Positions 1-64,000 of a DNA stretch of 64,000 nucleotides are shown one piece after another; position 1 is the first letter of the stretch, and each line of letters opens with the position of its first letter. The DNA is from an uncultured Poribacteria bacterium (GTDB taxonomy: Bacteria; Poribacteria; WGA-4E; WGA-3G). The stretch is taken from positions 1,116,001 through 1,180,000 of the forward strand of contig OX639973.1 of NCBI GenBank assembly GCA_951828385.1. The letters run 5' to 3'. The translations under genes were made by a program, and so were the position numbers. The notes under the pieces are model-generated. The model did not search any database. It was not told the DNA's origin and worked only from the letters and a program-made list of their open reading frames with translations.

Positions 1-1029
1 GGGTTGAATCATAAGCATAAAATAGCGTTGCTCAGGTCCAGTGGCGTGTGCGAAAACCGCCATCTCCGGCTTCTCACCGACGACCTTGTATTTCATTACA
101 AAGTCCTTGTTGGGAATGGCATCCAGGGGCGAAGTTTCGACGGTTGCCTTTGACGTGTCAATCCGTTCCAGTGCTGCGGCGTGATTAATGATTTCAATGT
201 CCTGTACTGGCACGCCTGCATCAAGGGATACGGATAAACGGATGTCGTGTCCTGTGCGGTAGCCGGGCTTGAGAACAGGGGGTGTGATCCGTGACGCATC
301 TGGCACGCGGTTTGTGTCTGGGGCCCACCCCGTTCCTGATGGGTCCGGACTGAGCGTAACCTCCGTCACGCGTTCCTTTACTTCGCCGACTTTTCCCTCT
401 AATTCCCTCGGTAACAGGGGCTTTTTAGAGATTGGGGTACCCGGAATATATCGGGGACCGACGACCATGGGGAAATGGAATTCATAAGTGCCCATGTCGT
501 AATCCAAGACATCAACGTAGGAGATTTCAATACGAATGTCCTGACGCGGCTGAATGTTGCCGACCGATTGTGTAAAGATATTCGGTCGCTCTTGCTCCAG
601 TAGGCTTGCTGTCTGCCCTTGCTGAATCGCTTGCTCATAGATAGCACGTGCTTGAGCCCGGCGTTTCATGACACCGATAATGTTGCGTTCCCCAATCTTC
701 ATCGTCATCGCGTCTATCGCGGCAGTATGCGGGAGTGGAAAGACATAAACTGCCTCAATATTCTCGGCATAAGGGTTGTGGAAGGTTTGGGTCACGGTGG
801 CACGGGCGATAAAGCCGGCGATGTTCACTTTCACATCGGTATGTTTTAGTGGGCATTCGACGACCTCACCAGCAATTTTGACGCGCAACGCGCCTTGTGT
901 GACCTGTTTTTCAATCGGGTCTACAGGGTGCGAGTCATCCGCAGCGGGGGTGCTGCTGATTACCAGAGACAATAGTAAGATGAAACCGCCCTTGGCTGTA
1001 TGCGTTAGCAGCGAATTGAGTCGTTTCAT
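1..1029 (-). CDS. VIT-domain secreted protein, N-terminal part (cut by window edge)
   Basis: The frame is open from an ATG at 1029 to the first base, giving 343 codons without a stop, so the C-terminus lies outside. A GAGGAG ribosome site precedes the ATG. Residues 1-30 look like a signal peptide. Residues about 45-180 match the VIT (vault/inter-alpha-trypsin) domain: a Q-T-F-x-N-P motif, then VFPLP, then a YEQA segment, then QERPNIFTQSV. In this family a von Willebrand A domain usually follows, and the last visible residues (RYFMLMIQP) are where it would begin to be approached. The role is probably in extracytoplasmic protein-protein contact; the VWA part cannot be seen here. Confidence 0.85.
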   Translation of the reverse strand, partial: MKRLNSLLTHTAKGGFILLLSLVISSTPAADDSHPVDPIEKQVTQGALRVKIAGEVVECPLKHTDVKVNIAGFIARATVTQTFHNPYAENIEAVYVFPLPHTAAIDAMTMKIGERNIIGVMKRRAQARAIYEQAIQQGQTASLLEQERPNIFTQSVGNIQPRQDIRIEISYVDVLDYDMGTYEFHFPMVVGPRYIPGTPISKKPLLPRELEGKVGEVKERVTEVTLSPDPSGTGWAPDTNRVPDASRITPPVLKPGYRTGHDIRLSVSLDAGVPVQDIEIINHAAALERIDTSKATVETSPLDAIPNKDFVMKYKVVGEKPEMAVFAHATGPEQRYFMLMIQP

Positions 1030-1200
1030 GAGATTCTCCTCGTTCAGTCTCGTTGATGATTGGCATCTAAAACGTTGAAGATACCGATGAAGTTTACAGA
1101 CAGACAAAACTTTTCTGAGGCAGAGAGTTCTCTACATTCCGTCCAGGGATGTTACATCAGTTATCTTATTGCGGTGGAGACCTCTTTTTTAGGAATGTTT

Positions 1201-2067
1201 TCACTCTGGCGCCTGAAACAGGGATTCGTCAATTTCTTCAGCATTCAAGATGACCTGTGTCACTCGACTGTCGCTCAGGACTTGACCTTCTACCTTTTGC
1301 ACAATATGATGCGCGACTTTGATACCCTCAACATCGCGATAATCATCCATGAACGTTTCCCTGTCCGCTGTAACGCCTTCCGGGGTTGTTTCACGATGGA
1401 TGAGTTTTACGATAGAGTGTGTTTCTTGGCTCACGAAAAGCTGCAAGATCCGGGTAGTGGGCTGCGGCACGAGGAGAATGTCAGCCGGTTTCCCATCTAC
1501 CTCTCCTGTGCCACCGTATTGAATCGGAATTTCGTTTTCAGAGAGATTCGTCAGCAGCCATAACGGCTCGCGGAAAACTGTATCCTTAAAGGCGTTAGCC
1601 CTTCCGGGCGGGAGCGGCTGAATATTCATCCCTGAGACATCATCAAAGACATAGCCAAATGCTGAAACACCATCAAAGACATAGCCCATTTGGCCGCCTG
1701 GCGAGATTTTGAAATCCTGCCTAAATTTGTCTGGGTACAGGTAGTATGACGTGGTCTCGATTTGCATCTGTCCCCTCGTCGGTGAATTGGCTGTCGCGCG
1801 AGTTTCTATGACAATATTCTTCACCGCTTGCAACTTCTCAAGCCCACCGTGTGCATCAACTGCTGCCGCAAGAATCTCTTTGGCTTTCGCCGTGTCGGCT
1901 TCACTCGCTTTAGGCACTGACTCCGCGGGTGGTGCTGCGGGTGGCTCTATCGCAATGTTGAAAAAGAGACACCCCACGACGCAGCCTAAAAACAGTTGTG
2001 TTACAAGACGTGAAAATAGGAATTTCTTCACGTTGTTGATAGCTAAAGTGTATTTGTTCGCTTTCAT
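1201..2067 (-). CDS. Secreted LolA-like outer-membrane lipoprotein-sorting-type protein
   Basis: 288 aa with an N-terminal hydrophobic segment (residues about 20-40) and then a Pro/Ala-rich linker. The mature part starts with AAAVDAHGGLEKLQAVKNI, a signature often seen at the start of LolA/LolB-fold periplasmic proteins that bind lipid or lipoprotein. The C-terminus carries the matching pattern of beta strands (YRDVEGIKVAHHI). GGAGG precedes the ATG. A small duplicated phrase (GYVFDGVSAF then GYVFDDVSGM, residues about 127-145) looks like a local tandem duplication. The family is diverse, so the ligand is unknown. It is followed 47 bases downstream of its own start region by the unrelated upstream gene, with no clear operon. 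Confidence 0.6.
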   Translation of the reverse strand: MKANKYTLAINNVKKFLFSRLVTQLFLGCVVGCLFFNIAIEPPAAPPAESVPKASEADTAKAKEILAAAVDAHGGLEKLQAVKNIVIETRATANSPTRGQMQIETTSYYLYPDKFRQDFKISPGGQMGYVFDGVSAFGYVFDDVSGMNIQPLPPGRANAFKDTVFREPLWLLTNLSENEIPIQYGGTGEVDGKPADILLVPQPTTRILQLFVSQETHSIVKLIHRETTPEGVTADRETFMDDYRDVEGIKVAHHIVQKVEGQVLSDSRVTQVILNAEEIDESLFQAPE

Positions 2068-2114
2068 GAATGTACCTCCATAAAACGTTAGGGGTTAATA
2101 CCAAATTTGTTGTG

Positions 2115-2756
2115 TTATCTCGTAGACATTATCGCATCTTTAGAATAAGCGTCCGGCAGGCCGAAGGTATGACCCAGCTCATGAAGCAGGACCCTGTTAC
2201 TGTAACCTGTGTGTGGAATCAGAGACCTTTCATCTGAGCCGGGGACTAAGTGGATTTCAGAGGCACTCACGGATAAATAGCTGCTATGTTCTGCCGCCTC
2301 CCCATGGAATACCGCTCGTAAATGCACCTCTTTTTTCGCTGCCACACCTCTCACCGATGCCCAAGGCATGTCAAAGTCATTCAGCCAGGCATCCGTCGCA
2401 CCCCTTGAACTTTGACGGAGGAAAGCAGGTACCTGGTAGACCGTAAACTGAGCCACCAACGTTTGCCCAGCTTCCATTTCGTCCGCCAGGGGCTCTAACC
2501 ACGTCAGTAAACCCCAGGCGAGGGAATTTGCTATTTCCGAGTGGATCGCTGCTACGTTTTCTTTTGACGACTGAGCGGCAGCAAAACCATAGGCGATGTG
2601 CCAGTTGTTATCAAAGACAGACGTGATTAACACACCTCTCTTGGGCATCTCGGACATCTCAGGGTCGATGCTAAAACTCTCCGCCACGGGGACACTGCCG
2701 AGGACAAAGATAACTGCTATCCCGAGGCTGAAGAGCAGCAAGTTGATTTTTCGCAT
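2115..2756 (-). CDS. Short secreted metzincin-type zinc metalloprotease
   Basis: 213 aa with a signal peptide (residues 1-28). Near the C-terminus it has HELGHTFGLPD, the extended HExxHxxGxx(H/D) zinc-binding motif of metzincins, with Asp as the third-ligand position. Eight residues later it has AIMS, which fits the Met-turn that closes the metzincin active site. The protein ends two residues after the Met-turn, which is very short even for matrixin-like enzymes; the specificity loop after the Met-turn is essentially missing. An active peptidase is plausible but the abrupt end could also mean a truncated copy. It lies just downstream of the two pseudocaspase genes on the same strand. Confidence 0.7.
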   Translation of the reverse strand: MRKINLLLFSLGIAVIFVLGSVPVAESFSIDPEMSEMPKRGVLITSVFDNNWHIAYGFAAAQSSKENVAAIHSEIANSLAWGLLTWLEPLADEMEAGQTLVAQFTVYQVPAFLRQSSRGATDAWLNDFDMPWASVRGVAAKKEVHLRAVFHGEAAEHSSYLSVSASEIHLVPGSDERSLIPHTGYSNRVLLHELGHTFGLPDAYSKDAIMSTR

Positions 2757-2820
2757 AGTGTAACCTACCTAATCTTATGGGCATAAAAGACTTTAGCCCT
2801 TTGAAGTTGTGGCTATGTTT

Positions 2821-4503
2821 TCACTGTTGTATCCGCTCCGGCAACTCACCATAAAATTTCGGACGCTGACTCTCGACACCGCTCGTCCGCAGCTGTACCT
2901 TCAGGTCGTTGGGAAGCTCAGATGCCTCCGCATGGAACAGGTCTATTGTCCTTTGGCGGGTCAGTTTAAAAACATCCGCCCACGACATAAAGGGGCTGCG
3001 GTAATCATCGAACTTATAGATAGCATAAACAAGTGCCTGTGTGAACAACCGACCCTCTTCATTTTTTAGGGCAAACTCGCCCTCGGTCGCGGCAGTCAGA
3101 TTCAGAAAACCTTCATGTTGAAAAAATAGGTGTTTGAACATTTCTGCCCGTAACACCCCATTGCTTAGATTCGCGCGGTAACGGCTTGCCAAGAAATCTA
3201 CGGGTTCGGTGACCCGGGGGCCTTGGCTCCCGCTATCTGTGATGAGAATTTTCAGGCGACACCCCAAATTCTGCATCGAATCGGCAATCGCTTTTCTGGC
3301 GATCTTTTCGTTGTCAAGGAGATTGAGATACAGTTCTCCGTTTTCGTCTGCAGTGCCATCGCCAATATAGTAGAGGAGAACGACATCGTCCGGTGCAGGA
3401 CGCACGTCGTGTACCCACTGCTGAATCCGATCAGGGGTGGCTTCGCCTTCAGAGGCGAACAAATGGGTGATGTTGACGGTGCAGTTAGCAGTTTCCGCCA
3501 GATCGTCCAGGAGCCATTCAATCTCGTCCCGTGCTTTCATCACAGAGTCGTCCATATCCAGCAGATTCTCCTCCATACTGACTAAAAGGGCATGAAGCGT
3601 TTGCGTCGCTGTAGCCTCGATGCGTCTTGGCAGTTCGCCGTAGTATATGGGCCGCTGCGTTTGCTGTCCGATCCGTTCAAATTTCCGAGTCAGCCCTTCG
3701 GAAAACCATGCCGAATGGTGTCCTGACATGTTTATTGTCTCGTCCCGGGCTGCCTGAAAAACCTCGTCCCAAGACAAGAAACCGTCCTCATCTCTATCGG
3801 TATGGGGTGTAGAAAGTTCCATAATCAAGGCATAGGTAAACCAGCCGCCATGCAGGATATCCTCGTCCTCGATTTCACTTGTACCGGAACTTGCACCCCC
3901 CGATAACTCGTCTTCACTCGCACTTGTGATATTCAGAAATCCCTCATGTTTAAGGAACAGATGTCCGAGCGCCTCCGGATTGCGGTGCCCAAGAAAAGTG
4001 GAGGCCCTATCCCAAATTACATCGAAACTCACGGTATCAGTGATGAGCATTTTGAGGCGGCATTCTAACCGATCTATCCGTTCAACAATTTGTTGACGGG
4101 GAAAGTTTCCATCCTGAAGCGTGAGATAGAGCTCGCGTGCCGCTGCTTTGTCCATGCCGCCGTTGCCAGAATAGTAAACGAAAACGACATCGTCAGGTGC
4201 AGGGGCCACTGCTGCTAACCAGTTTAGGATATTCTCACGGGTCGCCTGCGCTTGCTTGTCATCGGACGAAGAGCGCAATACATCCAGGGTAAGCGGACAG
4301 TTGTGTTGATTCTCAACATCTCGGAGCAACTCCCCAATATTTTTCATATTGACCAGATTGAGTTTCCGAGTGCGGGGTGCATCATCCATAATCACCAACA
4401 AAGCGTGAACCGTCTGTGCGTCCGCGGCAGCGGTGAAAATCATAATGGAGCTCAACAGCACTATTAAAACCCATAACAGGTATCGTCCTCTAACTGCTTT
4501 CAT
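2821..4503 (-). CDS. Secreted tandem pseudocaspase (two C14-like domains, both catalytically dead)
   Basis: 560 aa from the ATG preceded by GGAG; a signal peptide ends near residue 29. Two caspase/metacaspase-fold (C14) domains lie at about 31-290 and 300-560. Each has the strand-loop that should carry the catalytic His: YYSGNG (residue 114 is Asn) and YYIGDG (Asp). Each also has the strand that should carry DACHSG: TDTVSFD and TDSGSQG, so Cys is replaced by Val and Gly. Both domains therefore lack both catalytic residues. Domain 1 also contains DRDEDGFLSWDE, a perfect EF-hand calcium loop. The neighbour at 4630-6294 is a paralogue with the same two-domain plan. A binding or scaffold role is more likely than proteolysis. 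Confidence 0.75.
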   Translation of the reverse strand: MKAVRGRYLLWVLIVLLSSIMIFTAAADAQTVHALLVIMDDAPRTRKLNLVNMKNIGELLRDVENQHNCPLTLDVLRSSSDDKQAQATRENILNWLAAVAPAPDDVVFVYYSGNGGMDKAAARELYLTLQDGNFPRQQIVERIDRLECRLKMLITDTVSFDVIWDRASTFLGHRNPEALGHLFLKHEGFLNITSASEDELSGGASSGTSEIEDEDILHGGWFTYALIMELSTPHTDRDEDGFLSWDEVFQAARDETINMSGHHSAWFSEGLTRKFERIGQQTQRPIYYGELPRRIEATATQTLHALLVSMEENLLDMDDSVMKARDEIEWLLDDLAETANCTVNITHLFASEGEATPDRIQQWVHDVRPAPDDVVLLYYIGDGTADENGELYLNLLDNEKIARKAIADSMQNLGCRLKILITDSGSQGPRVTEPVDFLASRYRANLSNGVLRAEMFKHLFFQHEGFLNLTAATEGEFALKNEEGRLFTQALVYAIYKFDDYRSPFMSWADVFKLTRQRTIDLFHAEASELPNDLKVQLRTSGVESQRPKFYGELPERIQQ

Positions 4504-4517
4504 CAAAAATCTCCTTT

Positions 4518-4620
4518 TATAGTAAAGTTTAGAATTAATTGGACACTCTGCACCGGCGAGGTTAGGAAACCTCGCCTACCGGGGGATGAAAATGTCTCTT
4601 TATTTTTCGGCTTTACTATA
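4518..4620. repeat. 103-bp MITE-like palindromic element
   Basis: The ends are perfect 10-bp inverted repeats, TATAGTAAAG at 4518-4527 and CTTTACTATA at 4611-4620. Inside is a 9-bp-stem hairpin, GGCGAGGTT / AACCTCGCC with an AGGA loop (4555-4576). It fills the gap between the two pseudocaspase genes. There is no coding capacity, so it would have to be moved by a transposase elsewhere, or act as a transcript-end structure. Confidence 0.65.
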
Positions 4621-4629
4621 GATGTGGCA

Positions 4630-6294
4630 TCAGCGGTTTATCCGTTTTGGGAGTTCGCCGTAGTATTTGGGCCGCTGGCTCCTGATGCCTTCCGCTTTTA
4701 ACTTTTGTTTGATCTCGTGGCCTCCGCCAGGTGCGTTCTCATAGAACAGTGCCATTGTCTTTTGGCGAGTTCGCTGAAACACTTCCTCCCAGGAAATGAA
4801 GAAGTCGAAGTCGAAGTCGAGTTCGTGAAAGTCATAGATTGCCTGGGCGAACGAACGGGTAAACCACCCGCCCTCAAAATCCCCGAAGGCATATTCACCC
4901 TCGGTCGCCGCGGTCAGATTAAGAAACCCTTCGTGTTGAAAAAATAGGTGCGTATACGCATCCTCACGAGATAATGCCTCGTTCTCAGCCACCACGCGAT
5001 AAAGACTCTCAAACACGTCAAGGGGTTCTGTGATAGGGGTTCCGTGGCTCTCAGAGTCGGTGATGAGGATTTTCAGTCGGCACGCCATCGCCTGCATCAG
5101 AGACGCAATCACATCTCGTGGAAAGTGTTCATCATCAAGGAGATTGAGGTGAAGTTGCCGGCTCTCCTCGTTTGCATGCCCATGCCCGCTATAGTAAAGC
5201 AAAACGATGTCGTCACGACCCGGACGCACTTCCGCTAACCATTGCAGGATGTGCTCCGATGTCATCTCTTGCTTGGACGCGAACAGATAGGTTTTTTCAA
5301 AGTTGCAGTGGGTTGTCTCGACGACATCCTCAAGGAGCGCTTCGATCGTTTCCATCGACGCCAAATGGGGTCTGTTCTTATCCAGAATCACGAACAGCGC
5401 GTGGAGGGTTGGTGCGTCTGCGGCGGGTTGGGCTGCTGTGCCGATGCGTATCGGGAGTTGCCCGTAGTATTTGGGATTTTGGCTCCGCTGTCCGATTCGA
5501 GAGAGTTTCCGCTTCACCCCCTCAGAGAAATGCGCTGAAGCGAAACCGAACAGTGTCCTTGTGTTGCTTTGCGCGCCCCGAAAAACCTCCTCCCAAGATA
5601 TAAAATCGTCCCTATTGAAATCGTTAGGCGCGGTTATTTGATCAAGCAAGGCGCGCGTAAACCAGGAGCAGCCGCTCCAACTGCCAGTCGTCCCGCCTGA
5701 GAGTTCTCCTTCGCTCACACTCGTGATATTCAGAAACCCTTCATGCTCAAGGAACAGGTGCCTGTATGCCTCTGTGGTATGGAAATGTGGGTGATAAGAT
5801 ACGAAAAGTGGTGTGTCGAAACTAAAGGTGTCCGTGATGAGCATTTTGAGGCGACACGGCAACACCTCAATGCCCTCCGCGAGCTGCTTTCTAGGAAAGC
5901 CTCCATCTTGCAGCGTGAAAGAGAGTTCCTGTGTCTTATTATCTATCCCACCATCTCCAGAATAGTAGACGAAAACGACATCGTCCGGCGCAGGGCGCAC
6001 GGCTTGTAGCCACCCCAGGATATTCTCACGGGTTACGTGATGTTCGCTGTCGGTGTGTGACGGATGGAAACTGTCCACCGTCAGGTTGCAGCCAAGTTCG
6101 TCCTTAATCTCTTCCAGATGGCTTGTAACCCTTACCAGATTTGTTTCATTGAGCTCCTGCGTTAGAGGTGCATCATTCATCATTATCAACATCGCGTGAA
6201 TCGTTTGGGCACCTGCAGCAGGCGTGAAAACCACAGCAGCGACGAAGATGAGCATTCCTATAGTTAGTGCGTACGGTTCTCTAACAACTTTCAC
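4630..6294 (-). CDS. Secreted tandem pseudocaspase, paralogue of the downstream gene
   Basis: 554 aa with a GTG start after AGGAGGG, and a signal peptide ending near residue 29. The plan is the same as in 2821-4503: two C14-like domains. The His-site segments are YYSGDG (His lost) in domain 1 and YYSGHG (His kept) in domain 2. The Cys-site segments are TDTFSFD and TDSESHG, so Cys is absent in both. Domain 1 has a degenerate EF-hand loop (DFNRDDFISWEE) and domain 2 has acidic repeats at the same place. The gene pair arose by duplication of an already duplicated domain. A retained His without Cys fits gradual loss of activity. The function is unknown, probably extracytoplasmic. Confidence 0.75.
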   Translation of the reverse strand: MKVVREPYALTIGMLIFVAAVVFTPAAGAQTIHAMLIMMNDAPLTQELNETNLVRVTSHLEEIKDELGCNLTVDSFHPSHTDSEHHVTRENILGWLQAVRPAPDDVVFVYYSGDGGIDNKTQELSFTLQDGGFPRKQLAEGIEVLPCRLKMLITDTFSFDTPLFVSYHPHFHTTEAYRHLFLEHEGFLNITSVSEGELSGGTTGSWSGCSWFTRALLDQITAPNDFNRDDFISWEEVFRGAQSNTRTLFGFASAHFSEGVKRKLSRIGQRSQNPKYYGQLPIRIGTAAQPAADAPTLHALFVILDKNRPHLASMETIEALLEDVVETTHCNFEKTYLFASKQEMTSEHILQWLAEVRPGRDDIVLLYYSGHGHANEESRQLHLNLLDDEHFPRDVIASLMQAMACRLKILITDSESHGTPITEPLDVFESLYRVVAENEALSREDAYTHLFFQHEGFLNLTAATEGEYAFGDFEGGWFTRSFAQAIYDFHELDFDFDFFISWEEVFQRTRQKTMALFYENAPGGGHEIKQKLKAEGIRSQRPKYYGELPKRINR

Positions 6295-6401
6295 AATAAT
6301 CCCTCCTGTTCTGTTGTTGGTGGCGGTATTTTCTCAGAGTTCTGTGGGGTGAGCAACCTTATCTAACAGGTTATGTTCAAAATTGCACGATATGTGTCAA
6401 T

Positions 6402-6521
6402 TTAGTCCCGTAGGTGTTTTTGCTTGGGTATTTCCCATAGGTTGATATGTATATTGATAGCGGCAGCGTTTAGAGGGTTATTCCGGATTTCCAGCTCTTC
6501 TAAGTGCGTTAGCGCGGTGAG
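6402..6521 (-). pseudogene. Out-of-frame leucine-rich-repeat cap remnant
   Basis: A 39-codon stretch in a different frame from the overlapping end of the LRR/FGE-like gene reads LTALTHLEELEIRNNPLN, then AAAINIHIN, and stops. This closely matches the LRR C-terminal cap inside that same gene (LTALTDLEVLGLQNNPLN then PAAINTHIP). It has no start of its own. The simplest reading is that a second LRR gene once lay here and that the FGE-like domain end was joined to it out of frame. Confidence 0.6.
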
Positions 6522-8479
6522 CCAGGTGATACAGACCTCACACAACGAAAACCGACGCGGCCATTCATGTGCGTTGGCGAAGCGTAGTTGCGAGCGGCGA
6601 CCCGCAGGAGATTCGTATTAAAGCTCCAGGAACCGCCACGCAACACGCGTTCAGGCTTAACATTTCTATAGTTCTCTAATATCCACTCGTTTGTATAGTT
6701 CTCTAATATCCACTGAAGACTCTGCGCACCCGCCAGCGGATTGCGTGCTATATCTTCTGGAGGAACCGTAACATAGAAATTACTATTGTATGCATCCAGA
6801 CACCATTCCGAGACGTTACCCCCTATATCGTGTAAACCGTAGGCGTTCGCTGGATACAGACCCACGGGAATCGGACCGAGTTTTGTATGGTAGTGAGCAT
6901 CCCACCGGGTAATCGTATTCCCATGGGGATACTTCTGACCCACCAACCCCCCACGCGCAGCGTATTCCCACTCCGCCTCCGTAGGGAGACGCTTCCCCGT
7001 CCACTTCGCATACGCCATCGCGGCGTACCAACTTACGCCAACGACAGGATAGTTGGCTTTGCCCCGTGGGTAATTATTCCCATTCCAACCGATGAGGTAA
7101 TTTTGATGGTGATACGCGTCCGGGATCCTACCCTTCTGCCATTCTGGGTTGGCATCCACAAACTGCTTATATTGTGCATTCGTCACCTCATAGGTGTCGA
7201 TATAAAACGCATCCACGTAGACGGTATGGACGGGCTTCTCAGTGAAAATGCCATCAGTGCTTCCCATCTCGAACTCGCCGGCAGGGATCAGCACCATGCC
7301 TTCGGGGGGTGGCGTTACGCCGGGGGATACCGGTAAGTCGGGGGGTGGCGTTGCTACGGGGGATGTCGGTAAGCCGAAGTCTGTAAATCGAACTTCCGTG
7401 CCATTTGCCTCTATTGTGGGGATATGTGTATTGATAGCGGCAGGGTTTAGCGGGTTATTCTGGAGTCCCAATACCTCCAAGTCCGTTAACGCGGTGAGCG
7501 ATGAAATATCAAAAATGGTGTTATCGAAGAGGTTCAAGTGGACCAATTGGGTTAGCGCAGCGAGGGGCGACACATCTATGAGCACGCCATTGCCGTTAAG
7601 AGCTAGCGATTTCAGTTGTGTTAGCGCAGCGAGCGGGGAAACATCCAGAATGCGATTATTGCTGCCGAAGAGGCTACTCGTTCCAATATCCAATTGTATC
7701 AGTTGGGTTAGCACAGCGAGCGGGGAAACATCTGAGAGGTCGTTGCTATGAAGAGATAACTCTTTTAGGTTCATCAAACGGGTGAGGTGTGAAACATTTG
7801 AGATGTGGTTCTCACTAAGATCCAGCGTTGTCAGTTGTGTCAACGCTGAAAGTGGCGATACGTCTGAAATTCTGTTGGTTGCAAGCGACAGGTCTTTCAA
7901 ATTCGTTAAGCCGGCGAGGGATGAAACATCTGAAATACCGTTCACGCTCAAATCCAGTTTTGACAGGTTTGTCAACTCCGAAAGTAGCGATACATCAAGG
8001 AGGCTGCCATTGACGAGATTTAGTTCTGTCAGTTTTTTCAAATTCGAGAGCGGTGCTGCATCTACAATGCGGATGTCCTTGAGTCCTAACTTTGTCAGTT
8101 TCTTCAAGTTTGCCAGGGGTGTCACATCGACAAGGGGGAATATCGGATTATGAAGGGATGGTAGAGGACCATCATAAAGGACAGGGGGCTTATCTATCTC
8201 CTCTATTGTGAGGTGTTTGCCGACCAGGAACAGCTCTGACAGGTTTGTGGCGTGTTCGAGTCCTGTGAGTGTGCGGATGTCCTCTATGTTTAGTTTCGTC
8301 AGGCTTTGCATCTCTGATTTCGTGAGGGCAGCTGCCTCCGATTTTTTGTTGAGGGTCTTGTTAATTGCCGCGCGGAGATTCGCATCTGGGATGTGGACGA
8401 CCTCGGTGGCAGCGGGTCTTATGAGAAATATTGCGCAGAGCGCGGTGGTTAAGCTGATGATAAACGTTTTTCGGACCAT
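6509..8479 (-). CDS. Secreted fusion: leucine-rich repeats plus FGE-like (SUMF1/EgtB/PvdO) domain
   Basis: 656 aa with a GAGGAG site before the ATG. Residues 1-25 are a signal peptide. Residues about 60-360 hold roughly a dozen bacterial LRRs of the internalin type (LTQLTTLDLSENHISNVS and relatives). After a Pro-rich linker, residues about 390-652 form an FGE-sulfatase fold: [52 protein letters not shown] and GFRCV. True formylglycine-generating enzymes carry a Cys pair just after GGS(Y/W); it is absent here, so oxidation of sulfatase Cys is unlikely and a binding or other nonheme role is more likely. A 27-base tandem duplication repeats WILENY near residue 605. Confidence 0.8.
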   Translation of the reverse strand: MVRKTFIISLTTALCAIFLIRPAATEVVHIPDANLRAAINKTLNKKSEAAALTKSEMQSLTKLNIEDIRTLTGLEHATNLSELFLVGKHLTIEEIDKPPVLYDGPLPSLHNPIFPLVDVTPLANLKKLTKLGLKDIRIVDAAPLSNLKKLTELNLVNGSLLDVSLLSELTNLSKLDLSVNGISDVSSLAGLTNLKDLSLATNRISDVSPLSALTQLTTLDLSENHISNVSHLTRLMNLKELSLHSNDLSDVSPLAVLTQLIQLDIGTSSLFGSNNRILDVSPLAALTQLKSLALNGNGVLIDVSPLAALTQLVHLNLFDNTIFDISSLTALTDLEVLGLQNNPLNPAAINTHIPTIEANGTEVRFTDFGLPTSPVATPPPDLPVSPGVTPPPEGMVLIPAGEFEMGSTDGIFTEKPVHTVYVDAFYIDTYEVTNAQYKQFVDANPEWQKGRIPDAYHHQNYLIGWNGNNYPRGKANYPVVGVSWYAAMAYAKWTGKRLPTEAEWEYAARGGLVGQKYPHGNTITRWDAHYHTKLGPIPVGLYPANAYGLHDIGGNVSEWCLDAYNSNFYVTVPPEDIARNPLAGAQSLQWILENYTNEWILENYRNVKPERVLRGGSWSFNTNLLRVAARNYASPTHMNGRVGFRCVRSVSPGSPR

Positions 8480-8503
8480 TTCGTTCTCCTCTATCCGAAT
8501 CTA

Positions 8504-8587
8504 AATCTAACAGGTTATGTTCAAAATTGCACCATAGTTGTCAATTTAAGAAAAAACCGTAGCGTCCCGTAGGTTGGGTTGAACGGA
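8504..8587. repeat. Interspersed repeat with copies at 6361-6412 and 27965-28013
   Basis: The first part (ATCTAACAGG followed by TTATGTTCAAAATTGCAC) recurs at 6361-6388. The second part, from TGTCAATTTA to GGGTTGAACGGA (8539-8587), recurs almost base for base at 27965-28013. The 6361 copy lacks an internal block of about 15 bases. A further half copy (GGTTATGTTCAAAATTGC) is near 8813. All copies are intergenic and beside secreted-protein or small-protein genes. Confidence 0.65.
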
Positions 8588-8964
8588 TGCCACCAAAACT
8601 GCAAAAATTATAGAAAAATGCAACTTTCTCCAGATACGCCACATCAATATGGGAACGTGCGATGAATCGCACTACTACGAGCCTGCCTGTTTGTAGTAGG
8701 GAAACCATTTATTGTCCGTGAATTACCGATTTATTTTCTCAAACTTCATCAAACCGCACCTACCGGCCTGGGGATCGCGGGGTTATTATTTTTAAAATTG
8801 ACGCTTATGGTTATGTTCAAAATTGCCCAGACTCACAGTCTATGCTACAAATATCCAAGCGACTGCGTAAGTCGTAAATTTAATTCGGTGGTGTGATGGT
8901 ATTCGGCAGAAAGCCTACTCACCATCACACCTCGGGTTGTATCTATTGTAAAATTTTCCTTTCT
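8588..8964. other. Intergenic stretch of palindromes, no gene
   Basis: I see no gene here. It holds the hairpin GTGCGAT-GA-ATCGCAC (8657-8672), which recurs at 16442-16457, followed by the same CTACTACGA phrase. It also holds an 11-bp perfect inverted repeat GGTGTGATGGT / ACCATCACACC (8890-8900 and 8921-8931) just after the stop of the WD40 gene, which could help end its transcript although no strong T-run follows. Confidence 0.5.
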
Positions 8965-10914
8965 CTATTTTTTTTCAGATGCGTGTTTCCACAACAGCAC
9001 GGTGCCATCCACACTTCCGCTTGCGAGCGTCTGTCCATCAGGAGAAAACGTAACACTCTCAACCATAGCCTTATGCCCGGTGAGCGTGCGAAGTATTTCC
9101 CTTGTATCCACATCCCACACCCGAATAGTATTGTGCAGGTCCCCACTCGCGATTGTTTGACCATCGGGGGAGAACGCCATTCCAAGGCCCCATCCAGCTC
9201 CCCAATGCGTATGCCCAAATGTGTGCAGATGTTCACCCGTCTTGGTATTCCACAAGTGAAGGAATCTGTCCGGACCGGCACTTACGATTGTTGTTCTATC
9301 GGGCGAGAAAGCGACCCTCCAGACATCCTCAATATCCTCCGTGTATGTCCAAAGGAGAGTCCCTGTCTGAACATTCCAGACTTGGAGGGTCATGCCGGGA
9401 GACCCTGCGCTAACGAGTGTTGTGCCATCCGGTGAGAAAGCAACGCGTGAGCCCGGACTCCAAGGTGCTTTGAGCGTATGTATCTGTGTGCCTGTCTTGA
9501 CATTCCAGAGCCGGATAGACCCGTTGTCTGAACTGGTACTTGCGAGTGTTGCGCCATCGGGCGAGAAAGCAATACTCCAGACCCAACTCGTACGCCTAAA
9601 GCCCAAACGCTCACGTCGAATGAGTGTGCACAAGTGCTCGCCCGTCTTGGCATTCCACAACCGGATAGTCTCGTCGTCACTTCCACTTGCGAGTGTTGCC
9701 CCATCGGGTGAGAACGCAATACTATTGATATCATCCGTATGTCCTTTAAGGGGGCCGATGTGTGTTCTCGTCTTGACATTCCACAAGTGAATGGTACCGT
9801 CCCCTCCGCTTGCGAGTGTTGCCCCATCGGGTGAGAACGCAACGCTATTGACCCAACTCGTATGCACTATTGTCCGAATGGGTCTGCCTGTATTCGCATC
9901 CCAGAGTCGAAGGGTGCTGTCTGAACTGGTACTTGCGAGTGTTGTGCCATCGGGTGAGAACGCAACGCTATTGACCTCATCTGCATGTCCTTCAAGCATG
10001 TACAGTGGCATTCCTGTATTTACATTCCACAGGCGGATGGTTCCGTCGTCACTTCCGCTTGCGAGTGTTGCGCCATCCGGCGAGAAAGAAACGCTATTGA
10101 TTGTCCCCGGAAGTCCTATAAACGTCTCTAGGGGTGTACCTGTTAACGTCTCCAGGGGTGTGCCTGTTCTTGTATCCCAGAGTCGGATGGTCTTGTCGCG
10201 TCCTCCGCTTGCGAGTGTTGTGCCATCCGGGGAGAAAACAACATTCGTGACCCACCCTCTATGTCCTTTGAGCGTATGTATCTGGGTGCCTGTTCGCACG
10301 TCCAACAATGGCACGGACCCAGTATAACTACCAGTGGCGATTGTCCAGCTATCGGGTGAGAAAGCGATCGCGACTTCGGGTGAGAAAGGGCTCGCGGATT
10401 CTCCGAAATTATGCCTTGTGAGTGTGCGGAGGTGTCTACCAGTCTCTACGTACCACAACTGGATGGTCTGTTCCGACCCCGCACCCGCGATTTCTGTTCC
10501 ATCTGGAGAAAACGTGACATACGAAATCGAAGTGGTCTCGGCTGTGAGCGTGCGGATATGTCTGCCAGTCTTGGCATCCCACAACTGGATGGTCTCGTCC
10601 CCACAACTACTTGCGAGCCTCTGGCCATCCGGTGAGAAGGCGACGCTCCGGACCCAATTCTCATGTCCCGTGAGGAGGTCGAGTGCCTCTCCGGTTTCTG
10701 CGTCATAGATCCAAATCCCGATAGAACTTGGGACCGCTAACTGCCTGCTATCCGGGGAATACGCAATAGATCCCATTATTCTACCTTTACCGAGTCGGGC
10801 GATCGTGCCTTCGGGGAGAGACCATTGGGTAGAGTCCTGGGCGAAAGCGTTGGGTAGATAGAATGTCGAAACGAGGATCAACAACAAAGAAAGAGAAAAC
10901 CGGGGGCTTATCAT
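8965..10914 (-). CDS. Secreted 14-repeat WD40 beta-propeller protein
   Basis: 649 aa, signal peptide residues 1-25, GGAGG before the ATG. From about residue 45 to the end there are 14 WD40 repeats, each built as V-x-S-V-x-F-S-P-D-G ... L-A-S-x-S-x-D-x-T-I-R-L-W-D. Fourteen repeats fit two seven-bladed propellers in tandem. There is almost nothing outside the repeats, so it is a pure interaction scaffold. Repeats in the middle are very alike at DNA level, as expected from recent internal duplication. Export makes it an extracytoplasmic propeller, parallel to the Ycf48-type propellers at the other end of the window. Confidence 0.85.
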   Translation of the reverse strand: MISPRFSLSLLLILVSTFYLPNAFAQDSTQWSLPEGTIARLGKGRIMGSIAYSPDSRQLAVPSSIGIWIYDAETGEALDLLTGHENWVRSVAFSPDGQRLASSCGDETIQLWDAKTGRHIRTLTAETTSISYVTFSPDGTEIAGAGSEQTIQLWYVETGRHLRTLTRHNFGESASPFSPEVAIAFSPDSWTIATGSYTGSVPLLDVRTGTQIHTLKGHRGWVTNVVFSPDGTTLASGGRDKTIRLWDTRTGTPLETLTGTPLETFIGLPGTINSVSFSPDGATLASGSDDGTIRLWNVNTGMPLYMLEGHADEVNSVAFSPDGTTLASTSSDSTLRLWDANTGRPIRTIVHTSWVNSVAFSPDGATLASGGDGTIHLWNVKTRTHIGPLKGHTDDINSIAFSPDGATLASGSDDETIRLWNAKTGEHLCTLIRRERLGFRRTSWVWSIAFSPDGATLASTSSDNGSIRLWNVKTGTQIHTLKAPWSPGSRVAFSPDGTTLVSAGSPGMTLQVWNVQTGTLLWTYTEDIEDVWRVAFSPDRTTIVSAGPDRFLHLWNTKTGEHLHTFGHTHWGAGWGLGMAFSPDGQTIASGDLHNTIRVWDVDTREILRTLTGHKAMVESVTFSPDGQTLASGSVDGTVLLWKHASEKK

Positions 10915-10984
10915 CGTAAACCTCCTCTGTTATTAAAGGCCTTGTGAACGTTGAGGCGGTCAATTGCGTTTACAAAATCCATAC

Positions 10985-11236
10985 CTATACTATGTAGAAA
11001 GCGTCAACGTAGACCTTGCGAACGAGCAGCTCGTCGTTCTCCCCACCGTTGCTGCCCATATCAAACTCACCAGCAGGTATTAGCACCATGCCTGCTGGTG
11101 GAGGCGGTGGAGGTACTGTGCCCCCTTCATCAACTTCATCAGGGGGTACTACTGGTTGTTCTGTGTTGCAGCCAAGTATAGCACCGAACAAAAAGAGGGC
11201 ACTATAGAGACATATACAAAGTGTAAGCGGTTTCAT
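10985..11236 (-). pseudogene. Truncated FGE-like lipoprotein
   Basis: 83 codons: a lipoprotein signal (lipobox AILGC), a Pro-rich linker, then the first strands of an FGE-like domain (GMVLIPAGEFDMGSNGG, VYVDAFYI) and a stop after FYIV. The remaining about 200 residues of the domain are missing. A short downstream phrase in another frame (MDFVNA) may be what is left of the next segment. Its first 63 bases, including the ribosome site, are almost identical to those of the LamG lipoprotein at 14198-15007. Confidence 0.75.
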
Positions 11237-11252
11237 AAAATCTCCTTTTTAT
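11190..11252 (-). repeat. 63-bp duplicated leader cassette (copies 14961-15023 and 14088-14136)
   Basis: The ribosome site AAAAAGGAGATTTTATG plus the first 17 or so codons (MKPLTLCICLY...) occur at 11190-11252 and 14961-15023 with one mismatch. A shorter decayed version (MESLTLCICLF then stop) lies at 14085-14136. The downstream domains differ between copies: FGE-like, LamG, nothing. So the secretion leader was copied separately from the domains. Confidence 0.75.
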
Positions 11253-11344
11253 CTATCATTAAACTTCGGTGTCAAAACCCAATCCTTTAGGTTTGGGATG
11301 TAGACACCGCCTATGTTAATTAGACCAAACCTCTGAAAAAAGAT

Positions 11345-11373
11345 TTGACATTCAGTCTAAAATGTTGTATAAT
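11345..11373 (+). promoter_or_regulatory. Consensus sigma70 promoter
   Basis: TTGACA at 11345-11350 and TATAAT at 11368-11373 are separated by exactly 17 bases: both hexamers are perfect. It points away from the truncated FGE-like gene, and no plus-strand protein gene follows. The predicted start near 11380 falls at the first arm of the structured RNA described at 11378-11458. Confidence 0.75.
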
Positions 11374-11377
11374 TATT

Positions 11378-11458
11378 ATAGTCATTGATTGAGACGTGTA
11401 AACTTCGGCAACCTTGCCGTTGGTCTCAATCACCCTTTTACACGGGCAGAATGACTAT
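11378..11458 (+). ncRNA. Candidate structured RNA with a pseudoknot
   Basis: Four perfect pairings nest in 81 bases. Stem A: ATAGTCATT (11378-11386) with AATGACTAT (11450-11458). Stem B: GATTGAGAC (11387-11395) with GTCTCAATC (11423-11431). Stem D: CGGCA / TGCCG (11406-11410, 11415-11419). Stem C: GTGTAAA (11396-11402), which lies in the loop of B, pairs with TTTACAC (11437-11443), outside B, making a pseudoknot. Stem A closes the whole structure. A perfect promoter sits at the right distance. I do not match it to a known RNA family. The order B-C-D-B'-C' resembles the P1/P2/P3 core of HDV-like ribozymes, but P4 is absent. Confidence 0.45.
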
Positions 11459-11568
11459 GGCTAATTACCATGAAAATGAACATTTCAGTAGGACAAAAAC
11501 TATGCGACATTGCGATCGTATATCCCCTACATTTGATAACGTTTAAGTAAAGTCTGAGTCAACCGAAT

Positions 11569-11709
11569 TTACTTGATCAGGTAATTTTTGATGATTTCGG
11601 CTGCGACTGCCCCTTTAGGATTAACTTCATCCTGCGTTTGATACACGATTGCGATTCTGCCGAGATTGCCGTCTCTTACAATAACAGGGTCTGCTCGTGT
11701 TGCCCTCAT
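11569..11709 (-). pseudogene. 46-codon C-terminal gene remnant behind the COG3014 gene
   Basis: Reads MRATRADPVIVRDGNLGR, then IAIVYQTQDEVNPKGAVA and AEIIKNYLIK, with a normal coding look. A good ribosome site (AAGGAG, 11727-11735) leads to an ATG at 11720 that gives only MKSK and a stop in another frame. This suggests the signal peptide and N-terminus were deleted and the C-terminus left behind. It lies where a third lipoprotein of the LpoB/COG3014 operon would be. Family not recognised. Confidence 0.5.
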
Positions 11710-11821
11710 TTGCTTTTCATGAAAATCTTCTCCTTATGGGTTAATTTCATGCCCATTGTGTCTTGTACATCTCTGCAAGCACACCCTCCCTTCAGGGGGA
11801 ATTTGGACATCTCGGTAAGGG

Positions 11822-13378
11822 TTACTCATACGTCCGATAATTAAGAAATGTTATCCGGTTTGATGAAATCTCAACATTCCTTAAGGTCTGTGAAGTCCTG
11901 CTTTGTCCGTTGGCATCTAAAAAAAAGAGTGTGAGGTTATGGGTCCCCGGTGAAAGAGGCAGTCGTAGCAAAAATATGCGATTGGGCAAGGTTTGCCAAC
12001 ACCGTGTGTCAGCCCGTTCAGTAGCGACACTAACAATGTTCACCATATTACCGATACCATCCGCCCAGATTTGGGTTTTTCTTGCCGCTAATTCTTCCAT
12101 TTTGAGACGCTCTTTCTGTTCAGGGGTCAGTTTTTTCTCTGCCTCCTCACGCTTCTCTTTTATCTCGTCAGCCTCTTTTTTCTTTTTCTCCGCGACTGTT
12201 TTTGCGACTCTATGAACCAAGTATTTTAAAACAGCGCGGGTCGTAGTTCGGAAAAGAATAGTGGATTCTTGGGCGTTAAGGGTTTCTATCGCCGCGGTTT
12301 CAAGATCCGCCACCAAGATCCCGGCCTGCTCGCCTTTTTCGGTTTGTATCACAATTCCTGCGATTTCGGGGCGGTTAGAGGTAATTGCTGGCATTGCGAC
12401 GTGCAGGATATATTCTACATCAATATCTGTATAAGATCTGCCTTCACGTTGACGGTTTAAAAGTGTTTCAACAAGATTTCCAGCGGTATCCTGATTATTC
12501 TTATTTTTTTCCCGAAATGCTTCAAGTTTCGTGTCGGCTTTAAGAATAGGGAATGTCAGTGTTTTTTGATGTCTATGAGGTATGTATCCGCTTTCATAAA
12601 AAAGAACGAATTCTCCGGTGTTGGTGGCGCGCGGGGTCGGCTCCCCGTATTGTCTCTGATAATCGGCGGCTTCTTGAGTAAAACCGAGTTTCCGTGCCAA
12701 CCGGACCAACGAATATCCGATGTCGTCAGGCGTTTTCACACCTGTCTTCTTTGCTGCGCTGCGGTAGTACATTTCTGCTTGCCGGTATGAGACAAACGCG
12801 TCGTTCCAATCGCCAGCGGCTTCAAAACACATTCCAGACAGATACGCCAAGAACCCTGCCCCGAAAAAATCATAATTCTCGTTGTCAGTCTTGTAGGCAT
12901 TCATAAGATTTGTTGCCCGTCGGCACTCTACGAGTGCCCCGTCTAACTGATTCAGATAGAGGTAATTGAGTATCCGATAATAGTGGCTCAGCAACCGCTC
13001 AAATTGAGTGCCAGGGTAAGGGCGTACGCGGTCATTTGTTATAAGAGCAAGTCCCTCTTTAGAAACACTGCGAGTGTAGAGGTCTTCAGAAATATCCTCC
13101 GCAATAGAAAGTGCTGTGTTGCTTTCCGGGAATCGATTTGCATAGTGTGCAACCAGCCCTTGCTCAAAAAGAAACGGAAGTTTCTGATTCTTCGGTGCCA
13201 CCTTTTCCATATAGGCGAAGGCAGCATCAGGGTGTCCCGCCTCTAAAAAGGAGTGCACCTCTGTCATGTTATAGCCGCTGCAGCCCGTAAGGAGCACCAG
13301 CATCATCAAAAATCCATATAAACAGTTATCTATAGGGATTCTACGCGTATATCTCATGGGTTTTCGTCTTTGGTACAT
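11822..13378 (-). CDS. COG3014-family lipoprotein (TPR-like)
   Basis: 518 aa from the ATG whose ribosome site (GAGG) overlaps the stop of the preceding LpoB-like gene; a later ATG at 13357 is also possible. A lipobox LLTGC follows the hydrophobic segment. Residues about 40-270 form helical TPR-like repeats (AFAYMEKVAPKN, DWNDAFVSYRQAEMYYRSA). A charged Lys/Glu coiled coil lies near residue 425, and the C-terminal part is beta-rich (TLFFLDANG). COG3014 proteins are typically encoded beside LpoB-type activators of penicillin-binding proteins, as here, so a periplasmic or outer-membrane role in cell-wall synthesis is likely. Confidence 0.75.
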   Translation of the reverse strand: MYQRRKPMRYTRRIPIDNCLYGFLMMLVLLTGCSGYNMTEVHSFLEAGHPDAAFAYMEKVAPKNQKLPFLFEQGLVAHYANRFPESNTALSIAEDISEDLYTRSVSKEGLALITNDRVRPYPGTQFERLLSHYYRILNYLYLNQLDGALVECRRATNLMNAYKTDNENYDFFGAGFLAYLSGMCFEAAGDWNDAFVSYRQAEMYYRSAAKKTGVKTPDDIGYSLVRLARKLGFTQEAADYQRQYGEPTPRATNTGEFVLFYESGYIPHRHQKTLTFPILKADTKLEAFREKNKNNQDTAGNLVETLLNRQREGRSYTDIDVEYILHVAMPAITSNRPEIAGIVIQTEKGEQAGILVADLETAAIETLNAQESTILFRTTTRAVLKYLVHRVAKTVAEKKKKEADEIKEKREEAEKKLTPEQKERLKMEELAARKTQIWADGIGNMVNIVSVATERADTRCWQTLPNRIFLLRLPLSPGTHNLTLFFLDANGQSRTSQTLRNVEISSNRITFLNYRTYE

Positions 13379-13385
13379 GTTCTGT

Positions 13386-13979
13386 CTACCTCGGATGCTT
13401 AATAGATTTTTTAATTTTCTTTTGCCCGATCCAGACCTTTTCGTTGGTTTCAATGTTGCTCAAGGTCAGATCAGTCTGATAAAAAATAACATGCTGCCGG
13501 CCTTCTCGGTCTTCAATAGCATTGACTTCACCTGTCATCATATAATCTGCGCCGAGTTCGCGTCCCATCTGTTTAATGGTTTCGGCTGCGGCGAATTCGC
13601 CTTGGTCCATGCGCTCGGCGCGAATTTCGCCGCGTTCACTCTGACTGGATACCGGTCGGACTTTTCCGGAAGCAATGAAGGCGCGCTCGATATCGCTAAT
13701 AAACGTTTGAACGGCGATCCGATTTGCATCCAAACTCTTATCGTGAATAGCCCCCACAATCACAACGGGTGCGCTCTGTTGCGCTTGCAGGTGGTCAGTA
13801 ATCCACCGGTGTCTGAGGCAATCATCGATCATCTCCTGTGCGACGAGACGCGAGTCGGTATCGTTCCAGCGGCCGGAGAGGTCAACCGTGGTGTCCGGTG
13901 AAATGCGTGTTACTTGTTTGCCACCGCACCCTGTTAAAGTTATTACGATTCCAATCAATAGTGTCAACATTCGATACAT
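13386..13979 (-). CDS. LpoB-like penicillin-binding-protein activator lipoprotein
   Basis: 197 aa from the ATG preceded by GGAGGA; an upstream in-frame ATG would put a charged tail before the signal and is unlikely. Lipobox TLTGC. The mature part has the LpoB/FlgO-type fold pattern: DLSGRWND, ARAFIxSGKV-like IERAFIASGKVRPV, a MGRELGADYMMTGEVNAI core and an ending strand pair. LpoB family members reach from the outer membrane to stimulate bifunctional peptidoglycan synthases. It is the first gene of a two-gene operon with the COG3014 gene, separated by 7 bases. Confidence 0.75.
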   Translation of the reverse strand: MYRMLTLLIGIVITLTGCGGKQVTRISPDTTVDLSGRWNDTDSRLVAQEMIDDCLRHRWITDHLQAQQSAPVVIVGAIHDKSLDANRIAVQTFISDIERAFIASGKVRPVSSQSERGEIRAERMDQGEFAAAETIKQMGRELGADYMMTGEVNAIEDREGRQHVIFYQTDLTLSNIETNEKVWIGQKKIKKSIKHPR

Positions 13980-14084
13980 TATTCTTCCTCCGTATATATG
14001 GCAATTACGTTGCCAATGAATCATGAAAACCTTTTTTATCTTTCTTCCCAGGTTGTGCCAAACTTACCCAAAAAATAGGAAACT

Positions 14085-14120
14085 TCAAAAGAGACAGATA
14101 CAAAGTGTAAGCGATTCCAT
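14085..14120 (-). pseudogene. Decayed lipoprotein leader
   Basis: With its ribosome site AAAAAGGAGATATT it reads MESLTLCICLF and stops. It matches the MKPLTLCICLY leaders at 11236 and 15007. The stretch beyond it (to about 14050) has a weak likeness to the LamG gene, so this may be the stump of a deleted LamG lipoprotein. Confidence 0.6.
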
Positions 14121-14197
14121 AATATCTCCTTTTTATTTTATTCTGTCGGGGTTAGAAACCCCTCCTACAAGCGTGTTTTGGATCTTGAAAGGAACCT

Positions 14198-15007
14198 TTA
14201 GTGCGGTTGCGGTGGCGTACTTTTGTTCATCTCTTCACGAATTTCGGCTGCGCTAAGGGCCCGACTCCAGATGCGGACCTCGTCAATACTGCCCCAGAAG
14301 TTACGGGAAGGTTCGTGAGAATTTCCTATCCGAACTGGCGCGGTATCCTCTCCACCCGGGAGCCTCTCTGCGATGACAGTATTGCCAATATTTTCGCCAT
14401 TCAGCCAATACCGGTGTACTCCATCATCTACTTGTGCAACGACATGTTGCCACGTGTTCAGTCTGAGTCGTTTTTGGCTGTTGCTTCCCACAAAGTTCCC
14501 GACACTCAGATGCAAGGAACCATCACTCACTGTATAAAAACTGTAGGAACGCGGGAGGTTACCTTTGGTGATAATGGCCTGCCACGTGGCATTATTGGGT
14601 CCGTGAAAACGCCTCGGATAAATCCAAGCCATCACGGTAACATTTCTATCCACAGTCAAATGATCATAATGATCGATTTCAACGTGATCGTTTACCCCGT
14701 CAAATTCTAATGCTTTGCCAAACTTACCATTAACCACCTGCGGGCCTCCGATGAGCTCAGCACTAATAAACCCATGATCTGAGTTACCCCTCGTGAATTG
14801 GTTCCAAAAGAACTCATCAAAACCCTGCCTGAGGATAAGTGTAAAATCAGACTTTGGAGGCACATCTTTATCAGGTGGAGTTACTGTGACTACTGCATCA
14901 GGGGGTACTATAGGAGGCGGATCTACTGGTTCTTCTGTGTCGCAGCCGATTATAACACTGAAAAAGAGGGCACCATAGAGACATATACAAAGTGTAAGCG
15001 GTTTCAT
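14198..15007 (-). CDS. LamG-domain lipoprotein
   Basis: 269 aa, lipobox IIGC, then a Pro/Asp-rich linker to about residue 55. Residues about 75-255 are a LamG/concanavalin-like sandwich: GKALEFDGVNDHVEI, VTVMAWIYP, RLNTWQHVVAQVDDG, YWLNGENIG and the closing SIDEVRIWSRALSAAEI. Such domains bind carbohydrate or protein at the cell surface. The leader cassette is shared with the truncated FGE-like lipoprotein at 10985. A second LamG protein at 51339 is only distantly similar. Confidence 0.85.
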   Translation of the reverse strand: MKPLTLCICLYGALFFSVIIGCDTEEPVDPPPIVPPDAVVTVTPPDKDVPPKSDFTLILRQGFDEFFWNQFTRGNSDHGFISAELIGGPQVVNGKFGKALEFDGVNDHVEIDHYDHLTVDRNVTVMAWIYPRRFHGPNNATWQAIITKGNLPRSYSFYTVSDGSLHLSVGNFVGSNSQKRLRLNTWQHVVAQVDDGVHRYWLNGENIGNTVIAERLPGGEDTAPVRIGNSHEPSRNFWGSIDEVRIWSRALSAAEIREEMNKSTPPQPH

Positions 15008-15067
15008 AAAATCTCCTTTTTATAACGACTTGTGCTAATTGTTTGAAGGAAGCATTATTCACACGGA

Positions 15068-15117
15068 TTTCGTAGCGTAGACTGTTAGTCTGCGTCATAA
15101 GCGGCACAATCTAACAG
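15068..15117. repeat. Palindromic intergenic repeat
   Basis: Outer arms GTAGCGTA / TATGCTAC enclose inner hairpins built from AGACT/AGTCT and ATCT/AGAT. The same outer arms, with different inner stems, occur at 29776-29836, and a half copy (GTCTATGCTACAA) near 8836. Confidence 0.5.
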
Positions 15118-15137
15118 ATTATGCTACAAAGTCAACG

Positions 15138-15281
15138 CTATCGCGCCTCTGAGGAAAGCGTTTTGTTAATCGCTCCGCGAAGGTTAGCATCGGGGATGTT
15201 TACGACCTCGGTGGCGGCGGATCTTATCAGAAATATCGCGCAAAGTGCGGTGATTGAGCTGATTACAAACGTTTTCCGCAT
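15138..15281 (-). pseudogene. Truncated copy of the LRR/FGE-like gene start
   Basis: Reads MRKTFVISSITALCAIFL, then IRSAATEVVNIPDANLR, GAINKTLSSEAR and a stop. This is nearly the same as the first 47 residues of the gene at 6509-8479, including the GAGGAGAACG ribosome site. Everything after the first helix is missing. Confidence 0.75.
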
Positions 15282-15501
15282 TATCTCGTTCTCCTCTATC
15301 TGGATAGAATAATTTTTTGACATCCGGGCGAATGCCAGCATCGTAGACCTTCAGCACCCGATAAAAACACGATGAGAAGAAAATGTAGTTAATAGTGAAG
15401 CAATTGCCAAGCATCCTGAACCCCGGCGTATGTCTTCACAGAGGAACAACACTGCCAGGGAGCAAGTTAATTGAGAATCCCGAAGAGAGAAAATTATGCT
15501 A

Positions 15502-15981
15502 TTACGCTTTCTTCTCCCATTTGAATAAGATTGCACCATCGAGATCGGGATGCGCTAGAACCAGTCTAAGATCTGTTCCTGACAATGTATAGGTTATAGT
15601 AGTCGGGTCGTCCTCAAGGATGATATTTGTGTCCGTTGCCGACCATTTGTCTGATTTCCAAACGACTTCTGTGCCGTCTTCGTGATATACGTACGCCATA
15701 AAGAAGGAACCTCCGTTAACCATAACTATATCTCCGGTGACATCTGGAGGTTCCAACTCAAAAATCAGTTCATCAAGTTCGAGTTCAGCTTCAGCTGGGA
15801 CCTCAAGTTTGAGTTCAACCCAAGTTAGTCGATATTGCCCTGTTAGCTGCTCCTCAGGAGATGGCGGATCGTCTTCTATTGGAGGTGGCTGTGGCGGGTC
15901 TTCAGTTCTCCAGCAGCCTACCACGGAAATAGCGAATAAGCCAAGTAGCAGGATCCCTAAGATACGTAAACTCGTTTTCAT
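15502..15981 (-). CDS. Small lipoprotein with lipocalin-like C-terminal domain
   Basis: 159 aa from the ATG that begins MKTSLRILGI; an upstream ATG would add a 42-residue charged tail before the signal. Lipobox SVVGC, then a Pro-rich stretch. The mature part opens LTGQYRLTWVELKLEV and closes with a WEKKA strand, the same plan as the lipoproteins at 17058 and 17705, which start DRVGTYTLVHVEVEAGG and end YTWQKT. Together these are three diverged paralogues of a small beta-barrel lipoprotein. Ligand unknown. Confidence 0.65.
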   Translation of the reverse strand: MKTSLRILGILLLGLFAISVVGCWRTEDPPQPPPIEDDPPSPEEQLTGQYRLTWVELKLEVPAEAELELDELIFELEPPDVTGDIVMVNGGSFFMAYVYHEDGTEVVWKSDKWSATDTNIILEDDPTTITYTLSGTDLRLVLAHPDLDGAILFKWEKKA

Positions 15982-16220
15982 AAAAAGTATCCTTTCTCGC
16001 AGAAAGGCGAGGGGTATAAGTGTTCCAAATGAGTCGCGTGGCAACGTGCCATGGCATCGAGTCAATCGGTTTTGGTAGAGACTGGTAATCATCTTAAAAT
16101 TGTTCAAACTTTAATACATAGAATGATAGCAATCCAATCTCTGAATGGATTGCGAGGGTAAAGGCGTAAAGGTTTGGCGGTTTACGCAACGAGAACCGTC
16201 AAGGTTACGCAATTCCAAAA

Positions 16221-16404
16221 CTACCAGAGGATACCGTGGAGCTCTATAAAAATCCCGATGTGATGCACAAACGGTGTAGAAAAGTCCCAAGAACGACGAG
16301 TTGACCCGCGCCAATAACGATCATAACTGAGAGCAAGTTCAATTGAGCTATAACGCGCCCACTGATATCCTATTAGTGCTTCAATGTTGAGTTTATAGGT
16401 AATC
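16221..16404 (-). pseudogene. 3' part of a split outer-membrane barrel gene
   Basis: Beyond the palindromic element the frame reads ITYKLNIEALIGYQWAR, YSSIELALSYDRYW, and ends HHIGIFIELHGILW with a terminal aromatic residue, typical of the last strand of an outer-membrane barrel. It has no credible start of its own. It fits as the missing C-terminal strands of the gene at 16480-16971. Confidence 0.55.
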
Positions 16405-16407
16405 CTG

Positions 16408-16466
16408 TTCGTAGTAGGGCAATTCATTGCCCGTTGCTGACGTGCGATAAATCGCACTACTACGAA
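16408..16466. repeat. Palindromic element inserted in a barrel gene
   Basis: Terminal repeats TTCGTAGTAG (16408-16417) and CTACTACGAA (16457-16466) enclose two hairpins, GGGCAA-TTCA-TTGCCC (16417-16432) and GTGCGAT-AA-ATCGCAC (16442-16457). The flank 16467-16500, read on the minus strand, matches 21998-22037 on the plus strand at about 35 of 40 positions, so the mobile unit is probably larger than the palindrome. Confidence 0.6.
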
Positions 16467-16479
16467 CCTACCCTCAGAT

Positions 16480-16971
16480 TCAAAGTTGAAAGACTACTAT
16501 ACCTCCACGGATACGAACTGAAGGTATCCCAAATAAGGGCAGCGATTCACTGTATGTGTTGTCATCATCATCAGTCGGTATTGGGAATATAAAAGTTCCA
16601 ATTCTACCGAAAATATAAACCTTGTCATAATTCGCCGGAAAATACCTGTAACCTAAACCCATTCCTGCACTAGGGAAACGTATATCGGACTCGATGTAAT
16701 ATAACTGACGTTCATCCACACCGTATCCCAATGCCAGCGAAAGGGACGGGAGCGGTAGGACTGTTATTGGTCCAATTGATAAATGTGGCACCTCTTCCAG
16801 TTCCAGTTCCAGTTGTTTTTCCAAATCCCAATTAAGGGCATCTGTACCGCGGACACCAATACCGAGGCTAATAGCAAGACCTTTTCGGTACTCGAATTGA
16901 GATGCCTCTGCATGCGTTAGTGAAGGGGTCGCAAACAAACAACAGGTTAAAACAAAATATAGTTTTTTCAT
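16480..16971 (-). CDS. Outer-membrane beta-barrel-like protein, probably 5' part of a split gene
   Basis: 163 aa, signal peptide ending at THA near residue 21, GGAG before the ATG. Alternating hydrophobic strands (GLAISLGIGV, LSLALGYGV, AGMGLGYRYFPANYDKVYI) suggest a porin-like barrel. It ends RGGIVVFQL inside a repeated element, without the usual aromatic final residue. The missing end is probably encoded at 16221-16404. The protein may be non-functional. Confidence 0.55.
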   Translation of the reverse strand: MKKLYFVLTCCLFATPSLTHAEASQFEYRKGLAISLGIGVRGTDALNWDLEKQLELELEEVPHLSIGPITVLPLPSLSLALGYGVDERQLYYIESDIRFPSAGMGLGYRYFPANYDKVYIFGRIGTFIFPIPTDDDDNTYSESLPLFGIPSVRIRGGIVVFQL

Positions 16972-17057
16972 CTTCGTATAATCTCCAAGTTGTTGCAGTT
17001 ATACGTAGTCTTCTGTCCAGACTACTAACGTGTCGAAAAGATGTAGCGCGCAATGGG

Positions 17058-17432
17058 TTAAGTTTTTTGCCACGTATACGTAAAATTGACACCATCAACA
17101 TTGAGGGTAAATTCAATAGTACTCCCATCAAATGAATAAGGCACAACAGTCCCATTGTTAGTGGTGAAAGTATTGGAAGTCCAAGTGCCTGATCCCGACC
17201 CTCTATTTCCGGCGATGTTGTAATTCAATGAAAGACTCTCATCTGAATGGAAGGTCAAGGTGCCTGCTATGTCGGAAGGAGATACACTTTCAACTTCTCC
17301 ACCTGCTTCTACTTCAACGTGAACGAGTGTATAGGTCCCGACTCGATCATCGGTGTCTGGTTCGCAAGCTGCCATAAAAACAGCTAACAGACAAGACAAA
17401 ATCAATCCAAAAATACGTAAACGCGTTTTCAT
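17058..17432 (-). CDS. Small lipocalin-like lipoprotein, paralogue 1
   Basis: 124 aa from the ATG that starts MKTRLRIFGL; lipobox MAAC. The mature region runs from DRVGTYTLVHVEVEAGGEV through TLTFHSDESLSL to a final TYTWQKT strand, the usual pattern of lipocalin-like small lipoproteins in which a GTY(T/K) strand is followed by dose-like strands and a W near the end. It is a near twin of the gene at 17705-18085 (leader almost identical). Confidence 0.7.
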   Translation of the reverse strand: MKTRLRIFGLILSCLLAVFMAACEPDTDDRVGTYTLVHVEVEAGGEVESVSPSDIAGTLTFHSDESLSLNYNIAGNRGSGSGTWTSNTFTTNNGTVVPYSFDGSTIEFTLNVDGVNFTYTWQKT

Positions 17433-17558
17433 AAAAAAATATCCTTTCTTGTAGTGTGTCAATGTACATGGCTGCCGGACAAGTGCCGTAGCACTTGCCC
17501 AACAGTCTCCAAGGAGGGGAACAAGTTCCCCACGTCTAACATATATATAAAGGCGTTT

Positions 17559-17702
17559 TCAAAAGAAGAAATTGATGCCAGCCTTAAATGTAGTCTGAGA
17601 AGTGTCCAAAGGAAATGAAGAAGCCACATACCCGATGACGCTAAACTTTGACATCTTGTACGCCAATCCTATCCGGGCTCCCAAACCGCTACCGAGATCA
17701 TG
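17559..17702 (-). pseudogene. C-terminal stump of an outer-membrane barrel
   Basis: Directly after the stop of the lipoprotein at 17705 the frame reads HDLGSGLGARIGLAYKM, SKFSVIGYVASSFPLD, and ends TFKAGINFFF with an aromatic terminus, the hallmark of a barrel's last strand. No start and no upstream part remain. It looks like the tail of a barrel gene overwritten by the lipoprotein copy. Confidence 0.6.
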
Positions 17703-17704
17703 GG

Positions 17705-18085
17705 TTAAATTTTTTGCCACGTATACGTAGCACTGATAATATCAATAGTGACAGTAAATTCAATAGTCCTCCCATCAAATGAATAAAACACAGGATCATT
17801 GTCAAGGATGAAAGTATTGGAAGTCCAAACGCCTGAGACCGACTCACTACTTCCACTTCCCACGAAGGTGTCGACCCTCATTGAAAAGCTCGCATCTGAA
17901 TGGAGAATCAAGGTGCCTGTTACGTCGGGAGGAGATGCGCTCTCAACTTCTCCATCTATTTCTACTTCAAGGTGAATGAGTGTATAGGTTCCCACTCGAT
18001 CATCTTGGTCTCGATCACAAGCTGCCATGAAAACAACTAACAAACAAGACAAAATCAATCCAAAAATACGTAAACGCGTTTTCAT
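17705..18085 (-). CDS. Small lipocalin-like lipoprotein, paralogue 2
   Basis: 126 aa, MKTRLRIFGL leader, lipobox MAAC, then DRVGTYTLIHLEVEIDGEV and a final ATYTWQKI. Colinear with 17058-17432 over its whole length, with most changes in the middle strands. The two copies share their end up to TTTAACCCAT just past the stop and then diverge completely, which marks a duplication boundary. Confidence 0.7.
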   Translation of the reverse strand: MKTRLRIFGLILSCLLVVFMAACDRDQDDRVGTYTLIHLEVEIDGEVESASPPDVTGTLILHSDASFSMRVDTFVGSGSSESVSGVWTSNTFILDNDPVFYSFDGRTIEFTVTIDIISATYTWQKI

Positions 18086-18200
18086 AAAAATCTCCTTTTT
18101 TCCACAAATACGAACGGATAAAATGAACGGCGGCTTAGGTGTTGAAACATTTTTTCTTCTCCTTTTAATGTGAGCCCCGCGTTCACATTTTATAGTGTTT

Positions 18201-18890
18201 TCACTGAAAATTTATGCCAATCTCAAGCGTAGGATTTCGGAATCCTTTACTTGAGACCGGCCAATTGGCTCTTCCGATTAAACGAATTTTCTGTGATATA
18301 TCGACCTCAATGCCACCAGAAAATATATGTGAATTTTCACTGCCTGCATGCACTGTCCGGCGGTATCTGAAAGCATAACTGACAAACGGTTTGAGCTGAT
18401 TCAGAGGTGCGACGAGTCCGCCGCCACCAATAACATCCAGAGAATGCACACCTTCCTTTAAAGTGCCAACATATTTATAAGATCCTGAATAAGGGTATGA
18501 ATAGTCGTTAATAACATATCTTCGTTCTACCCCCGTTGTGTAAAGATAGGTGCCTCCTACTGCTCCGATAATAAAATAATCTAAATCTGTTGTCCCTAAA
18601 GCGTCCGTGTACATCAGGTCGAACAGCTGTGATAGTAGAAAATCAGAAGTATTATACTCGGAAAATCTGACTACGGTAACTGTACCCCCCTTTACGATAT
18701 CCGTAAAACCTCGTTCAACCCTCACGGCAATGTTATGAAATCTTTCAAATGTCTCGTACCCGATTCCAATACTGCGTGCGTCACTGGGTAATTTGGATAT
18801 ACTTGTGAACAGGCTTTCCTGTGCGTAAACTGCTGCTGGCAGTATTGCTAACATGAATGTAATTAGAACGAATGTCTTTTTAATCTTCAT
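18201..18890 (-). CDS. Outer-membrane beta-barrel-like protein
   Basis: 229 aa from the ATG preceded by GGAGG; signal peptide ends VYA near residue 23. Many alternating strands and a C-terminus of NPTLEIGINFQ, close to the aromatic last-strand signal of outer-membrane barrels. A Tyr/Ser-rich loop (NDYSYPYSGSYKY) is probably surface exposed. It is not recognisably related to the barrel fragment at 17559. Function unknown. Confidence 0.6.
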   Translation of the reverse strand: MKIKKTFVLITFMLAILPAAVYAQESLFTSISKLPSDARSIGIGYETFERFHNIAVRVERGFTDIVKGGTVTVVRFSEYNTSDFLLSQLFDLMYTDALGTTDLDYFIIGAVGGTYLYTTGVERRYVINDYSYPYSGSYKYVGTLKEGVHSLDVIGGGGLVAPLNQLKPFVSYAFRYRRTVHAGSENSHIFSGGIEVDISQKIRLIGRANWPVSSKGFRNPTLEIGINFQ

Positions 18891-18983
18891 AGTGTCCTCC
18901 AATTAAGGCTACTGCTGCTATCGGTGTCTATATCAGGTGGGATAACAGCGCATGAATCAATCTAACTTTTCCAAGGTCCGGTA

Positions 18984-19005
18984 GGTGCGGTTTCCTAACC
19001 GCACC
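18984..19005. repeat. REP-like hairpin
   Basis: GGTGCGGTT / AACCGCACC, 9-bp stem with a TCCT loop. Same architecture as 4555-4576 and 22758-22779 but with different, compensated stem bases. Confidence 0.65.
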
Positions 19006-19086
19006 GGGCATCGGGAAAAATTACCCGATTAAATTCTTAATCTTCATACGCAGGTGGTTGGGTAAAATGTGTTAAGTAGTTAAGTT

Positions 19087-20202
19087 TTAAGGGGATACAG
19101 TCCTCGCACAACGAAAACCGATGTCGTAGTACGTAAGCGTTGGCTCACTGCTGTGGCGCCGGGCGCACCGCACGTTAGCCGCAAAATAGTCCCAGGAACC
19201 GCCGCGCAGCACGCGCAAAGTATTAACTCATGTATAGTTATCTAATAACCACTGAATACTGTTCGCACCCGACAATGGATTCTGAGCCGGTGAGACCGAA
19301 TAGAAATTCCCGTTCCACTCGTCCAAGCACCACTCCCAAACGTTACCTGACATGTCATACAAACCATACCCATTCGCAGCATACTTGCCTATAGGTGTGG
19401 TGTCACCAACATGACGATTGTAGTTCGCACGGTTGGAATCTATCGCATTGCCCCATGGGTACGTCAGACCTGATAAACCGCCACGTGCTGCTTTCTCCCA
19501 TTCCGCCTCCGTCGGCAGACGCTTGCCTTTCCATTCCGCATAAGCCATCGCACCATACCAACTCACGAAGGTCACAGGGTGATTCTCATACCCACCTTTC
19601 ACCTGATACTCACGGGATACATACTCAATCCGTGAAAACTGATTCCCAATATGGTACCATTCCTTGCCTGCCTCGGCGTGTTTGCCTTTCGCATTCAGAA
19701 ACTCGGCATACTCGGCATTTGTGACCTCATACTCATCCATGTAAAACGCATCCACATACACCGAATGGATTGGTTTTTCACTGGTCTCTCCACTATTACT
19801 CCCCATCCGGAACTCGCCTGCTTCAATCAGGACCATGCCTTGCGAATCGGGGGATACGTCAGGTTCATCAGATTCAGGGCCTTCAACAGTGTAAGCCAGG
19901 GGTTGTGTGCCATCAGACCACGTAACGGTGAGGTTTAACGTCCCGGGTGTAAACGGCCCAGTTATCGTCACATTCGCGCCGGAGACCGAGAATTTCCCGC
20001 CATTGACGTTCACCCCTGATGGTGTGCCGTCAAAGCTTGCAATAATCGTCGCGTCTTGTTGGATTTCGCTGTTAGTGGCGGGGATCGCCTGCACGAAAGC
20101 GACGGGATCTTCTTCTATTGGGTCTTCGCTGCATCCTGTTAGCCCGATCAGCAGAATAATACCGATGCAGCAGCGTCCGAAAAGGTTGATTTTAGTTTTC
20201 AT
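19087..20202 (-). pseudogene. FGE-like lipoprotein interrupted by an in-frame TGA
   Basis: Lipoprotein signal (lipobox LTGC), an Ig-like domain (about residues 38-110), then an FGE-like domain: GMVLIEAGEFRMGSNSG, EYEVTNAEYAEFL, RLPTEAEWEKAARGG, SGNVWEWCLDEW. After LLDNYT comes TGA (19228-19230). The same frame then continues through [17 protein letters not shown] and [12 protein letters not shown] to TAA at 19087, which is exactly the conserved end of the domain. So one nonsense change removes the last about 47 residues. TGA is used as a normal stop by intact neighbours. The Cys pair of true formylglycine-generating enzymes is absent. Confidence 0.75.
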
Positions 20203-20338
20203 CAGAAATTTTCTCCTGTTGATATTTTATTGCGACATCTGAAAATAATTGGACATGTTTTGAAATATGGGCGAGGGGTTTCGTCTCAGAATAGACGAAA
20301 TTCATTCCTTGTAGGACATTCCTCGCCCCTACGAACTG

Positions 20339-21346
20339 TTAATTAAGAGGCTCAGTTGCTACCTCCAACTGATTTAATCGCTCACAGATCGTGATAAAAT
20401 CGTCCCTATCAATCAAATTATTCGCTACACTTTTTAGGTTGTTGATGTTTCCGCCTGAAGCGTTATCCATGTCATCATCTGCATCGTTAAGAGGGGTCTG
20501 GAGGCGAATGTAATTCTCCGTACCTATGAACCTTTCCATGTGGTAGTTTGCGGCATCAGACACACCATCAAAAATGCAACTGAGTAATGGAAGAAGCCAT
20601 TCAACCTTTCCCCAATCTATCGCTTCCTCGTATGGAATTTCGCGAGTGAGTTTACCTGTCCCGAGTGACACAACCAAGATGTCTGATTCTTCAAGGTGTT
20701 GGAAGTTTTCTTCTTCAGCGATTATTCTCCTTGCTTCTGCATAAGCAGATACGACAGGTGTATTGATAAATATTCCGCCATCAATCAGCGTTCTCAGTTG
20801 AGATTCGATGCAAATCTGCGTCGGTTCAAAGTATGTAGGTGCAGCAGATGTTGCCCGGGCAACCTCCCTCATCCTTATAGACCCGTGTTGAACACGCCAA
20901 CTTTTAAGAAAAAGCGGTTCGCGTGCCTCTATATCGTAACAAGCAACCAGAGTTCTGGTCGTCTGATGCGTTTGATGAAGCAGTACCTCCCCAAAATACT
21001 CGTTAAGGACATCTTCAAGCCCTTCATGGGAATACTTTTCATCACCGAGCCCACCTACGGATGAAACACCTTTCCAAAATGAACGGTTAAAAATATCTTG
21101 GCCACGACTAGCATAAAATTCAGCTAGATCTTCCGCTGAATATTGATTTTGTCTACCGCCACTTCCGTTCTTGCTCAAACCGAGCGCGAGGATACCCCCA
21201 GTTGAGGTGCCAGCAATCAAATCGAATAATTCACAGATTCGCCTATCGGTCCTCCTCTCAATCTCGGCGAGAACCATCGCAGGAATAATGCCGCGAATAC
21301 CACCGCCATCAATTGACAAGACGTTGAAAGTTTTTCGATCAGACAT
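20339..21346 (-). CDS. Patatin-like phospholipase
   Basis: 335 aa, no signal peptide, GAAGGAG before the ATG. Patatin fold: oxyanion-hole loop DGGGIRG (residues 13-19), nucleophile GTSTGG (Ser in the elbow, about residue 47), ATSAAPTYFEP, and catalytic Asp in LIDGG (about residue 188). Cleaves acyl chains from membrane lipids; cytoplasmic. The length fits single-domain patatins of the cPLA2-like bacterial group. Some relatives are effectors of CBASS anti-phage systems, but no nucleotidyltransferase is next to it, so a housekeeping or orphan role is assumed. Confidence 0.85.
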   Translation of the reverse strand: MSDRKTFNVLSIDGGGIRGIIPAMVLAEIERRTDRRICELFDLIAGTSTGGILALGLSKNGSGGRQNQYSAEDLAEFYASRGQDIFNRSFWKGVSSVGGLGDEKYSHEGLEDVLNEYFGEVLLHQTHQTTRTLVACYDIEAREPLFLKSWRVQHGSIRMREVARATSAAPTYFEPTQICIESQLRTLIDGGIFINTPVVSAYAEARRIIAEEENFQHLEESDILVVSLGTGKLTREIPYEEAIDWGKVEWLLPLLSCIFDGVSDAANYHMERFIGTENYIRLQTPLNDADDDMDNASGGNINNLKSVANNLIDRDDFITICERLNQLEVATEPLN

Positions 21347-22413
21347 TTACAACTCCTTCAATTTCAATCCATATAACCTTCATTAGAAAGGTTACACTAA
21401 AAACACCTACCACTATACACTTACAATCACGTTTTCCACCGATACCGCATCGTCTGCTTGCCTATTGAGAATAGGTAAAGACAGGTGTCTAAATGCAGCG
21501 CGGACTTTATCAGCAATCAATATCGGGCATATAGAAAAAATGGAGGAAACGGATAGGGATAGGAATAACATGCACCGGGCAAAACCCAATGCAACCAAAA
21601 AAGCCCGCGACGAGACGCTTCGTGCAAGACGAAGCGCGCGCAGGCACAGCAAAGATAGAACGACCTTGAAGTCTATACCATCTTGTGAAGTGTTATACTT
21701 ATTTAATGTTAAGCGGGGGGGGGGGTGTTAACCATGCAGACAGCATAGTTAACTTAGCGTTAATAACACACAAAAGCAACGCACCTATAGACACGTAGCG
21801 CACAGCAGCAACGCATACACCATAGACCTGGTGTATCGGTAAAATCCGTTGGGGGTAGTTAATATTGATGTGTCCGCTTTGCATGGTCGTCACCTTATGG
21901 ACGGTTTCGCGCAGCCATTAGGGTGCGCAATTGGTAAAACTTATGCCAAAAAACGCCGCTTTTTATCAATATTTTTTCGATTGCCTTAGGATTACTATAG
22001 TAGTGCTTCAACTTTGAACATGAGGGCAGGTTCAATGTTCGTTTTCAGGATTCCGATACACCCCTGCCTTTTGACAAGGCAGTATAAATTTACAACATCG
22101 TCCAAACTTTAATACATTTAACTTTAATACATTTTAAGTCATTTTTTTAATATTTTCAAAATTTTTGTATTGCTGAACCTAATATGTAGAATTATACACA
22201 AATTTGGATGATATGTCAAATTAAAAAAATTAGAGAAGGATCGTGATTTAGAGATTGCTTCTACAAATTGTATGTAACCTTCGGAACCCGAATAAAATAT
22301 GAAGTTCACACAAATGTTCTAAGACACACAGGAAACCAACGGTCTCATAAACTACAAAAATTGTCCAAACTCTATAGTATTTTTAGGAAAAAGCAAATAG
22401 ATATAGTGATAGA

Positions 22414-22434
22414 CCCCCGAATGAATTTCGGGGG
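22414..22434 (+). terminator. Strong hairpin, terminator-like
   Basis: CCCCCGAA / TTCGGGGG, an 8-bp GC-rich stem with a 5-base loop. No long T-run follows on either strand, so it may be a stability or repeat element rather than an intrinsic terminator. No gene is directly upstream. Confidence 0.4.
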
Positions 22435-22757
22435 CTTCCGCAAAGTTGTGCTAAGCGAAAGCATTCGTGCGATCAACGACCACTGCTTTGTTTTGAGAAT
22501 ATAAAAATTACGGGAGTTTGATAATTAAATGTCAATTTTAAGAAATTATAGAGTTTCTCGTCCTTTTTTCAGGAGCCGGTGCCCTTCCGAGTAACGGGTG
22601 GGATGGAAACCTCGGCTTTCGGTTAGGAATGCAAATCGCATTTGGGTGAGTACACCGCAAAACCGCGAAGAAACACCCAAGCAAAACCCCACCGGACCTG
22701 GGGACCAAGACGGGTTTCAAGAGGTTTTGAAGTCGTCAAGGTTTCCGCGGAGTATCC

Positions 22758-22779
22758 GGTTCGGTTAGGAAACCGAACC
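22758..22779. repeat. REP-like hairpin
   Basis: GGTTCGGTT / AACCGAACC with an AGGA loop, third member of the compensated hairpin family (4555-4576, 18984-19005). The flanks CCGGTAGG or CCTACCGG are also shared. Confidence 0.65.
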
Positions 22780-22907
22780 TACCGGGCCGGGGATCCCTAA
22801 ATTGACACCTATGGGTACGCCACAAAACCGCACCTACCGGGCCTTGTAGTGAAGATTCGATCGAAAAAATGGACAATTGAATGGGTCTGGGCGCGATTTG
22901 AAATTCG

Positions 22908-22936
22908 TTGACGGCTAAACGTGATTATGCTATAGT
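22908..22936 (+). promoter_or_regulatory. Sigma70-type promoter of the ABC ATPase gene
   Basis: TTGACG (22908-22913), 17 bases, TATAGT (22931-22936). The transcript would start about 30 bases before the ATG at 22972. Confidence 0.6.
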
Positions 22937-22971
22937 AATAATACCTACAACAGAGAACAGTAGAATCATTT

Positions 22972-24099
22972 ATGGCAACAGTAAAACTCGAAAATATCAC
23001 AAAACGCTTCGGCGACCTTATCGCACTCGACGACATCACGCTTGATATCCAAGACCAAGAATTTTTCGTGCTGCTCGGTCAAACGGGTGCCGGAAAAACG
23101 ACGACGCTTCGCTGTATCGCTGGTTTGGACAAACCGGAAGCAGGCACAATTTATTTGGATGATGTTAGCGTCAACGACAAGACCCCAGCAGAACGAGATG
23201 TCGCTTTCGTCTTCCAATCCCATATTCTCTATCCGCACTTGAGCGTCTATGAGAACATGGCGTTCCCGCTACATCCGAGACGGCTCTCTACCGAAGAAAT
23301 CGATCGACGTGTCAGAGATATCGCGCAGATGCTCCATATTGAACATCTGCTCATGCGGACCCCGAACCAGTTGAGTGGCGGTGAGACGCAGCGCGTCGGG
23401 CTGGGTCGGGCGATGGTACGCCGTCCGCAAGTCTTCCTTATGGACGAGCCGATATCGAATCTGGATGCGAAGCTCCGCACGGAAATGCGCGCTGAAATCC
23501 GTTGGCGGCAACGCGAACTCGGGACGACCACTTTCTATGTGACACACGACCAGATCGAAGCGATGTCAATGGCGGATAGAATCGCGATCCTTGAAGCGGG
23601 TAGCATCCAGCAGCTCGGGACCCCCTCGGACATCTATAATCATCCCGCGAACCTATTTGTTGCTGGTTTCATCGGTAATCCAAGCATGAATTGCATCCGA
23701 TGCGATATTTCCAGTACCAACGGCGAACTTCACCTGAAATTGGCAAACGACACAGCGAACGACAATTCAGTAACAATTCAGGATGCTCGCATCGCCAAAG
23801 CATTAAATGACAATGCTTCAAACCGAGACACCATTTTTGGCGCGCACGCTGAGGATGTTATTGTGAGTCATCAAGCCGTTCCGAATGCCTTTCAAGCCGA
23901 AGTCTATAGCGTCGAACCGCTGGGTGCGGAAACAATCGTCGAACTGACGCTTGGAACGGATGCCGCAGGCGCGCATACCATTCTCAAGGCAGTTACTGCA
24001 CCTAACTTTGAAGCGGAGATTGGGCAACATCTCTATGTGTCGTTTGTCGCAGAACGCATGTACTTTTTTGATAAAACTACCGGTAACGCTATCTTGTAG
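22972..24099 (+). CDS. ABC transporter ATP-binding protein (UgpC/MsmK type, sugar importers)
   Basis: 375 aa. Walker A GQTGAGKTT (about residue 38), signature LSGGETQRVGLGRA, Walker B VFLMDEP, switch His in THDQIEAMSMADRI. The C-terminal about 130 residues are a TOBE/regulatory beta domain (PLGAETIVELTLG), as in CUT1 sugar-importer ATPases shared by several transporters. Signature LSGGETQ instead of the usual LSGGQQQ/LSGGQRQ is a mild deviation. No permease or binding protein is adjacent, so it probably serves transporters encoded elsewhere. The ribosome site is weak. Confidence 0.85.
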   Translation: MATVKLENITKRFGDLIALDDITLDIQDQEFFVLLGQTGAGKTTTLRCIAGLDKPEAGTIYLDDVSVNDKTPAERDVAFVFQSHILYPHLSVYENMAFPLHPRRLSTEEIDRRVRDIAQMLHIEHLLMRTPNQLSGGETQRVGLGRAMVRRPQVFLMDEPISNLDAKLRTEMRAEIRWRQRELGTTTFYVTHDQIEAMSMADRIAILEAGSIQQLGTPSDIYNHPANLFVAGFIGNPSMNCIRCDISSTNGELHLKLANDTANDNSVTIQDARIAKALNDNASNRDTIFGAHAEDVIVSHQAVPNAFQAEVYSVEPLGAETIVELTLGTDAAGAHTILKAVTAPNFEAEIGQHLYVSFVAERMYFFDKTTGNAIL

Positions 24100-24132
24100 G
24101 AGGGATTTGGAATCCCGATTCCTTCATCAATT

Positions 24133-24270
24133 ATGAATTGGCGACTTAAACTCTTTAATCTCATCCCAAATTTTCTAAAAGGTATCGGTTGTCGACTACT
24201 ACGCCGATTGGGCTACGATCCTGATGCGTGGCTGGAAAATTTTCTCAAAAAGCATAAAGGAGACGAATAG
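24133..24270 (+). CDS. 45-aa basic amphipathic protein, coupled to the next gene
   Basis: ATG at 24133 reads MNWRLKLFNLIPNFLKGIG, then CRLLRRLGYDPDAWLENF and LKKHKGDE. Its stop (TAG) is immediately followed by the GTG start of the TPP enzyme, and the enzyme's ribosome site (AAGGAG) lies inside its last codons. Such coupling suggests it is translated. The pattern of W, L, F and basic residues fits a short amphipathic helix that could lie on a membrane or partner protein. No family recognised. Confidence 0.5.
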   Translation: MNWRLKLFNLIPNFLKGIGCRLLRRLGYDPDAWLENFLKKHKGDE

Positions 24271-25905
24271 GTGAAAGGCGGAGATATTCTCATTGAATGT
24301 TTGAAAGCACAAGGAGTCTCAGCGGTATTCGGAATGCCCGGCACCCAGAACATCCAAATCTACGACGCGCTGCTACGCCGCGGGCAAGGGACAATCGACC
24401 ACTACCTCGTCCGACATGAATACGCAGCAACGCAGATGGCGGACGGCTTCGCCCGCGCAACCGGAGAGGTCGGTGTCGCTATCACTGTCCCGGGACCGGG
24501 TGCCAGCAACGCATCCACCGGGATTTTAGAGGCGTTTACCGATTGCGCGCCTGTGCTGCTCATCACTGGACAGAGCGATTCCAGTCTCTATAGCAAGCAT
24601 CCGAGTAAGATGTTCCACGGCTTGGATCAGATGCGGTTTTTTGAGTCGCTGACCAAGTACTGTGCCATCGCACACACCGTCGCCGAGATTCCGGTTGTTG
24701 TTGAAAACGCCTTCAAAGCGATGCGGAACGGGAGACCGGGACCGACGGTGCTGGAATTCCCGATGGATGTCGTCACAGGAGAAGGCGAGGTGCGAATCCC
24801 ATCGCGTGTGGAACGCGCCGAATTACCGCCACCCGACGACACAGACCTCAGCACTGCCGTTGAAACTATCCGCAACGCCAAGATGCCCCTAATCTTCGCG
24901 GGTTCTGCTGTCTACCACGCAAATGCCCGAAACGAGTTACGTCTCCTTGCTGAGAAACTGAACGCACCTGTGATTGTCACCCGCAATGGGAAAGGCGTGT
25001 TATCAGAGGACCATCCGTTAGCACTACAGATTTGCTATGGCTATCTCGGACGCGAGGCACTCCAGCGTGCCGACTGTCTAATCGGTGTTGGACCCCGATT
25101 TACCTCCATCGATACCCGAAACTGGAGTCTGGAATTGCCACAGCCGTTCATCCAAATTGATGAAGACCCAGACGAGATCGGACTCGAATATCCGTGTGAT
25201 GTAGGCGTGGTGGGGGATCTAAAGTTAACCTTGCAAGCACTCATTGAAGATGTCGCTCAGGGTCAAAATGCCTGGGATGAAACATTGGCAGAACTCCGAA
25301 AGCCGTTTGATGCGCAGCCATCGTTGCCAGTCATTCATGAGTTCCAAGACGTACTCCCGCGCGACACGATCTATGCGATTGATGTCCATGCACTCGGTTA
25401 CGCCTCTTTCGCTGAATTTCCTATCTACGATCCGAGAACTTTTCTCTATCCGAATATCGGCGTAGCGTTAGGACACGCCTATCCTGCTGCTATCGGTGCG
25501 AAGGTCGCCTATCCCGATCGTCCGGTTATCTGCTTCAGTGGCGATGGTGGGTTTCTGATGGGTGCCGTGGAGATGGCGACGGCTATGAAATACGGCATCA
25601 ACGTCGTAGCGGTTGTGGTGAATGACGGTGCCTTGTCAGCGATTAAAGGGTCTCAATTGATGGGATGCGAGGGACGCACGATTGATACAGACCTGGTTAA
25701 TCCCGATTTCGTCGAATTCGCAAAGTCTTTCGGTGCATACACCAAGCGGGTCGAGGATTTGGGTGATTTCAAGGAAGCCTTACGCGACGCACTCGCTGCC
25801 GAAAAACCGGCGCTTATCGAAGTGATGCTACAAGAACGGCAAGACGATATTATCAACGTCATCGGATGGTTGATGTCCGAACCGCTCCGAAAAACCGGTT
25901 TTTAA
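24271..25905 (+). CDS. Thiamine-diphosphate-dependent enzyme, acetolactate-synthase-like
   Basis: 544 aa, GTG start coupled to the preceding 45-aa frame. Three-domain POX/ALS plan: N-terminal PYR domain with the cofactor-activating Glu in RHEYAATQMADGFAR (about residue 50), central domain about 190-320, C-terminal PP domain with GDGGFLMGAVEM followed by the Mg-binding N-D of VVVNDGALSAIKG. Cytoplasmic. The substrate cannot be told: acetolactate synthase, sulfopyruvate or oxalyl-CoA decarboxylase and related enzymes share these motifs, and no ilvN-type regulatory subunit is nearby. Confidence 0.8.
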   Translation: MKGGDILIECLKAQGVSAVFGMPGTQNIQIYDALLRRGQGTIDHYLVRHEYAATQMADGFARATGEVGVAITVPGPGASNASTGILEAFTDCAPVLLITGQSDSSLYSKHPSKMFHGLDQMRFFESLTKYCAIAHTVAEIPVVVENAFKAMRNGRPGPTVLEFPMDVVTGEGEVRIPSRVERAELPPPDDTDLSTAVETIRNAKMPLIFAGSAVYHANARNELRLLAEKLNAPVIVTRNGKGVLSEDHPLALQICYGYLGREALQRADCLIGVGPRFTSIDTRNWSLELPQPFIQIDEDPDEIGLEYPCDVGVVGDLKLTLQALIEDVAQGQNAWDETLAELRKPFDAQPSLPVIHEFQDVLPRDTIYAIDVHALGYASFAEFPIYDPRTFLYPNIGVALGHAYPAAIGAKVAYPDRPVICFSGDGGFLMGAVEMATAMKYGINVVAVVVNDGALSAIKGSQLMGCEGRTIDTDLVNPDFVEFAKSFGAYTKRVEDLGDFKEALRDALAAEKPALIEVMLQERQDDIINVIGWLMSEPLRKTGF

Positions 25906-25936
25906 CGTGCAATTTAGCAATAAAATTTGTGTGTCT

Positions 25937-26761
25937 TTAATACTCACCGCGTGCATTCCAACCCGGATACTGTTCTTCCAATGCTTTAAGCGTTTGCGGA
26001 GTGTAGTATGGATGCCCCGCAGGTGGAAACCGAAAAACTTCGCGCTCTGCGGCTGTTAGCGTGCCGATGAATTTCGAGAATGTCGCGTTGCGTCCTTTAT
26101 CGGTGTAATGCCGAAAGCCTTCCCAATAGTGGTCTGCGCGTCCCAGACCGAATCCCCATGTGAAGCGTTGTCCATCTTCCCGTAAATAATCGCTCGCCGA
26201 ATGCATCGTATAGTTGTTGAAGATACAGAGCGTTCCGCCTTTACAAACAAGCGGTTCGTATTTAGAGGTATCCCGTCCGTGTTCCTTAGCAAGGAGTCTC
26301 AGCGGTGCCTGATCTTTGTCAACATCCTCAAGGTGTACCCAAAAGCCGAGTTGCCCGAATTCACGCGCACTCTCGGACTGTGGTAGCAGTGAGTTGTTAC
26401 CGTTATCAATGTGCAAATTGTTTGGATCGCTACCGACACCCGGACCTTTAAATCCGGGATAGCGTGCAATCATACACCCGGCACGGAAGTGAATATGCTC
26501 CGTTTTCAGAAATTTACGCGCGAATTCCCATGCATCGTGGTCCACGATGCCGCGCAGTAACGCCATTTCAGCGGGCGGGAATTCGGTCAAAATCGCTCTA
26601 CCGGAGGGTGGGTCATCCTTAACTTCTTCCCATGTCGGGAGTACACGGCGTTGGGCAGCTTGCATCTCCGCAAGTTGTTCTCCTGAATAGTAGTCGGGTA
26701 CAATTAAGTAGCCTTTCGCTAAGAGTTCCTCAAGTTGTGCATCGGTGAATTTCTTAGGCAT
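25937..26761 (-). CDS. Phytanoyl-CoA dioxygenase (PhyH) family Fe(II)/2-oxoglutarate enzyme
   Basis: 274 aa from the ATG preceded by GGAGG; an upstream in-frame ATG adds only four residues and covers that site. H-x-D of the iron triad is in LHIDNGNN (about residue 150) and the distal His in NYTMHSASD (about residue 202), followed by an Arg-bearing strand (RFTWGFGLGR) for 2-oxoglutarate. Hydroxylates an unknown small molecule. The gene is convergent with the TPP enzyme, 31 bases apart. Confidence 0.8.
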   Translation of the reverse strand: MPKKFTDAQLEELLAKGYLIVPDYYSGEQLAEMQAAQRRVLPTWEEVKDDPPSGRAILTEFPPAEMALLRGIVDHDAWEFARKFLKTEHIHFRAGCMIARYPGFKGPGVGSDPNNLHIDNGNNSLLPQSESAREFGQLGFWVHLEDVDKDQAPLRLLAKEHGRDTSKYEPLVCKGGTLCIFNNYTMHSASDYLREDGQRFTWGFGLGRADHYWEGFRHYTDKGRNATFSKFIGTLTAAEREVFRFPPAGHPYYTPQTLKALEEQYPGWNARGEY

Positions 26762-26815
26762 GTTGACCTCCATTGGAGAAGTCGGGTGAGTTTGGACGAG
26801 AACAGGTTAAAAATT

Positions 26816-26866
26816 TTTGCTGACGAACCTTGACAACCCAAATAAATGGCAAAGCGCGTCAGCAAA
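26816..26866 (-). terminator. Terminator-like hairpin after tRNA-Asn
   Basis: Perfect 10-bp arms TTTGCTGACG and CGTCAGCAAA with a 31-base loop. Read on the minus strand, the second arm runs into AATTTTTAACC, a short T-run. It lies 7 bases past the tRNA 3' end. Confidence 0.5.
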
Positions 26867-26872
26867 TTGAAA

Positions 26873-26945
26873 CTCCCCCAGACGGACTCGAACCGCCGAC
26901 ACGATGGTTAACAGCCATCTGCTCTACCAACTGAGCTATGGGGGA
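26873..26945 (-). tRNA. tRNA-Asn (GTT)
   Basis: 73 bases. Acceptor stem TCCCCCA / TGGGGGA with discriminator G, D-arm AGCTCAGTTGGTAGAGC, anticodon arm with CTGTTAACC (anticodon GTT), T-arm GGCGGTTCGAGTCCGTC. The CCA end is not encoded. Confidence 0.97.
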
Positions 26946-26957
26946 ATGTTAGTGTTA

Positions 26958-26986
26958 ATTATAACCTATCTCGTTTGCGATTGCAA
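26958..26986 (-). promoter_or_regulatory. Proximal promoter of tRNA-Asn
   Basis: On the minus strand TTGCAA (26986-26981), 17 bases, TATAAT (26963-26958), about 12 bases before the mature tRNA. Confidence 0.65.
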
Positions 26987-27030
26987 GTTAAATAGCATTT
27001 TTTTGCTGCAAGCGAAATAGACTGCTGTTA

Positions 27031-27059
27031 ATTATACATTATCTTTTCCGCAGTTGCAA
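27031..27059 (-). promoter_or_regulatory. Distal tandem promoter of tRNA-Asn
   Basis: On the minus strand TTGCAA (27059-27054), 17 bases, TATAAT (27036-27031). The two promoters are 73 bases apart and also share TTAA-rich flanks, so one probably arose as a copy of the other. Confidence 0.6.
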
Positions 27060-27080
27060 ATTAAAAGGTGGTGCCTTGCG

Positions 27081-27353
27081 TTAGGTATAAATTTTAATTT
27101 CTTCGGGGTTCACAGCGACAATACGAGAAATGCGCTCAAGTTCGTCCTCGGATAGCACTTGCACGATATCTTCCCAGACCCGATCCTCGCGTTCTGAGCG
27201 TTTGTACTCATAGATGTCGAATTTACGGCTGATGACAAGGATACGGATATGTTCTTCGCCATCGTCGAAAACATCAACGAAATAGTCTGGATCGGGAAAA
27301 GAGCCTGCTTTGAGGGTATCGTGAATTTTTTGCTTTAAGGTTTCGCATGCCAT
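27081..27353 (-). CDS. BolA-like small protein, paralogue 3 (most diverged)
   Basis: 90 aa, GAGGAA before the ATG. Plan as in its two upstream neighbours: helix (LKQKIHDTLKAG), strand (FVDVFDDG), H-x-R/V-x-x-V-I-S-R-K-F strand (HIRILVISRKFD), helix (VWEDIVQVL), strand, and a final NPEEIK. This resembles the alpha/beta fold of BolA/IbaG, whose signature includes a strand of type F-x-V-x-V-V-S-x-x-F. It has lost the Gly after the RKF motif. BolA proteins partner monothiol glutaredoxins; none is seen here. The assignment is by pattern only. Confidence 0.45.
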   Translation of the reverse strand: MACETLKQKIHDTLKAGSFPDPDYFVDVFDDGEEHIRILVISRKFDIYEYKRSEREDRVWEDIVQVLSEDELERISRIVAVNPEEIKIYT

Positions 27354-27368
27354 TCTGTAAATTCCTCG

Positions 27369-27632
27369 TTACCAGATTCGGACCTCTTCTGGCGTTGCAC
27401 CAATCAATAAGGAGACGTGTCCCCATTCTTCATCTGAGAGATCCTTTAAGAGTTCATCCCAGATGATATCGCCTCTACCTTTCATAGTGTATCCGTTGAA
27501 TTTTCGACTGACAACAACAACATGGATAAAATCGGCAGCTCCATCCGAAACATCCACAAAATCTTTTATATCGTTGAAGTAACTGGTTTTGAGCGAAGAG
27601 TGAATTTTTTGTTTTAACACTTCACACATCAT
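27369..27632 (-). CDS. BolA-like small protein, paralogue 2
   Basis: 87 aa from ATG-ATG preceded by GAGGTAGAGG; a longer upstream frame would overlap the preceding gene and is rejected. Motifs: VLKQKIHSSLK, FVDVSDGAAD, VVVVSRKFNGYTM, DIIWDELLKDLSDEEWG. About 70 percent like its upstream neighbour by eye. Middle gene of a three-gene cluster separated by 13 and 15 bases, so probably one transcript. Confidence 0.5.
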   Translation of the reverse strand: MMCEVLKQKIHSSLKTSYFNDIKDFVDVSDGAADFIHVVVVSRKFNGYTMKGRGDIIWDELLKDLSDEEWGHVSLLIGATPEEVRIW

Positions 27633-27645
27633 ACCTCTACCTCGA

Positions 27646-27909
27646 TTATTGGAGAATGACATCTTCAGGAAGCACACCAATAGAGAGGAATACGTGTCCC
27701 CATTCCTCTTGAGAAAGATGCTTTACCAATTCATCCCAAATAATATCACTTCTGTGTCCCATCGTGTGTCCATTGAATTTTCGGCTAACAATGACAATAT
27801 GGACATGATCTGCGGAACCGTCGGAAACATCCACAAAATCTTTTGCATCGCTGAAGTATCCGCTCCTGAGCATATCATGAATTTTTTGCTTTAATATTTC
27901 GCATGCCAT
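27646..27909 (-). CDS. BolA-like small protein, paralogue 1
   Basis: 87 aa from the ATG at MACEILKQK; an in-frame TTG four codons upstream is possible. Motifs: ILKQKIHDMLRSGYF, FVDVSDGSAD, IVIVSRKFNGHTM, DIIWDELVKHLSQEEWG, FLSIGVLPEDV. First gene of the cluster. The three genes show stepwise divergence, this one and the middle one being closest. Confidence 0.5.
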   Translation of the reverse strand: MACEILKQKIHDMLRSGYFSDAKDFVDVSDGSADHVHIVIVSRKFNGHTMGHRSDIIWDELVKHLSQEEWGHVFLSIGVLPEDVILQ

Positions 27910-27994
27910 TTTTGCTTCCAATGTATGTAGTTTGACCCGTGCGGTCCACTGGGTGCTCCATAGGTGTCAATTTAAGAAAAAACCGTATCGTCCT

Positions 27995-28230
27995 GTAGGT
28001 TGGGTTGAACGGAGACTCCCAAAACGCTGAAAATAACACAAGACTCAACCCTTCCATGGATGGCATGTCAAACAGAAAATCGAGAGAAACCCAACATTTT
28101 GCGGTTTTCGAGCACCTGAGGGGCTCAAGTTGGGTTTCTCTGCGTTTTTGGATGTATATGACGACAGGCTGGATTTGAGGGTATTGGTACACCGACATAT
28201 ACCTTCTCAACATCGTTCAACCCAACCTAC
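27995..28230. repeat. 236-bp nested palindromic element
   Basis: Outer perfect 17-bp inverted repeats (GTAGGTTGGGTTGAACG at 27995-28011 and its complement at 28214-28230) enclose a second perfect 13-bp pair (AGAGAAACCCAAC at 28083-28095 and its complement at 28129-28141). There is no coding capacity. The left end overlaps the repeat also found at 8539-8587. Structure fits a non-autonomous mobile element. Confidence 0.65.
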
Positions 28231-28257
28231 GGTACTCGGAAGCGATCCATTCTGCTT

Positions 28258-29667
28258 CTACTTCTTCCAACCGATAGGTTCCTGAAGCCGTGGTAAGAAA
28301 ACCGCATTGAACTTTTCGTGGAACTTTTCAATTTTTGAGACAATCCATTCGTGCTGGTTTTGCCAGTCTGATTCATCTGTCGGATCAATGATATCCTTAC
28401 GTAAGGAAATCCGGCTATCACGACGCTGAGGTAATTTCTCCCATTCAAGAGATTCACAAAACTCCTGCTCAATTTCTTGCCGCTGTTTCTCGAGTATGTA
28501 AAAATTTTGTTTTGACATATAAAGCTGGATGGCAATTTCCCTATTATCCCTGCCCAACCACACCTTCATATTAAAACCAGTAAGATCTATCAAACTTCTA
28601 CTAACGTTTAAGTAATTTGCCGAACCCGGTTTATGAAATCTAACCGGAGTGTCCTTTTGAGCTGCATAGTCGCACAATTGTTTCCAAATTTTCCTTCGCC
28701 ACTCGGAGGACCCTTCATCTTCAGTATCTCGCTTGTCTCTATCCGCTACCAGTTGCCTCGACGGGCGCGCGAGATCTTTCTTGCAAGCAGCCAATTCTTC
28801 TTTCACATCTTCCAATTGAGTCAACGTAGTCTCAAGACACCCTTCCAGCTCAGCATTCACCGATCTGAGTGCTGCCAACTGGTTTGACGCAGCCTTAAGG
28901 TTGGCCTCGTATTTCGTTTTCTCTGCATTCGCTTCCTCTAATCGATTTGATGTAGTTTCAAGGTGCTTCTCTAATGTAGACTTTTCTGTTTTCGTGGTCA
29001 CAAGTTGTTCTGACACAATGTTAAGACGTTCTCCGAAAGAGACCCATTCCTGCTCCGTATCCTCAAGCTGCTTCTTAATAACCGTTTTCTCAGCTTCTGC
29101 TGCATCAAGACGTTTTTCACATTCAGTCTTCTCAGTTTCCGCTGCATCAAATTGCTTAGTCATATCCGCAAGGCGTTCCTTGTAAGCAGCGATTTCTGCT
29201 TCCAATGGGTGTTCTTCAGGCTCATCAGAAAAAAGTCGATCTCGAATAGATTCAACCGCGTCCTTTTCATCTGGTTTGTTAATTGCGCCGAGTACATCAG
29301 CAACAAGAGACAGGTGTGTTCGAACAGATTCAGAATCCACATCCTCTGCTCCTGGATGTGCCCAAAATTTTCGACCATCGTTTATCACACTTGTTATGCC
29401 TCGGATATCCATGGCTCCTTGAGAACCAAATAGTTGGCTGAAAGTATTAACCCAACAGATATGATTCCTGATAATTGGAGGGAAGTGATTAATATCTATT
29501 GATGCCTTGAGGTCGTCGATTTGATCGAAATTCAATACATCCGTAATTATTTCTTCCGGTGTTGTGCCTTGCACCATCTTTAAACGTCGCACAACAAAAT
29601 CACGCATAGCATCTCGGTATATATCGTGTGCTTTACGAAGTGCTTCCCTGTTAGGATATTTTGTCAT
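28258..29667 (-). CDS. Swt1-type HEPN domain, coiled coil and DUF4268-like nuclease-related domain
   Basis: 469 aa from the ATG at MTKYPNREALRKAH; a GGAGG lies 14 bases upstream, so a start seven codons earlier is possible. Residues 1-140: helices typical of the Swt1-family HEPN domain (KAHDIYRDAMRDFVV ... INDGRKFWAHPG, with an R-x4-H-like RKFWAH). Residues about 165-310: long coiled coil with heptads of Glu/Lys/Thr. Residues about 330-469: DUF4268-like domain (IAIQLYMSKQNFYILE, EWIVSKIEKFHEKFNAVF). HEPN and DUF4268 proteins are common in prokaryotic defence islands; a toxin or anti-phage role is inference. Confidence 0.65.
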   Translation of the reverse strand: MTKYPNREALRKAHDIYRDAMRDFVVRRLKMVQGTTPEEIITDVLNFDQIDDLKASIDINHFPPIIRNHICWVNTFSQLFGSQGAMDIRGITSVINDGRKFWAHPGAEDVDSESVRTHLSLVADVLGAINKPDEKDAVESIRDRLFSDEPEEHPLEAEIAAYKERLADMTKQFDAAETEKTECEKRLDAAEAEKTVIKKQLEDTEQEWVSFGERLNIVSEQLVTTKTEKSTLEKHLETTSNRLEEANAEKTKYEANLKAASNQLAALRSVNAELEGCLETTLTQLEDVKEELAACKKDLARPSRQLVADRDKRDTEDEGSSEWRRKIWKQLCDYAAQKDTPVRFHKPGSANYLNVSRSLIDLTGFNMKVWLGRDNREIAIQLYMSKQNFYILEKQRQEIEQEFCESLEWEKLPQRRDSRISLRKDIIDPTDESDWQNQHEWIVSKIEKFHEKFNAVFLPRLQEPIGWKK

Positions 29668-29775
29668 ACTTAGGCAATAAACCTCCATGTAGATAAATTT
29701 TCAAGAGTGTATCACATTTTTCCATCTCTGTCAATCACAAATGAGACTTAAATCAGGTTCGTTTAGTTTTCTCTT

Positions 29776-29836
29776 TTGTAGCGTATCTTGTTAGGTCGCG
29801 CTTATTGATGCACAGGCTAACAGCCTATGCTACAAG
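29776..29836. repeat. Palindromic intergenic repeat
   Basis: Outer arms TTGTAGCGTA / TATGCTACAA (one mismatch) and inner hairpin AGGCT-AAC-AGCCT (29814-29826). Related by its outer arms to 15068-15117. Confidence 0.5.
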
Positions 29837-30002
29837 GGGTTCTCTGTGTATCAATAGCCAGGATTTGCATCGAAAATAAGTTTCCCTGATATTTATCAGA
29901 GTTATCAAGGAGGCAGTAATCATCAAGAGATCGCAGGTATAGCAAGCTGAAAATGCGATGTTTTTGAAAAAGTTGCTTGATTTTTATGGCATGAAATGAC
30001 AT

Positions 30003-30038
30003 CCTAATGACTTAAAGAACCACCTCTGAGTCATTAGG
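30003..30038 (+). promoter_or_regulatory. Hairpin over the transposase ribosome site
   Basis: Perfect 10-bp arms CCTAATGACT (30003-30012) and AGTCATTAGG (30029-30038). The second arm contains the first half of the AGGAGG ribosome site (30036-30041). A long read-through transcript would fold and hide it, whereas a transcript starting inside would not, a known way insertion sequences limit transposase. Confidence 0.55.
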
Positions 30039-30048
30039 AGGACATCTC

Positions 30049-31113
30049 ATGCGTCATAAGATTATCAAATCTACAATCTTTTTTCAAGACCTGTTTTCTT
30101 CTTACTTTCGGCGGATGAGGCAGCAAATCATTGAGACGCTACTTCTGCTCTGCGTTTGCCATCTCTTTGGACTTTACAACCCAAATCAAGTCGCCGATGC
30201 CTTGAAACTTCCCAAAGCACGTCTTTATCGCAACCTTGGAAACCCTCTGAGTCTTTATCACTCGAAATGTTTGAATCTCCGGCTCGGATGTGCGATGGCA
30301 ATCGATTTCATCACAGACACTGAAAGTAAGAGTGCTTCAACGCAATCCCGGCGGTGTATCACTGTCAGTGTTGATGATACGAATCTACCACGCGACGCAG
30401 AGACACTATCTTATTGTTCAAACTACTACTCGAAAGAACACAATACCGCGATCTGGTGTCAAAACGTCTTAGGCATCACACTGAAGTGCGCGAATCGCGT
30501 GATCCCCTTAGATATGCGTCTCGTCAGTAAACAAGGACGCGGCAACACAGATAAACCGACGCTTGTTATCACCATGCTCAAAGAAGTTTTAGAGTTCTTT
30601 GATACCCAAGGCATAGACCTGAGAAAGTATCCGATCACCTTCGATTCATGGTATGCAAGCCGTAAACTTGTTCAGGCCTTATCGGAGTTAGGGTTTACCT
30701 CTATATTAGTTCATGGAAAAAATAACTTCGTCATGACCATCGCTGATACAAAAGCGAAACTTTCGGTGCATAAAAAGAACATAGAGTTGCGCGAAGAACA
30801 ATGGGGGTGCGATAAACCTGTCTGTCGTGCCAAGGCAATAAGTCCAACATTTGGCGAATGTATCGTCATCTTCTTTCGCGATAGAGGCAAGATACGAACA
30901 CTCTTGGGCTTTGGAAAACCTTTACGCACTTCTGAAGCAATGAGGATTTGGTCGCAACACCATGGTATTGAACAGTTTTGGCGGTATTTCAAATCGAATC
31001 TGCGCGTTTCTGCCATGAGCCTACAAAAGATACAACTTCAACTCACCGGAGAAAGACAGACACTTACGGACTTCATAACGCATTTTCATACAATAATACC
31101 AAAAGAACCTTGA
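30049..31113 (+). CDS. DDE transposase, IS4 family
   Basis: 354 aa, AGGAGG before the ATG. DDE/DEDD-type catalytic positions are visible: SVDDTNLPRD (first Asp, about residue 108), ITFDSWYAS (second Asp, about 202) and HHGIEQFWRYFKSNL (Glu in the Y-(2)-R-(3)-E-(6)-K-like region, about 310). The N-terminal part carries helices for end binding. Complete, no frameshift, so the element could be active. Only one copy lies in the window. Confidence 0.85.
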   Translation: MRHKIIKSTIFFQDLFSSYFRRMRQQIIETLLLLCVCHLFGLYNPNQVADALKLPKARLYRNLGNPLSLYHSKCLNLRLGCAMAIDFITDTESKSASTQSRRCITVSVDDTNLPRDAETLSYCSNYYSKEHNTAIWCQNVLGITLKCANRVIPLDMRLVSKQGRGNTDKPTLVITMLKEVLEFFDTQGIDLRKYPITFDSWYASRKLVQALSELGFTSILVHGKNNFVMTIADTKAKLSVHKKNIELREEQWGCDKPVCRAKAISPTFGECIVIFFRDRGKIRTLLGFGKPLRTSEAMRIWSQHHGIEQFWRYFKSNLRVSAMSLQKIQLQLTGERQTLTDFITHFHTIIPKEP

Positions 31114-31188
31114 TAATCACTGCTTTACAATAACTTTTGAGAAATATCAGTTTCCAAACTATAAAACTAAATAGTCATGAGGATTAAA

Positions 31189-33507
31189 TTACTCCACAAC
31201 AAACACCTCAACCTTACCGGTATCCCTCCATCTTGCTACAACACTTCGTGCTAGAATTACCAAGCCTTCATATTCAAACGCATCCGTCCCGAAGTTCGCG
31301 TATATCTCAACAGTATCGCCGAACTCGGTGCGCTGGACTTGTCTGTCATCGCTGAGCCACTCAAAATCCGTCATCGCCTGTCCGCCGATCTGCCGATGTA
31401 GTGGCGAAAAGAACGCATAGTGCCGCGTGATCCACGCTTTATGTTTTGAAAATTCGTCTATATTCAGATGGTATAATGGGGGGACATTGTAGAGCAACTC
31501 TAAGAGTGCTAACGTTTCTATAGCATTCTCAAATTTGAGGCTGCCAGATCCCCAGTGGTGCGTTGCTATCACCGAATCGTGGAACACAATCTGATAGAGC
31601 GGTAACCGGAAACGTGGATCGTAGTAGTGATAGAGATAGTTCGGTTTGAGAGGTACCTGCTTTATGTGAATCGCAGGACCTTCGGGGGGCCAGTACCCAC
31701 CAACGTAGTAAGGTGAGGTTTTAGACTTCATGTCTGGGTCTCCCCACCCGATGACAGGAACCGTCATGCCGTGTGCAAAGTGAAGCACTGCTGCCGAATA
31801 CGCAGCACCACCTTCTGAACCAACAACCATGTTATGCGTATCCCGAATCCATGAAATCCGAGCCAAGCGTGCATGCATATCATCTAACTGTGTTGCGGGA
31901 TGCGATGTCGAATAATCGTCGTAGAGTTCACCATAAGCATCACAATCAATGAACCACGTATTGAAGTCCGACGGCATCTGCGCGACGATACCGTTGACAC
32001 GACCTTCAACATAAGGTTGTGCCACGAGCGGGCTTAAGTGATACCCCTTCTTTTTAAAGCCTCGACTCTTTGTGCCATCAGCATTGACGATCGCACCGGT
32101 CTCATAAAGTGAGAGATCAAACTGCGCGGTCTCCCATGTGTCTTTTTCGTTCGGGTGATGGATACTGTGGTAGGAGTCATAGGGTCCAACGAGATAACCG
32201 AGTGCTTTCGCCTTCGCGACGGCGGTCGGGTGTCGAAACCCGTCCTGCCATGAGTCAACACCGAGCCAGAGCCTATCCAACCCATTTTCAGCGAATTGCT
32301 CCAACAGTTTCAATGAGAGACCGTCACCCCACTCATCTGGATGCCGTAGCGTGTCGGAAAACGCTGCGTAGAATAGCAGACAGTTGCGGCGATACACTTC
32401 CGTGAGCGATAGCGTGGATATGTCTCGCGAGATTAACTTTTCTGTCTCTGACGTAAGGGAAATCTCTGTCCATAAGGATGCGTTGTAAAAATCAGGCTTT
32501 TCAAGTTGTTCACTTATTGCACGACTTACAACCCGCCGGACATATTTAGACGCATGTGCCGATTGAGCGATTTCACGGATTGCTTTTCGCGCTTCTGCAT
32601 TCAATTGCGCCCAAATTTGCGTCGCAACCCCGCTATCACCACTTAGCCTTGTTGCAAACGTTTGCCAATCTGTTACATCGTATTGACTGAGAAGTTTACC
32701 ACCCCAGAGATAGATATGTGCAGCACCGAGTAACTGCCCCGCGGCAGGCGTTTTCTCAATTTTCTCAGCAAACGAAACGAATTCAGCGTTCTGTTGCAAC
32801 CAGTGTCGGTACTGTTTGGCAGATGCGACTGGTGATGCTGCACCGAGTGAGATATACAACCCGTATCTTCTCTGTTCCCAATTCGGTGTGAAGGTGTGCG
32901 ACACCTCCATACCTAACGACGCGGCTGCTGTTTGATTGAACCGGATTTGGTTGTTAAATGGATTCGTTAAAATGTAGGTAAGCGTTTGATTGTCGAGATC
33001 CAATCCCCAGAACGGCATTGAGAGACCTGCGGTTGTGTCTATCGGGCCCCGCTCGGATAAAAAGTTTTGCCATGTAACGTCATCTTTCGGAACGTAACTC
33101 CCTTCAAAAAGGGGCAGAATATAGCCACGGAGGGATTGCGAATCTTCAATAACGGGCCACGCTAAACGGAGTGTCTCGCGTGTCCGCTCATCTTGAACGA
33201 ACTCTACAGATAGCGATTCATCCACCAGTTCAAAGCGTACGCTGAGAAACTGATTAGGAAGTTTCCAACTAACAGTATTACCTTCTTGAGAAAACTCCGT
33301 TACATTGCCAAATCCGGGTTGCGCTGCCGAAATAGGCACTGCCGTTTCGGATCCTATAGGGTACGCATTTACAGCGAGGGATTGCGTCGCGATGTCAACT
33401 GACCATACACTGTTGCTAAGGCGGACGGTTTCAGGTGCTGCACCGACACCGATAGCAGTCAAAAAAAGTACCCCTATAGATAAAATGTAAAATCGTAATA
33501 TGGACAA
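31189..33507 (-). CDS. Secreted GH101-like glycoside hydrolase
   Basis: 772 aa, TTG start with GAGG upstream; signal peptide residues 1-24. Residues about 25-280: beta-sandwich domain. Residues about 380-690: TIM-barrel region with DRLWLGVDSW, then NTWFIDCDAYGELYDDYS (candidate nucleophile Asp) and NMVVGSEGGAAYS (candidate acid/base Glu), spaced as in GH101 endo-alpha-N-acetylgalactosaminidases and relatives. C-terminal beta domain (EIYANFG). Likely attacks host or algal glycans; exact bond unknown. Ends 39 bases past the IS right end and is intact. Confidence 0.6.
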   Translation of the reverse strand: MSILRFYILSIGVLFLTAIGVGAAPETVRLSNSVWSVDIATQSLAVNAYPIGSETAVPISAAQPGFGNVTEFSQEGNTVSWKLPNQFLSVRFELVDESLSVEFVQDERTRETLRLAWPVIEDSQSLRGYILPLFEGSYVPKDDVTWQNFLSERGPIDTTAGLSMPFWGLDLDNQTLTYILTNPFNNQIRFNQTAAASLGMEVSHTFTPNWEQRRYGLYISLGAASPVASAKQYRHWLQQNAEFVSFAEKIEKTPAAGQLLGAAHIYLWGGKLLSQYDVTDWQTFATRLSGDSGVATQIWAQLNAEARKAIREIAQSAHASKYVRRVVSRAISEQLEKPDFYNASLWTEISLTSETEKLISRDISTLSLTEVYRRNCLLFYAAFSDTLRHPDEWGDGLSLKLLEQFAENGLDRLWLGVDSWQDGFRHPTAVAKAKALGYLVGPYDSYHSIHHPNEKDTWETAQFDLSLYETGAIVNADGTKSRGFKKKGYHLSPLVAQPYVEGRVNGIVAQMPSDFNTWFIDCDAYGELYDDYSTSHPATQLDDMHARLARISWIRDTHNMVVGSEGGAAYSAAVLHFAHGMTVPVIGWGDPDMKSKTSPYYVGGYWPPEGPAIHIKQVPLKPNYLYHYYDPRFRLPLYQIVFHDSVIATHHWGSGSLKFENAIETLALLELLYNVPPLYHLNIDEFSKHKAWITRHYAFFSPLHRQIGGQAMTDFEWLSDDRQVQRTEFGDTVEIYANFGTDAFEYEGLVILARSVVARWRDTGKVEVFVVE

Positions 33508-33580
33508 TGGTATCTATCCTCATTCAAAAAGCTGCAAGATTTTACAGGAAAACCCTTCAACGACATCAGAGTGCCTCCTT

Positions 33581-34339
33581 CTATCTTGATAACTCTTCCC
33601 ACAATGCCCGATAAAAATTCATCACGCGTACAGGGTCGGAACTTCCTGCGATTTCCGCAAGCGTGTAGCCGTTATACCCAGACGCTTTCAACGATGTAAA
33701 GAGTTCCCGCCACGGATACTCGCGTCGATGTAGTTCCGTAATATGCACCAAACCGATTCTGCCTTTCACGAGATCAAAATTGTTTTTAATGGTCCCGTTT
33801 TCCACTTCACCGAAATTAGAATTCCAGCAGACGTAGACGTTGTCGTGGTCAGCGACATCAATAATTGTTCGGATATGTGGGAGTTCCGAGGTGCCACCGC
33901 CGTGTACTTCCAACCGAATTTGTACGCCGAGGTCGGCAGCGAATTCGCCACACTCGCGCAACGCCAATCCAATCTGTTCCAGTGTCTTTTCGACAGGCAC
34001 TTCATCAGGAAGCCCATTCGGACGCACTTTCACACCGGGTGCACCGACATCTGCTGCGAGTTGAGAATAGACCTTCGTGCCTTCTATATTCTGTCGAACC
34101 GCATCCTGATCTACAGCATGATAGTCAAACGCTGACCCCAAACCAGCAATCTCAATCGGGGAATCGTCGAATTGTTGTTTTACTGCTGCCCGTTCGCCTG
34201 CCGAAAGTTCAACTTCAACGCCGTGGGCATGCGTCGTCCGCAATTCCACACCTTGAAATCCTGTCTCTACACATTTTTCAATGATTGTGGGAATATCCCA
34301 ATCTTTCGCCATATTATACGTAACCAAACCAAGCTTCAT
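33581..34339 (-). CDS. Sugar phosphate isomerase/epimerase family protein (xylose-isomerase-like TIM barrel)
   Basis: 252 aa, cytoplasmic. Opens MKLGLVTYNMAKDWD and has the barrel-end metal ligands of this family: Glu in LRLEVHGGG-like IRLEVHGGG (about residue 142), His in IGLVHITELHR (about 202) and Glu in YTLAEIAGSSD (about 233). Interconverts sugars or inositol-like polyols; substrate unknown. Lies downstream of the GH101-like gene's start on the same strand order and may act on released sugars, though no shared promoter is evident. Confidence 0.75.
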   Translation of the reverse strand: MKLGLVTYNMAKDWDIPTIIEKCVETGFQGVELRTTHAHGVEVELSAGERAAVKQQFDDSPIEIAGLGSAFDYHAVDQDAVRQNIEGTKVYSQLAADVGAPGVKVRPNGLPDEVPVEKTLEQIGLALRECGEFAADLGVQIRLEVHGGGTSELPHIRTIIDVADHDNVYVCWNSNFGEVENGTIKNNFDLVKGRIGLVHITELHRREYPWRELFTSLKASGYNGYTLAEIAGSSDPVRVMNFYRALWEELSR

Positions 34340-34380
34340 ACTTTAATTATACGGGCTTGCAAGCTTCGCCCGCCTCCTTA

Positions 34381-34947
34381 TTATTCAAAAAGTTGTGCGA
34401 CTTGACAGGAAAAACCTTCAACGACATCTTCACCGGTGAGTGTGTCTTCAGATGTCAGTACCTTGATGTCTATTTTAGAACGATAGACCATTACCGTCTC
34501 CGATACAGGTATGAGCACCCAGACCATCTGTGTGCCTGCTTCCAGATAGGCGAACGCCTTTTCTTCAACACGATGTAGTATATCTGTCCGAGAAACGACC
34601 TCCGCGGCTAGGTCCGGCGGTACTGGAAAAGCTTTGCTCAGGTCCTCAGGTAATTGGGCTGAAGAAATAAAAGCAATATCTGGTTTCAGGACGCGCTCTC
34701 CGACTTGAAAGCCCGTGTCAGGCGTAACCACTTCGCCGAGTTGATTCTCACGCACGTACAAACCCAAGTTCAGAAAAAGCCTGGCACTAATTATCCCATG
34801 TTCCGCAGACGCAGCCGGCATCGGTATAAGTTCCCCCTTCACATATTCGTATCCCTCCAAATCGCTCGCAAGAAATTCTTCAAGCGTCATCTTCTTGGGA
34901 GGTGGAAGTATTTCTTGGGTGACTCCATGAGCGTCTTGTTGTCCCAT
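34381..34947 (-). CDS. Uma2-family endonuclease fold protein, copy 1
   Basis: 188 aa from the second ATG (MGQQDAHGV); the first ATG sits one base after GGAGG, too close. PD-(D/E)xK fold of the Uma2 family (restriction-endonuclease-like): KPDIAFISS with the active Asp, and PDLAAEVVSRTD with the E-V-V, then KAFAYLEAGTQMVWVL. The Pro of the usual VVSP is changed to Arg here. Cellular role of Uma2 proteins is not established; they are abundant in cyanobacteria, Poribacteria-like and filamentous bacteria. Confidence 0.75.
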   Translation of the reverse strand: MGQQDAHGVTQEILPPPKKMTLEEFLASDLEGYEYVKGELIPMPAASAEHGIISARLFLNLGLYVRENQLGEVVTPDTGFQVGERVLKPDIAFISSAQLPEDLSKAFPVPPDLAAEVVSRTDILHRVEEKAFAYLEAGTQMVWVLIPVSETVMVYRSKIDIKVLTSEDTLTGEDVVEGFSCQVAQLFE

Positions 34948-34988
34948 TTTCATTCCTCCATAATTAGTTTGCCGTGTTTCAACGCCAC

Positions 34989-35555
34989 CTATTCAAAAAG
35001 TTGTGTGACTTGACATGAAAACCCTTCAACGACATCTTCACCGGTGAGCGTGTCGTTGCGTGTGAGCAATTTGATATCTGTTTCCGAACGATATACTGTC
35101 ACTGTTTTTGATCCGGGTTCAACTACCCAGACGAGACGCGTTCCCGCGTTGAGATAAGCGAACGCTTTTTCAATCACACGCCGGAAAGCATCTGATGGTG
35201 AAACCACCTCAACCGCAAGATCTGGCGGCACCGGGCATGCTCTGCTCGGATCGTCAGGCAGATGCGCTGTTGAAAGGAAGGCAACGTCCGGTTTTAGAAT
35301 GCGCTCACTGACTTGAAAACCTGTGTCTGGCGTAACCACCTCACCGAGTTGATTATCTTGTACATATAGACCTAAACGTAAGAAAACCTTGGCACAGACC
35401 AAACCGTGTTCCCAAGATGCAGCTGGCATCGGTATAAGTTCCCCCTTCACATATTCGTATCCCTCTAAATCGCTCGCAAGAAATTCTTCAAGCGTCATCT
35501 TCTTGGGAGGTGGAAGTATCTCTTGGGTGCCTACATGAGCATTTTGTTGTCCCAT
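34989..35555 (-). CDS. Uma2-family endonuclease fold protein, copy 2
   Basis: 188 aa, same start arrangement as copy 1 (MGQQNAHVGT). Motifs KPDVAFLST and PDLAVEVVSPSD, then KAFAYLNAGTRLVWVV. The first 50 residues are nearly identical to copy 1, and all three copies share the last 15 (VVEGFSCQVxQLFE), so the three are tandem duplicates, 35 to 41 bases apart, likely co-transcribed. Confidence 0.8.
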   Translation of the reverse strand: MGQQNAHVGTQEILPPPKKMTLEEFLASDLEGYEYVKGELIPMPAASWEHGLVCAKVFLRLGLYVQDNQLGEVVTPDTGFQVSERILKPDVAFLSTAHLPDDPSRACPVPPDLAVEVVSPSDAFRRVIEKAFAYLNAGTRLVWVVEPGSKTVTVYRSETDIKLLTRNDTLTGEDVVEGFSCQVTQLFE

Positions 35556-35596
35556 TTTCATTCCTCCGCGGTGAGTTTATCAAGGTTCAAATTTAT

Positions 35597-36169
35597 CTAC
35601 TCAAAAAGTTGTGCCACTTGACACGAAAAACCTTCAACGACATCTTCGCCAGTCAATGTGTCTTCAGACGTGAGCGTCTTGATGTCTGTTCGAGAACGAT
35701 ACACGGTTACCGTCTTTCCCACAGGTTCAATAATCCAGACGATTTGTGTGCCAGCATTGAGATAAGCAAACGCCTTTTCAAGAACACGATATTGAATATC
35801 TGTCGGTGAAACAACTTCAACAGCGAGATCTGGAGCTATAGGGGATGCCTGGTCCCTGTTCTCAGGTAACCTCGCTGTAGAAACAAACGCGACATCCGGT
35901 TTAACCAGTCGGTCTCCCAACTTAAAGTCTGTATCCGCCGGATATACACGTCCGAGTTGATTCTCACGAACATGCAAACTCAAAAGAAAACTGAGATTCA
36001 TACTAATTTCACCGTGTTCCATTGTCGGAGGGGCCATCGGTATTAACTTTCCTTTCGCGTATTCATATCCCTCTAAATCGCTCTCAAGAAATTCTTCCAA
36101 CGTCATATCGGTTTCCAGCGGCGCAAGGGATATTGCCGCTTGTTCATATCCATTTTTGGGAATGTCCAT
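35597..36169 (-). CDS. Uma2-family endonuclease fold protein, copy 3
   Basis: 190 aa, start MDIPKNGYEQ with GGAGAG upstream. Motifs KPDVAFVST and PDLAVEVVSPTD, then KAFAYLNAGTQIVWII. First gene of the cluster and the most different at the N-terminus. All expected PD-(D/E)xK positions are kept. Confidence 0.8.
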   Translation of the reverse strand: MDIPKNGYEQAAISLAPLETDMTLEEFLESDLEGYEYAKGKLIPMAPPTMEHGEISMNLSFLLSLHVRENQLGRVYPADTDFKLGDRLVKPDVAFVSTARLPENRDQASPIAPDLAVEVVSPTDIQYRVLEKAFAYLNAGTQIVWIIEPVGKTVTVYRSRTDIKTLTSEDTLTGEDVVEGFSCQVAQLFE

Positions 36170-36204
36170 CAGAATCTCTCCTTTTTCAATGCTACCTATT
36201 TCAA

Positions 36205-36233
36205 TTGCATCACACTGCGTTTTTTGTTATAAT
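36205..36233 (+). promoter_or_regulatory. Promoter of the HTH-hydrolase gene
   Basis: TTGCAT (36205-36210), 17 bases, TATAAT (36228-36233); start of the gene 35 bases on. Divergent from the Uma2 cluster. Confidence 0.6.
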
Positions 36234-36268
36234 GTTCCGTAAACCAATAAAGTAAGGAGAACACCACC

Positions 36269-37096
36269 ATGGCATACACACTTGAAGACGAATTTGGTGA
36301 CATTATCGGCAAAGCCCGACGCGGGCAGAACCTATCCCCAAGCGAAATCGCTACTGCTGCCGGTATCACAGAAGCGGAACTTGCTCGTATGGAAAAGTAT
36401 ACCTTAAAACCGACAGAAACGCAAGTTTTTCGTCTCGCAGAAGTACTGAATTTGGACGGGACTAAACTACTCGATATTGCAACGGAGCAATGGGAACCCG
36501 AACCACCTCAGCAGACAAACAGCGCAAACCTTGAAGTTATTACAATTAGCGCGCCCGTCGGAGGGTGGCCCGTCAACGCCTATCTTTTGATCTGCAAAGC
36601 CACCGACGATGCTGCGATTATTGACACAGCGGCGCATCCGGATCTCATCTTAGCACAACTCGATGCTCGTCCTGTGAATCCGACGACGATACTCCTGACA
36701 CATGCCCATAGCGACCATACCGATGGATTATCGCAGCTTCAAACCGAAACAGGATGTGAAACCTACATCCATCAAAACGAACCGAAACCGCGGAGCAACA
36801 AAAAACTACGCGAGGTAGCACACGGCGATGTCCTCTCCGTCGGTGAACTCATGGTTAGCGTAGTAAATACACCCGGACATACGCCCGGTGGGTGTAGTTT
36901 CCTAACGCAGAACGTAGGGTTCGTCGGTGATGCGATCTTCGCGGGTTCTGTCGGTGGACCTAATATCTCCTATCAGGATGAAATTGAGAGTGTTCGTGAT
37001 AATCTACTATCACTCCCAGACTCAGTTAGACTCTTTCCGGGACACGGTCCCTCCACCACCGTCGGTGAGGAAAAACGACACAACCCATTTTTCTAA
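36269..37096 (+). CDS. HTH (XRE) domain fused to a metallo-beta-lactamase-fold hydrolase
   Basis: 275 aa, AAGGAG before the ATG. Residues about 10-68: Cro/C1-type helix-turn-helix (LSPSEIATAAGITEAELAR MEK, then FRLAEVLNLD). Residues about 85-275: metallo-beta-lactamase fold with THAHSDHTDG (HxHxDH), TPGHTPGG, FVGDAIFAG and FPGHGPSTT, so all zinc ligands of the glyoxalase II-like group are present. Both halves look functional. An enzyme that may sense and regulate, or a DNA-tethered hydrolase; the substrate is unknown. Confidence 0.85.
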   Translation: MAYTLEDEFGDIIGKARRGQNLSPSEIATAAGITEAELARMEKYTLKPTETQVFRLAEVLNLDGTKLLDIATEQWEPEPPQQTNSANLEVITISAPVGGWPVNAYLLICKATDDAAIIDTAAHPDLILAQLDARPVNPTTILLTHAHSDHTDGLSQLQTETGCETYIHQNEPKPRSNKKLREVAHGDVLSVGELMVSVVNTPGHTPGGCSFLTQNVGFVGDAIFAGSVGGPNISYQDEIESVRDNLLSLPDSVRLFPGHGPSTTVGEEKRHNPFF

Positions 37097-37235
37097 TTTT
37101 TAAACCATGGGTCTCCTCTGACCGTTTTCACCGCTGTCGAAAAGCAGATTTTCGGTTAAATTGACCCATCTTTGAAAAAGAAAAATGTGGGCTATCAATA
37201 GCATATAGGTGGCATCACTAACGGAAGGTTGACTT

Positions 37236-38258
37236 TTGCTCTCTTATCTCCTCCAGCGTTTTCTTTCGATCGGTCTATCCCTTTTAGCGGTATCGCTCCT
37301 CGTTTTCCTGATGGTGCATCTCATCCCCGGCGATGCCGCTGTCGCTATTCTGGGAGAACGCGCCACCGAAAAAGCACTTATCGAACTTCGAGAGGAAATG
37401 GGACTTGACAAACCGCTGTACCACCAATACGCCAAATTCTTGTGGGATGCCGCACATCTCGACTTCGGTCGCTCCTTTAAAACGAAGCAACCTGTGGTCG
37501 ATGAAATCAAACGTTACTTCCCAGCAACCGCTGAACTGACCCTCGCAGCGATGGCATTTTCGATTATATTCGGCATCGCTGCGGGGGTCATTGCCGCCAT
37601 CTTTCGCGGAACATTTTTAGACTATTTCTCCATGTCAGTATCCCTCGCTGGAATCTCCATGCCGATCTTCTGGCTGGGGTTGATGCTGATTCTGCTTTTT
37701 TCCTATTTTCTTCCGATACTACCCAGCAGTGGTCGACTGGATGTCATCTTAGATTTAGATATTCAGACACGCACCGGTTTTTACCTTATTGACACACTCC
37801 TTACAGGCAATTTCACCGCCTTCCGAAGTGCTATTGCACACCTCATGCTCCCCGCGATTACATTAGGCACTATCCCATTAGCGATTATTGCCCGGATGAC
37901 CCGCTCCAGTCTACTTGAAGTGCTAAATCAACCGTATATCACAACGGCTTACGCGAAAGGCTTGCCTCGGTGGAAGGTTATCAGCAAACACGCCATGAAA
38001 AATAGCATGGTGCCTGTCTTAACGATTATCGGATTAGAATTCGGCTATCTGTTAGGTGGCGCGATTTTGACCGAACATATTTTTTCTTGGCCCGGACTCG
38101 GTTCATGGCTGCGCGCAGCGGTTGAGGCTCGCGATGTCCGCGCTGTGCAAGGTGGCGTGCTTTTCGTGGCAGCCGTCTTTATGCTCGTCAACCTTATCGT
38201 GGATATGTTGTATGCCTACTTCGACCCGCGTATCCGAGTGGGAGATGAAGCGAAATGA
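37236..38258 (+). CDS. ABC transporter permease, DppB/OppB family
   Basis: 340 aa with a TTG start after GGAAGG. Begins LSYLLQRFLSIGLSLLAVSL, the typical first membrane segment of DppB; six membrane segments; EAA-like loop TTAYAKGLPRWKVISKHAMKN; end YAYFDPRIRVG is the conserved DppB C-terminus. Imports di- or oligopeptides or similar solutes together with the DppC-like partner. Stop overlaps the next start (ATGA). Confidence 0.9.
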   Translation: MLSYLLQRFLSIGLSLLAVSLLVFLMVHLIPGDAAVAILGERATEKALIELREEMGLDKPLYHQYAKFLWDAAHLDFGRSFKTKQPVVDEIKRYFPATAELTLAAMAFSIIFGIAAGVIAAIFRGTFLDYFSMSVSLAGISMPIFWLGLMLILLFSYFLPILPSSGRLDVILDLDIQTRTGFYLIDTLLTGNFTAFRSAIAHLMLPAITLGTIPLAIIARMTRSSLLEVLNQPYITTAYAKGLPRWKVISKHAMKNSMVPVLTIIGLEFGYLLGGAILTEHIFSWPGLGSWLRAAVEARDVRAVQGGVLFVAAVFMLVNLIVDMLYAYFDPRIRVGDEAK

Positions 38259-39109
38259 GTACGCCAACAACCGCCAGCAGCCAACAACATATCTTTCGGA
38301 AACTCTTAAAACACCGTTCCGCCACCATTGGCGCATCCATTATCCTATTTTTCATTGTCGTTGCCATCTTCGCGCCACTTATTGCGACACATGATCCAAG
38401 ACAAGCAAACATCGTTGAACGCCTCCAGGGTGGATCCGCTTCGCACTATCTTGGTACCGATAAGGTGGGACGAGATATTTTTAGCAGGATCGTCTACGGG
38501 ACGCGTATCTCTCTGAAAGTTGGGCTTATCGCTATGACTTTCTCTGTCGGGTTTGGCACATTATTTGGGGCAATTGCTGGTTACTACGGTGGAAAGCTTG
38601 ACAACCTAATCATGCGCGTAATGGACATGATGCTTGCGATGCCGAGCATCCTTCTCGCGATGGTTATCGTGACGATTCTCGGGCAGAGTCTCACAAATGC
38701 GATTATCGCTGTATCAATCGTCTATATCCCCCAATACGCCCGAATCCTGCGCGCCTCAGTTCTGAAAGTCCGCGAATTAGATTACGTCGTCGCCGCGAAG
38801 GTCATTGGTGCAAGCAACAACCGTATTCTCCGCACGACTATCCTTCCGAATTGTCTCGCGCCCCTGATTGTCCAAGCGACTTTAGGTATCGGTGCAGCCA
38901 TTTTAGATGCGGCAGGACTCAGCTTCTTAGGCCTCGGTGCAGAAATCGGTGAACCCGAATGGGGCGCGATGCTCAACGAAAACCGAGACCTCATCCGTCG
39001 CGCGCCTTTAGCCGTCACCGCTCCCGGTGTCGCTATCTTCCTGATCGTCTTAGGCTTCAACCTCCTCGGCGATGCACTCCGAGATGCGCTTGATCCGCAG
39101 ATAGATTAA
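38255..39109 (+). CDS. ABC transporter permease, DppC/OppC family
   Basis: 284 aa, ATG overlaps the stop of the DppB-like gene by four bases. N-terminal cytoplasmic tail then a membrane segment (ATIGASIILFFIVVAIFAPLI), LGTDKVGRDIFSRIVYGTRI, EAA-like loop DYVVAAKVIGASNNRI and the end GDALRDALDPQID, all as in DppC. No binding protein or ATPases are next to the pair, so the rest of the transporter is encoded elsewhere. Confidence 0.9.
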   Translation: MSTPTTASSQQHIFRKLLKHRSATIGASIILFFIVVAIFAPLIATHDPRQANIVERLQGGSASHYLGTDKVGRDIFSRIVYGTRISLKVGLIAMTFSVGFGTLFGAIAGYYGGKLDNLIMRVMDMMLAMPSILLAMVIVTILGQSLTNAIIAVSIVYIPQYARILRASVLKVRELDYVVAAKVIGASNNRILRTTILPNCLAPLIVQATLGIGAAILDAAGLSFLGLGAEIGEPEWGAMLNENRDLIRRAPLAVTAPGVAIFLIVLGFNLLGDALRDALDPQID

Positions 39110-39168
39110 AAACAGACGCGTTTCGGCTGAAAACGAAAACGCAATTGATGGACATACCCTATATTTTT

Positions 39169-39198
39169 TTGACACACTCTATTTTTTCGTGGTATAAT
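39169..39198 (+). promoter_or_regulatory. Promoter of the multicopper oxidase gene
   Basis: TTGACA (39169-39174), 18 bases, TATAAT (39193-39198). Both hexamers are consensus. Confidence 0.65.
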
Positions 39199-39234
39199 TG
39201 AATGCAAATTTAACCCACTGAGGTTCAGTTCTTT

Positions 39235-40377
39235 ATGAGATCTGTTTTAAAGGCTCATTTTTTGAAAATGAGTCTCAATATCACAAGCCCAGGCCTGCCA
39301 CAAGGCACGTATAAATTACGTCCTCTCCGCCTTAACGAAAAACCACGATTTACATCCAACATATTTCTCGTTTTTATCGGTATGATGCTGTGCTTCTTCA
39401 CCGTCACCGCTGAAGCTGCAACGCGAGAATATTGGATCGCTGCTGAGAAAGTCGAATGGAACTACGCACCGAGCGGACAAAATCTCATCAGACCCAATAT
39501 GGGATTGGACGTTTGGGGCAAAGCCCTGGTGTATGAGAAATATCGCTATATCCAATATACCGATAACACCTATACCACACAAGTCGAACAACCTATGTGG
39601 ATGGGTATTCTCGGGCCGCAATTGCACGCTGTTGAAGGCGACAGCATAAAGGTGCATTTCCTCAATCGCGCCGACAAACCCCTTAGCATCCACGTTCACG
39701 GGTTACAATACGATGAAGACAACGAAGGCGCGGATATGAAAGGCTCCGGTGCCTTCGTGAAACCCGGCAGTATGTTCACCTACCATTGGGAAGTAGACAG
39801 CGATTCTGCCCCTGGTCCTAACGATCCGTCGTCTATCGTCTGGCTTTACCACTCCCACGTCAATGCCGTAACAGAGGTTTATGACGGCTTAATCGGAACT
39901 GTTGTGGTCACCAAAAAAGGGATGGCGCGTGCATCAGATGATCCGCGTCCTAAAGATATTGACAAAGCGTTCACGACCCTGTTCCTCATCTTCAACGAAA
40001 ATGACCGAAAAATCGTTGAAAGCGGACAAAATGAGGCTTATGCGTCGCCTGAAGAAGCGGAAGAGGGGAATCTCAAGCACGCGATTAACGGATTTATCTT
40101 CGGAAATCTACAAGGTCTGGAAGTCGAACAACACGATCGCGTCCGTTGGTATCTTATTGGGTTAGGTACTGAAGTCGATATGCACACCGCGCACTGGCAC
40201 GGTCAGACGGTGCTAAACGCTGGGAAACGTACCGATGTTGTAGAACTACTCCCCGGTAGTATGGTTACTGTAGATATGATAGCGAAAACCCCGGGCAATT
40301 GGCTCTATCACTGCCATGTCGCAGACCATATTACGGCAGGCATGAATACACGCTGGCGAGTCGTGCCAAAGCGTTGA
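39235..40377 (+). CDS. Secreted two-domain multicopper oxidase
   Basis: 380 aa. The signal peptide is preceded by an unusually long polar tail of about 35 residues; cleavage is expected at AEA near residue 62, so a later start is possible. Copper ligands: HVHG, WLYHSHVN, TAHWHG and YHCHVADHITAGM, i.e. type 1, 2 and 3 sites as in two-domain laccase or nitrite-reductase-like enzymes. Only one HxHG/HSH pair and one HWHG/HCH pair are present, so a trimer is expected to form the trinuclear sites. Oxidises phenols or metals in the periplasm. It lies upstream of a ferric-iron importer, which would suit a ferroxidase role. Confidence 0.85.
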   Translation: MRSVLKAHFLKMSLNITSPGLPQGTYKLRPLRLNEKPRFTSNIFLVFIGMMLCFFTVTAEAATREYWIAAEKVEWNYAPSGQNLIRPNMGLDVWGKALVYEKYRYIQYTDNTYTTQVEQPMWMGILGPQLHAVEGDSIKVHFLNRADKPLSIHVHGLQYDEDNEGADMKGSGAFVKPGSMFTYHWEVDSDSAPGPNDPSSIVWLYHSHVNAVTEVYDGLIGTVVVTKKGMARASDDPRPKDIDKAFTTLFLIFNENDRKIVESGQNEAYASPEEAEEGNLKHAINGFIFGNLQGLEVEQHDRVRWYLIGLGTEVDMHTAHWHGQTVLNAGKRTDVVELLPGSMVTVDMIAKTPGNWLYHCHVADHITAGMNTRWRVVPKR

Positions 40378-40495
40378 CAAGACGGCACACTGTGCATCTA
40401 TGCAATAACCCCGAACCTTTTACTGCCGTATCTGACAAAATTTATACCAGTTTGATTCGGTGTACACATATTCAGTTTACCATTCTATTAAAGGA

Positions 40496-40617
40496 TAGGA
40501 CTTACGCATGCTGCTCTTTTGTAGCACAAACTTCATAGTTTGTGCCACCAGAACGCTGTGTTTTCCGAAAATTCTCATCTAACAGAACGGGCTGCAGTCA
40601 AAATTGCGTAAGTCCTA
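40496..40617. repeat. 122-bp MITE-like element
   Basis: Perfect 13-bp terminal inverted repeats, TAGGACTTACGCA (40496-40508) and TGCGTAAGTCCTA (40605-40617). Internal hairpin GCACAAACT / AGTTTGTGC (40524-40545). A half copy of the end (GGGACTTACGTA) appears near 57591. It ends 12 bases before the iron-binding-protein gene and could affect its expression. Confidence 0.75.
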
Positions 40618-40629
40618 AAAGGAGATATA

Positions 40630-41640
40630 ATGTTTAATAACAGATTGCGTTTGTTTAACTACGTTTTGCCAATTTTGCTCTTATTCACCATTATCGGGAC
40701 AGTTCACGCTGAAACACTAACTATCTATTCTGGACGCAGCAAGAGCCTCGTTGAACCAATTATCAAGCAATTTGAAAAAGAGACCGGCATCCAAGTGAAG
40801 GTGAGTTACGCCAATACGACCCAGTTAGCCGCCACGCTCTTAACAGAAGGCGACAAAAGTCCCGCTGCGCTCTTTTGGGCACAAGATGCTGGTGCGCTCG
40901 GTGCCGTTAGTAAAAAAGCGATGTTTGAGAAACTGCCGGCATCTATACTCGCTAAAGTTCCTTCGGATTTCCGCGATGCCGATGGTTTCTGGGTAGCGAC
41001 AAGCGGTAGAGCGCGGGTTCTCGCTTACTCGCCTGAACGCGTTAAAATGGAAGAACTCCCGCAAAGCGTTTTCGATTTAGCACAACCGATGTGGAAAGGT
41101 AGAGTCGGTTGGGCACCAACAAATGCGTCCTTCCAAGCCTTTGTCACTTCGCTCCGTATGCAAGTCGGTGAAGAAAAAACCGCGGAATGGCTGCGTGGGA
41201 TGAAAGCAAACGGCGTGAAAAAATACGCTAAAAACACACCCATCATAGAGGCACTCGCTGCAGGCGAAATCGATCTCGGTTTACCGAACCACTACTACCT
41301 CCTCCGTTTCAAAAAGGGGAACGCCAGTTTTCCAGTAGCACAAACCTTCTTCAAGGCAGATGATCCGGGTAACCTCGTTAATGTTGCCGGTATCGGACTG
41401 CTGAAGAGTAGCGAAAACAAAGATGCGGCTTTGAAGTTAGTGAAATTTTTGTTATCCGCTAAAGCACAGCAGTACTTTACGAGCGACGTATTTGAATACC
41501 CTGTTATCGAGGGTGTCATCCCAAACGCGAATCTGATACCGTTATCCGAGCTGCTCGAACTCGCGCCAACATTCAACCTCAATGATATGGACGACCTTGA
41601 TGGTACAGTCGATTTATTACGACGCGTCGAAATTCTATAG
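40630..41640 (+). CDS. Fe(3+) ABC transporter periplasmic binding protein (FbpA/AfuA-like)
   Basis: 336 aa, GGAG before the ATG; signal peptide ends VHA near residue 26. Type II periplasmic binding protein: TLTIYSGRSKSLVEPIIKQF start, FWAQDAGALGAV hinge, WKGRVGWAPTNASFQAF and GLPNHYYLLRFKK, which holds the Tyr pair used to bind ferric iron. Delivers iron to the permease encoded 43 bases downstream. Confidence 0.9.
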   Translation: MFNNRLRLFNYVLPILLLFTIIGTVHAETLTIYSGRSKSLVEPIIKQFEKETGIQVKVSYANTTQLAATLLTEGDKSPAALFWAQDAGALGAVSKKAMFEKLPASILAKVPSDFRDADGFWVATSGRARVLAYSPERVKMEELPQSVFDLAQPMWKGRVGWAPTNASFQAFVTSLRMQVGEEKTAEWLRGMKANGVKKYAKNTPIIEALAAGEIDLGLPNHYYLLRFKKGNASFPVAQTFFKADDPGNLVNVAGIGLLKSSENKDAALKLVKFLLSAKAQQYFTSDVFEYPVIEGVIPNANLIPLSELLELAPTFNLNDMDDLDGTVDLLRRVEIL

Positions 41641-41683
41641 AAGCGGTGAATCTCGCTTGGAAGACTGAGGCTTCGGAATTTGG

Positions 41684-43270
41684 ATGCAAAAGGTAAAAAC
41701 AGTTCGTTCACACCGTTATTTCTCTATTTCTGCTGGCGTGGCAGGCATTCCGATTGTGCTTGTCGGTATTGGCGGCCTCATCCCGTTAGTTTACTTACTG
41801 ACCAAAGCGTTTTCAGCGGAAGCTACTGCGCTTGTACAGATTGTTTTCCGCTGGCGAAACGCAAGGCTTTTTCTGAATACGCTGCTGCTCACTGCAGGTG
41901 TCCTAACTCTTGATCTACTTATAGCCACCCCCGCGGCGTGGTTGACAAGTCGGGTCAACTTAAAGGGTAAACGTTACTTTACGGTGCTGTGTGCGCTACC
42001 GCTCGCCATTCCGGGCTACGTGATGGCTTATGCATTGTTGGCACTCGGCGGAAATACCGGGATTGTCGCCCAATTATTTGGCACGAGTATCCCGCGCCTC
42101 GGTGGTTACTGGGGCGCGCTCCTCGCGCTCAGCGCCTACACAAGTCCTTATCTCTTTCTGAATCTACGCACCGCCTTGTTAGGACTCGATCCGAGCCTCG
42201 AAGAATCCGCTCGGAGTCTCGGCTATCGGTATTCTGAAACTTTCTTCCGTGTCATCCTCCCGCAACTCCGTCCTGCTTTCTATGCAAGCGGACTTCTCAT
42301 TAGTTTACACGTGCTTGGCGACTTTGGCGTTGTGTCATTGATGCGCTATGAAACTTTTAGTTACGCACTTTACACAGAATACACGCTCTCCTTTGAGCAT
42401 ATCTATGCAGCATGGCTCGCCTTGATGCTTCTCGCCTTTACTGGGTGCCTACTCTACCTTGAAGCGAAGCTGCTAAATAAGGTAGTCCTCCATCGCGCTG
42501 GGCGCGGTACCTCCCGTCAATCATCGCAGGTTCAACTCGGTGCGTGGCGCAACCCGGCTTACATTTACCTCAGTTTGCTGGCATTTGTAACAGTGGTCGT
42601 TCCAGTTGGTGCCATCCTGCTTTGGATGTTCAGAGGGTTTAATACATCGGCTTTGGAAAGCCTTTTAGCAGCCCTCGTCGGTTCGCTGTCGATTGCAATA
42701 CCTGCGGGCATTCTGTGTGCACTCCTTGCGGTGCCGTTCGCCTATATAGATGTTCGCTATCCATCACAGGCTTCAAAGGCGTTGGCGCGCGTTGCCTACA
42801 TTGTTTATGCGATACCCCCGCTTGCATTCGCGTTATCACTCATCTTTTTCGTTTTAAACACAGTCTCTTTTATCTACAAGACACTCCCCGTGCTCATCTA
42901 CGCGTGTACGCTACACTTTCTGGCAGAAGCGATCGGACCCGTGCGAAGTTCGCTCTACCAAGCCTCGCCGAACTTAGAGGAGGCAGCCCGCTCGCTTGGG
43001 TATCCACGCATACAGGCATTTTTCAAAACCCTTTTCCCTATTCTCATGCGCGGTATGCTTACGGCGACTGCTCTGGTTTTTCTTGCGACCATGAAAGAAC
43101 TCCCGCTGACTTTCCTCTTATCCCCCGCCGGATACGAAACGCTTGCTCTTAATGTCTGGAGTTACACAACTGAAGCCATGTTCGCTGAAGCAGCACCTTA
43201 CGCGCTTGCAATCCTGATCTTTTCCGGGGTATTTGTGGGTGTCTTGATTCGTCAGGAAGAACAGACGTAA
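41684..43270 (+). CDS. Fe(3+) ABC transporter permease (FbpB/ThiP-like, two fused halves)
   Basis: 528 aa, about 12 membrane segments in two homologous halves. Each half has an EAA-like cytoplasmic loop: LEESARSLGYRYSETFFRVILP and LEEAARSLGYPRIQAFFKTLFP (each written in part). Typical of FbpB permeases that import ferric iron with one binding protein and one ATPase. The expected FbpC ATPase is not adjacent; the next gene is DUF4956. Confidence 0.9.
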   Translation: MQKVKTVRSHRYFSISAGVAGIPIVLVGIGGLIPLVYLLTKAFSAEATALVQIVFRWRNARLFLNTLLLTAGVLTLDLLIATPAAWLTSRVNLKGKRYFTVLCALPLAIPGYVMAYALLALGGNTGIVAQLFGTSIPRLGGYWGALLALSAYTSPYLFLNLRTALLGLDPSLEESARSLGYRYSETFFRVILPQLRPAFYASGLLISLHVLGDFGVVSLMRYETFSYALYTEYTLSFEHIYAAWLALMLLAFTGCLLYLEAKLLNKVVLHRAGRGTSRQSSQVQLGAWRNPAYIYLSLLAFVTVVVPVGAILLWMFRGFNTSALESLLAALVGSLSIAIPAGILCALLAVPFAYIDVRYPSQASKALARVAYIVYAIPPLAFALSLIFFVLNTVSFIYKTLPVLIYACTLHFLAEAIGPVRSSLYQASPNLEEAARSLGYPRIQAFFKTLFPILMRGMLTATALVFLATMKELPLTFLLSPAGYETLALNVWSYTTEAMFAEAAPYALAILIFSGVFVGVLIRQEEQT

Positions 43271-43368
43271 CATTGCCTTAACCTCGGAAGCGAAGCCCTA
43301 TCCGAAGTTGTGTTTTAACACGCCCCAAGCAGTTTACAGGAAAAACGAAGCAAATTCCCAACAATTTC

Positions 43369-43397
43369 TTCACAAATTTGTCTGATTATGGTAGAAT
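43369..43397 (+). promoter_or_regulatory. Promoter of the DUF4956-CotH pair
   Basis: TTCACA (43369-43374), 17 bases, TAGAAT (43392-43397); gene start 29 bases later. One mismatch in each hexamer. Confidence 0.5.
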
Positions 43398-43425
43398 ATC
43401 CTAAACCTTCAACCGGCAAACAGGA

Positions 43426-44085
43426 ATGAACACATTATTTGATTTTTTAACGATACCCCCGCTTATAACACTTGGTACTGATGCTCTTAGGTTGTTACTT
43501 TCATTCGCACTGAGCATTTTTATCGTCAACATCTATCAATGGACACACGCTAAAGTCCCACAAAAATCGTTTACCGACACACTCATCATCCTATGTATGC
43601 TGATTTCAGTGGTGATGGTGATTATCGGAGACAGCATCGCACGAGCGTTTAGTTTAGTCGGTGCCTTGTCCATTATTCGGTTCCGTACTGCTATCCAAGA
43701 CCCGCGGGATATCGGTTTTGTTTTTTATGCGTTAGCTGTTGGTATGGCGGTCGGTGCTGGCAATCCATCTGTCGCGATTCTGGCGACATTCCTCATCGGT
43801 ATCATTATCCTCTGCATATACCACTGGCATCAACGCTTTGGTAACGATAACGAATTTAGTTTAGAATTCTGTCTGCCCCCCGATCCGAACTTTGAAAATA
43901 TCTATCGTTCTGTTTTCGACAAACACTTGATTTACGAACGTCTGCTGGAAAAACGGATCAAAAAATCACAGATGGTTGAACTGACATTCCGGGTCAAATT
44001 GGCAAATCCACAAGAGTGGCTTACCTTTTTTACCGAACTTTCGCGGATTGAAAATGTCACAGAAGTGAAAATGGACAAAGAATAA
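43426..44085 (+). CDS. DUF4956 membrane protein
   Basis: 219 aa. About four membrane segments in residues 15-130 and a soluble ferredoxin-like C-terminus (residues 145-219). The DUF4956 signature is clear: RAFSLVGALSIIRFRTAIQD followed by D-I-G-F-V-F. Such genes are usually found with a VTC-type polyphosphate polymerase and CotH. CotH follows here 69 bases downstream but no VTC-domain gene is present in the window. Likely part of a membrane complex; reaction unknown. Confidence 0.85.
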   Translation: MNTLFDFLTIPPLITLGTDALRLLLSFALSIFIVNIYQWTHAKVPQKSFTDTLIILCMLISVVMVIIGDSIARAFSLVGALSIIRFRTAIQDPRDIGFVFYALAVGMAVGAGNPSVAILATFLIGIIILCIYHWHQRFGNDNEFSLEFCLPPDPNFENIYRSVFDKHLIYERLLEKRIKKSQMVELTFRVKLANPQEWLTFFTELSRIENVTEVKMDKE

Positions 44086-44154
44086 AACGCAGCAAGCACG
44101 GAAAACCCGAACTTCCTTACATACAATAAGTCTAAGACTAAAAAGGAGAACACA

Positions 44155-46602
44155 ATGAAACAACTGAAAACAATAATAGCCCTTATGCTAATAACTGCCG
44201 GCTGGACGCTGCAGGCGAACGCCCAAGATACCGAGCCAGCGGCAAAACTTACGGACGAACAGAAACGGTTTGACCTCAATGGCGATGGCAAACTGAGTGA
44301 TGAAGAGGATGACCTCAGACTTCGTATTACAAGTTTTGAAGCGTTCACAGGAGATAAACTCAGCCGCGAAGAAATTGAGAAGATGCAACCTCCCGATAGA
44401 GGTTTTGGCAGGGGCCCCGGCGGAATGCCGCCTTTTGGGGGTGGACGAGCGGGACCGCGCCCACCAGAGAAACTGGTCGAACAATTTGATGAAAATAAGG
44501 ATGGGAAATTAACCGGTGCCGAACGCGAAGCCGCACTCAACACCCGCGGTGGTGGAAATGTTTCTCTTATATCCAAAGAAGCCCTACATAACAGTGTTGA
44601 AACCGATGTCCAGACAAGCCTCGCCTCTATACCCGAAGGTTCACCTTCACTCTACAACGCTCAAACACTCCGCACCCTTTACCTCCGATTCCACCATGAA
44701 GATTGGTCCGAACAGATGAACGCATTTTATCGCACGGATATTGAGGTGCCGGCGGAACTTATTGTTGATGGGAAGGCTTATCCAGAGGTTGGTGTCCACT
44801 TTCGAGGTACCTCTTCCTACTTCACAGTGAGGTCAGATAAAAAATCTTTCAATATCGCCGTAGACTACGGTAAAGACGGGCAACGCCTCTACGGATACAA
44901 GACGCTTAACTTACTTAATGGTCACGTTGATGCCTCTTTCCTGCGCGAGGTACTTTACAATCGGATTGCGCGCGACTACATCCCAGCGATGCAAACGAAT
45001 CTTGTAAAACTTGTTATCAACGGTGAAAATTGGGGTGTTTATATTAATCTACAGCAATATAACAAAGATTTTCTGGCGGAGCAGTTCGGCACAAAAGGCG
45101 GCGTACGTTGGAAAGTAGGCCCTGGTAGAGGGGGTGCCTTGACCTATGCGGGAGACGATCCAACAGCGTATCAAGAAACGTATCAACTCAAAACTAAAAA
45201 TATTGAAGCCCCTTGGCAAGGTCTCATCGCCCTTTGCAAAATGCTTGACGAAACGACTTCTGATGCAGAACTTACGGAAAACCTATCGTCTCTACTTAAC
45301 GTTGACCAAGTGCTGTGGCAGCTTGCAGTCTCAAACGTGTTTATGGACGACGACGGCTACATCCACAAAGGCGGCGATTACACTATCTATCAAGATGTCA
45401 ACGGTAGATTCCATCTTATACCGCATGATAACAACGAAAGCTTCAGATTTGGTAGAGAGGGACGTGGGGGGCCTGGCGGTGGAGGTCCCGGCGGTTGGTC
45501 ATGGGGAAATTTAGAAAATGGAATGGCATCCCCTATAGCGCATGAAGGCAATGCAGCGCGCCCACTTATTCATCGCTTGCTTTCAAACCCGGAGTGGCGT
45601 GCCCGCTACCTCGCACATGTCCGCACTGTCGCTGATGAATGGCTGGATTGGGACGTGTTAGGTCCCATCGTCAACGAATATCAAGAACTCATTGATGCAG
45701 AAGTTCAGCAAGACGATAAGAAACTCTACGACTACCAAGATTTTGCGACCGGAACACCGGCAGATCTTGAGCGTTTTGTAACCGAAAGGCGCGAATACCT
45801 CCGCAACCATCCAGAACTCAACAAACCGTCACCAAAGATTACGACCGTTGAAATTGGATCGGGAACTTCACCCGTAGCAAATCAACCTGTATCGGTTAAA
45901 GCGACACTGGATAAATCACTTGCGGCGGATTCAGTTTTCTTGTATTATAGCCCTGATCGGTATGCTGTTTTTAATCGGGTCAAGATGGAAAAGAAAGCGG
46001 ATAGCTATACTGGGCAGATACCTGCTTTTCCAGCAAACACAAAAGTCTATTATTATGTTGAAGCGAATGCGGTGAAGACACACGGCACGACAGCCTTTTC
46101 ACCGGTACATGCGGAACAGGGTGCCGCACAATATCGAGTCGGTGTCCCCGTTGTGAAAGGGAGTCCTATTGTCATTAATGAACTGATGGCATCTAATACG
46201 AAGAGCCTCGCTGATCCCCAAGGACACTACGAAGATTGGCTTGAACTCCACAATCTCAGTGACACCACAGTGAACCTCACTGGCATGTACTTGACAGATA
46301 AAATCGACAATCTGAAGAAATGGGCATTTCCAGCGGATACCACGATCCCTGCACACGGGTATCTCCTTGTGTGGTTAGATGAAGATGGTAAAGCTGAGGT
46401 GGGGTTGCATGCCAACTTTAAGTTGTCTCGCAACGGTGAAACTGTAATGCTCGTCGATACCGATACACGCGGCAATCAGGTACTTGATACAGTTGCATTT
46501 GAAAAACAGGAGAAGGATGTTGCGCTCGGCAGATGGCCGAACGGTAGTGGCAAACTTAAACAGGTCCAAACCACACCCGGTAAGGAAAACGTGCTTAAAT
46601 AA
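44155..46602 (+). CDS. Secreted CotH kinase-family protein with EF-hands and a lamin-tail domain
   Basis: 815 aa, GGAG before the ATG, signal peptide ends ANA near residue 23. Residues about 35-60 and 100-120 hold EF-hand loops (DLNGDGKLSDEE and DENKDGKLTGAE) split by a Gly/Pro-rich spacer. Residues about 180-560: CotH domain with NLLNGHVDASFLREVLYNRI, NGENWGVYINLQQY and HLIPHDNNESF (nucleotide and metal site). Residues about 685-800: lamin-tail beta sandwich (VINELMASNTKS, EDWLELHNLSD, WAFPADTTIPAHGYLLVW). CotH phosphorylates proteins in spore formers; here it would act outside the cytoplasm. Confidence 0.9.
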   Translation: MKQLKTIIALMLITAGWTLQANAQDTEPAAKLTDEQKRFDLNGDGKLSDEEDDLRLRITSFEAFTGDKLSREEIEKMQPPDRGFGRGPGGMPPFGGGRAGPRPPEKLVEQFDENKDGKLTGAEREAALNTRGGGNVSLISKEALHNSVETDVQTSLASIPEGSPSLYNAQTLRTLYLRFHHEDWSEQMNAFYRTDIEVPAELIVDGKAYPEVGVHFRGTSSYFTVRSDKKSFNIAVDYGKDGQRLYGYKTLNLLNGHVDASFLREVLYNRIARDYIPAMQTNLVKLVINGENWGVYINLQQYNKDFLAEQFGTKGGVRWKVGPGRGGALTYAGDDPTAYQETYQLKTKNIEAPWQGLIALCKMLDETTSDAELTENLSSLLNVDQVLWQLAVSNVFMDDDGYIHKGGDYTIYQDVNGRFHLIPHDNNESFRFGREGRGGPGGGGPGGWSWGNLENGMASPIAHEGNAARPLIHRLLSNPEWRARYLAHVRTVADEWLDWDVLGPIVNEYQELIDAEVQQDDKKLYDYQDFATGTPADLERFVTERREYLRNHPELNKPSPKITTVEIGSGTSPVANQPVSVKATLDKSLAADSVFLYYSPDRYAVFNRVKMEKKADSYTGQIPAFPANTKVYYYVEANAVKTHGTTAFSPVHAEQGAAQYRVGVPVVKGSPIVINELMASNTKSLADPQGHYEDWLELHNLSDTTVNLTGMYLTDKIDNLKKWAFPADTTIPAHGYLLVWLDEDGKAEVGLHANFKLSRNGETVMLVDTDTRGNQVLDTVAFEKQEKDVALGRWPNGSGKLKQVQTTPGKENVLK

Positions 46603-46772
46603 AACAAAACGAACCTTTCGTTTTCTGAGATGTCTAATTCAACAAGAAGACCATTTAGTTTTCGCCTATATGCTGGGAACCGATTCGCTTCAAGCGTCAT
46701 TTCTGTCCGAAAGTCACGGCTCCCTGAGCATTGAAGAAGCACACTCTTTATCCTTGCAGTTTGGAGAAAAGC

Positions 46773-47393
46773 ATGTCCGTTGCAACCCTTACAGCAACTA
46801 TGGAAACCTATTCAGAGATGGGCAAAACCGAAGAATTGGATATTGCACAAGAACGAGAGATAGTTTTACGCTGTCAAAATGGCGATGCCGATGCGATGGG
46901 GACCCTCATCATTCAATACCAACATTGGGTGTATAACATCGCTTACAGTATGCTCGGTCATCACCACGACGCGGAAGATGTAGCACAAGATGCGTTTGTC
47001 TCTGCATGGGAAAACATCGGGAAATTTCAGTTTCGTTCCCGATTCTCGACATGGCTCTACCGCATTGTCAAGAACAAATGCCTTAACCATATTGACCAGT
47101 ACAAACGTCGAAAAACGGACCCAACAGAGATCGACGATTCACAACCGTGGGTACCGCTTGACACCGTGACCCCTGAAGAAGAAGCGTTGCGTACTGAAGA
47201 GAAAGAAATCGTCCACGCCGCGCTCGCGAAACTCAAACCCAGCTATAGAGAGATTCTGGTGCTAAGAGAACTGCGAGATATGGCTTATGAAGAAATAGCA
47301 GAAATCCTGGGATGTACCCTGGGGCGGGTCAAATCCCGTTTACATGAAGCACGGAAAGCGTTGAAAAAAGAACTGGAGCGAGTCGAGTGGTAA
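46773..47393 (+). CDS. ECF RNA polymerase sigma factor (RpoE/SigW-like)
   Basis: 206 aa from the ATG with GGAG seven bases upstream; an earlier ATG adds 14 residues. Sigma2: YNIAYSMLGHHHDAEDVAQD, AFVSAWENIGKFQFRSRFSTW, LYRIVKNKCLNHI. Sigma4: SYREILVLRELRDMAYEEIA, EILGCTLGRVKSRLHEAR. First gene of an operon with an anti-sigma factor, an RseB-like protein and two enzymes; probably envelope-stress control. Confidence 0.92.
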   Translation: MSVATLTATMETYSEMGKTEELDIAQEREIVLRCQNGDADAMGTLIIQYQHWVYNIAYSMLGHHHDAEDVAQDAFVSAWENIGKFQFRSRFSTWLYRIVKNKCLNHIDQYKRRKTDPTEIDDSQPWVPLDTVTPEEEALRTEEKEIVHAALAKLKPSYREILVLRELRDMAYEEIAEILGCTLGRVKSRLHEARKALKKELERVEW

Positions 47394-47424
47394 CAGTTTC
47401 TTACCACTATTCTCGATTAAAGAT

Positions 47425-48192
47425 ATGAACCACAAACGCATTCAAAACGAACTATCAGCGTATTTAGATAACGCATTAACGCCAAGCAGACATGAACAGA
47501 TTGAAACACATCTCCGTTCCTGCAGTGAGTGTTCTGATATACTATCGGCGTTCGAGAAGAACCGTCAGAGGGTTGCGGACCTCTCACATCCGGTACCATC
47601 AACGCTTAAAGACGCTGTGATGGCAAAGATCCACACGCAGTTTGAAGATGAACTATCAGCCTATTTAGACAACGAATTAGCTCCCGCTGACCACCAGCGG
47701 ATTGAAGCACATCTTCACGCTTGCAGCGAGTGTTCCGGCATGCTGTCAACGTTCCGCGAAAATCGCGTGCGCATCAAAGGGCTTGAGCATCCCGCGCCGG
47801 CATCTATTCAAGATGCTGTCATGGCAACAATACGCCAACAAGCAGCAGAGACACGTGCCCAAGCACCTGCACAACCGTGGCTACCAGGTGTCGGGCAATG
47901 GCTTTCCGATTTTGGACGCTGGTTTTCTCGTCCATTAACAGCAGGCGCGACGGGGTTCTTTATGTTCGCGCTTATATTGGGCTTCCTCTATCTTTATCCA
48001 TCAACACCGGAATATGACGAAACCCTCGACTTCTACTTCGGACTTCACACCGAACAACTCGCAGACAACCCATTGAAATCAAACGTCGGTGGCTCGCTGA
48101 GTCAAACGTCGGCAGAGGATTCCTCATTTACAGAAACCGTTGACGATACTGAACTATTTCTCGACCTCTATCTCGAAAATGTAGGGGATTGA
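47425..48192 (+). CDS. Membrane anti-sigma factor with two zinc-finger (ZAS) domains
   Basis: 255 aa. Two copies of the zf-HC2/ZAS motif H-x3-C-x2-C: IETHLRSCSECS (about residue 35) and IEAHLHACSECS (about residue 100), each preceded by ELSAYLDN. One membrane segment at about 172-192 (GATGFFMFALILGFLYLYP). The C-terminal about 65 residues are acidic and outside. Binds and silences the sigma factor encoded 31 bases upstream until cleaved. Doubling of the ZAS domain is unusual. Confidence 0.88.
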   Translation: MNHKRIQNELSAYLDNALTPSRHEQIETHLRSCSECSDILSAFEKNRQRVADLSHPVPSTLKDAVMAKIHTQFEDELSAYLDNELAPADHQRIEAHLHACSECSGMLSTFRENRVRIKGLEHPAPASIQDAVMATIRQQAAETRAQAPAQPWLPGVGQWLSDFGRWFSRPLTAGATGFFMFALILGFLYLYPSTPEYDETLDFYFGLHTEQLADNPLKSNVGGSLSQTSAEDSSFTETVDDTELFLDLYLENVGD

Positions 48193-48224
48193 ATTTTCCG
48201 AATAGGTAACCGACAGGTGAATCC

Positions 48225-49325
48225 ATGCAAATACACACCTATCTAATTCTTCATAAGAACGGACGATCGAAACACAATCTCTTGTGGTCTGCCGCTTTAG
48301 CCTTTTTACTCTGGACACCACACACACTTTTTGCTGACATCAGTACGCTGGAACGCATTGTAGAAGCCGAGCATAAAGTCGCTTACGTCGGAGCCCGTCT
48401 GAGAACATCCAGTTCGTCAAGAGGCACACGTACTTTTGAAGAGTACGTCATTCATACATCTGAAGATGCCTCGTACAGAAAAGTCGTATCCGTAGTCGGT
48501 GAACGTAGATCAGTCAACGGTCAGCCAAACAGAGATGAACGCCAGAACGATAATAGGCGAAGAGAGAATAACGAGAATCGCAGAGACCGTCGGGAAAGGA
48601 ATCGCGACCGGAACGAATGGCGACAAATTAGAAGTCTATTTTCCAAAAAGGAGATTAAACTGATTGCTCAAAACTACAACTTGGAAGCATCGGCATCCGC
48701 AGAAAAAATAATGAATTATGAAACGGACCTCCTAACAATCACACCTAAATTCGCGGGTAGACCGACGAAGCGCATCTTTTTTGCCCGCGAAAACGGGGTT
48801 ATCTTGCGGGTAGAGGACCTAGATGCCGAAGGCGTTCTTCGGGATATGTTTGTCTATACCCGAATTAGTTTTAATTCTGAAGCTGTTGAGAACAAATGGA
48901 AAGGCATTGAAAAAGAGGCGAAACCCGAACAGCGGCGCAGTCGTTCAGTCACGCGTGCCGAAGCCGAAAAAATACTTAAGACTCAACTCATCCAACCTAA
49001 ATATTTGCCTCCCGGGTTCCACTTGCAGGATATTCGTAGCATGAAAAGTCGGGAGAGAGATTTAATTTTTCTTCAATATACAGATGGATTGGTAAATTTC
49101 ACGCTGTTTGAAGAAGTGGACAGACCCCGCCGCCAAGGTAACAGAGAACGCGAAGGAACTCAGATCGAAATTGGCGGTACAACTGTGTATCAACGCAAGT
49201 TCGGATCAACAGATGCCTTCAGATGGTCGGGTGCGAAAATTCGCTTCTCTTTGGTTGGGGCAGTACCTACCACCGAAATGCAGAAAGTCGTGGAATCTAT
49301 TATTCACAAAGCAAAACAGAAGTAA
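48225..49325 (+). CDS. RseB/MucB-like periplasmic regulator with Arg/Asn-rich insert
   Basis: 366 aa. Start ATG after GACAGGTG; hydrophobic segment 17-37. Residues about 40-85 resemble the start of RseB/MucB/LolA-fold sensors (LERIVEAEHKVAYVGARL). Residues about 100-140 are an insert of almost only R, N, D and E. Residues about 165-255 continue the LolA fold (PKFAGRPTKRIFFARENG) and the C-terminal about 110 residues are a second domain (PKYLPPGFHLQDI). In the rpoE system, RseB protects the anti-sigma factor and senses lipoproteins or LPS; position after the anti-sigma gene fits. Confidence 0.75.
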   Translation: MQIHTYLILHKNGRSKHNLLWSAALAFLLWTPHTLFADISTLERIVEAEHKVAYVGARLRTSSSSRGTRTFEEYVIHTSEDASYRKVVSVVGERRSVNGQPNRDERQNDNRRRENNENRRDRRERNRDRNEWRQIRSLFSKKEIKLIAQNYNLEASASAEKIMNYETDLLTITPKFAGRPTKRIFFARENGVILRVEDLDAEGVLRDMFVYTRISFNSEAVENKWKGIEKEAKPEQRRSRSVTRAEAEKILKTQLIQPKYLPPGFHLQDIRSMKSRERDLIFLQYTDGLVNFTLFEEVDRPRRQGNREREGTQIEIGGTTVYQRKFGSTDAFRWSGAKIRFSLVGAVPTTEMQKVVESIIHKAKQK

Positions 49326-49334
49326 GGAGAACGT

Positions 49335-50144
49335 ATGCAGATATACTATGCCCTCATGTTCGGTATAATTGTTACCGGTTTTTTATTCGTAGCCAATGTA
49401 AGTGATGCCGATGAAAAGGCTGAACTCGAAAAATCACCCCGCCACGGCGAATGGGTCAAAGTCACAGCTGCCAATGACCGTGTTATCAATGCGTTTGTTG
49501 TGTATCCAGAGGTCAAAACACCGGCAACATCTATCATCGTCATTCATGAAATTTTCGGACTCACCGATTGGATCCGGGTCGTGGCGGATAGACTTGCCGC
49601 TGATGGATTCGTTGCGATTTGCCCAGACCTACTTTCCGGGATGGGCCCCGACGGTGGCGGCACAGAAAGCTTCGGCTCCGGTGATGATGTCCGACGGGCT
49701 ATTCGAGAACTTCCCGCCTCTCAAGTCACATCAGATTTGAACGCTGTCGAGAAATACGTCCGAGACCTCCCCTCAACGAGCGATAAAGTCGCTGTCTCCG
49801 GGTTCTGCTGGGGTGGTGGTCAAACGTTCAGCTACGCAGTCCATTCGGATACAATTGCTGCTGGCTTCGTGTTTTACGGTCGCGCGCCATCAACAGCAGA
49901 TGTCCCCAAAATATCAGCACCGGTATATGGCTTTTATGGCGAGAGCGACAACCGTATTAACGCCACTATTGATGCCACCAAAGCCGCAGCCGATGCCGCA
50001 AACGTCACCTACGAACCTGTCATCTATGAAGGGGTCGGTCACGCTTTCCTGCGGCGTGGGATGGGAGAAGAAGCAAACGAAGCACAAAAAGCCGCCACCA
50101 AAGCCGCATGGGAACGATGGGTATCCCTCCTGCAAGAACTCTAA
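49335..50144 (+). CDS. Secreted dienelactone hydrolase family protein
   Basis: 269 aa, AAGGAG before the ATG; hydrophobic segment at residues 5-25 (signal peptide or anchor). Alpha/beta hydrolase with the family's Cys nucleophile in SGFCWGGGQTF (about residue 157), Asp in YGESDNRI and His in GVGHAFLR. Cleaves ester or lactone bonds. Fourth gene of the sigma-factor operon, 9 bases after the RseB-like gene. Confidence 0.85.
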   Translation: MQIYYALMFGIIVTGFLFVANVSDADEKAELEKSPRHGEWVKVTAANDRVINAFVVYPEVKTPATSIIVIHEIFGLTDWIRVVADRLAADGFVAICPDLLSGMGPDGGGTESFGSGDDVRRAIRELPASQVTSDLNAVEKYVRDLPSTSDKVAVSGFCWGGGQTFSYAVHSDTIAAGFVFYGRAPSTADVPKISAPVYGFYGESDNRINATIDATKAAADAANVTYEPVIYEGVGHAFLRRGMGEEANEAQKAATKAAWERWVSLLQEL

Positions 50145-50154
50145 AAGAATACAC

Positions 50155-50919
50155 ATGGCTAACCGACTCAAAGACAAAATCACGATTATTACAGGTGCAG
50201 CACGAGGCATTGGTGCGAAAAGTGCAGAACTTTTCGCAAGTGAAGGTGCCGCGATTGCAATCTGGGATCTGAATGTCGAACGCGGCGAAGCAACCGCTCA
50301 ACAGATTCAAACCTCTGGCGGAACTGCCCTTTTCTGTGAATGTGATGTAACCGACACTGCACAGATTGAGAGTGCTGCTGCCCAAGTCACATCCGAACTG
50401 GGTACGCCCAATGTCCTGTTTAACAACGCCGGTATTGCTGTTGTCGGCGAGTTAGAAGACATATCTGAAGAAGACTGGGATCGGCAATACGCCGTCAATG
50501 TAAAGAGCATCTACCTCGTCTCTCGTGCGATAATTCCACTGATGCGCGAAGCCGGTGGCGGTTCGATCATCAACATGGCGAGTGAATCCGCGTACGTCGG
50601 GTTCCCAATGCACCCCGCCTATACCTCCTCCAAAGCCGCCGTGGTACACCTCTCACGAAGCATGGCGGTTCGGTATGCTGAAGACAATATCCGAGTCAAT
50701 AGCCTCTGTCCCGGCACGATTAATACCGAACTCTATCAAGAATTTCTATCCAAGCAGCCGGATCCAGAGGCAATCAACAAAGAAATCAAAGAGATGCATC
50801 CGTTGGGCATCGGTGAACCAGAAGACATTGCTTGGGCGGCGGTCTATTTAGCCTCCGACGAATCAAGATACATGACTGGTGCTCCGATGCTCGTTGAGGG
50901 CGGCATCCTATCACTCTAA
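50155..50919 (+). CDS. Short-chain dehydrogenase/reductase (SDR, classical)
   Basis: 254 aa from ATG at 50155, 10 bases after the preceding stop; a longer frame in the same phase runs into the upstream gene and is rejected. NAD(P)-binding TGAARGIG (residues 15-22), NNAG, catalytic Ser in NMASES and YTSSK (Tyr/Lys). The Asp after beta-2 (AIWDLN) favours NAD. Substrate unknown. Last gene of the operon. Confidence 0.92.
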   Translation: MANRLKDKITIITGAARGIGAKSAELFASEGAAIAIWDLNVERGEATAQQIQTSGGTALFCECDVTDTAQIESAAAQVTSELGTPNVLFNNAGIAVVGELEDISEEDWDRQYAVNVKSIYLVSRAIIPLMREAGGGSIINMASESAYVGFPMHPAYTSSKAAVVHLSRSMAVRYAEDNIRVNSLCPGTINTELYQEFLSKQPDPEAINKEIKEMHPLGIGEPEDIAWAAVYLASDESRYMTGAPMLVEGGILSL

Positions 50920-51338
50920 ATAGCATTAAGAAATACGCCTTCCCACACTTTCCCTTGGGCATAACCGTGATCTATGCCTTTTATTACTACATTTCCCCCA
51001 ATTTTTGGCAGAATTAGGCAACCGTTTCGTCCGTCACTCGCGTCATTATATGTGACTGACAAAATGGTTCACCTGATGTTGATGAATAAAAAGAACACAA
51101 CATCAAGGTTATTGCACAAATCCGTGCAATTTGTCATTAATGTCTGCCCCATTTGGTGCAGAGTTCCTCCAAATATTTTTATTTTCTAAAAATCGCTTAA
51201 TTCCGTGTTCAACCGACTACCAAGGCTATATTTCCCGCCTCACCATAATATCTTTCTTGGATTGGCACATAAATTGCTTATTACTTTTATGTCTGCTATT
51301 TCAAGGTAAACCTGAGAAACCTATATTAGGAGGGAAAT
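50920..51338. other. Intergenic region without a gene
   Basis: I see no gene. It has an inverted repeat TGATGTTG / CAACATCA near 51073-51112 and an AGGAGGG ribosome site (51329-51335) for the next gene. Confidence 0.5.
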
Positions 51339-52145
51339 GTGACACGATTATCCATCAGCACTATTTTCTTCAGTGCTGTTATTCTGTTAGCGATGACTGA
51401 CGCGAACGCGAGTCTTGATGAGAAGCTTGTTTTTTATCTGAACTTTGACAACGTTAAAGATCAAATGGTTGGTGATACGTCCGGCAATGGTCTTGACGCA
51501 GAGATCATTGAGAATACCAAGATTGAGAAGGGTAAATATGGGGATGCGATTCATATTACGAACAACGGACAGGACTGCGTCAACATCCCTTCCGACGAGA
51601 AGTTAAAGGTCGTAGGTGAAATAACAATGACGGCATGGATCCACTATCAAGAAACGTGGAAAGGCAAGAAAGTGCATTGGATTGATAAAGGCTGTCATTG
51701 GTTTGAAGTTGATTGGGGTGCCTCTTATGGCATCGGTAGTATCGACATCGGTACCGGGCCGGAAATCTGGTTGTTTTTGGGAGCGCGGGATGACCGTGGG
51801 ATTTCGGAGCGGCAAGAGTTCACCGTTTCGCACGAAATGAAGGAAAAACAGTGGCATCATGTCGCGGGCAGCTACGACGGAAAAACGATGAAAATCTATT
51901 TAGATGGTGAAGTCATGGGCGAAGAAAAGAGGGAATTCAACTTCGCTGGCGACAATATCGCGAGCGTCTGGATAGGATGCGCAAAAAACAAATTCGCATT
52001 TGTCAATGGTTCTATTGACGAAGCTGCTGTCTGGCAACGGGCTCTAAGTGATGACGAAATCAAGCAAGCGATGGGAGGCGATTTCCTCGCTGTTTCACCA
52101 ACCGATAAAGCAGCAACGACTTGGGCAAATATAAAAAAAAGGTAG
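51339..52145 (+). CDS. Secreted LamG-domain protein
   Basis: 268 aa. GTG start, AGGAGG upstream; the overlapping ATG two bases before is followed by TGA. Signal peptide ends ANA near residue 24. LamG/concanavalin sandwich: LVFYLNFDNVKDQMVGDTSG, VGEITMTAWIHYQE, KEKQWHHVAGSYDGKTMKIY, IDEAAVWQRALSDDEI. Likely a surface or periplasmic carbohydrate-binding module. Alone on its transcript as far as can be seen. Confidence 0.85.
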   Translation: MTRLSISTIFFSAVILLAMTDANASLDEKLVFYLNFDNVKDQMVGDTSGNGLDAEIIENTKIEKGKYGDAIHITNNGQDCVNIPSDEKLKVVGEITMTAWIHYQETWKGKKVHWIDKGCHWFEVDWGASYGIGSIDIGTGPEIWLFLGARDDRGISERQEFTVSHEMKEKQWHHVAGSYDGKTMKIYLDGEVMGEEKREFNFAGDNIASVWIGCAKNKFAFVNGSIDEAAVWQRALSDDEIKQAMGGDFLAVSPTDKAATTWANIKKR

Positions 52146-52237
52146 TATCCCTTCATAGTGAAGTGAAACGAGAAAATATGTGGATAGTTGTTTAATGAAC
52201 GGGGAAACACCCAATCAAAAACACCCTCACCACCGCT

Positions 52238-52258
52238 GGCGAGGATTGTATCCTCGCC
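52238..52258. repeat. REP-like hairpin
   Basis: GGCGAGGAT / ATCCTCGCC, 9-bp stem with a TGT loop, followed by CTACC. Same outline as the hairpins at 4555, 18984 and 22758. It lies in the 183-bp gap before the propeller gene. Confidence 0.55.
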
Positions 52259-52328
52259 TACCTTCAATGTCTAAGTAATTGTGGATTTTACAGAATGTTT
52301 GCATACCTATGATAAAAGGAGTTTTTCA

Positions 52329-53567
52329 ATGCCAAAACGGTTACCTGTAATATGGTTTGTTCTATTTTTATCATCAAATTGGATAGTATCCGTTGCCTAC
52401 ACAGCAGAACTCGAAATCGAAAAGACGTTAACCGAAACAGACGGTTTGGTATCCAATACAGTGCTGACCATTTTTGAAGACAGCCACGGCACGATGTGGT
52501 TCGGAACGACCGATGGAGTTACCCGCTATGACGGAGAGAATTTCCGAACCTTCACAACAGAAGATGGACTTGCCTGGAATACGATAGGACTCATCTTTGA
52601 AGACCAGCAAGGAATGCTTTGGTTTGCTAACGGTCTGCTCTCAAGTTTTCTGGAAAGAGGGAAGTCTATGGATATGTCTTGGATGGAAACGCCATTGAGT
52701 GAACTCGATATTACGATGTATTATGACGAAACGCCGGAAGGAATAACAAGGCCCATTCGATTGAGAGGCGTGAGTCACTACGACGGCGAAAAGTTCAGGA
52801 TTTTTACGACCGCCGACGGTCTCGCCCGCGATACTGTTAAGGATATCTTTGAAGACGAAGCTGGCACACTTTGGTTCGCGACATCGTCAGGTGTGAGTCA
52901 GTATGACGGTGAAACTTTCAACACTATCACCGTGAACGGACCAATGGGCATGGACGTATTATCCGATTGGTGGGGTCAAATCACAGCAATTGCACAAGAT
53001 ACAGTAGGCAATTTTTGGTTTGGCAGCACTGCCGGCATTACCTACTACAATGTCCAAAAGTCGCATTTCCGTTATTTTGCTGTTGACGAGGATTTCGCCC
53101 TCTTCCAAGAGATGGGGAAAACACCAACTGCAAACATAACAGATCTGCAGTTCGATGCGAAGGAGAACCTCTGGATGAGCAAAGATGGTATGGACGAGGA
53201 AGACAGCGGTATTCGTCGATACGATGGCAAAAAACTGACGATCTTCCCACAAAGTGAAGCACTCCCGATGAATAGCGTTGATAACATTATGCAGGATAGC
53301 AGCGGCAACCTCTGGTTTACCGGTGTTAAGAACCTGCCGCCGACGATAAACGAGACCGAGGAAAGCGTTAGCATGGTTTACAATGTCGTCAATGCTGGTG
53401 TGAGCGTCTATAACGGTGAGAGGTTCCAAAACTTTAACACAGACGACGGTCTACCAAGTAACCGGGTCTGGTCGGTATTTGAGGACAGCACCGGTAAACT
53501 CTGGTTCGCTACGGATGCTGGTGTTGCAGTCGGGGTTTATCTCCCCTCTCAAAATTCAGACTATTAA
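52329..53567 (+). CDS. Secreted beta-propeller of the two-component-regulator (Reg_prop) type
   Basis: 412 aa from the ATG preceded by AGGAG; signal peptide residues 1-23. Repeats of the form DGL-x-N-T-V-x-x-I-F-E-D-x-x-G-x-x-W-F-G/A-T-x-x-G-V-x-x-Y-D-G-x-x-F, at least seven by eye between residues 30 and 405. The same repeats form the periplasmic sensor of hybrid two-component systems. No kinase, no Y_Y_Y domain and no DNA-binding part are present. It is the shorter twin of the sensor half of 57941-60034. It lies 36 bases before a Ycf48-type lipoprotein gene. Confidence 0.85.
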   Translation: MPKRLPVIWFVLFLSSNWIVSVAYTAELEIEKTLTETDGLVSNTVLTIFEDSHGTMWFGTTDGVTRYDGENFRTFTTEDGLAWNTIGLIFEDQQGMLWFANGLLSSFLERGKSMDMSWMETPLSELDITMYYDETPEGITRPIRLRGVSHYDGEKFRIFTTADGLARDTVKDIFEDEAGTLWFATSSGVSQYDGETFNTITVNGPMGMDVLSDWWGQITAIAQDTVGNFWFGSTAGITYYNVQKSHFRYFAVDEDFALFQEMGKTPTANITDLQFDAKENLWMSKDGMDEEDSGIRRYDGKKLTIFPQSEALPMNSVDNIMQDSSGNLWFTGVKNLPPTINETEESVSMVYNVVNAGVSVYNGERFQNFNTDDGLPSNRVWSVFEDSTGKLWFATDAGVAVGVYLPSQNSDY

Positions 53568-53603
53568 AATCCGTTCAGTATTTTCTGGCAGGAGGCAAAA
53601 CAG

Positions 53604-56600
53604 ATGAAAAAGATTTTTCAATACATCACTTGTTTTTGGATGGTAATTCTTTTTGGACTTCCTTTCTTGGGAACCGGTTGTGTAAAAAAGGAGATTACTC
53701 GTATAGCGGACTGGCAAACCCATTTTACGGACATCTACTTTGCCGATGCCAAACACGGATGGGTTGTCGGTCATCAGGGATGGATTCTTCATACGGCTAA
53801 CGGTGGCGTGAGCTGGGAAAAACAGACGGTGAATACCAATGAGGATTTCAAAGCGGTTTATTTCACAAATCTCCGTAACGGCTGGGCAGTCGGAGATAAA
53901 GGATTAATCGCCACAACTGGTGATGGCGGACGACACTGGAGCCTTCAAAAGGATCAAGCTCCCACGCTGCTTTTGGATGTCTTTTTCACCAATTCAAAAA
54001 CAGGTTGGATTGCCGGACAGGATGGGTTGTTGTACACAAAAAATGGCGGGAAAACATGGCATCATCAGGAAGCCAGCGAATTCGGACTCGGTGGCATCCA
54101 CTTTGTAGATAAGCATCGCGGTTGGATCGTCGGAGATTATGATCGGGTCTTTGTCACTTCAGACGGCAGTCAAACTTGGCATAGACAGGATGAACTTGTG
54201 AGAATGGAACACGATACATCGGAGGTTTGTAACCTCCACACAGTATTTTTTGCGAACTCTTATAAGGGGTGGAGCGGTGGCACAGACGGCACCATTTTCC
54301 ATACGACTAACGGTGGGGCAGAATGGCAGACCCAATACAGTCGACTTCCGATGATTTACGGACATATCCGCCCAACCGTCTATGACTTCGATTTCATTAA
54401 TGATGACTACGGTGTGGCGGTTGCACAGGGTGGGTTTATCATCCGAACTGAAGATGGCGGGCAGAACTGGAAATTAACAGAAAACCAAACCAAAAACGAT
54501 CTGATGGGTGTTCATTTTGTGACTCCTAAAGAGGCATGGGCAGTTGGCTGGAACGGCACGCTCCTACACTCGACCGACGGCGGGGAAATATGGAACATGA
54601 GAAGCGGCACGACAGCCGATGACCTACAGAGTGTCGCGTTTGCGGATGCAGACCGCGCGGTTGCTGTCGGAGAGAAGGGTACAATCACCACGAGTGACGA
54701 CAGTGGTAAAACCTGGACCAACATTGAGATGGACACTTGGCACCGCATTCGGAATCTATCTTTCGTCACCGACAGAGAAGGCTGGGCGGTTGGCGATGGC
54801 GGACTCATTCTCCACACAACTGATGCCGGTCAGACGTGGGAACGACAAACCAGCGGATGGTGGTACACGCTCAATGCCCTCCATTTCATCAATCCCAAAA
54901 AGGGCTGGATCGTTGGCGATTTGGGGACCGTGCTGCATACGACAGATGGTGGTGAAACGTGGGTCCAACAAGCACCGCGCTACTTCCACGAAATGATTAA
55001 AGGCATCTTTTTCCTCAATGAGACGGAGGGGTGGGTCGTCGGTTGGCCCGGTATCGTCTTTCACACCCAAGACGGTGGATTGACATGGAAACGACAGAAC
55101 AGCAACAGTTACAATGAACTCTACGCCGCTTATTTTATCGATCAACATACCGGCTGGGTGGTCGGTCAGTTCGGCGAGATTCTACGAACGCTTGATGGTG
55201 GAAAAACGTGGAAATTCCAGCAAAGTGGGACGCAGGCAAACTTGAATAAAGTCTACTTTGCCGATGCAAATCACGGGTTAATTGTCGGCGATGAAGGTGT
55301 CATTTTGACGACTCTCAATGGGGGTGTGACCTGGGAATTGCAGAAAAGTGGCACCTCCAACGATCTCTATAGTTTCTCGCTTTCCCCTGACGGTATCCTC
55401 GTTGTGGGTGAAGGTGGTATCGCGATGCGTTACTCTGTAGATACGGAACAGTTCATTGTTGAATTACCGCCGACTGCACAAGAGATGGAAACAGTTGAAG
55501 AACCAATTGAACCAATTGACTACCATTGGGAAATTGTCCGTCAAGGAAGCTGGCAAGCCAAATTTGCTGATACCTACTTTCTGTCTGCGCAGGAAGGGTG
55601 GACAGTCGGTGACAATGGTACTATTTTACACACCACAGACAGTGGCACCACGTGGCAACCACAGCAGAGTGGCGTGACCGAAGAATTACAACGGATTGTC
55701 TTCAGCGATAAAAACCACGGCTGGATTACCGGTCAAGGCGTACTGATACGCACCGAAAATGGCGGTGAAACTTGGCAAGTCATCCGTGAAGGGTTGAAAA
55801 ACTTCCACAATATGCGTGCGATACACTTCATCAACCCGAAAGAGGGATGGATCGGCGTTGATAAAGGACAAATCCTGCGTACAAACGATGGTGGTAAAAC
55901 CTGGACGCTTCAGCAAACAGGGACAACCCAGCAACCGATCACGCACCTGCATTTTATCAATAGTAAAGAGGGATGGGCAGTCGCGCCACAACGACGAACT
56001 GGCGGGTTTATTCTGCACACGGTTGACGGCGGTGATTACTGGCAAATCCAAGCCACAACCCATCAGCGGTGCAGTGGTGTCCATTTTCTAAATGCCAAGT
56101 CGGGTTGGGTAATAATGGAAGATGGAACCTCACTTTTTACCACAGATGGCGGAGAAAATTGGAAACGGGATTTGGAAGTAGAGCAAGACATTAAAGAAAC
56201 GAATTTGGATATCCAGCTGCGCACGGTGAAGTTCCGTAATCACACCGAGGCTTGGGCAATTGATGGTGGACATAGTATTCTTACAACTCAAAACCAAGGT
56301 AAGAGTTGGGAAACAATGAATTCCGTGTATGAGGTCTATGAGAGGGAAGCTACAAACGGTGAATCGGAAAGTTGGATAGAGAGAATGGCTGCAGAACGTC
56401 CTTTCGGATTCTCATTCCAAATTACCAACGCCCATCTTTTGCCCGATGGGCACGGTTGGGTAGTCTCTGGTGAACAGATTTTTGACAGGGACTGGGCCAG
56501 GGCTGATATTGGTGGCTCCGATGAAGCAGGGGCATCTACAGGTCAGATTTACGCTACGACAGATGGCGGAAAAACTTGGCAGCATCAACTCGGTGAACTG

Positions 56601-57482
56601 CTTGATAACTTCCATGATGTGCTGTTTCTCGATGAGCAGAACGGTTGGATTGCCGGAGATAACGGAGTCTTGCTATCAACAGAAGATGACGGGGAAAATT
56701 GGAAACGGTTGCGGACCAACACAATGGACCGCATCGTCGATGTCCACTTCATCAGTCTTGAGCCAAAATGGGGCTGGGCGATGGAGAGGGATGGAACCCT
56801 GCTTTATACCATAGATGGTGAAGACTGGTCAATAGACGATAAACAGGAACTTCCAGAGCGTTTCCTACCCGATCTTCCCGGGCATAAACTACCTCCACTG
56901 TCCATAAATGAAGCTGCTTTTGGTAAGTTCTCTGAAGGGTGGGCTGTCGGTGAGAATGGAGAGATTATCCACAATCTGGATGGTGGTACGATTTGGCAGC
57001 TGCAGCGCACATCAACCGGCAAAACCCTCACAAGTATTGATATGAAATTCGCGCCCGTCGGTTGGGCTGTCGGGAGCAATGGCATTATTCAGAGAACTGT
57101 CAACGGCGGCGAGTACTGGAAGTTTCACGAAACACACACAGGCTACGACCTTCATGCCGTATCGTTTATCACGAAACGAAAAGGATGGGCAGTTGGACGT
57201 GCAGGGGTTATCCTATCCACCTCTGACGGTGGCTTCACTTGGGAGTCGGAATTGAACAAGGTATCAGAAACGCTTTACGATATTTTCGCACTCTCCGAAC
57301 AAGAAATCTACGCTGTCGGTGCCACTGGGACTATCCTTCATTCGACAGATGGCGGTGAAACGTGGAAACGGGAGCATACCGGCATTGATAATGACCTGTA
57401 TACCATCACACGTGTCAAAGATGGGGAGACGCTGTGGGTCGCTGGACAGGGCGGCGTTGTGCTGCGTCGTCCTAAACGTTAG
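53604..57482 (+). CDS. Giant Ycf48-repeat lipoprotein, copy 1
   Basis: 1292 aa, lipobox GTGC near residue 27, GGAGG upstream. About 28 repeats of the Ycf48/BNR type (GWAVGxxGxIxxTxDGGxTW), 14 before a Glu/Pro-rich linker (about residues 625-645) and 14 after it. That fits four seven-bladed propellers. Ycf48 helps assemble photosystem II; the repeat is also found in surface proteins of non-photosynthetic bacteria, which fits here. Anchored in a membrane facing outward; probably a binding scaffold. 36 bases after the propeller gene. Confidence 0.85.
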   Translation: MKKIFQYITCFWMVILFGLPFLGTGCVKKEITRIADWQTHFTDIYFADAKHGWVVGHQGWILHTANGGVSWEKQTVNTNEDFKAVYFTNLRNGWAVGDKGLIATTGDGGRHWSLQKDQAPTLLLDVFFTNSKTGWIAGQDGLLYTKNGGKTWHHQEASEFGLGGIHFVDKHRGWIVGDYDRVFVTSDGSQTWHRQDELVRMEHDTSEVCNLHTVFFANSYKGWSGGTDGTIFHTTNGGAEWQTQYSRLPMIYGHIRPTVYDFDFINDDYGVAVAQGGFIIRTEDGGQNWKLTENQTKNDLMGVHFVTPKEAWAVGWNGTLLHSTDGGEIWNMRSGTTADDLQSVAFADADRAVAVGEKGTITTSDDSGKTWTNIEMDTWHRIRNLSFVTDREGWAVGDGGLILHTTDAGQTWERQTSGWWYTLNALHFINPKKGWIVGDLGTVLHTTDGGETWVQQAPRYFHEMIKGIFFLNETEGWVVGWPGIVFHTQDGGLTWKRQNSNSYNELYAAYFIDQHTGWVVGQFGEILRTLDGGKTWKFQQSGTQANLNKVYFADANHGLIVGDEGVILTTLNGGVTWELQKSGTSNDLYSFSLSPDGILVVGEGGIAMRYSVDTEQFIVELPPTAQEMETVEEPIEPIDYHWEIVRQGSWQAKFADTYFLSAQEGWTVGDNGTILHTTDSGTTWQPQQSGVTEELQRIVFSDKNHGWITGQGVLIRTENGGETWQVIREGLKNFHNMRAIHFINPKEGWIGVDKGQILRTNDGGKTWTLQQTGTTQQPITHLHFINSKEGWAVAPQRRTGGFILHTVDGGDYWQIQATTHQRCSGVHFLNAKSGWVIMEDGTSLFTTDGGENWKRDLEVEQDIKETNLDIQLRTVKFRNHTEAWAIDGGHSILTTQNQGKSWETMNSVYEVYEREATNGESESWIERMAAERPFGFSFQITNAHLLPDGHGWVVSGEQIFDRDWARADIGGSDEAGASTGQIYATTDGGKTWQHQLGELLDNFHDVLFLDEQNGWIAGDNGVLLSTEDDGENWKRLRTNTMDRIVDVHFISLEPKWGWAMERDGTLLYTIDGEDWSIDDKQELPERFLPDLPGHKLPPLSINEAAFGKFSEGWAVGENGEIIHNLDGGTIWQLQRTSTGKTLTSIDMKFAPVGWAVGSNGIIQRTVNGGEYWKFHETHTGYDLHAVSFITKRKGWAVGRAGVILSTSDGGFTWESELNKVSETLYDIFALSEQEIYAVGATGTILHSTDGGETWKREHTGIDNDLYTITRVKDGETLWVAGQGGVVLRRPKR

Positions 57483-57514
57483 TGGACATCTGTTTATCTT
57501 ATAGGCGTTTAAAT

Positions 57515-57561
57515 ATCGTGCGGGGGTATGTGAAACACACAGAGTTCTCCGCACGATTTTT
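57515..57561 (+). terminator. Intrinsic terminator after Ycf48 copy 1
   Basis: ATCGTGCGGGG pairs (one G-T) with CTCCGCACGAT, followed by TTTT. The same structure ends copy 2 at 63946-63996. Confidence 0.8.
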
Positions 57562-57711
57562 GTTTTGGTTTGCATAACATCCAATTATATGGGACTTACG
57601 TATTTCCACTTAAAGTCCGCCTGATAAGCGGGATTTAGGGGGTTAAATACAACGAAATACTCTCACTACGAGGCATTTTCAGCAAAATGTGCCGATCCTC
57701 TGTTCAATTTT

Positions 57712-57853
57712 AATTATGTACCCTTTCTTCTTAAAAATGTGTCATTAATATAAAGTAAGGTTGGAAATTTGCGTAATTTTTTGAATTTTTTCAAATTATG
57801 TACCCTTTCTTCTTAAAAATGTGTCATTAATATAAAGTAAGGTTGGAAATTTG
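57712..57853 (+). repeat. Perfect 60-bp direct repeat (57712-57771 and 57794-57853)
   Basis: Two identical 60-base copies from AATTATGTACCC to TTGGAAATTTG, spaced 22 bases apart (period 82). Each holds ATTAATATAAAG, a possible -10 region, and AAGGTTGGAAATTTG. They lie 88 bases before the sigma-propeller gene and could be duplicated promoters or operator sites. Nothing like them precedes the first module. Confidence 0.85.
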
Positions 57854-57940
57854 AGTGTTGAGTACTCGGCATCTCCGCGGCTCTAATCTGTGGAGAACAT
57901 AGATGTGTGCTGATTTACTCGTTTATTATGAGGGTCTCTG

Positions 57941-60034
57941 ATGTTAGAAAATGATGTTCAATTGATTTATAGGGTTCTGTCAGGCGACGATTCGGCATTC
58001 AGCACCTTAGTTGAAAAGCATCAAAAGGGTGTTCACGCCCTCATCTGGCGGAAGATTGGTGATTTTCACCATGCCGAAGAGATCACGCAAGATACTTTCA
58101 TCCAGGTCTACAAAAAACTGGGGACTTTAAAGGATCCGAAATGTTTTTCTGGCTGGCTGTATGTTATAGCAAATCGACTTTGCCTTAATTGGCTTCAAAG
58201 GCGTAAATCCACGATGCCATCTTTGGAGGACACACCTATGGTAGAGATAGAGGAATCCTCGTATCAACATTATCTGTCGGAGCGGCGCGAGACAGAAGCC
58301 GCGGAACACCGTTCTGAAGTCGTCAAAAAGCTTTTGGAAAAGCTGCCAGAGAGCGAACGCACAGTGATGACACTCCACTATCTCGGCGAGATGACAGCTA
58401 AGGAAATTAGCAAATACTTAGGTGTGTCGGTGAGTGCAATTAAGGGACGGCTTCACCGGGGACGAGAACGTTTAAAAGCGTCAGAATCCTTGGTGAGTGA
58501 AGTGCTCGGCGGCGTTGAATTACCCGCTGATTTGACGGCACGTATCATGCGGCAGGTTGCTGATATAACCCCGGTATCTCCTCCGAGCGGAAAACCTGTG
58601 TTACCCTGGGCTGCTCTTGGGAGTGCCGCGGTCGTGATTCTGTTGATGCTGGGTATCAGTAATCAGTATCTTTCCCGTTTTCAGAAGCCGTATAGTTTTG
58701 AGGCAAGATCTGAACCCACTATCGAAATCATTGATACCGACATCGTTCTTGATACGGATGCTAAACCCGATGTTCGGAATCAGATCGGACAGACCTCTCG
58801 TCCAAGTAAGGGCAATAGTGCTGGCATGCAGCCCTCATCCAGCGATGCGGGCAGACTTCTCATAGAAAAAACAATCACCCAAGCAGATGGTTTAGCATCC
58901 AACACTGTGCTCACTATCTTTGAAGACAGTCAAGGTGCGCTATGGTTTGGCACAGCCGACGGCATCACACGTTATGACGGAGACAACTTCCAAACCTTTA
59001 CAATGGAAGATGGATTATCACGGAACACGACAGGTCTTATCTTTGAAGACCGGCAGGGCATGCTCTGGTTTGGAGATGGGATGCTCTCAAATGCGCTGAA
59101 TAGACCGAAGTTTATAGATATGTCGTATATGAATATGCCATTAAGCGAACTTGCTAATACCTTACATGACGAAACGACGATGAAAACACAGGCACCTACT
59201 CCATTAAAAGGTGTGAGTCGCTATGATGGACATGCGTTTCGGACGTTTACCATAGACGATCTCGGTACCATTAATGACCTGTTTGAGGACAAAACAGGGA
59301 CGCTTTGGTTCGCGACATGGGAGGGTGTGAATCGCTACGACGGTAAAAAGTTTAGCCGTATTATCCTCAACGGACCGACAGGGATCAAGGTCCTACCGCA
59401 TTGGTGGAATAAAGTTACAGCCATCGCACAGGATACAGCAGGAAATCTCTGGTTCGGCAGCCACGCCGGCATTACCTATTACAATGTCCAAACGTCTGAT
59501 TTCCGGTACCTTGATGTAAATTTAAACGCTTTCAAGGAGATGGGACAGTCGCAAAGCGGACAGGTGACAAACCTACAGTTTGATGCACAGGATAATCTCT
59601 GGATTACCCAAGAAGGCGTAGGTGATGAATATACTGGCATCCGTCGCTACGATGGCAAAGAATTAGTTCACTTTCCACAAAGCGAGGAACTTCCGATGAA
59701 TAAGGTTGAAAGTATCCTGCGAGATACCAACGGCAACCTCTGGTTCGCAGGTAGTAAAAGACTGCGGATAACGATTAATGTTCACGGAGCCGCGGATAGT
59801 GTGCCAATCCCTGAAGTCGGCGTTGGTGTGAGTGTGTATAACGGCGAGACGTTCCAAAACATTAACACAGACGACGGTCTACCGAGCAACCGTGTTTGGT
59901 CGGTATTTGAAGACAGCCGTGGCAAAATCTGGTTCGCTACGGATGCTGGTGCCGCAGTCGGTGTTTATTCACCCTCTCAAAAATCTCCAATATTACTCGA
60001 TCCGGTTGTAATCCCGAACTCTCGAACGCAGTAA
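57941..60034 (+). CDS. ECF sigma factor fused through one membrane segment to a propeller sensor
   Basis: 697 aa. Sigma2 at about 17-89 (HAEEITQDTFIQVYKKL, FSGWLYVIANRLCLNW); sigma4 at about 130-178 (LPESERTVMTLHYLGEMTA, KEISKYLGVSVSAIKGRL). Residues 197-207 (ADLTARIMRQV) resemble the pre-membrane part of zinc-finger anti-sigma factors, but no H-x3-C-x2-C finger is present. One membrane segment at about 221-240 (WAALGSAAVVILLMLGI), a linker, then Reg_prop propeller repeats from 306 to 690, colinear with 52329-53567. The sigma part would be cytoplasmic and the propeller outside. 22 bases before Ycf48 copy 2. Confidence 0.88.
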   Translation: MLENDVQLIYRVLSGDDSAFSTLVEKHQKGVHALIWRKIGDFHHAEEITQDTFIQVYKKLGTLKDPKCFSGWLYVIANRLCLNWLQRRKSTMPSLEDTPMVEIEESSYQHYLSERRETEAAEHRSEVVKKLLEKLPESERTVMTLHYLGEMTAKEISKYLGVSVSAIKGRLHRGRERLKASESLVSEVLGGVELPADLTARIMRQVADITPVSPPSGKPVLPWAALGSAAVVILLMLGISNQYLSRFQKPYSFEARSEPTIEIIDTDIVLDTDAKPDVRNQIGQTSRPSKGNSAGMQPSSSDAGRLLIEKTITQADGLASNTVLTIFEDSQGALWFGTADGITRYDGDNFQTFTMEDGLSRNTTGLIFEDRQGMLWFGDGMLSNALNRPKFIDMSYMNMPLSELANTLHDETTMKTQAPTPLKGVSRYDGHAFRTFTIDDLGTINDLFEDKTGTLWFATWEGVNRYDGKKFSRIILNGPTGIKVLPHWWNKVTAIAQDTAGNLWFGSHAGITYYNVQTSDFRYLDVNLNAFKEMGQSQSGQVTNLQFDAQDNLWITQEGVGDEYTGIRRYDGKELVHFPQSEELPMNKVESILRDTNGNLWFAGSKRLRITINVHGAADSVPIPEVGVGVSVYNGETFQNINTDDGLPSNRVWSVFEDSRGKIWFATDAGAAVGVYSPSQKSPILLDPVVIPNSRTQ

Positions 60035-60056
60035 AATCAACGAAGGAGAAATACTG

Positions 60057-63000
60057 ATGAAAAAGATATTTTACCGCCACACTCGTTCTTGGATGGTTAT
60101 TCTACTCGGAGTTTCTTGTCTGTTCACCGGTTGTGTAAAAAAGGAAATTACTCGCCAAGCAGACTGGCAAACCCATTTCACGGATATCTACTTTGCCGAT
60201 GCTAAACACGGATGGATTGTCGGGCATCACGGATGGATCCTCCATACGGCTGACGGCGGTGTGAGTTGGGAAAAACAGCCGATGAACACGCATGAGGATT
60301 TCAAAGCGGTTTATTTCACAAATCTCCGTAACGGTTGGGCGGTGGGCGACAAGGGGTTAATCGCTATTACTGATGACGGTGGGCGACACTGGACTCTTCA
60401 AAAAGGTCAAGCCCATGCGCTGCTTATGGATGTCTTTTTCACCAATTCAAAGACCGGCTGGATCGTTGGACAGAATGGGCTGCTATATACACAAAATGGT
60501 GGAAAAACATGGCACCATCAAGAAGCAATTGGAGGATTCGGACTTGGCGGTATCTGGTTCATAGACAAGCACCGCGGCTGGACAGTCGGAGATTACGACC
60601 AGATATTTGTTACCACAGACGGCAGTCAGACCTGGCGCAGACAGGATAACTTCGTGAGAGAAGATCAAACAACAACAGTTTGCAACTTCCATACGGTATT
60701 TTTTGCGACTCCTTATGAGGGGTGGAGCGGTGGCACGGACGGGACCATTTTCCACACCACCAACGGCGGCACAGAATGGCGAGGACAAGATAGTCGGCTT
60801 CCACCGGTTTACGGACATGTGCGTCCGATCGTCAATGACTTCCATTTCATTAATGATGACTACGGGGTGGCGGTCGCACAGGGTGGGTTTATCACCCGAA
60901 CCGAAGATGGTGGAGACAATTGGAGATTATCAGAAACCCCAACGAAGAACGACTTAATGGGGGTTCACTTCACAAGTCCTAAAGAGGCATGGGCAGTCGG
61001 TTGGAACGGCACGCTCTTACACTCGCCTGATGGCGGGATAACGTGGGATATGAAAAGTGGCACGACAGCTGATGATCTACAGAGTGTTGCGTTTGCGGAC
61101 GCAAACCGTGCGGTTGCTGTTGGGGAGAGAGGAACAATCACGACGAGTGACGACAGCGGTAAAACTTGGACGAACATTGAGATGGACACCTGGCACCGTA
61201 TCCGGAATCTATCTTTCGTCACCGACAGAGAAGGCTGGGCGGTTGGCGATGGCGGACTCATCCTCCACACAACCGATGCCGGTCAGACGTGGGAACGGCA
61301 AACCAGCGGATGGTGGTACACGCTCAATGCCCTCCATTTCATCAATCCCAAAAAGGGCTGGATCGTTGGAGATTTGGGGACCGTGCTGCATACAACAGAC
61401 GGTGGCGAAACGTGGGTCCAACAAGCACCACGCTACTTCCACGAAATGATTAAAGGCATCTTTTTCCTCAACGAGACGGAGGGGTGGGTCGTCGGTTGGC
61501 CCGGTATCGTCTTTCACACCGAAGACGGTGGACTGACGTGGAAACGGCAGAATAGCAACAGTTTCAACGAACTCTACGCCGCTTATTTCATCGACAAACA
61601 TATCGGCTGGGTCGTTGGGCAATTCGGTGAAATTTTACACACGCTCGATGGCGGAAAAACGTGGAAATTCCAGCAAAGTGGGACGCAGGCGAATCTGAAC
61701 AAAGTCTACTTTGCAGATGCAAATCACGGGTTAATTGTCGGCGATGAAGGGGTCATTTTAACGACTATCAATGGGGGTGTGACGTGGGAATTACAGAAAA
61801 GCGGCACGTCCAACGATCTCTACAGTTTCTCGCTTTCTCCGGATGGTATCCTCGTTGTGGGTGAAGGTGGCATTGCGATGCGTTACTCCGTGGACACGGA
61901 GCAGTTCATTGTCGAATTGCCGCCCGCTGCGCAAGAAATGGAAACCGATGAGAAACCGATTGAACCCATTGAATATCACTGGGAGATTGTGCGTCAAGGG
62001 GCTTGGCAAACCTATTTCACTGATACCTACTTCTTATCTACGCAAGAGGGATGGGCAGTGGGTGGTAACGGGACTATTTTGCACACCACAAACGGTGGCA
62101 AAACATGGCAGCTGCAACAAAGTGGCGTGACGGAAGCGTTACAGCGCATTGTTTTCGTTGATGAAAACCACGGTTGGATTGGTGGACAAGGTGTACTCTT
62201 ACGCACCGAAAACAGAGGCAAGACGTGGCAGGTTATTCGCGAAAGTTTGCAACCTTCGCGTTCAGACGCGCGACCCTACGGCAGTATTCGTGCCATCCAC
62301 TTCATTAACCCAAAACAGGGATGGATCGGCGTTGATAGAGGACAAATTCTGCGTACAACCGATGGCGGTAAAACTTGGACCCCTCAGCAAACCGGCGCAA
62401 CACAGCAGTCAATTACGGACTTGCATTTTATTAATAGCAAAGAGGGTTGGGCAGTAGCACCACAACGGCGGACTGGCGGATTGATTCTACACACGGTTGA
62501 CGGTGGGGACTATTGGGAGATTCAAGCCAGGACTCACCAACGCTGCATCGGTGTTCATTTCCTAAATACCACATCCGGTTGGGCGGTGATGGAAAACGGG
62601 ACCTCGCTACTGACCTCAGATGGCGGAGAGAGCTGGAAACGGGATCTGGAAGCAGAACGAAAGATTAAGGGAACGTATTTGGACATCCAGCTGCAGACCG
62701 TGAAATTCCGAAATCACACCGAAGCGTGGGGAATTGGTGTTGGTGGGATGATTCTCACCACACAGAACCAAGGTAAAAACTGGGAGTCGCTCCATACCTC
62801 GTCCAGAGGTGAAACTGAGAACACTGAACCTGTAAGTTGGGTAGATAGAATGGCACGAGAACAATCCGACTCACTCTTGACCGAAATTACCAATGCCTAT
62901 TTTCTGGCAGATGGACACGGTTGGGCTGTCGGTGCGGAGCGGATTTACGAAAGGGACGTGTATCGAGTCGACTCTGGTGGAACTGAGAAGGCACAAAAAT

Positions 63001-63917
63001 CCGGCGGCCAGATTTACGCCACCACAGATGGCGGCAAAACCTGGCACCACCAATTTGGCGAACCCCCCGATAACCTCCGGGATGTGATCTTTCTCGACGA
63101 GCAAAACGGTTGGATTGCCGGAGATAACGGAATTTTACTGTCAACAGAGGACGGTGGAGAAAATTGGAAGCGTTTGGAGAGCGGCACCATAGACCGTATT
63201 GTTGATGTCTATTTCATCAGTCTTGATCCGAAATGGGGCTGGGCCATGAAACGCGACGGGGGCATGCTTTACACAGCGAACGGTGAGGACTGGTCAACAG
63301 AAAACAACCAAGAACTCCCTCAAGGCTTTGACATATCCATAAATGAGGTTGCCTTCGGCAATTTTTCCGAAGGATGGGCTGTCGGTGAGAATGGAGATAT
63401 TCTTCACAATCTGGACGGCGGTCCAATTTGGAAATTTCAGCGCACGTCAACCGGTAAAAACCTCACAGGCATTGATATGAAGTTCGCATCGCTCGGTTGG
63501 GCGGTTGGGACCAACGGGGTCATCCAGAGAACCGTCAACGGTGGCGAATACTGGAAATTCCATGAGACACACGCCGGCTACGACCTTCATGGCGTATCAT
63601 TCATCACCAAACGGAAAGGATGGGCAGTCGGACGTGCCGGGATTATCCTATCTACTTCTGACGGTGGATTTACTTGGGAGTCAAAGTTGAGCGGTATGTC
63701 GGAAACGCTTTACGATATTTTGGCACTCTCCGAACAAGAAATCTACGCTGTTGGTGCCGCTGGAACCATCCTTCATTCGACAGATGGCGGTGAAACGTGG
63801 GAACAGGAGCATACCGGTGTTAACAATGACCTGTATACCATCACGCGCGTCAAAGATGGTGAGACGTTATGGGTTGTTGGACAGGGCGGCATCGTGCTGC
63901 GTCGCCCTAAGCGTTGA
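60057..63917 (+). CDS. Giant Ycf48-repeat lipoprotein, copy 2
   Basis: 1286 aa, lipobox FTGC, GGAG before the ATG. Same plan as 53604-57482: about 28 Ycf48-type repeats in two blocks of 14. The region 61070-61930 is nearly identical at DNA level to 54620-55470, while flanks are clearly more diverged; a few short insertions differ (for example RSDARPYGSIR). Likely works with the sigma-propeller protein encoded 22 bases upstream. Confidence 0.85.
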   Translation: MKKIFYRHTRSWMVILLGVSCLFTGCVKKEITRQADWQTHFTDIYFADAKHGWIVGHHGWILHTADGGVSWEKQPMNTHEDFKAVYFTNLRNGWAVGDKGLIAITDDGGRHWTLQKGQAHALLMDVFFTNSKTGWIVGQNGLLYTQNGGKTWHHQEAIGGFGLGGIWFIDKHRGWTVGDYDQIFVTTDGSQTWRRQDNFVREDQTTTVCNFHTVFFATPYEGWSGGTDGTIFHTTNGGTEWRGQDSRLPPVYGHVRPIVNDFHFINDDYGVAVAQGGFITRTEDGGDNWRLSETPTKNDLMGVHFTSPKEAWAVGWNGTLLHSPDGGITWDMKSGTTADDLQSVAFADANRAVAVGERGTITTSDDSGKTWTNIEMDTWHRIRNLSFVTDREGWAVGDGGLILHTTDAGQTWERQTSGWWYTLNALHFINPKKGWIVGDLGTVLHTTDGGETWVQQAPRYFHEMIKGIFFLNETEGWVVGWPGIVFHTEDGGLTWKRQNSNSFNELYAAYFIDKHIGWVVGQFGEILHTLDGGKTWKFQQSGTQANLNKVYFADANHGLIVGDEGVILTTINGGVTWELQKSGTSNDLYSFSLSPDGILVVGEGGIAMRYSVDTEQFIVELPPAAQEMETDEKPIEPIEYHWEIVRQGAWQTYFTDTYFLSTQEGWAVGGNGTILHTTNGGKTWQLQQSGVTEALQRIVFVDENHGWIGGQGVLLRTENRGKTWQVIRESLQPSRSDARPYGSIRAIHFINPKQGWIGVDRGQILRTTDGGKTWTPQQTGATQQSITDLHFINSKEGWAVAPQRRTGGLILHTVDGGDYWEIQARTHQRCIGVHFLNTTSGWAVMENGTSLLTSDGGESWKRDLEAERKIKGTYLDIQLQTVKFRNHTEAWGIGVGGMILTTQNQGKNWESLHTSSRGETENTEPVSWVDRMAREQSDSLLTEITNAYFLADGHGWAVGAERIYERDVYRVDSGGTEKAQKSGGQIYATTDGGKTWHHQFGEPPDNLRDVIFLDEQNGWIAGDNGILLSTEDGGENWKRLESGTIDRIVDVYFISLDPKWGWAMKRDGGMLYTANGEDWSTENNQELPQGFDISINEVAFGNFSEGWAVGENGDILHNLDGGPIWKFQRTSTGKNLTGIDMKFASLGWAVGTNGVIQRTVNGGEYWKFHETHAGYDLHGVSFITKRKGWAVGRAGIILSTSDGGFTWESKLSGMSETLYDILALSEQEIYAVGAAGTILHSTDGGETWEQEHTGVNNDLYTITRVKDGETLWVVGQGGIVLRRPKR

Positions 63918-63945
63918 CAGACATTTGTTTATCTCATAAGCGTTT

Positions 63946-63996
63946 AAAAATCGTGCGGAGGCATGTAAAACACACATAGTTCTCCGCACGATTTTT
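63946..63996 (+). terminator. Intrinsic terminator after Ycf48 copy 2
   Basis: Perfect 15-bp arms AAAAATCGTGCGGAG and CTCCGCACGATTTTT with a 21-base loop; the second arm ends in a T-run. A-rich and T-rich ends make it work in both directions. Confidence 0.88.
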
Positions 63997-64000
63997 GTTT

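Follow-up and report, generated by a model that had tools for sequence, protein, structure and literature searches.

A covarying pseudoknot RNA predicted at the 5' end of IS200/IS605-type elements in Candidatus Poribacteria

Overview of the leader RNA

The region 11378-11463 of the window (the whole 64,000-nucleotide stretch of Poribacteria DNA that was analysed) almost certainly specifies a structured RNA that serves IS200/IS605-type elements as their leader. Comparison of copies showed that the predicted RNA is not free-standing and forms the 5' leader of elements of the IS200/IS605 type (IS1341-like) in Candidatus Poribacteria, and this element family with its predicted RNA is repeated hundreds of times in the phylum, across many species. 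The elements are ordered as a left-end hairpin, a promoter and the RNA, which is followed by the tnpB ATG or by no gene, and the first paired strand of the RNA sits at the expected transcription start in each copy. The window copy is, as read from its sequence, an ORF-less relic that has kept the promoter and the fold and has lost its right end. The features identified at this copy were as follows.

11267-11309, plus strand: left-end hairpin of an IS200/IS605-type element (CGGTGTC...CCC-loop-GGG...GACACCG)
11345-11373, plus strand: sigma-70-type promoter, TTGACA-17-TATAAT
11378-11463, plus strand: predicted structured leader RNA, the whole module from A to A'2
11378-11385, plus strand: closing strand A, pairing with A'1 (11451-11458) or A'2 (11457-11463); all 8 pairs show two-sided change in the window's subfamily
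11386-11395, plus strand: 5' strand of helix B, partner 11423-11432; two-sided change in 9 of 10 pairs
11396-11402, plus strand: pseudoknot strand C, partner C' at 11437-11443
11406-11419, plus strand: hairpin D (11406-11411/11414-11419); two-sided change in 4 of 5 modelled pairs
11423-11432, plus strand: 3' strand of helix B; covariation in the window's subfamily
11433-11446, plus strand: hairpin E (11433-11435/11444-11446) with C' (11437-11443) in its loop; covariation of the pairs in types 1, 2 and 3
11451-11463, plus strand: duplicated 3' closing strands A'1 (11451-11458) and A'2 (11457-11463)
11464-11531, plus strand: remnant of an ORF-less element body

Promoter and fold of the window copy

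The promoter was the only 12/12 sigma-70-type promoter-like site between 8000 and 16000, a scan in which about 10 weaker sites were expected by chance, and consists of TTGACA at 11345-11350, a 17-nt spacer and TATAAT at 11368-11373, exactly as in the preliminary description. Promoters matching in at least 9/12 positions were located at the same fixed offset before the RNA in 52/52, 59/60, 28/28 and 32/34 related copies, giving a total of 171/174 in which the two type-2 sets partially overlap. With a strong promoter at a fixed offset, transcription should therefore start at about the first paired base of the RNA. An antisense promoter at 11402-11375 (11/12) was taken as a chance match because it relies on the unconserved C strand.

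The four pairings described previously, including a pseudoknot (A, B, C and D in 81 nt at 11378-11458), were all read directly in their places. With the pseudoknot left out, the nested part of this 81-nt block folded at -30.3 kcal/mol compared to -15.8 +/- 2.8 kcal/mol for shuffled sequences (z = -5.2) and none of 200 shuffles was as good, which bears out the earlier view that such complementarity is unlikely by chance; the comparative evidence given below goes far past chance. Two items had been missed, namely a three-pair hairpin E surrounding the downstream pseudoknot strand C' and a second 3' partner of strand A, termed A'2, which overlaps A'1. As C' lies in the loop of hairpin E, the C-C' pseudoknot amounts to a kissing pair between a bulge and a loop. 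In the fold that the comparison of copies showed, B followed by D makes up a long hairpin, its 7-nt bulge (C) is predicted to kiss the loop of the adjacent hairpin E, and helix A closes the module.

The left-end hairpin resembles the hairpin found at this place in sibling copies. Downstream of the RNA, homology to the siblings stopped at about 11514-11531 in pairwise blastn against L047 and L049, and no right end was found for the window copy, which therefore appears to have lost it. A hairpin at 11784-11799 of the window (CCCTCC-CTTCA-GGGGG) resembles the end hairpin of another IS200/IS605-type element. Two minus-strand ORFs in the surrounding region, 10985-11236 and 14198-15007, have almost identical N-termini (MKPLTLCICLY[SG]ALF), a lipoprotein-like leader that serves two different bodies.

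Compensatory changes in related copies

The window copy (L001) and its nearest copy in the same genome (L002) differed at seven sites within 11378-11458, six of which made up three compensated C-C' pairs (GTGTAAA/TTTACAC in one and ATACAAA/TTTGTAT in the other). Among seven MAFFT-aligned type-2 leaders, 96.6% of the alignment cells were paired, two-sided changes occurred in 16/34 pairs and all five helices covaried, which was reached by none of 500 shuffles. In 52 distinct type-2 copies, 98.5% of cells paired and 24/34 pairs had changed on both sides (0/500 shuffles), while slid controls of the same alignment gave 23-43% pairing; this and all alignments after the seven-copy one were fitted to a model and are biased towards the structure, although the pseudoknot, which is absent from the model, had two-sided changes in 6/7 pairs. 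A single MAFFT alignment of all three subfamilies was misaligned and was dropped.

Two-sided changes were present in 23/26 modelled pairs of the window's own subfamily (type 1). The C and C' strands of type 1 paired at 6.9/7 positions within their own copy and at 3.6/7 with the partners of other copies, a comparison of 27 copies of which five were unresolved. Within the helices of the 52 type-2 copies, G.T outnumbered A.C by 75:6, and it is therefore the plus (coding, top) strand that folds. The search for homologues with compensatory changes suggested in the preliminary description thus found them in related genomes for every helix, including the pseudoknot.

The kissing heptamer C was the most variable part of the RNA, with 18 different sequences in 25 type-2 copies of the own genome, each with its own complement. 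The heptamer was considered as an address for the insertion site and rejected, as 5 own matches to flanking DNA were observed relative to 7.3 expected.

Host elements and their distribution

The same 6.66 Mb genome contained five almost complete copies of the feature and about 35 matches covering the promoter, and almost all of the promoter copies shown lay behind a long hairpin like the left end of IS200/IS605 elements. A model (R1) built from the seven MAFFT-aligned type-2 leaders matched 41 copies in the own genome, and copies were present in 49/85 genomes of the phylum. Three subfamilies were distinguished: type 2 precedes tnpB, while type 1, to which the window copy belongs, and type 3 are largely ORF-less and occur in 14/37 and 31/37 genomes, respectively. 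No RNA was found at five loci of cyanobacterial TnpB relatives (L189-L193), and none of seven IMG/VR viral contigs with the leader sequence pattern matched the model.

Element borders were obtained by comparing copies with different flanks, and a 23-nt core of the left-end hairpin returns at the right end of the tnpB elements. Subterminal hairpins typical of IS200/IS605 elements were found on the left in the copies and on the right in tnpB elements, the window copy having the left one alone. Genes for Y1 TnpA and/or TnpB were identified in family members with Pfam, including OrfB_IS605 and Cas12f1-like_TNB domains in eight TnpB proteins behind the RNA and Y1_Tnp in L053; the window copy itself carries neither gene. 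The preliminary description had considered that the block might prove to be a transposon end, and it is indeed located within IS200/IS605-type elements, close behind the hairpin of the left end, but as a conserved RNA module and not as the end itself.

TnpB was encoded at 56/59 type-2 loci, and the ORF behind the RNA usually begins 96-130 nt past the -10 box. As an independent test, 80 loci were fetched by TnpB protein alone and the 65 Poribacteria loci with an upstream stretch were searched. The RNA was present in 64/65 of these tnpB loci and ended exactly at the tnpB ATG in 62/65. The RNA of L174 was placed at an in-frame upstream ATG, and L182 has lost the RNA at its own tnpB, its match falling elsewhere in the locus. 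No RNA was found at L176, whose TnpB is 50% identical and whose -10 box TATACT is located 6 nt before the ATG (L176:1480-1501), a spacing that suggests a leaderless mRNA. The two tnpA-first elements seen, L053 and L054 (tnpA and tnpB), have the promoter and lack the RNA.

A palindromic repeat, CCGCCCCCTTCCNAGTAACGGGCGGGGACCCCGG, was observed in hairpin loops of several elements, at the tip of hairpin D in L016, L018, L020 and L022 and in the loop of the left-end hairpin in L009/L029. It resembles a REP/MITE-like palindrome that inserts itself, nested, into the tips of hairpins. L004/L048 have another insert in the left-end hairpin.

Elements without an open reading frame

Similarity to TnpA or TnpB was found in 0/30 type-1 loci and 2/30 type-3 loci. 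The fold is kept in these ORF-less groups with compensatory changes and with the duplicated A' strand, and translation control therefore cannot be its only use. The 3' ends of type-3 elements are homologous to those of tnpB elements, for example with 90.6% identity over 117 nt between L044 and L042, and the region of the tnpB elements matched in this way is wRNA-like, the predicted place where the wRNA is made. In type 1, the 3' part of the elements gave weak sub-threshold Rfam matches to sot0042, and homology to tnpB elements did not go beyond short matches at the extreme end, so that it is by extension that we infer a wRNA in the type-1 element body. A further copy of strand A was located just after A'2 in type 3 (L224-L253) and varied with A'2 (e.g. 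CACTT, CTCGT, CTATCT). The A'2 strand could therefore form a local hairpin in these ORF-less elements.

Proposed role of the leader

A Shine-Dalgarno-like word was absent before tnpB in all 66 leaders, compared to 22/33 long window ORFs that have one. Both A'1 and A'2 covaried with A, the complementarity to A of the stretch after A'1 was above that of all shuffles, and the A:A'1 and A:A'2 folds were about 3 kcal/mol apart. The duplicated A' strand is real as predicted complementarity, and the choice between A'1 and A'2 is putative as a switch.

It is the fold rather than the sequence of the leader that is conserved, which speaks against both a ligand pocket and an active site. The explanation we favour is that of a structured 5' cap, which we consider to have about an even chance of being right in its main point. 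The transcript start at +1 would be buried in pairing, and the cap would protect the tnpB mRNA and the wRNA precursors against decay starting at the 5' end. Next to a tnpB ATG without a Shine-Dalgarno sequence, the fold may also hold TnpB synthesis low, and the choice between A'1 and A'2 would alter access to the start codon. A cap is favoured because it fits both the conservation of fold over sequence and the conservation in ORF-less elements, and the Shine-Dalgarno-less ATG directly behind the RNA fits an added restraint on TnpB. Against the cap, the related tnpB of L176 manages without the RNA. A plain 5' cap also needs no pseudoknot maintained by two-sided changes, and a protein partner or a further role of the fold is therefore possible.

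A tnpB translation switch is a less probable but still serious reading, in which A pairs either with A'1, leaving the start region open, or with A'2, extending pairing to 4-5 nt before the ATG, with cotranscriptional folding or a factor, for instance TnpB itself, setting the choice. The end of the RNA at the ATG in 62 of the 65 protein-selected loci, the covariation of both A' strands and the missing Shine-Dalgarno word would suit such a switch, as would the precedent of the IS200 tnpA 5' UTR that hides its own ribosome-binding site (PMC12594629); yet the two ORF-less subfamilies, the window's included, have kept the fold and the duplicated strand. It is rather unlikely, but conceivable, that the leader serves TnpB (OMEGA) elements as another functional RNA besides, and separate from, the 3' wRNA, a 5' module read by TnpB or a host factor, where A'1/A'2 strand exchange would decide between TnpB synthesis and wRNA supply, including in ORF-less elements feeding wRNAs to TnpB in trans.

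The leader is unlikely to be cut off as a stable small RNA acting in trans, as the 5'tnpA RNA of IS200 does in Salmonella (PMC12594629), despite its compact 5' terminal fold and its hundreds of copies. The C and C' strands pair within their own copy and differ among copies, as in the 18 distinct heptamers of the 25 own-genome copies, and a seed common to the copies is not evident. Transposition of IS200/IS605 elements uses top-strand single-stranded DNA, and this same strand is the one that folds, so the structure could act as single-stranded DNA in TnpA-driven transposition; we consider this quite improbable, since the RNA is missing from both elements that carry their own tnpA and its offset from the promoter is fixed in nearly all copies. 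A self-cleaving HDV-like ribozyme without P4, cut near 11386/11387, is hardly credible: the strand order B-C-D-D'-B'-C' (given as B-C-D-B'-C' in the preliminary description) does correspond to the P1-P2-P3 nesting of HDV, but there was no match to an HDV or other Rfam family, P1.1, P4 and the conserved catalytic C segment before C' are all absent, apart from the E strand nothing between B' and C' is conserved in the alignments of copies, and helices and junctions drift freely in sequence.

Comparison with known systems

TnpB nuclease elements are the origin of CRISPR-Cas12, and to our knowledge only their 3' wRNA is generally considered. The leader would add a further RNA fold, strongly covarying, to the 5' end of hundreds of elements in one phylum. 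It is retained even in gene-less copies and may give direct access to the way in which cells or elements control TnpB and wRNA levels. A natural contrast is offered by the tnpA-first elements and L176, both without the RNA.

No family in Rfam 15, riboswitch or other, matched the feature or eight related elements at the gathering score, in agreement with the preliminary description, which had assigned it to no known family. HDV-like ribozymes share the nested pseudoknot order of strands and differ from the Poribacteria RNA in having P1.1, P4 and a catalytic J4/2, while the latter has an extra closing helix A and a kissing hairpin E. The bridge RNA of IS110 is likewise non-coding, belongs to an insertion sequence and has loops that vary between elements (PMC11208158). 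The Poribacteria elements are without an IS110 recombinase and their variable heptamers pair mutually, with no excess of matches to flanking DNA.

The wRNA or reRNA of TnpB (including Rfam sot0042 and RAGATH-18) is structured and in some cases contains pseudoknots (PMC10278001, PMC11061315), and in these respects the two RNAs of TnpB elements are alike. The wRNA, however, is found at the 3' end of tnpB and continues with its guide beyond the right end of the element, whereas the Poribacteria RNA is located by the promoter at the 5' end, between promoter and ATG, in elements that have a separate wRNA-like 3' region.

The nearest likeness in position is the structured 5' UTR, or 5'tnpA RNA, of IS200 in Salmonella, where a stem-loop masks the ribosome-binding site of tnpA (PMC12594629). 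Both are structured 5' ends of IS200/IS605-family transcripts, past the left end and ahead of the coding region. The IS200 structure precedes tnpA and hides a ribosome-binding site, whereas the Poribacteria RNA precedes tnpB or no gene, is lacking from the tnpA-bearing L053 and L054, has a covarying kissing-loop pseudoknot and has no Shine-Dalgarno sequence to hide. No description of a tnpB leader of this kind was found in the open-access literature, and an earlier one elsewhere is possible. Structured 5' UTRs are already known in this transposon family from IS200 tnpA, and the predicted pseudoknot of the tnpB leader, a well-supported RNA family unlisted in Rfam 15, appears to be a new addition to them.

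Follow-up and report, generated by a model that had tools for sequence, protein, structure and literature searches.

A predicted membrane-tethered ECF sigma factor with an outside beta-propeller and its multiplied family in Poribacteria

For sensing what lies outside the cell, ECF sigma factors as a rule depend on a partner, the anti-sigma factor. For IutY of Pseudomonas putida (ECF243), we take the periplasmic anti-sigma domain to be FecR-like. IutY is the one tethered ECF factor that section 3.5.3 of PMC8999054 calls experimentally characterised, and the parts of PMC8999054 dealing with it describe one polypeptide with a cytosolic ECF sigma factor and a periplasmic anti-sigma domain of siderophore cell-surface signalling, unique in P. 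putida and with no head-swapping array. According to the relevant part of PMC5411451, IutY is processed by Prc and RseP, the periplasmic part being trimmed to about 50 residues. In Actinobacteria, ECF52 (SCO4117), ECF48 and ECF53 likewise have a sigma factor followed by a transmembrane helix (TM) and keep a zinc finger between the two; ECF52 has an outside carbohydrate-binding domain, with proteolytic release proposed, and is described as exclusive to Actinobacteria, SCO4117 being the sole one in S. coelicolor (PMC5826349 and PMC8999054, in their passages on these groups). Since IutY and SCO4117 of ECF52 are characterised examples, a sigma factor and sensor in one piece is not itself new.

Other systems share single traits with the family reported here. 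The SigI/RsgI systems of Clostridium thermocellum run paralogous sigma circuits whose sensory ectodomains vary, with autoregulation and an RseP step, but their sigma and sensor are separate proteins, with nine RsgI and a sigma-I that has no sigma4, and their first cut is autoproteolysis of the outside domain (PMC12203970 and PMC6056542, in the portions on these systems). ECF57 factors with WD40 extensions also combine an ECF factor with propeller-forming repeats, whereas section 3.5.2 of PMC8999054 assigns these repeats to protein interaction, gives a sigma2-sigma4 cysteine pair and mentions no TM. For Poribacteria, repeat proteins with many TM helices and signal peptides are reported in part of Kamke 2014 (PMC3909097), and the word 'sigma' is absent from the main texts, as far as available, of that paper and of PMC5087111. 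In the main texts of the open-licence literature we found neither a description of a Poribacteria sigma-TM family nor a large head-swapping ECF array without an anti-sigma domain.

The window analysed here is a stretch of 64,000 nucleotides (GenBank assembly GCA_951828385.1, contig OX639973.1, positions 1,116,001 to 1,180,000, forward strand) from an uncultured Poribacteria lineage known from marine sponges. A sequence-only reading of gene 57941-60034 had claimed, in one frame, an ECF factor with sigma2 and sigma4, a membrane segment and a propeller of the type used in hybrid two-component systems (HTCS), with no zinc finger, and our analyses agree (Table 1). The Pfam scan of the 697 residues gives Sigma70_r2 (E 1.5e-13), Sigma70_r4_2 (5.6e-16) and Reg_prop in five stretches (1.8e-32), while zf-HC2 is absent from it; hydropathy finds a sole hydrophobic segment at aa 221-239 (KD 2.18); and a PDB sequence search leads from the propeller to the HTCS sensor 4a2l (2.5e-32) and from the sigma part to SigW 5wuq (4.9e-22). 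By Pfam, AF2 and the SigW match, sigma2 and sigma4 are the only sigma regions. In a Foldseek search against the PDB with the full-length AF2 model, the top matches are chains of the heparin-sensing HTCS sensor BT4663 (E 4.9e-16), with TM-scores of at most 0.36 as measured against the whole 697 aa. The propeller of this model mostly has pLDDT 73-94, being weak at about 381-420, 471-490, 531-540 and 611-620; the sigma part is poor (mean pLDDT 59), and aa 1-300 were therefore modelled separately. The second model gives sigma2 and sigma4 with pLDDT 75-94, short linker helices at 183-189 and 196-207, a low-confidence helix at 223-244 and an outside segment that is disordered. Neither model places the linker on sigma with confidence, and lysine plus arginine count three in the 25 aa on either side of the TM, that is, there is no charge bias. 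The resemblance to HTCS of the BT4663 type lies in the Reg_prop propeller outside the membrane; unlike these, the fusion has no kinase or receiver and its output is a sigma factor. Of the features that we take to mark a hybrid two-component sensor, namely a Y_Y_Y domain, a histidine kinase and a receiver, none appears in the Pfam scan up to E 1, and an anti-sigma domain of the IutY type likewise has no match up to E 1, the propeller standing in its place. Together these results support the prediction that the product is a membrane-tethered ECF sigma factor with an outside HTCS-type propeller.

Table 1. Features of the fusion locus (window positions; R1 is the promoter model described in the text)
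Feature	Position	Strand	Evidence or remark
Candidate ECF-type promoter before operon 51339-57482	51012..51050	+	score 31.0; R1 E 2.3e-4
Laminin_G_3 (concanavalin-like) protein, hydrophobic N-terminus	51339..52145	+	first gene of operon 51339-57482
Free Reg_prop protein, signal-peptide-like start	52281..53567	+	start probably 52329; 63% identity to fusion ectodomain
Paralogue of the 60057 BNR protein	53604..57482	+	last gene of operon 51339-57482
Candidate ECF-type promoter, copy 1 (AATTATGTACCC...TGTGTCATTAAT)	57712..57749	+	two-block matrix 31.8; R1 E 6.7e-5
Candidate ECF-type promoter, copy 2 (same sequence as copy 1, 82 nt further downstream)	57794..57831	+	score 31.8; R1 E 6.7e-5
Sigma-TM-propeller gene	57941..60034	+	ATG start, 697 aa, single frame without internal stop
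Sigma region 2, aa 23-90	58007..58210	+	PF04542; AF2 block pLDDT 83-92
Sigma region 4, aa 128-178	58322..58474	+	PF08281; AF2 block pLDDT 75-94
Cytoplasmic linker, aa 181-221	58481..58603	+	two short helices, LTxxIMRxI...KPxxPW motif, no zinc finger
Transmembrane helix, aa 223-244	58607..58672	+	hydropathy; AF2 helix, pLDDT ~45
Conserved outside juxtamembrane segment, aa 245-284	58673..58792	+	RFQxPYSFxAxSExTxEIIDxxIVL..KPxxRxQxG
Variable spacer, aa 285-303	58793..58849	+	identity 0.26 over aa 285-300
Reg_prop beta-propeller ectodomain, aa 304-680	58850..59980	+	PF07494; AF2; Foldseek
Downstream gene, 1286-aa YCF48/BNR-repeat protein	60057..63917	+	22 nt past fusion stop; PF14870 5.4e-130

The 1286-aa BNR protein downstream has a start that we take to be lipobox-like. 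Upstream, operon 51339-57482 and the fusion operon are sister copies. Two related genomes, G006 and G008, keep the step from fusion gene to BNR gene as well as the whole order of LamG, free Reg_prop, BNR, sigma-TM-Reg_prop and BNR, with one extra inserted ORF in G008. Elsewhere in the window, a zf-HC2 gene (47425-48192) comes after a sigma gene outside the family (46731-47393).

The fusion is not alone in its genome. With aa 1-310 as query, 97 sigma matches are found in the source genome, of which 74 form one close set (at least 164 bits) and the others score at most 92 bits. Profile A1, built from aa 180-300 alone of 34 members, has 56 matches, and by this profile the fusion is one of 56 module-bearing proteins. 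The module reads sigma2-sigma4-LTENIMREI-KPxxPW-TM-GxxQYLxRFQxPYSFxAxSExTVEIIDAPIVL-KPxxRxQxG; hydropathy detects its TM in 54 of the 74, and members 32 and 52 fall below the cut-off yet align. Among 54 members the mean pairwise identity is 0.68 in sigma2, 0.70 in sigma4, 0.39 in the TM, 0.64 in the outside juxtamembrane segment (measured over aa 243-268) and 0.26 in the spacer, that is, the outside segment is better conserved than the TM despite the differing heads. The mean content of lysine plus arginine is 3.28 in the 25 residues before the TM against 1.77 after it (53 members), which fits the sigma side lying inside. Tethering is not general in the sigma set, since 18 of the 74 have sigma without the module; the 10 of these that were scanned carry, for example, a DnaN beta clamp, AhpC/TSA with TPR, a methyltransferase, or an S9 or M61 peptidase. 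As to zinc fingers, zf-HC2 has seven matches (six genes) in the source genome, all beside sigma genes outside the family and not inside any family gene, whereas ECF48, ECF52 and ECF53 keep theirs. The distinct named loci retained from the best 80 of 139 relatives are all from Poribacteria (79 of 79), in contrast to the Actinobacteria-only ECF52. Since the zinc finger is missing, the taxon differs and there is no anti-sigma domain, we file the family with neither ECF52 nor IutY; it is set apart here by the review descriptions of the ECF groups.

A candidate ECF-type promoter stands twice before the fusion gene and would be recognised by its own sigma factor. The fusion gene and the operon of gene 52329 share this promoter type, with sites 57712 and 57794 before the former and site 51012 before operon 51339-57482. 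Tandem copies are also present in G006 (locus L179) and G008, both with an extra site directly before the free Reg_prop gene, and a single copy in L180; a further window site, 8614, scores 20.7 with no clear gene behind it. The family upstream consensus, aATTATGCAaCnTT - 11 to 13 - nGCGTCacTAan, is an ECF-like -35/-10 pair. Under a two-block matrix trained on the family sites themselves, 58 of the 74 family genes score at least 16 within 300 nt upstream, and within this distance no promoter is found for the other 16; 370 dinucleotide shuffles peak at 14.3, and none of 23 other sigma genes reaches 12 within 300 nt, although one of these non-family genes has a site farther upstream, at 425 nt (score 39.7). 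Among genes outside the training set, the promoter is found before 39 of 85 in named Poribacteria loci (some of them orthologues) and before all three from genus g7, and is missing from the remaining 46 of 85 and from 14 of 14 genes of other families of the order. The scanned stretches of the source genome have 80 sites: 62 belong to 59 family genes, at a distance of no more than 700 nt, one lies before another sigma gene and 17 lie elsewhere, five of these without an ORF by the rule used. The motif is not perfectly specific. Degenerate IUPAC patterns recover at most 51 of the 80 sites, and then with many chance matches expected; because of this low recall we used a sequence-only covariance model, R1. 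It gives 117 matches in the source genome at E up to 5 (150 of 2403 candidates scored, the E-values being rough). At E 0.05, five genomes with the module have 110, 81, 53, 36 and 14 sites, and six without it have 0, 1, 0, 0, 0 and 0, respectively. Thirty-six further R1 sites were opened, several of them doubtful picks: one (L300) precedes family member 29, three have no ORF, the first genes at five (L289, L293, L298, L302 and L304) are head homologues by BLAST, and others resemble, by eye, ABC transporter parts and a STAS protein. The predicted ECF-type promoter precedes most family genes together with a wider gene set, many of whose products are secreted or membrane proteins.

Sigma and promoter sequences covary with r 0.18 for the -35 and 0.35 for the -10, and the flanks correlate as strongly as the motif (r 0.38), so the covariation is inseparable from common descent; for pairs with unrelated flanks r is -0.01 for the -35 and 0.23 for the -10. 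A link between a sigma4 helix position and a -35 base (post hoc Fisher p 1.6e-5, from counts read by eye and uncorrected for phylogeny) was set aside. A -10-like TGCGTCATTATA with a different -35 was noticed by eye in other families.

The ectodomains of the 56 members fall by BLAST clustering into 13 sequence classes, with names given by Pfam on representatives only: 25 sortilin/BNR-like, 15 WD40, four LRR, three of one unknown class (m42, which is counted under WD40, has part of it too) and nine singletons, including Reg_prop, Kelch, M16-like, carboxypeptidase-regulatory and PD40 heads. Several classes are propellers and may be distantly akin. The sequence-only reading had treated the sigma-propeller pairing as the unit; the fusion itself is real, while the wider unit is a cassette joined to 13 ectodomain sequence classes, and on the whole that interpretation is partly supported. 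A quick tree built from aa 1-290 of the module implies 18 changes among the 13 head labels, where the least possible is 12 and the shuffled mean 28, and the starred branches alone require at least four changes for BNR and at least four for WD40. A sigma-less homologue of the head lies within 3.5 kb on the same strand for 12 of the 56 family genes, compared with 2.2 expected from different-class neighbourhoods. By class, these are all four LRR, the single Kelch, M16, U15, carboxypeptidase-regulatory and PD40 members and 3 of 15 WD40; by the same rule there are none for BNR (0/25), U38 (0/3), Reg_prop, U27, U31 and U60 (0/1 each), the window's own fused and free Reg_prop pair, 4.4 kb apart, scoring as a miss. 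The sigma-less homologues often start with a hydrophobic stretch, as judged by hydropathy and not by a signal-peptide predictor. The heads may thus derive from genes for secreted proteins next door, with the signal peptide giving way to the TM; BNR, the largest class, lends this no support, with an adjacent free homologue in 0 of 25.

Comparison of 143 cassettes gives 88 pairs at least 88% identical over at least 560 of the first 640 bases, with mosaics flagged by a rule of thumb, not a test, and seven pairs chosen from it were compared in DNA in addition to the window's fusion gene and L180. Between that gene and L180, identity is 0.82-1.00 over the promoter, sigma and linker (about -240 to about +650), mostly 0.5-0.85 in the TM and head, and 0.3-0.5 upstream and past the stop; dS is 0.05 in sigma and 1.40 in the propeller. 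The pair m9 (M16-like head) and L229 (LRR and GHL15-like head) has 0.83-0.95 from about -40 to about +800 and background elsewhere, L224 (M16-like) and L229 have the same block pattern, and between m9 and L224 the similarity continues into the head. These two pairs with L229 are the only ones, among those shown, that join different head classes. In m8/L251, m39/m42, m34/m41 and m2/L198 a near-identical block extends to about +800 to +980, and the heads are homologous and far more diverged (in m39/m42 partly shared); the promoter is inside the identical block only in window/L180 and m8/L251. Mosaic cassettes, 83-100% identical in DNA, with sharp breakpoints and on strongly diverged heads, are best explained by recombination, and the sigma-TM-juxtamembrane cassette, sometimes with its promoter, has apparently been exchanged among the 13 ectodomain classes in the source genome. 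A broader reading, in which the cassette recombines among heads within and between genomes, at least 50 one-protein sigma receptors converge on one promoter class, inputs come from captured secreted propeller, LRR, Kelch and peptidase genes, and the juxtamembrane segment is a universal gate, is kept as a tentative possibility, since only one mosaic set joins different head classes.

How such a protein would work is best explained, in our view and with somewhat better than even confidence, by a one-piece transmembrane sigma receptor released by intramembrane proteolysis and feeding an autoregulated regulon. Held by the membrane tether, sigma would be kept out of reach of RNA polymerase; when the ectodomain meets a cue, the common juxtamembrane segment would become exposed, a periplasmic protease would cut this segment back to a short stub, and an RseP-like M50 protease would cleave the TM. 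The freed sigma would then transcribe its own gene together with that of the BNR lipoprotein downstream and the genes of the family regulon, in a positive loop, with the common segment as a shared gate that allows different heads. Here the release, the ligand and the activity of sigma are what we infer. Proteolytic release is favoured because IutY is trimmed to about 50 periplasmic residues and the outside segment here has about 40. M50 proteases are encoded twice in the source genome, once in a 570-aa frame and once by a small gene, and S41 has three matches; these say little because both types are widespread in control genomes (M50 in 14 of 14, S41 in 10 of 14).

It is rather unlikely that the ectodomain is instead a working surface protein and not a sensor, the cassette serving as anchor and self-activating promoter, so that a switched-on copy stays on and the surface varies as the cassette recombines onto secreted proteins. 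Such display would fit the promoter before the gene itself, the 12 of 56 genes adjoining a free head homologue and the fusion locus, where the fused form replaces a signal-peptide form; the juxtamembrane segment, however, is conserved beyond the needs of an anchor, and the promoter also stands before ABC-transporter-like and other genes, which points to a regulon. Membrane-bound one-component regulators act from the membrane via conformational change, and sigma might in the same manner bind RNA polymerase at the membrane, uncleaved, after a change passed through the TM. The single TM with its conserved linker, and the lack of an anti-sigma domain needing destruction, agree with this; we consider it improbable, as a conserved outside juxtamembrane segment suits a protease or gate better, and IutY, the experimentally characterised tethered ECF factor, is released by proteolysis (PMC8999054, in the part on it).

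The distribution and the relatives of the fusion bear on the last two alternatives. Profile A1 has matches in 67 of the 84 phylum genomes, with one to at least 61 copies, namely 38 of 38 in the genus, 18 of 18 in genus g8, 2 of 2 in g7 and, with one to three copies each, 9 of 14 in other families of the order; it is not found in any of the 12 phylum genomes beyond the order, and outside the phylum the search was a pattern scan. Copies in the other families have, by eye, BNR-, WD40- and carboxypeptidase-regulatory-like heads, so that the head diversity looks older than the expansion. The propeller alone was searched in 58 genomes of the bacterial family, and 29 match at 1e-30. Intact fusions are present in six: the source genome of the window (G000), G006, G008, G001, G082 and G077, with 697, 697, 697, 700, 667 and 679 aa, respectively. 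L179 is the G006 gene and L180 the G082 gene, and each is therefore counted once. A seventh fused frame (G062) is without most of sigma2, a frame of 1725 aa in G005 proves on reading to have no module, and 21 other matching genomes have listed frames of 96-480 aa, too short for a fusion as judged by length alone. All seven fused loci that were read also have a free propeller form, at most 10 kb from the fusion. Compared with G006, G008 and L180, the fusion gene gives dN/dS values under 0.5 in all 14 segment comparisons that were scored, the 15th being saturated, which indicates that the intact fusions are under coding constraint. This constraint, and the module in every genome of the genus and of g8, make it very unlikely that a selfish sigma/promoter cassette was repeatedly joined to neighbour genes as a neutral by-product with a functionless sensor link, for which speak the mosaics and the fusion of the same sigma subfamily to DnaN, thioredoxin-like, methyltransferase and peptidase domains. 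That an assembly error or broken frame, as the partial frame in G062 and a split frame at L275 might suggest, explains the fusion is refuted by the six genomes with intact fusions, and the sequence-only reading, for which a frame break or homologues always split in two would have been fatal, holds on this point.

In this family a single chain appears to combine sensing with transcription and has no anti-sigma domain, and a genome can carry 61 copies or more; the cell may read many outside cues through single-protein switches. The truncated sigma factor and the defined promoter are ready parts for trial in E. coli. The family opens to test the origin of transmembrane receptors by cassette exchange, the service of one juxtamembrane segment to different sensors, and the cues sensed by Poribacteria. 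The exchange of receptors, if true, would be a one-component analogue of chemoreceptor arrays, with many inputs to one output, perhaps reading the sponge host.

Twelve sigma-TM genes, all on one strand, are arrayed over about 50 kb of the genome to which the window belongs (G000:C1:1522860-1573145, in loci L043-L046). A copy of the sigma-linker-TM-juxtamembrane module is also present in another family of the order (G035:C17, locus L258), where it almost matches the genus-level copies in similarity (E 9e-50), and which may reflect either a horizontal transfer or a contaminant contig.

At the locus of the sigma fusion gene in another genome, G008, one additional ORF is located (see the table), which appears by eye to be TnpB-like. 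Within the window, one match to the promoter motif, at 8614 (+), scores 20.7 with no clear gene downstream and is probably due to chance. Many matches to free Reg_prop proteins, that is, propellers carrying no sigma domain (in G009, G080, G074, G082 and others), are listed with one internal TAG, probably because the alignment runs beyond the gene end. Repeated ORFs are seen elsewhere in the window: a tandem trio of highly alike 190-aa ORFs at 34381-36169 (-), presumably Uma2-like, and a neighbouring pair of 561 and 554 aa at 2821-6294 (-), alike and with hydrophobic starts, both seemingly duplicated internally as judged by eye.

The sigma subfamily of the sigma-TM genes is joined to other partner domains as well. 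In the L087 protein, the ECF sigma domain is fused to three DNA_pol3_beta domains, which make up the beta clamp of DNA polymerase III in full, and a second candidate of this kind, family member 71 in L084, clusters with it. Further fusions, lacking a TM by hydropathy, occur at L086, L085, L068, L090 and L066, the partners being an AhpC/TSA thioredoxin-like domain plus TPR, a methyltransferase, M61 and S9 peptidases, and a second HTH.

Coordinates of the additional ORF and the sigma-clamp fusion
Feature	Locus	Strand	Description
Additional ORF, 421 aa	L277:7384-8649		G008, between tandem promoters and sigma fusion gene
Sigma-DNA polymerase III beta clamp fusion	L087:13213-14937	-	ECF sigma domain and complete clamp, in frame
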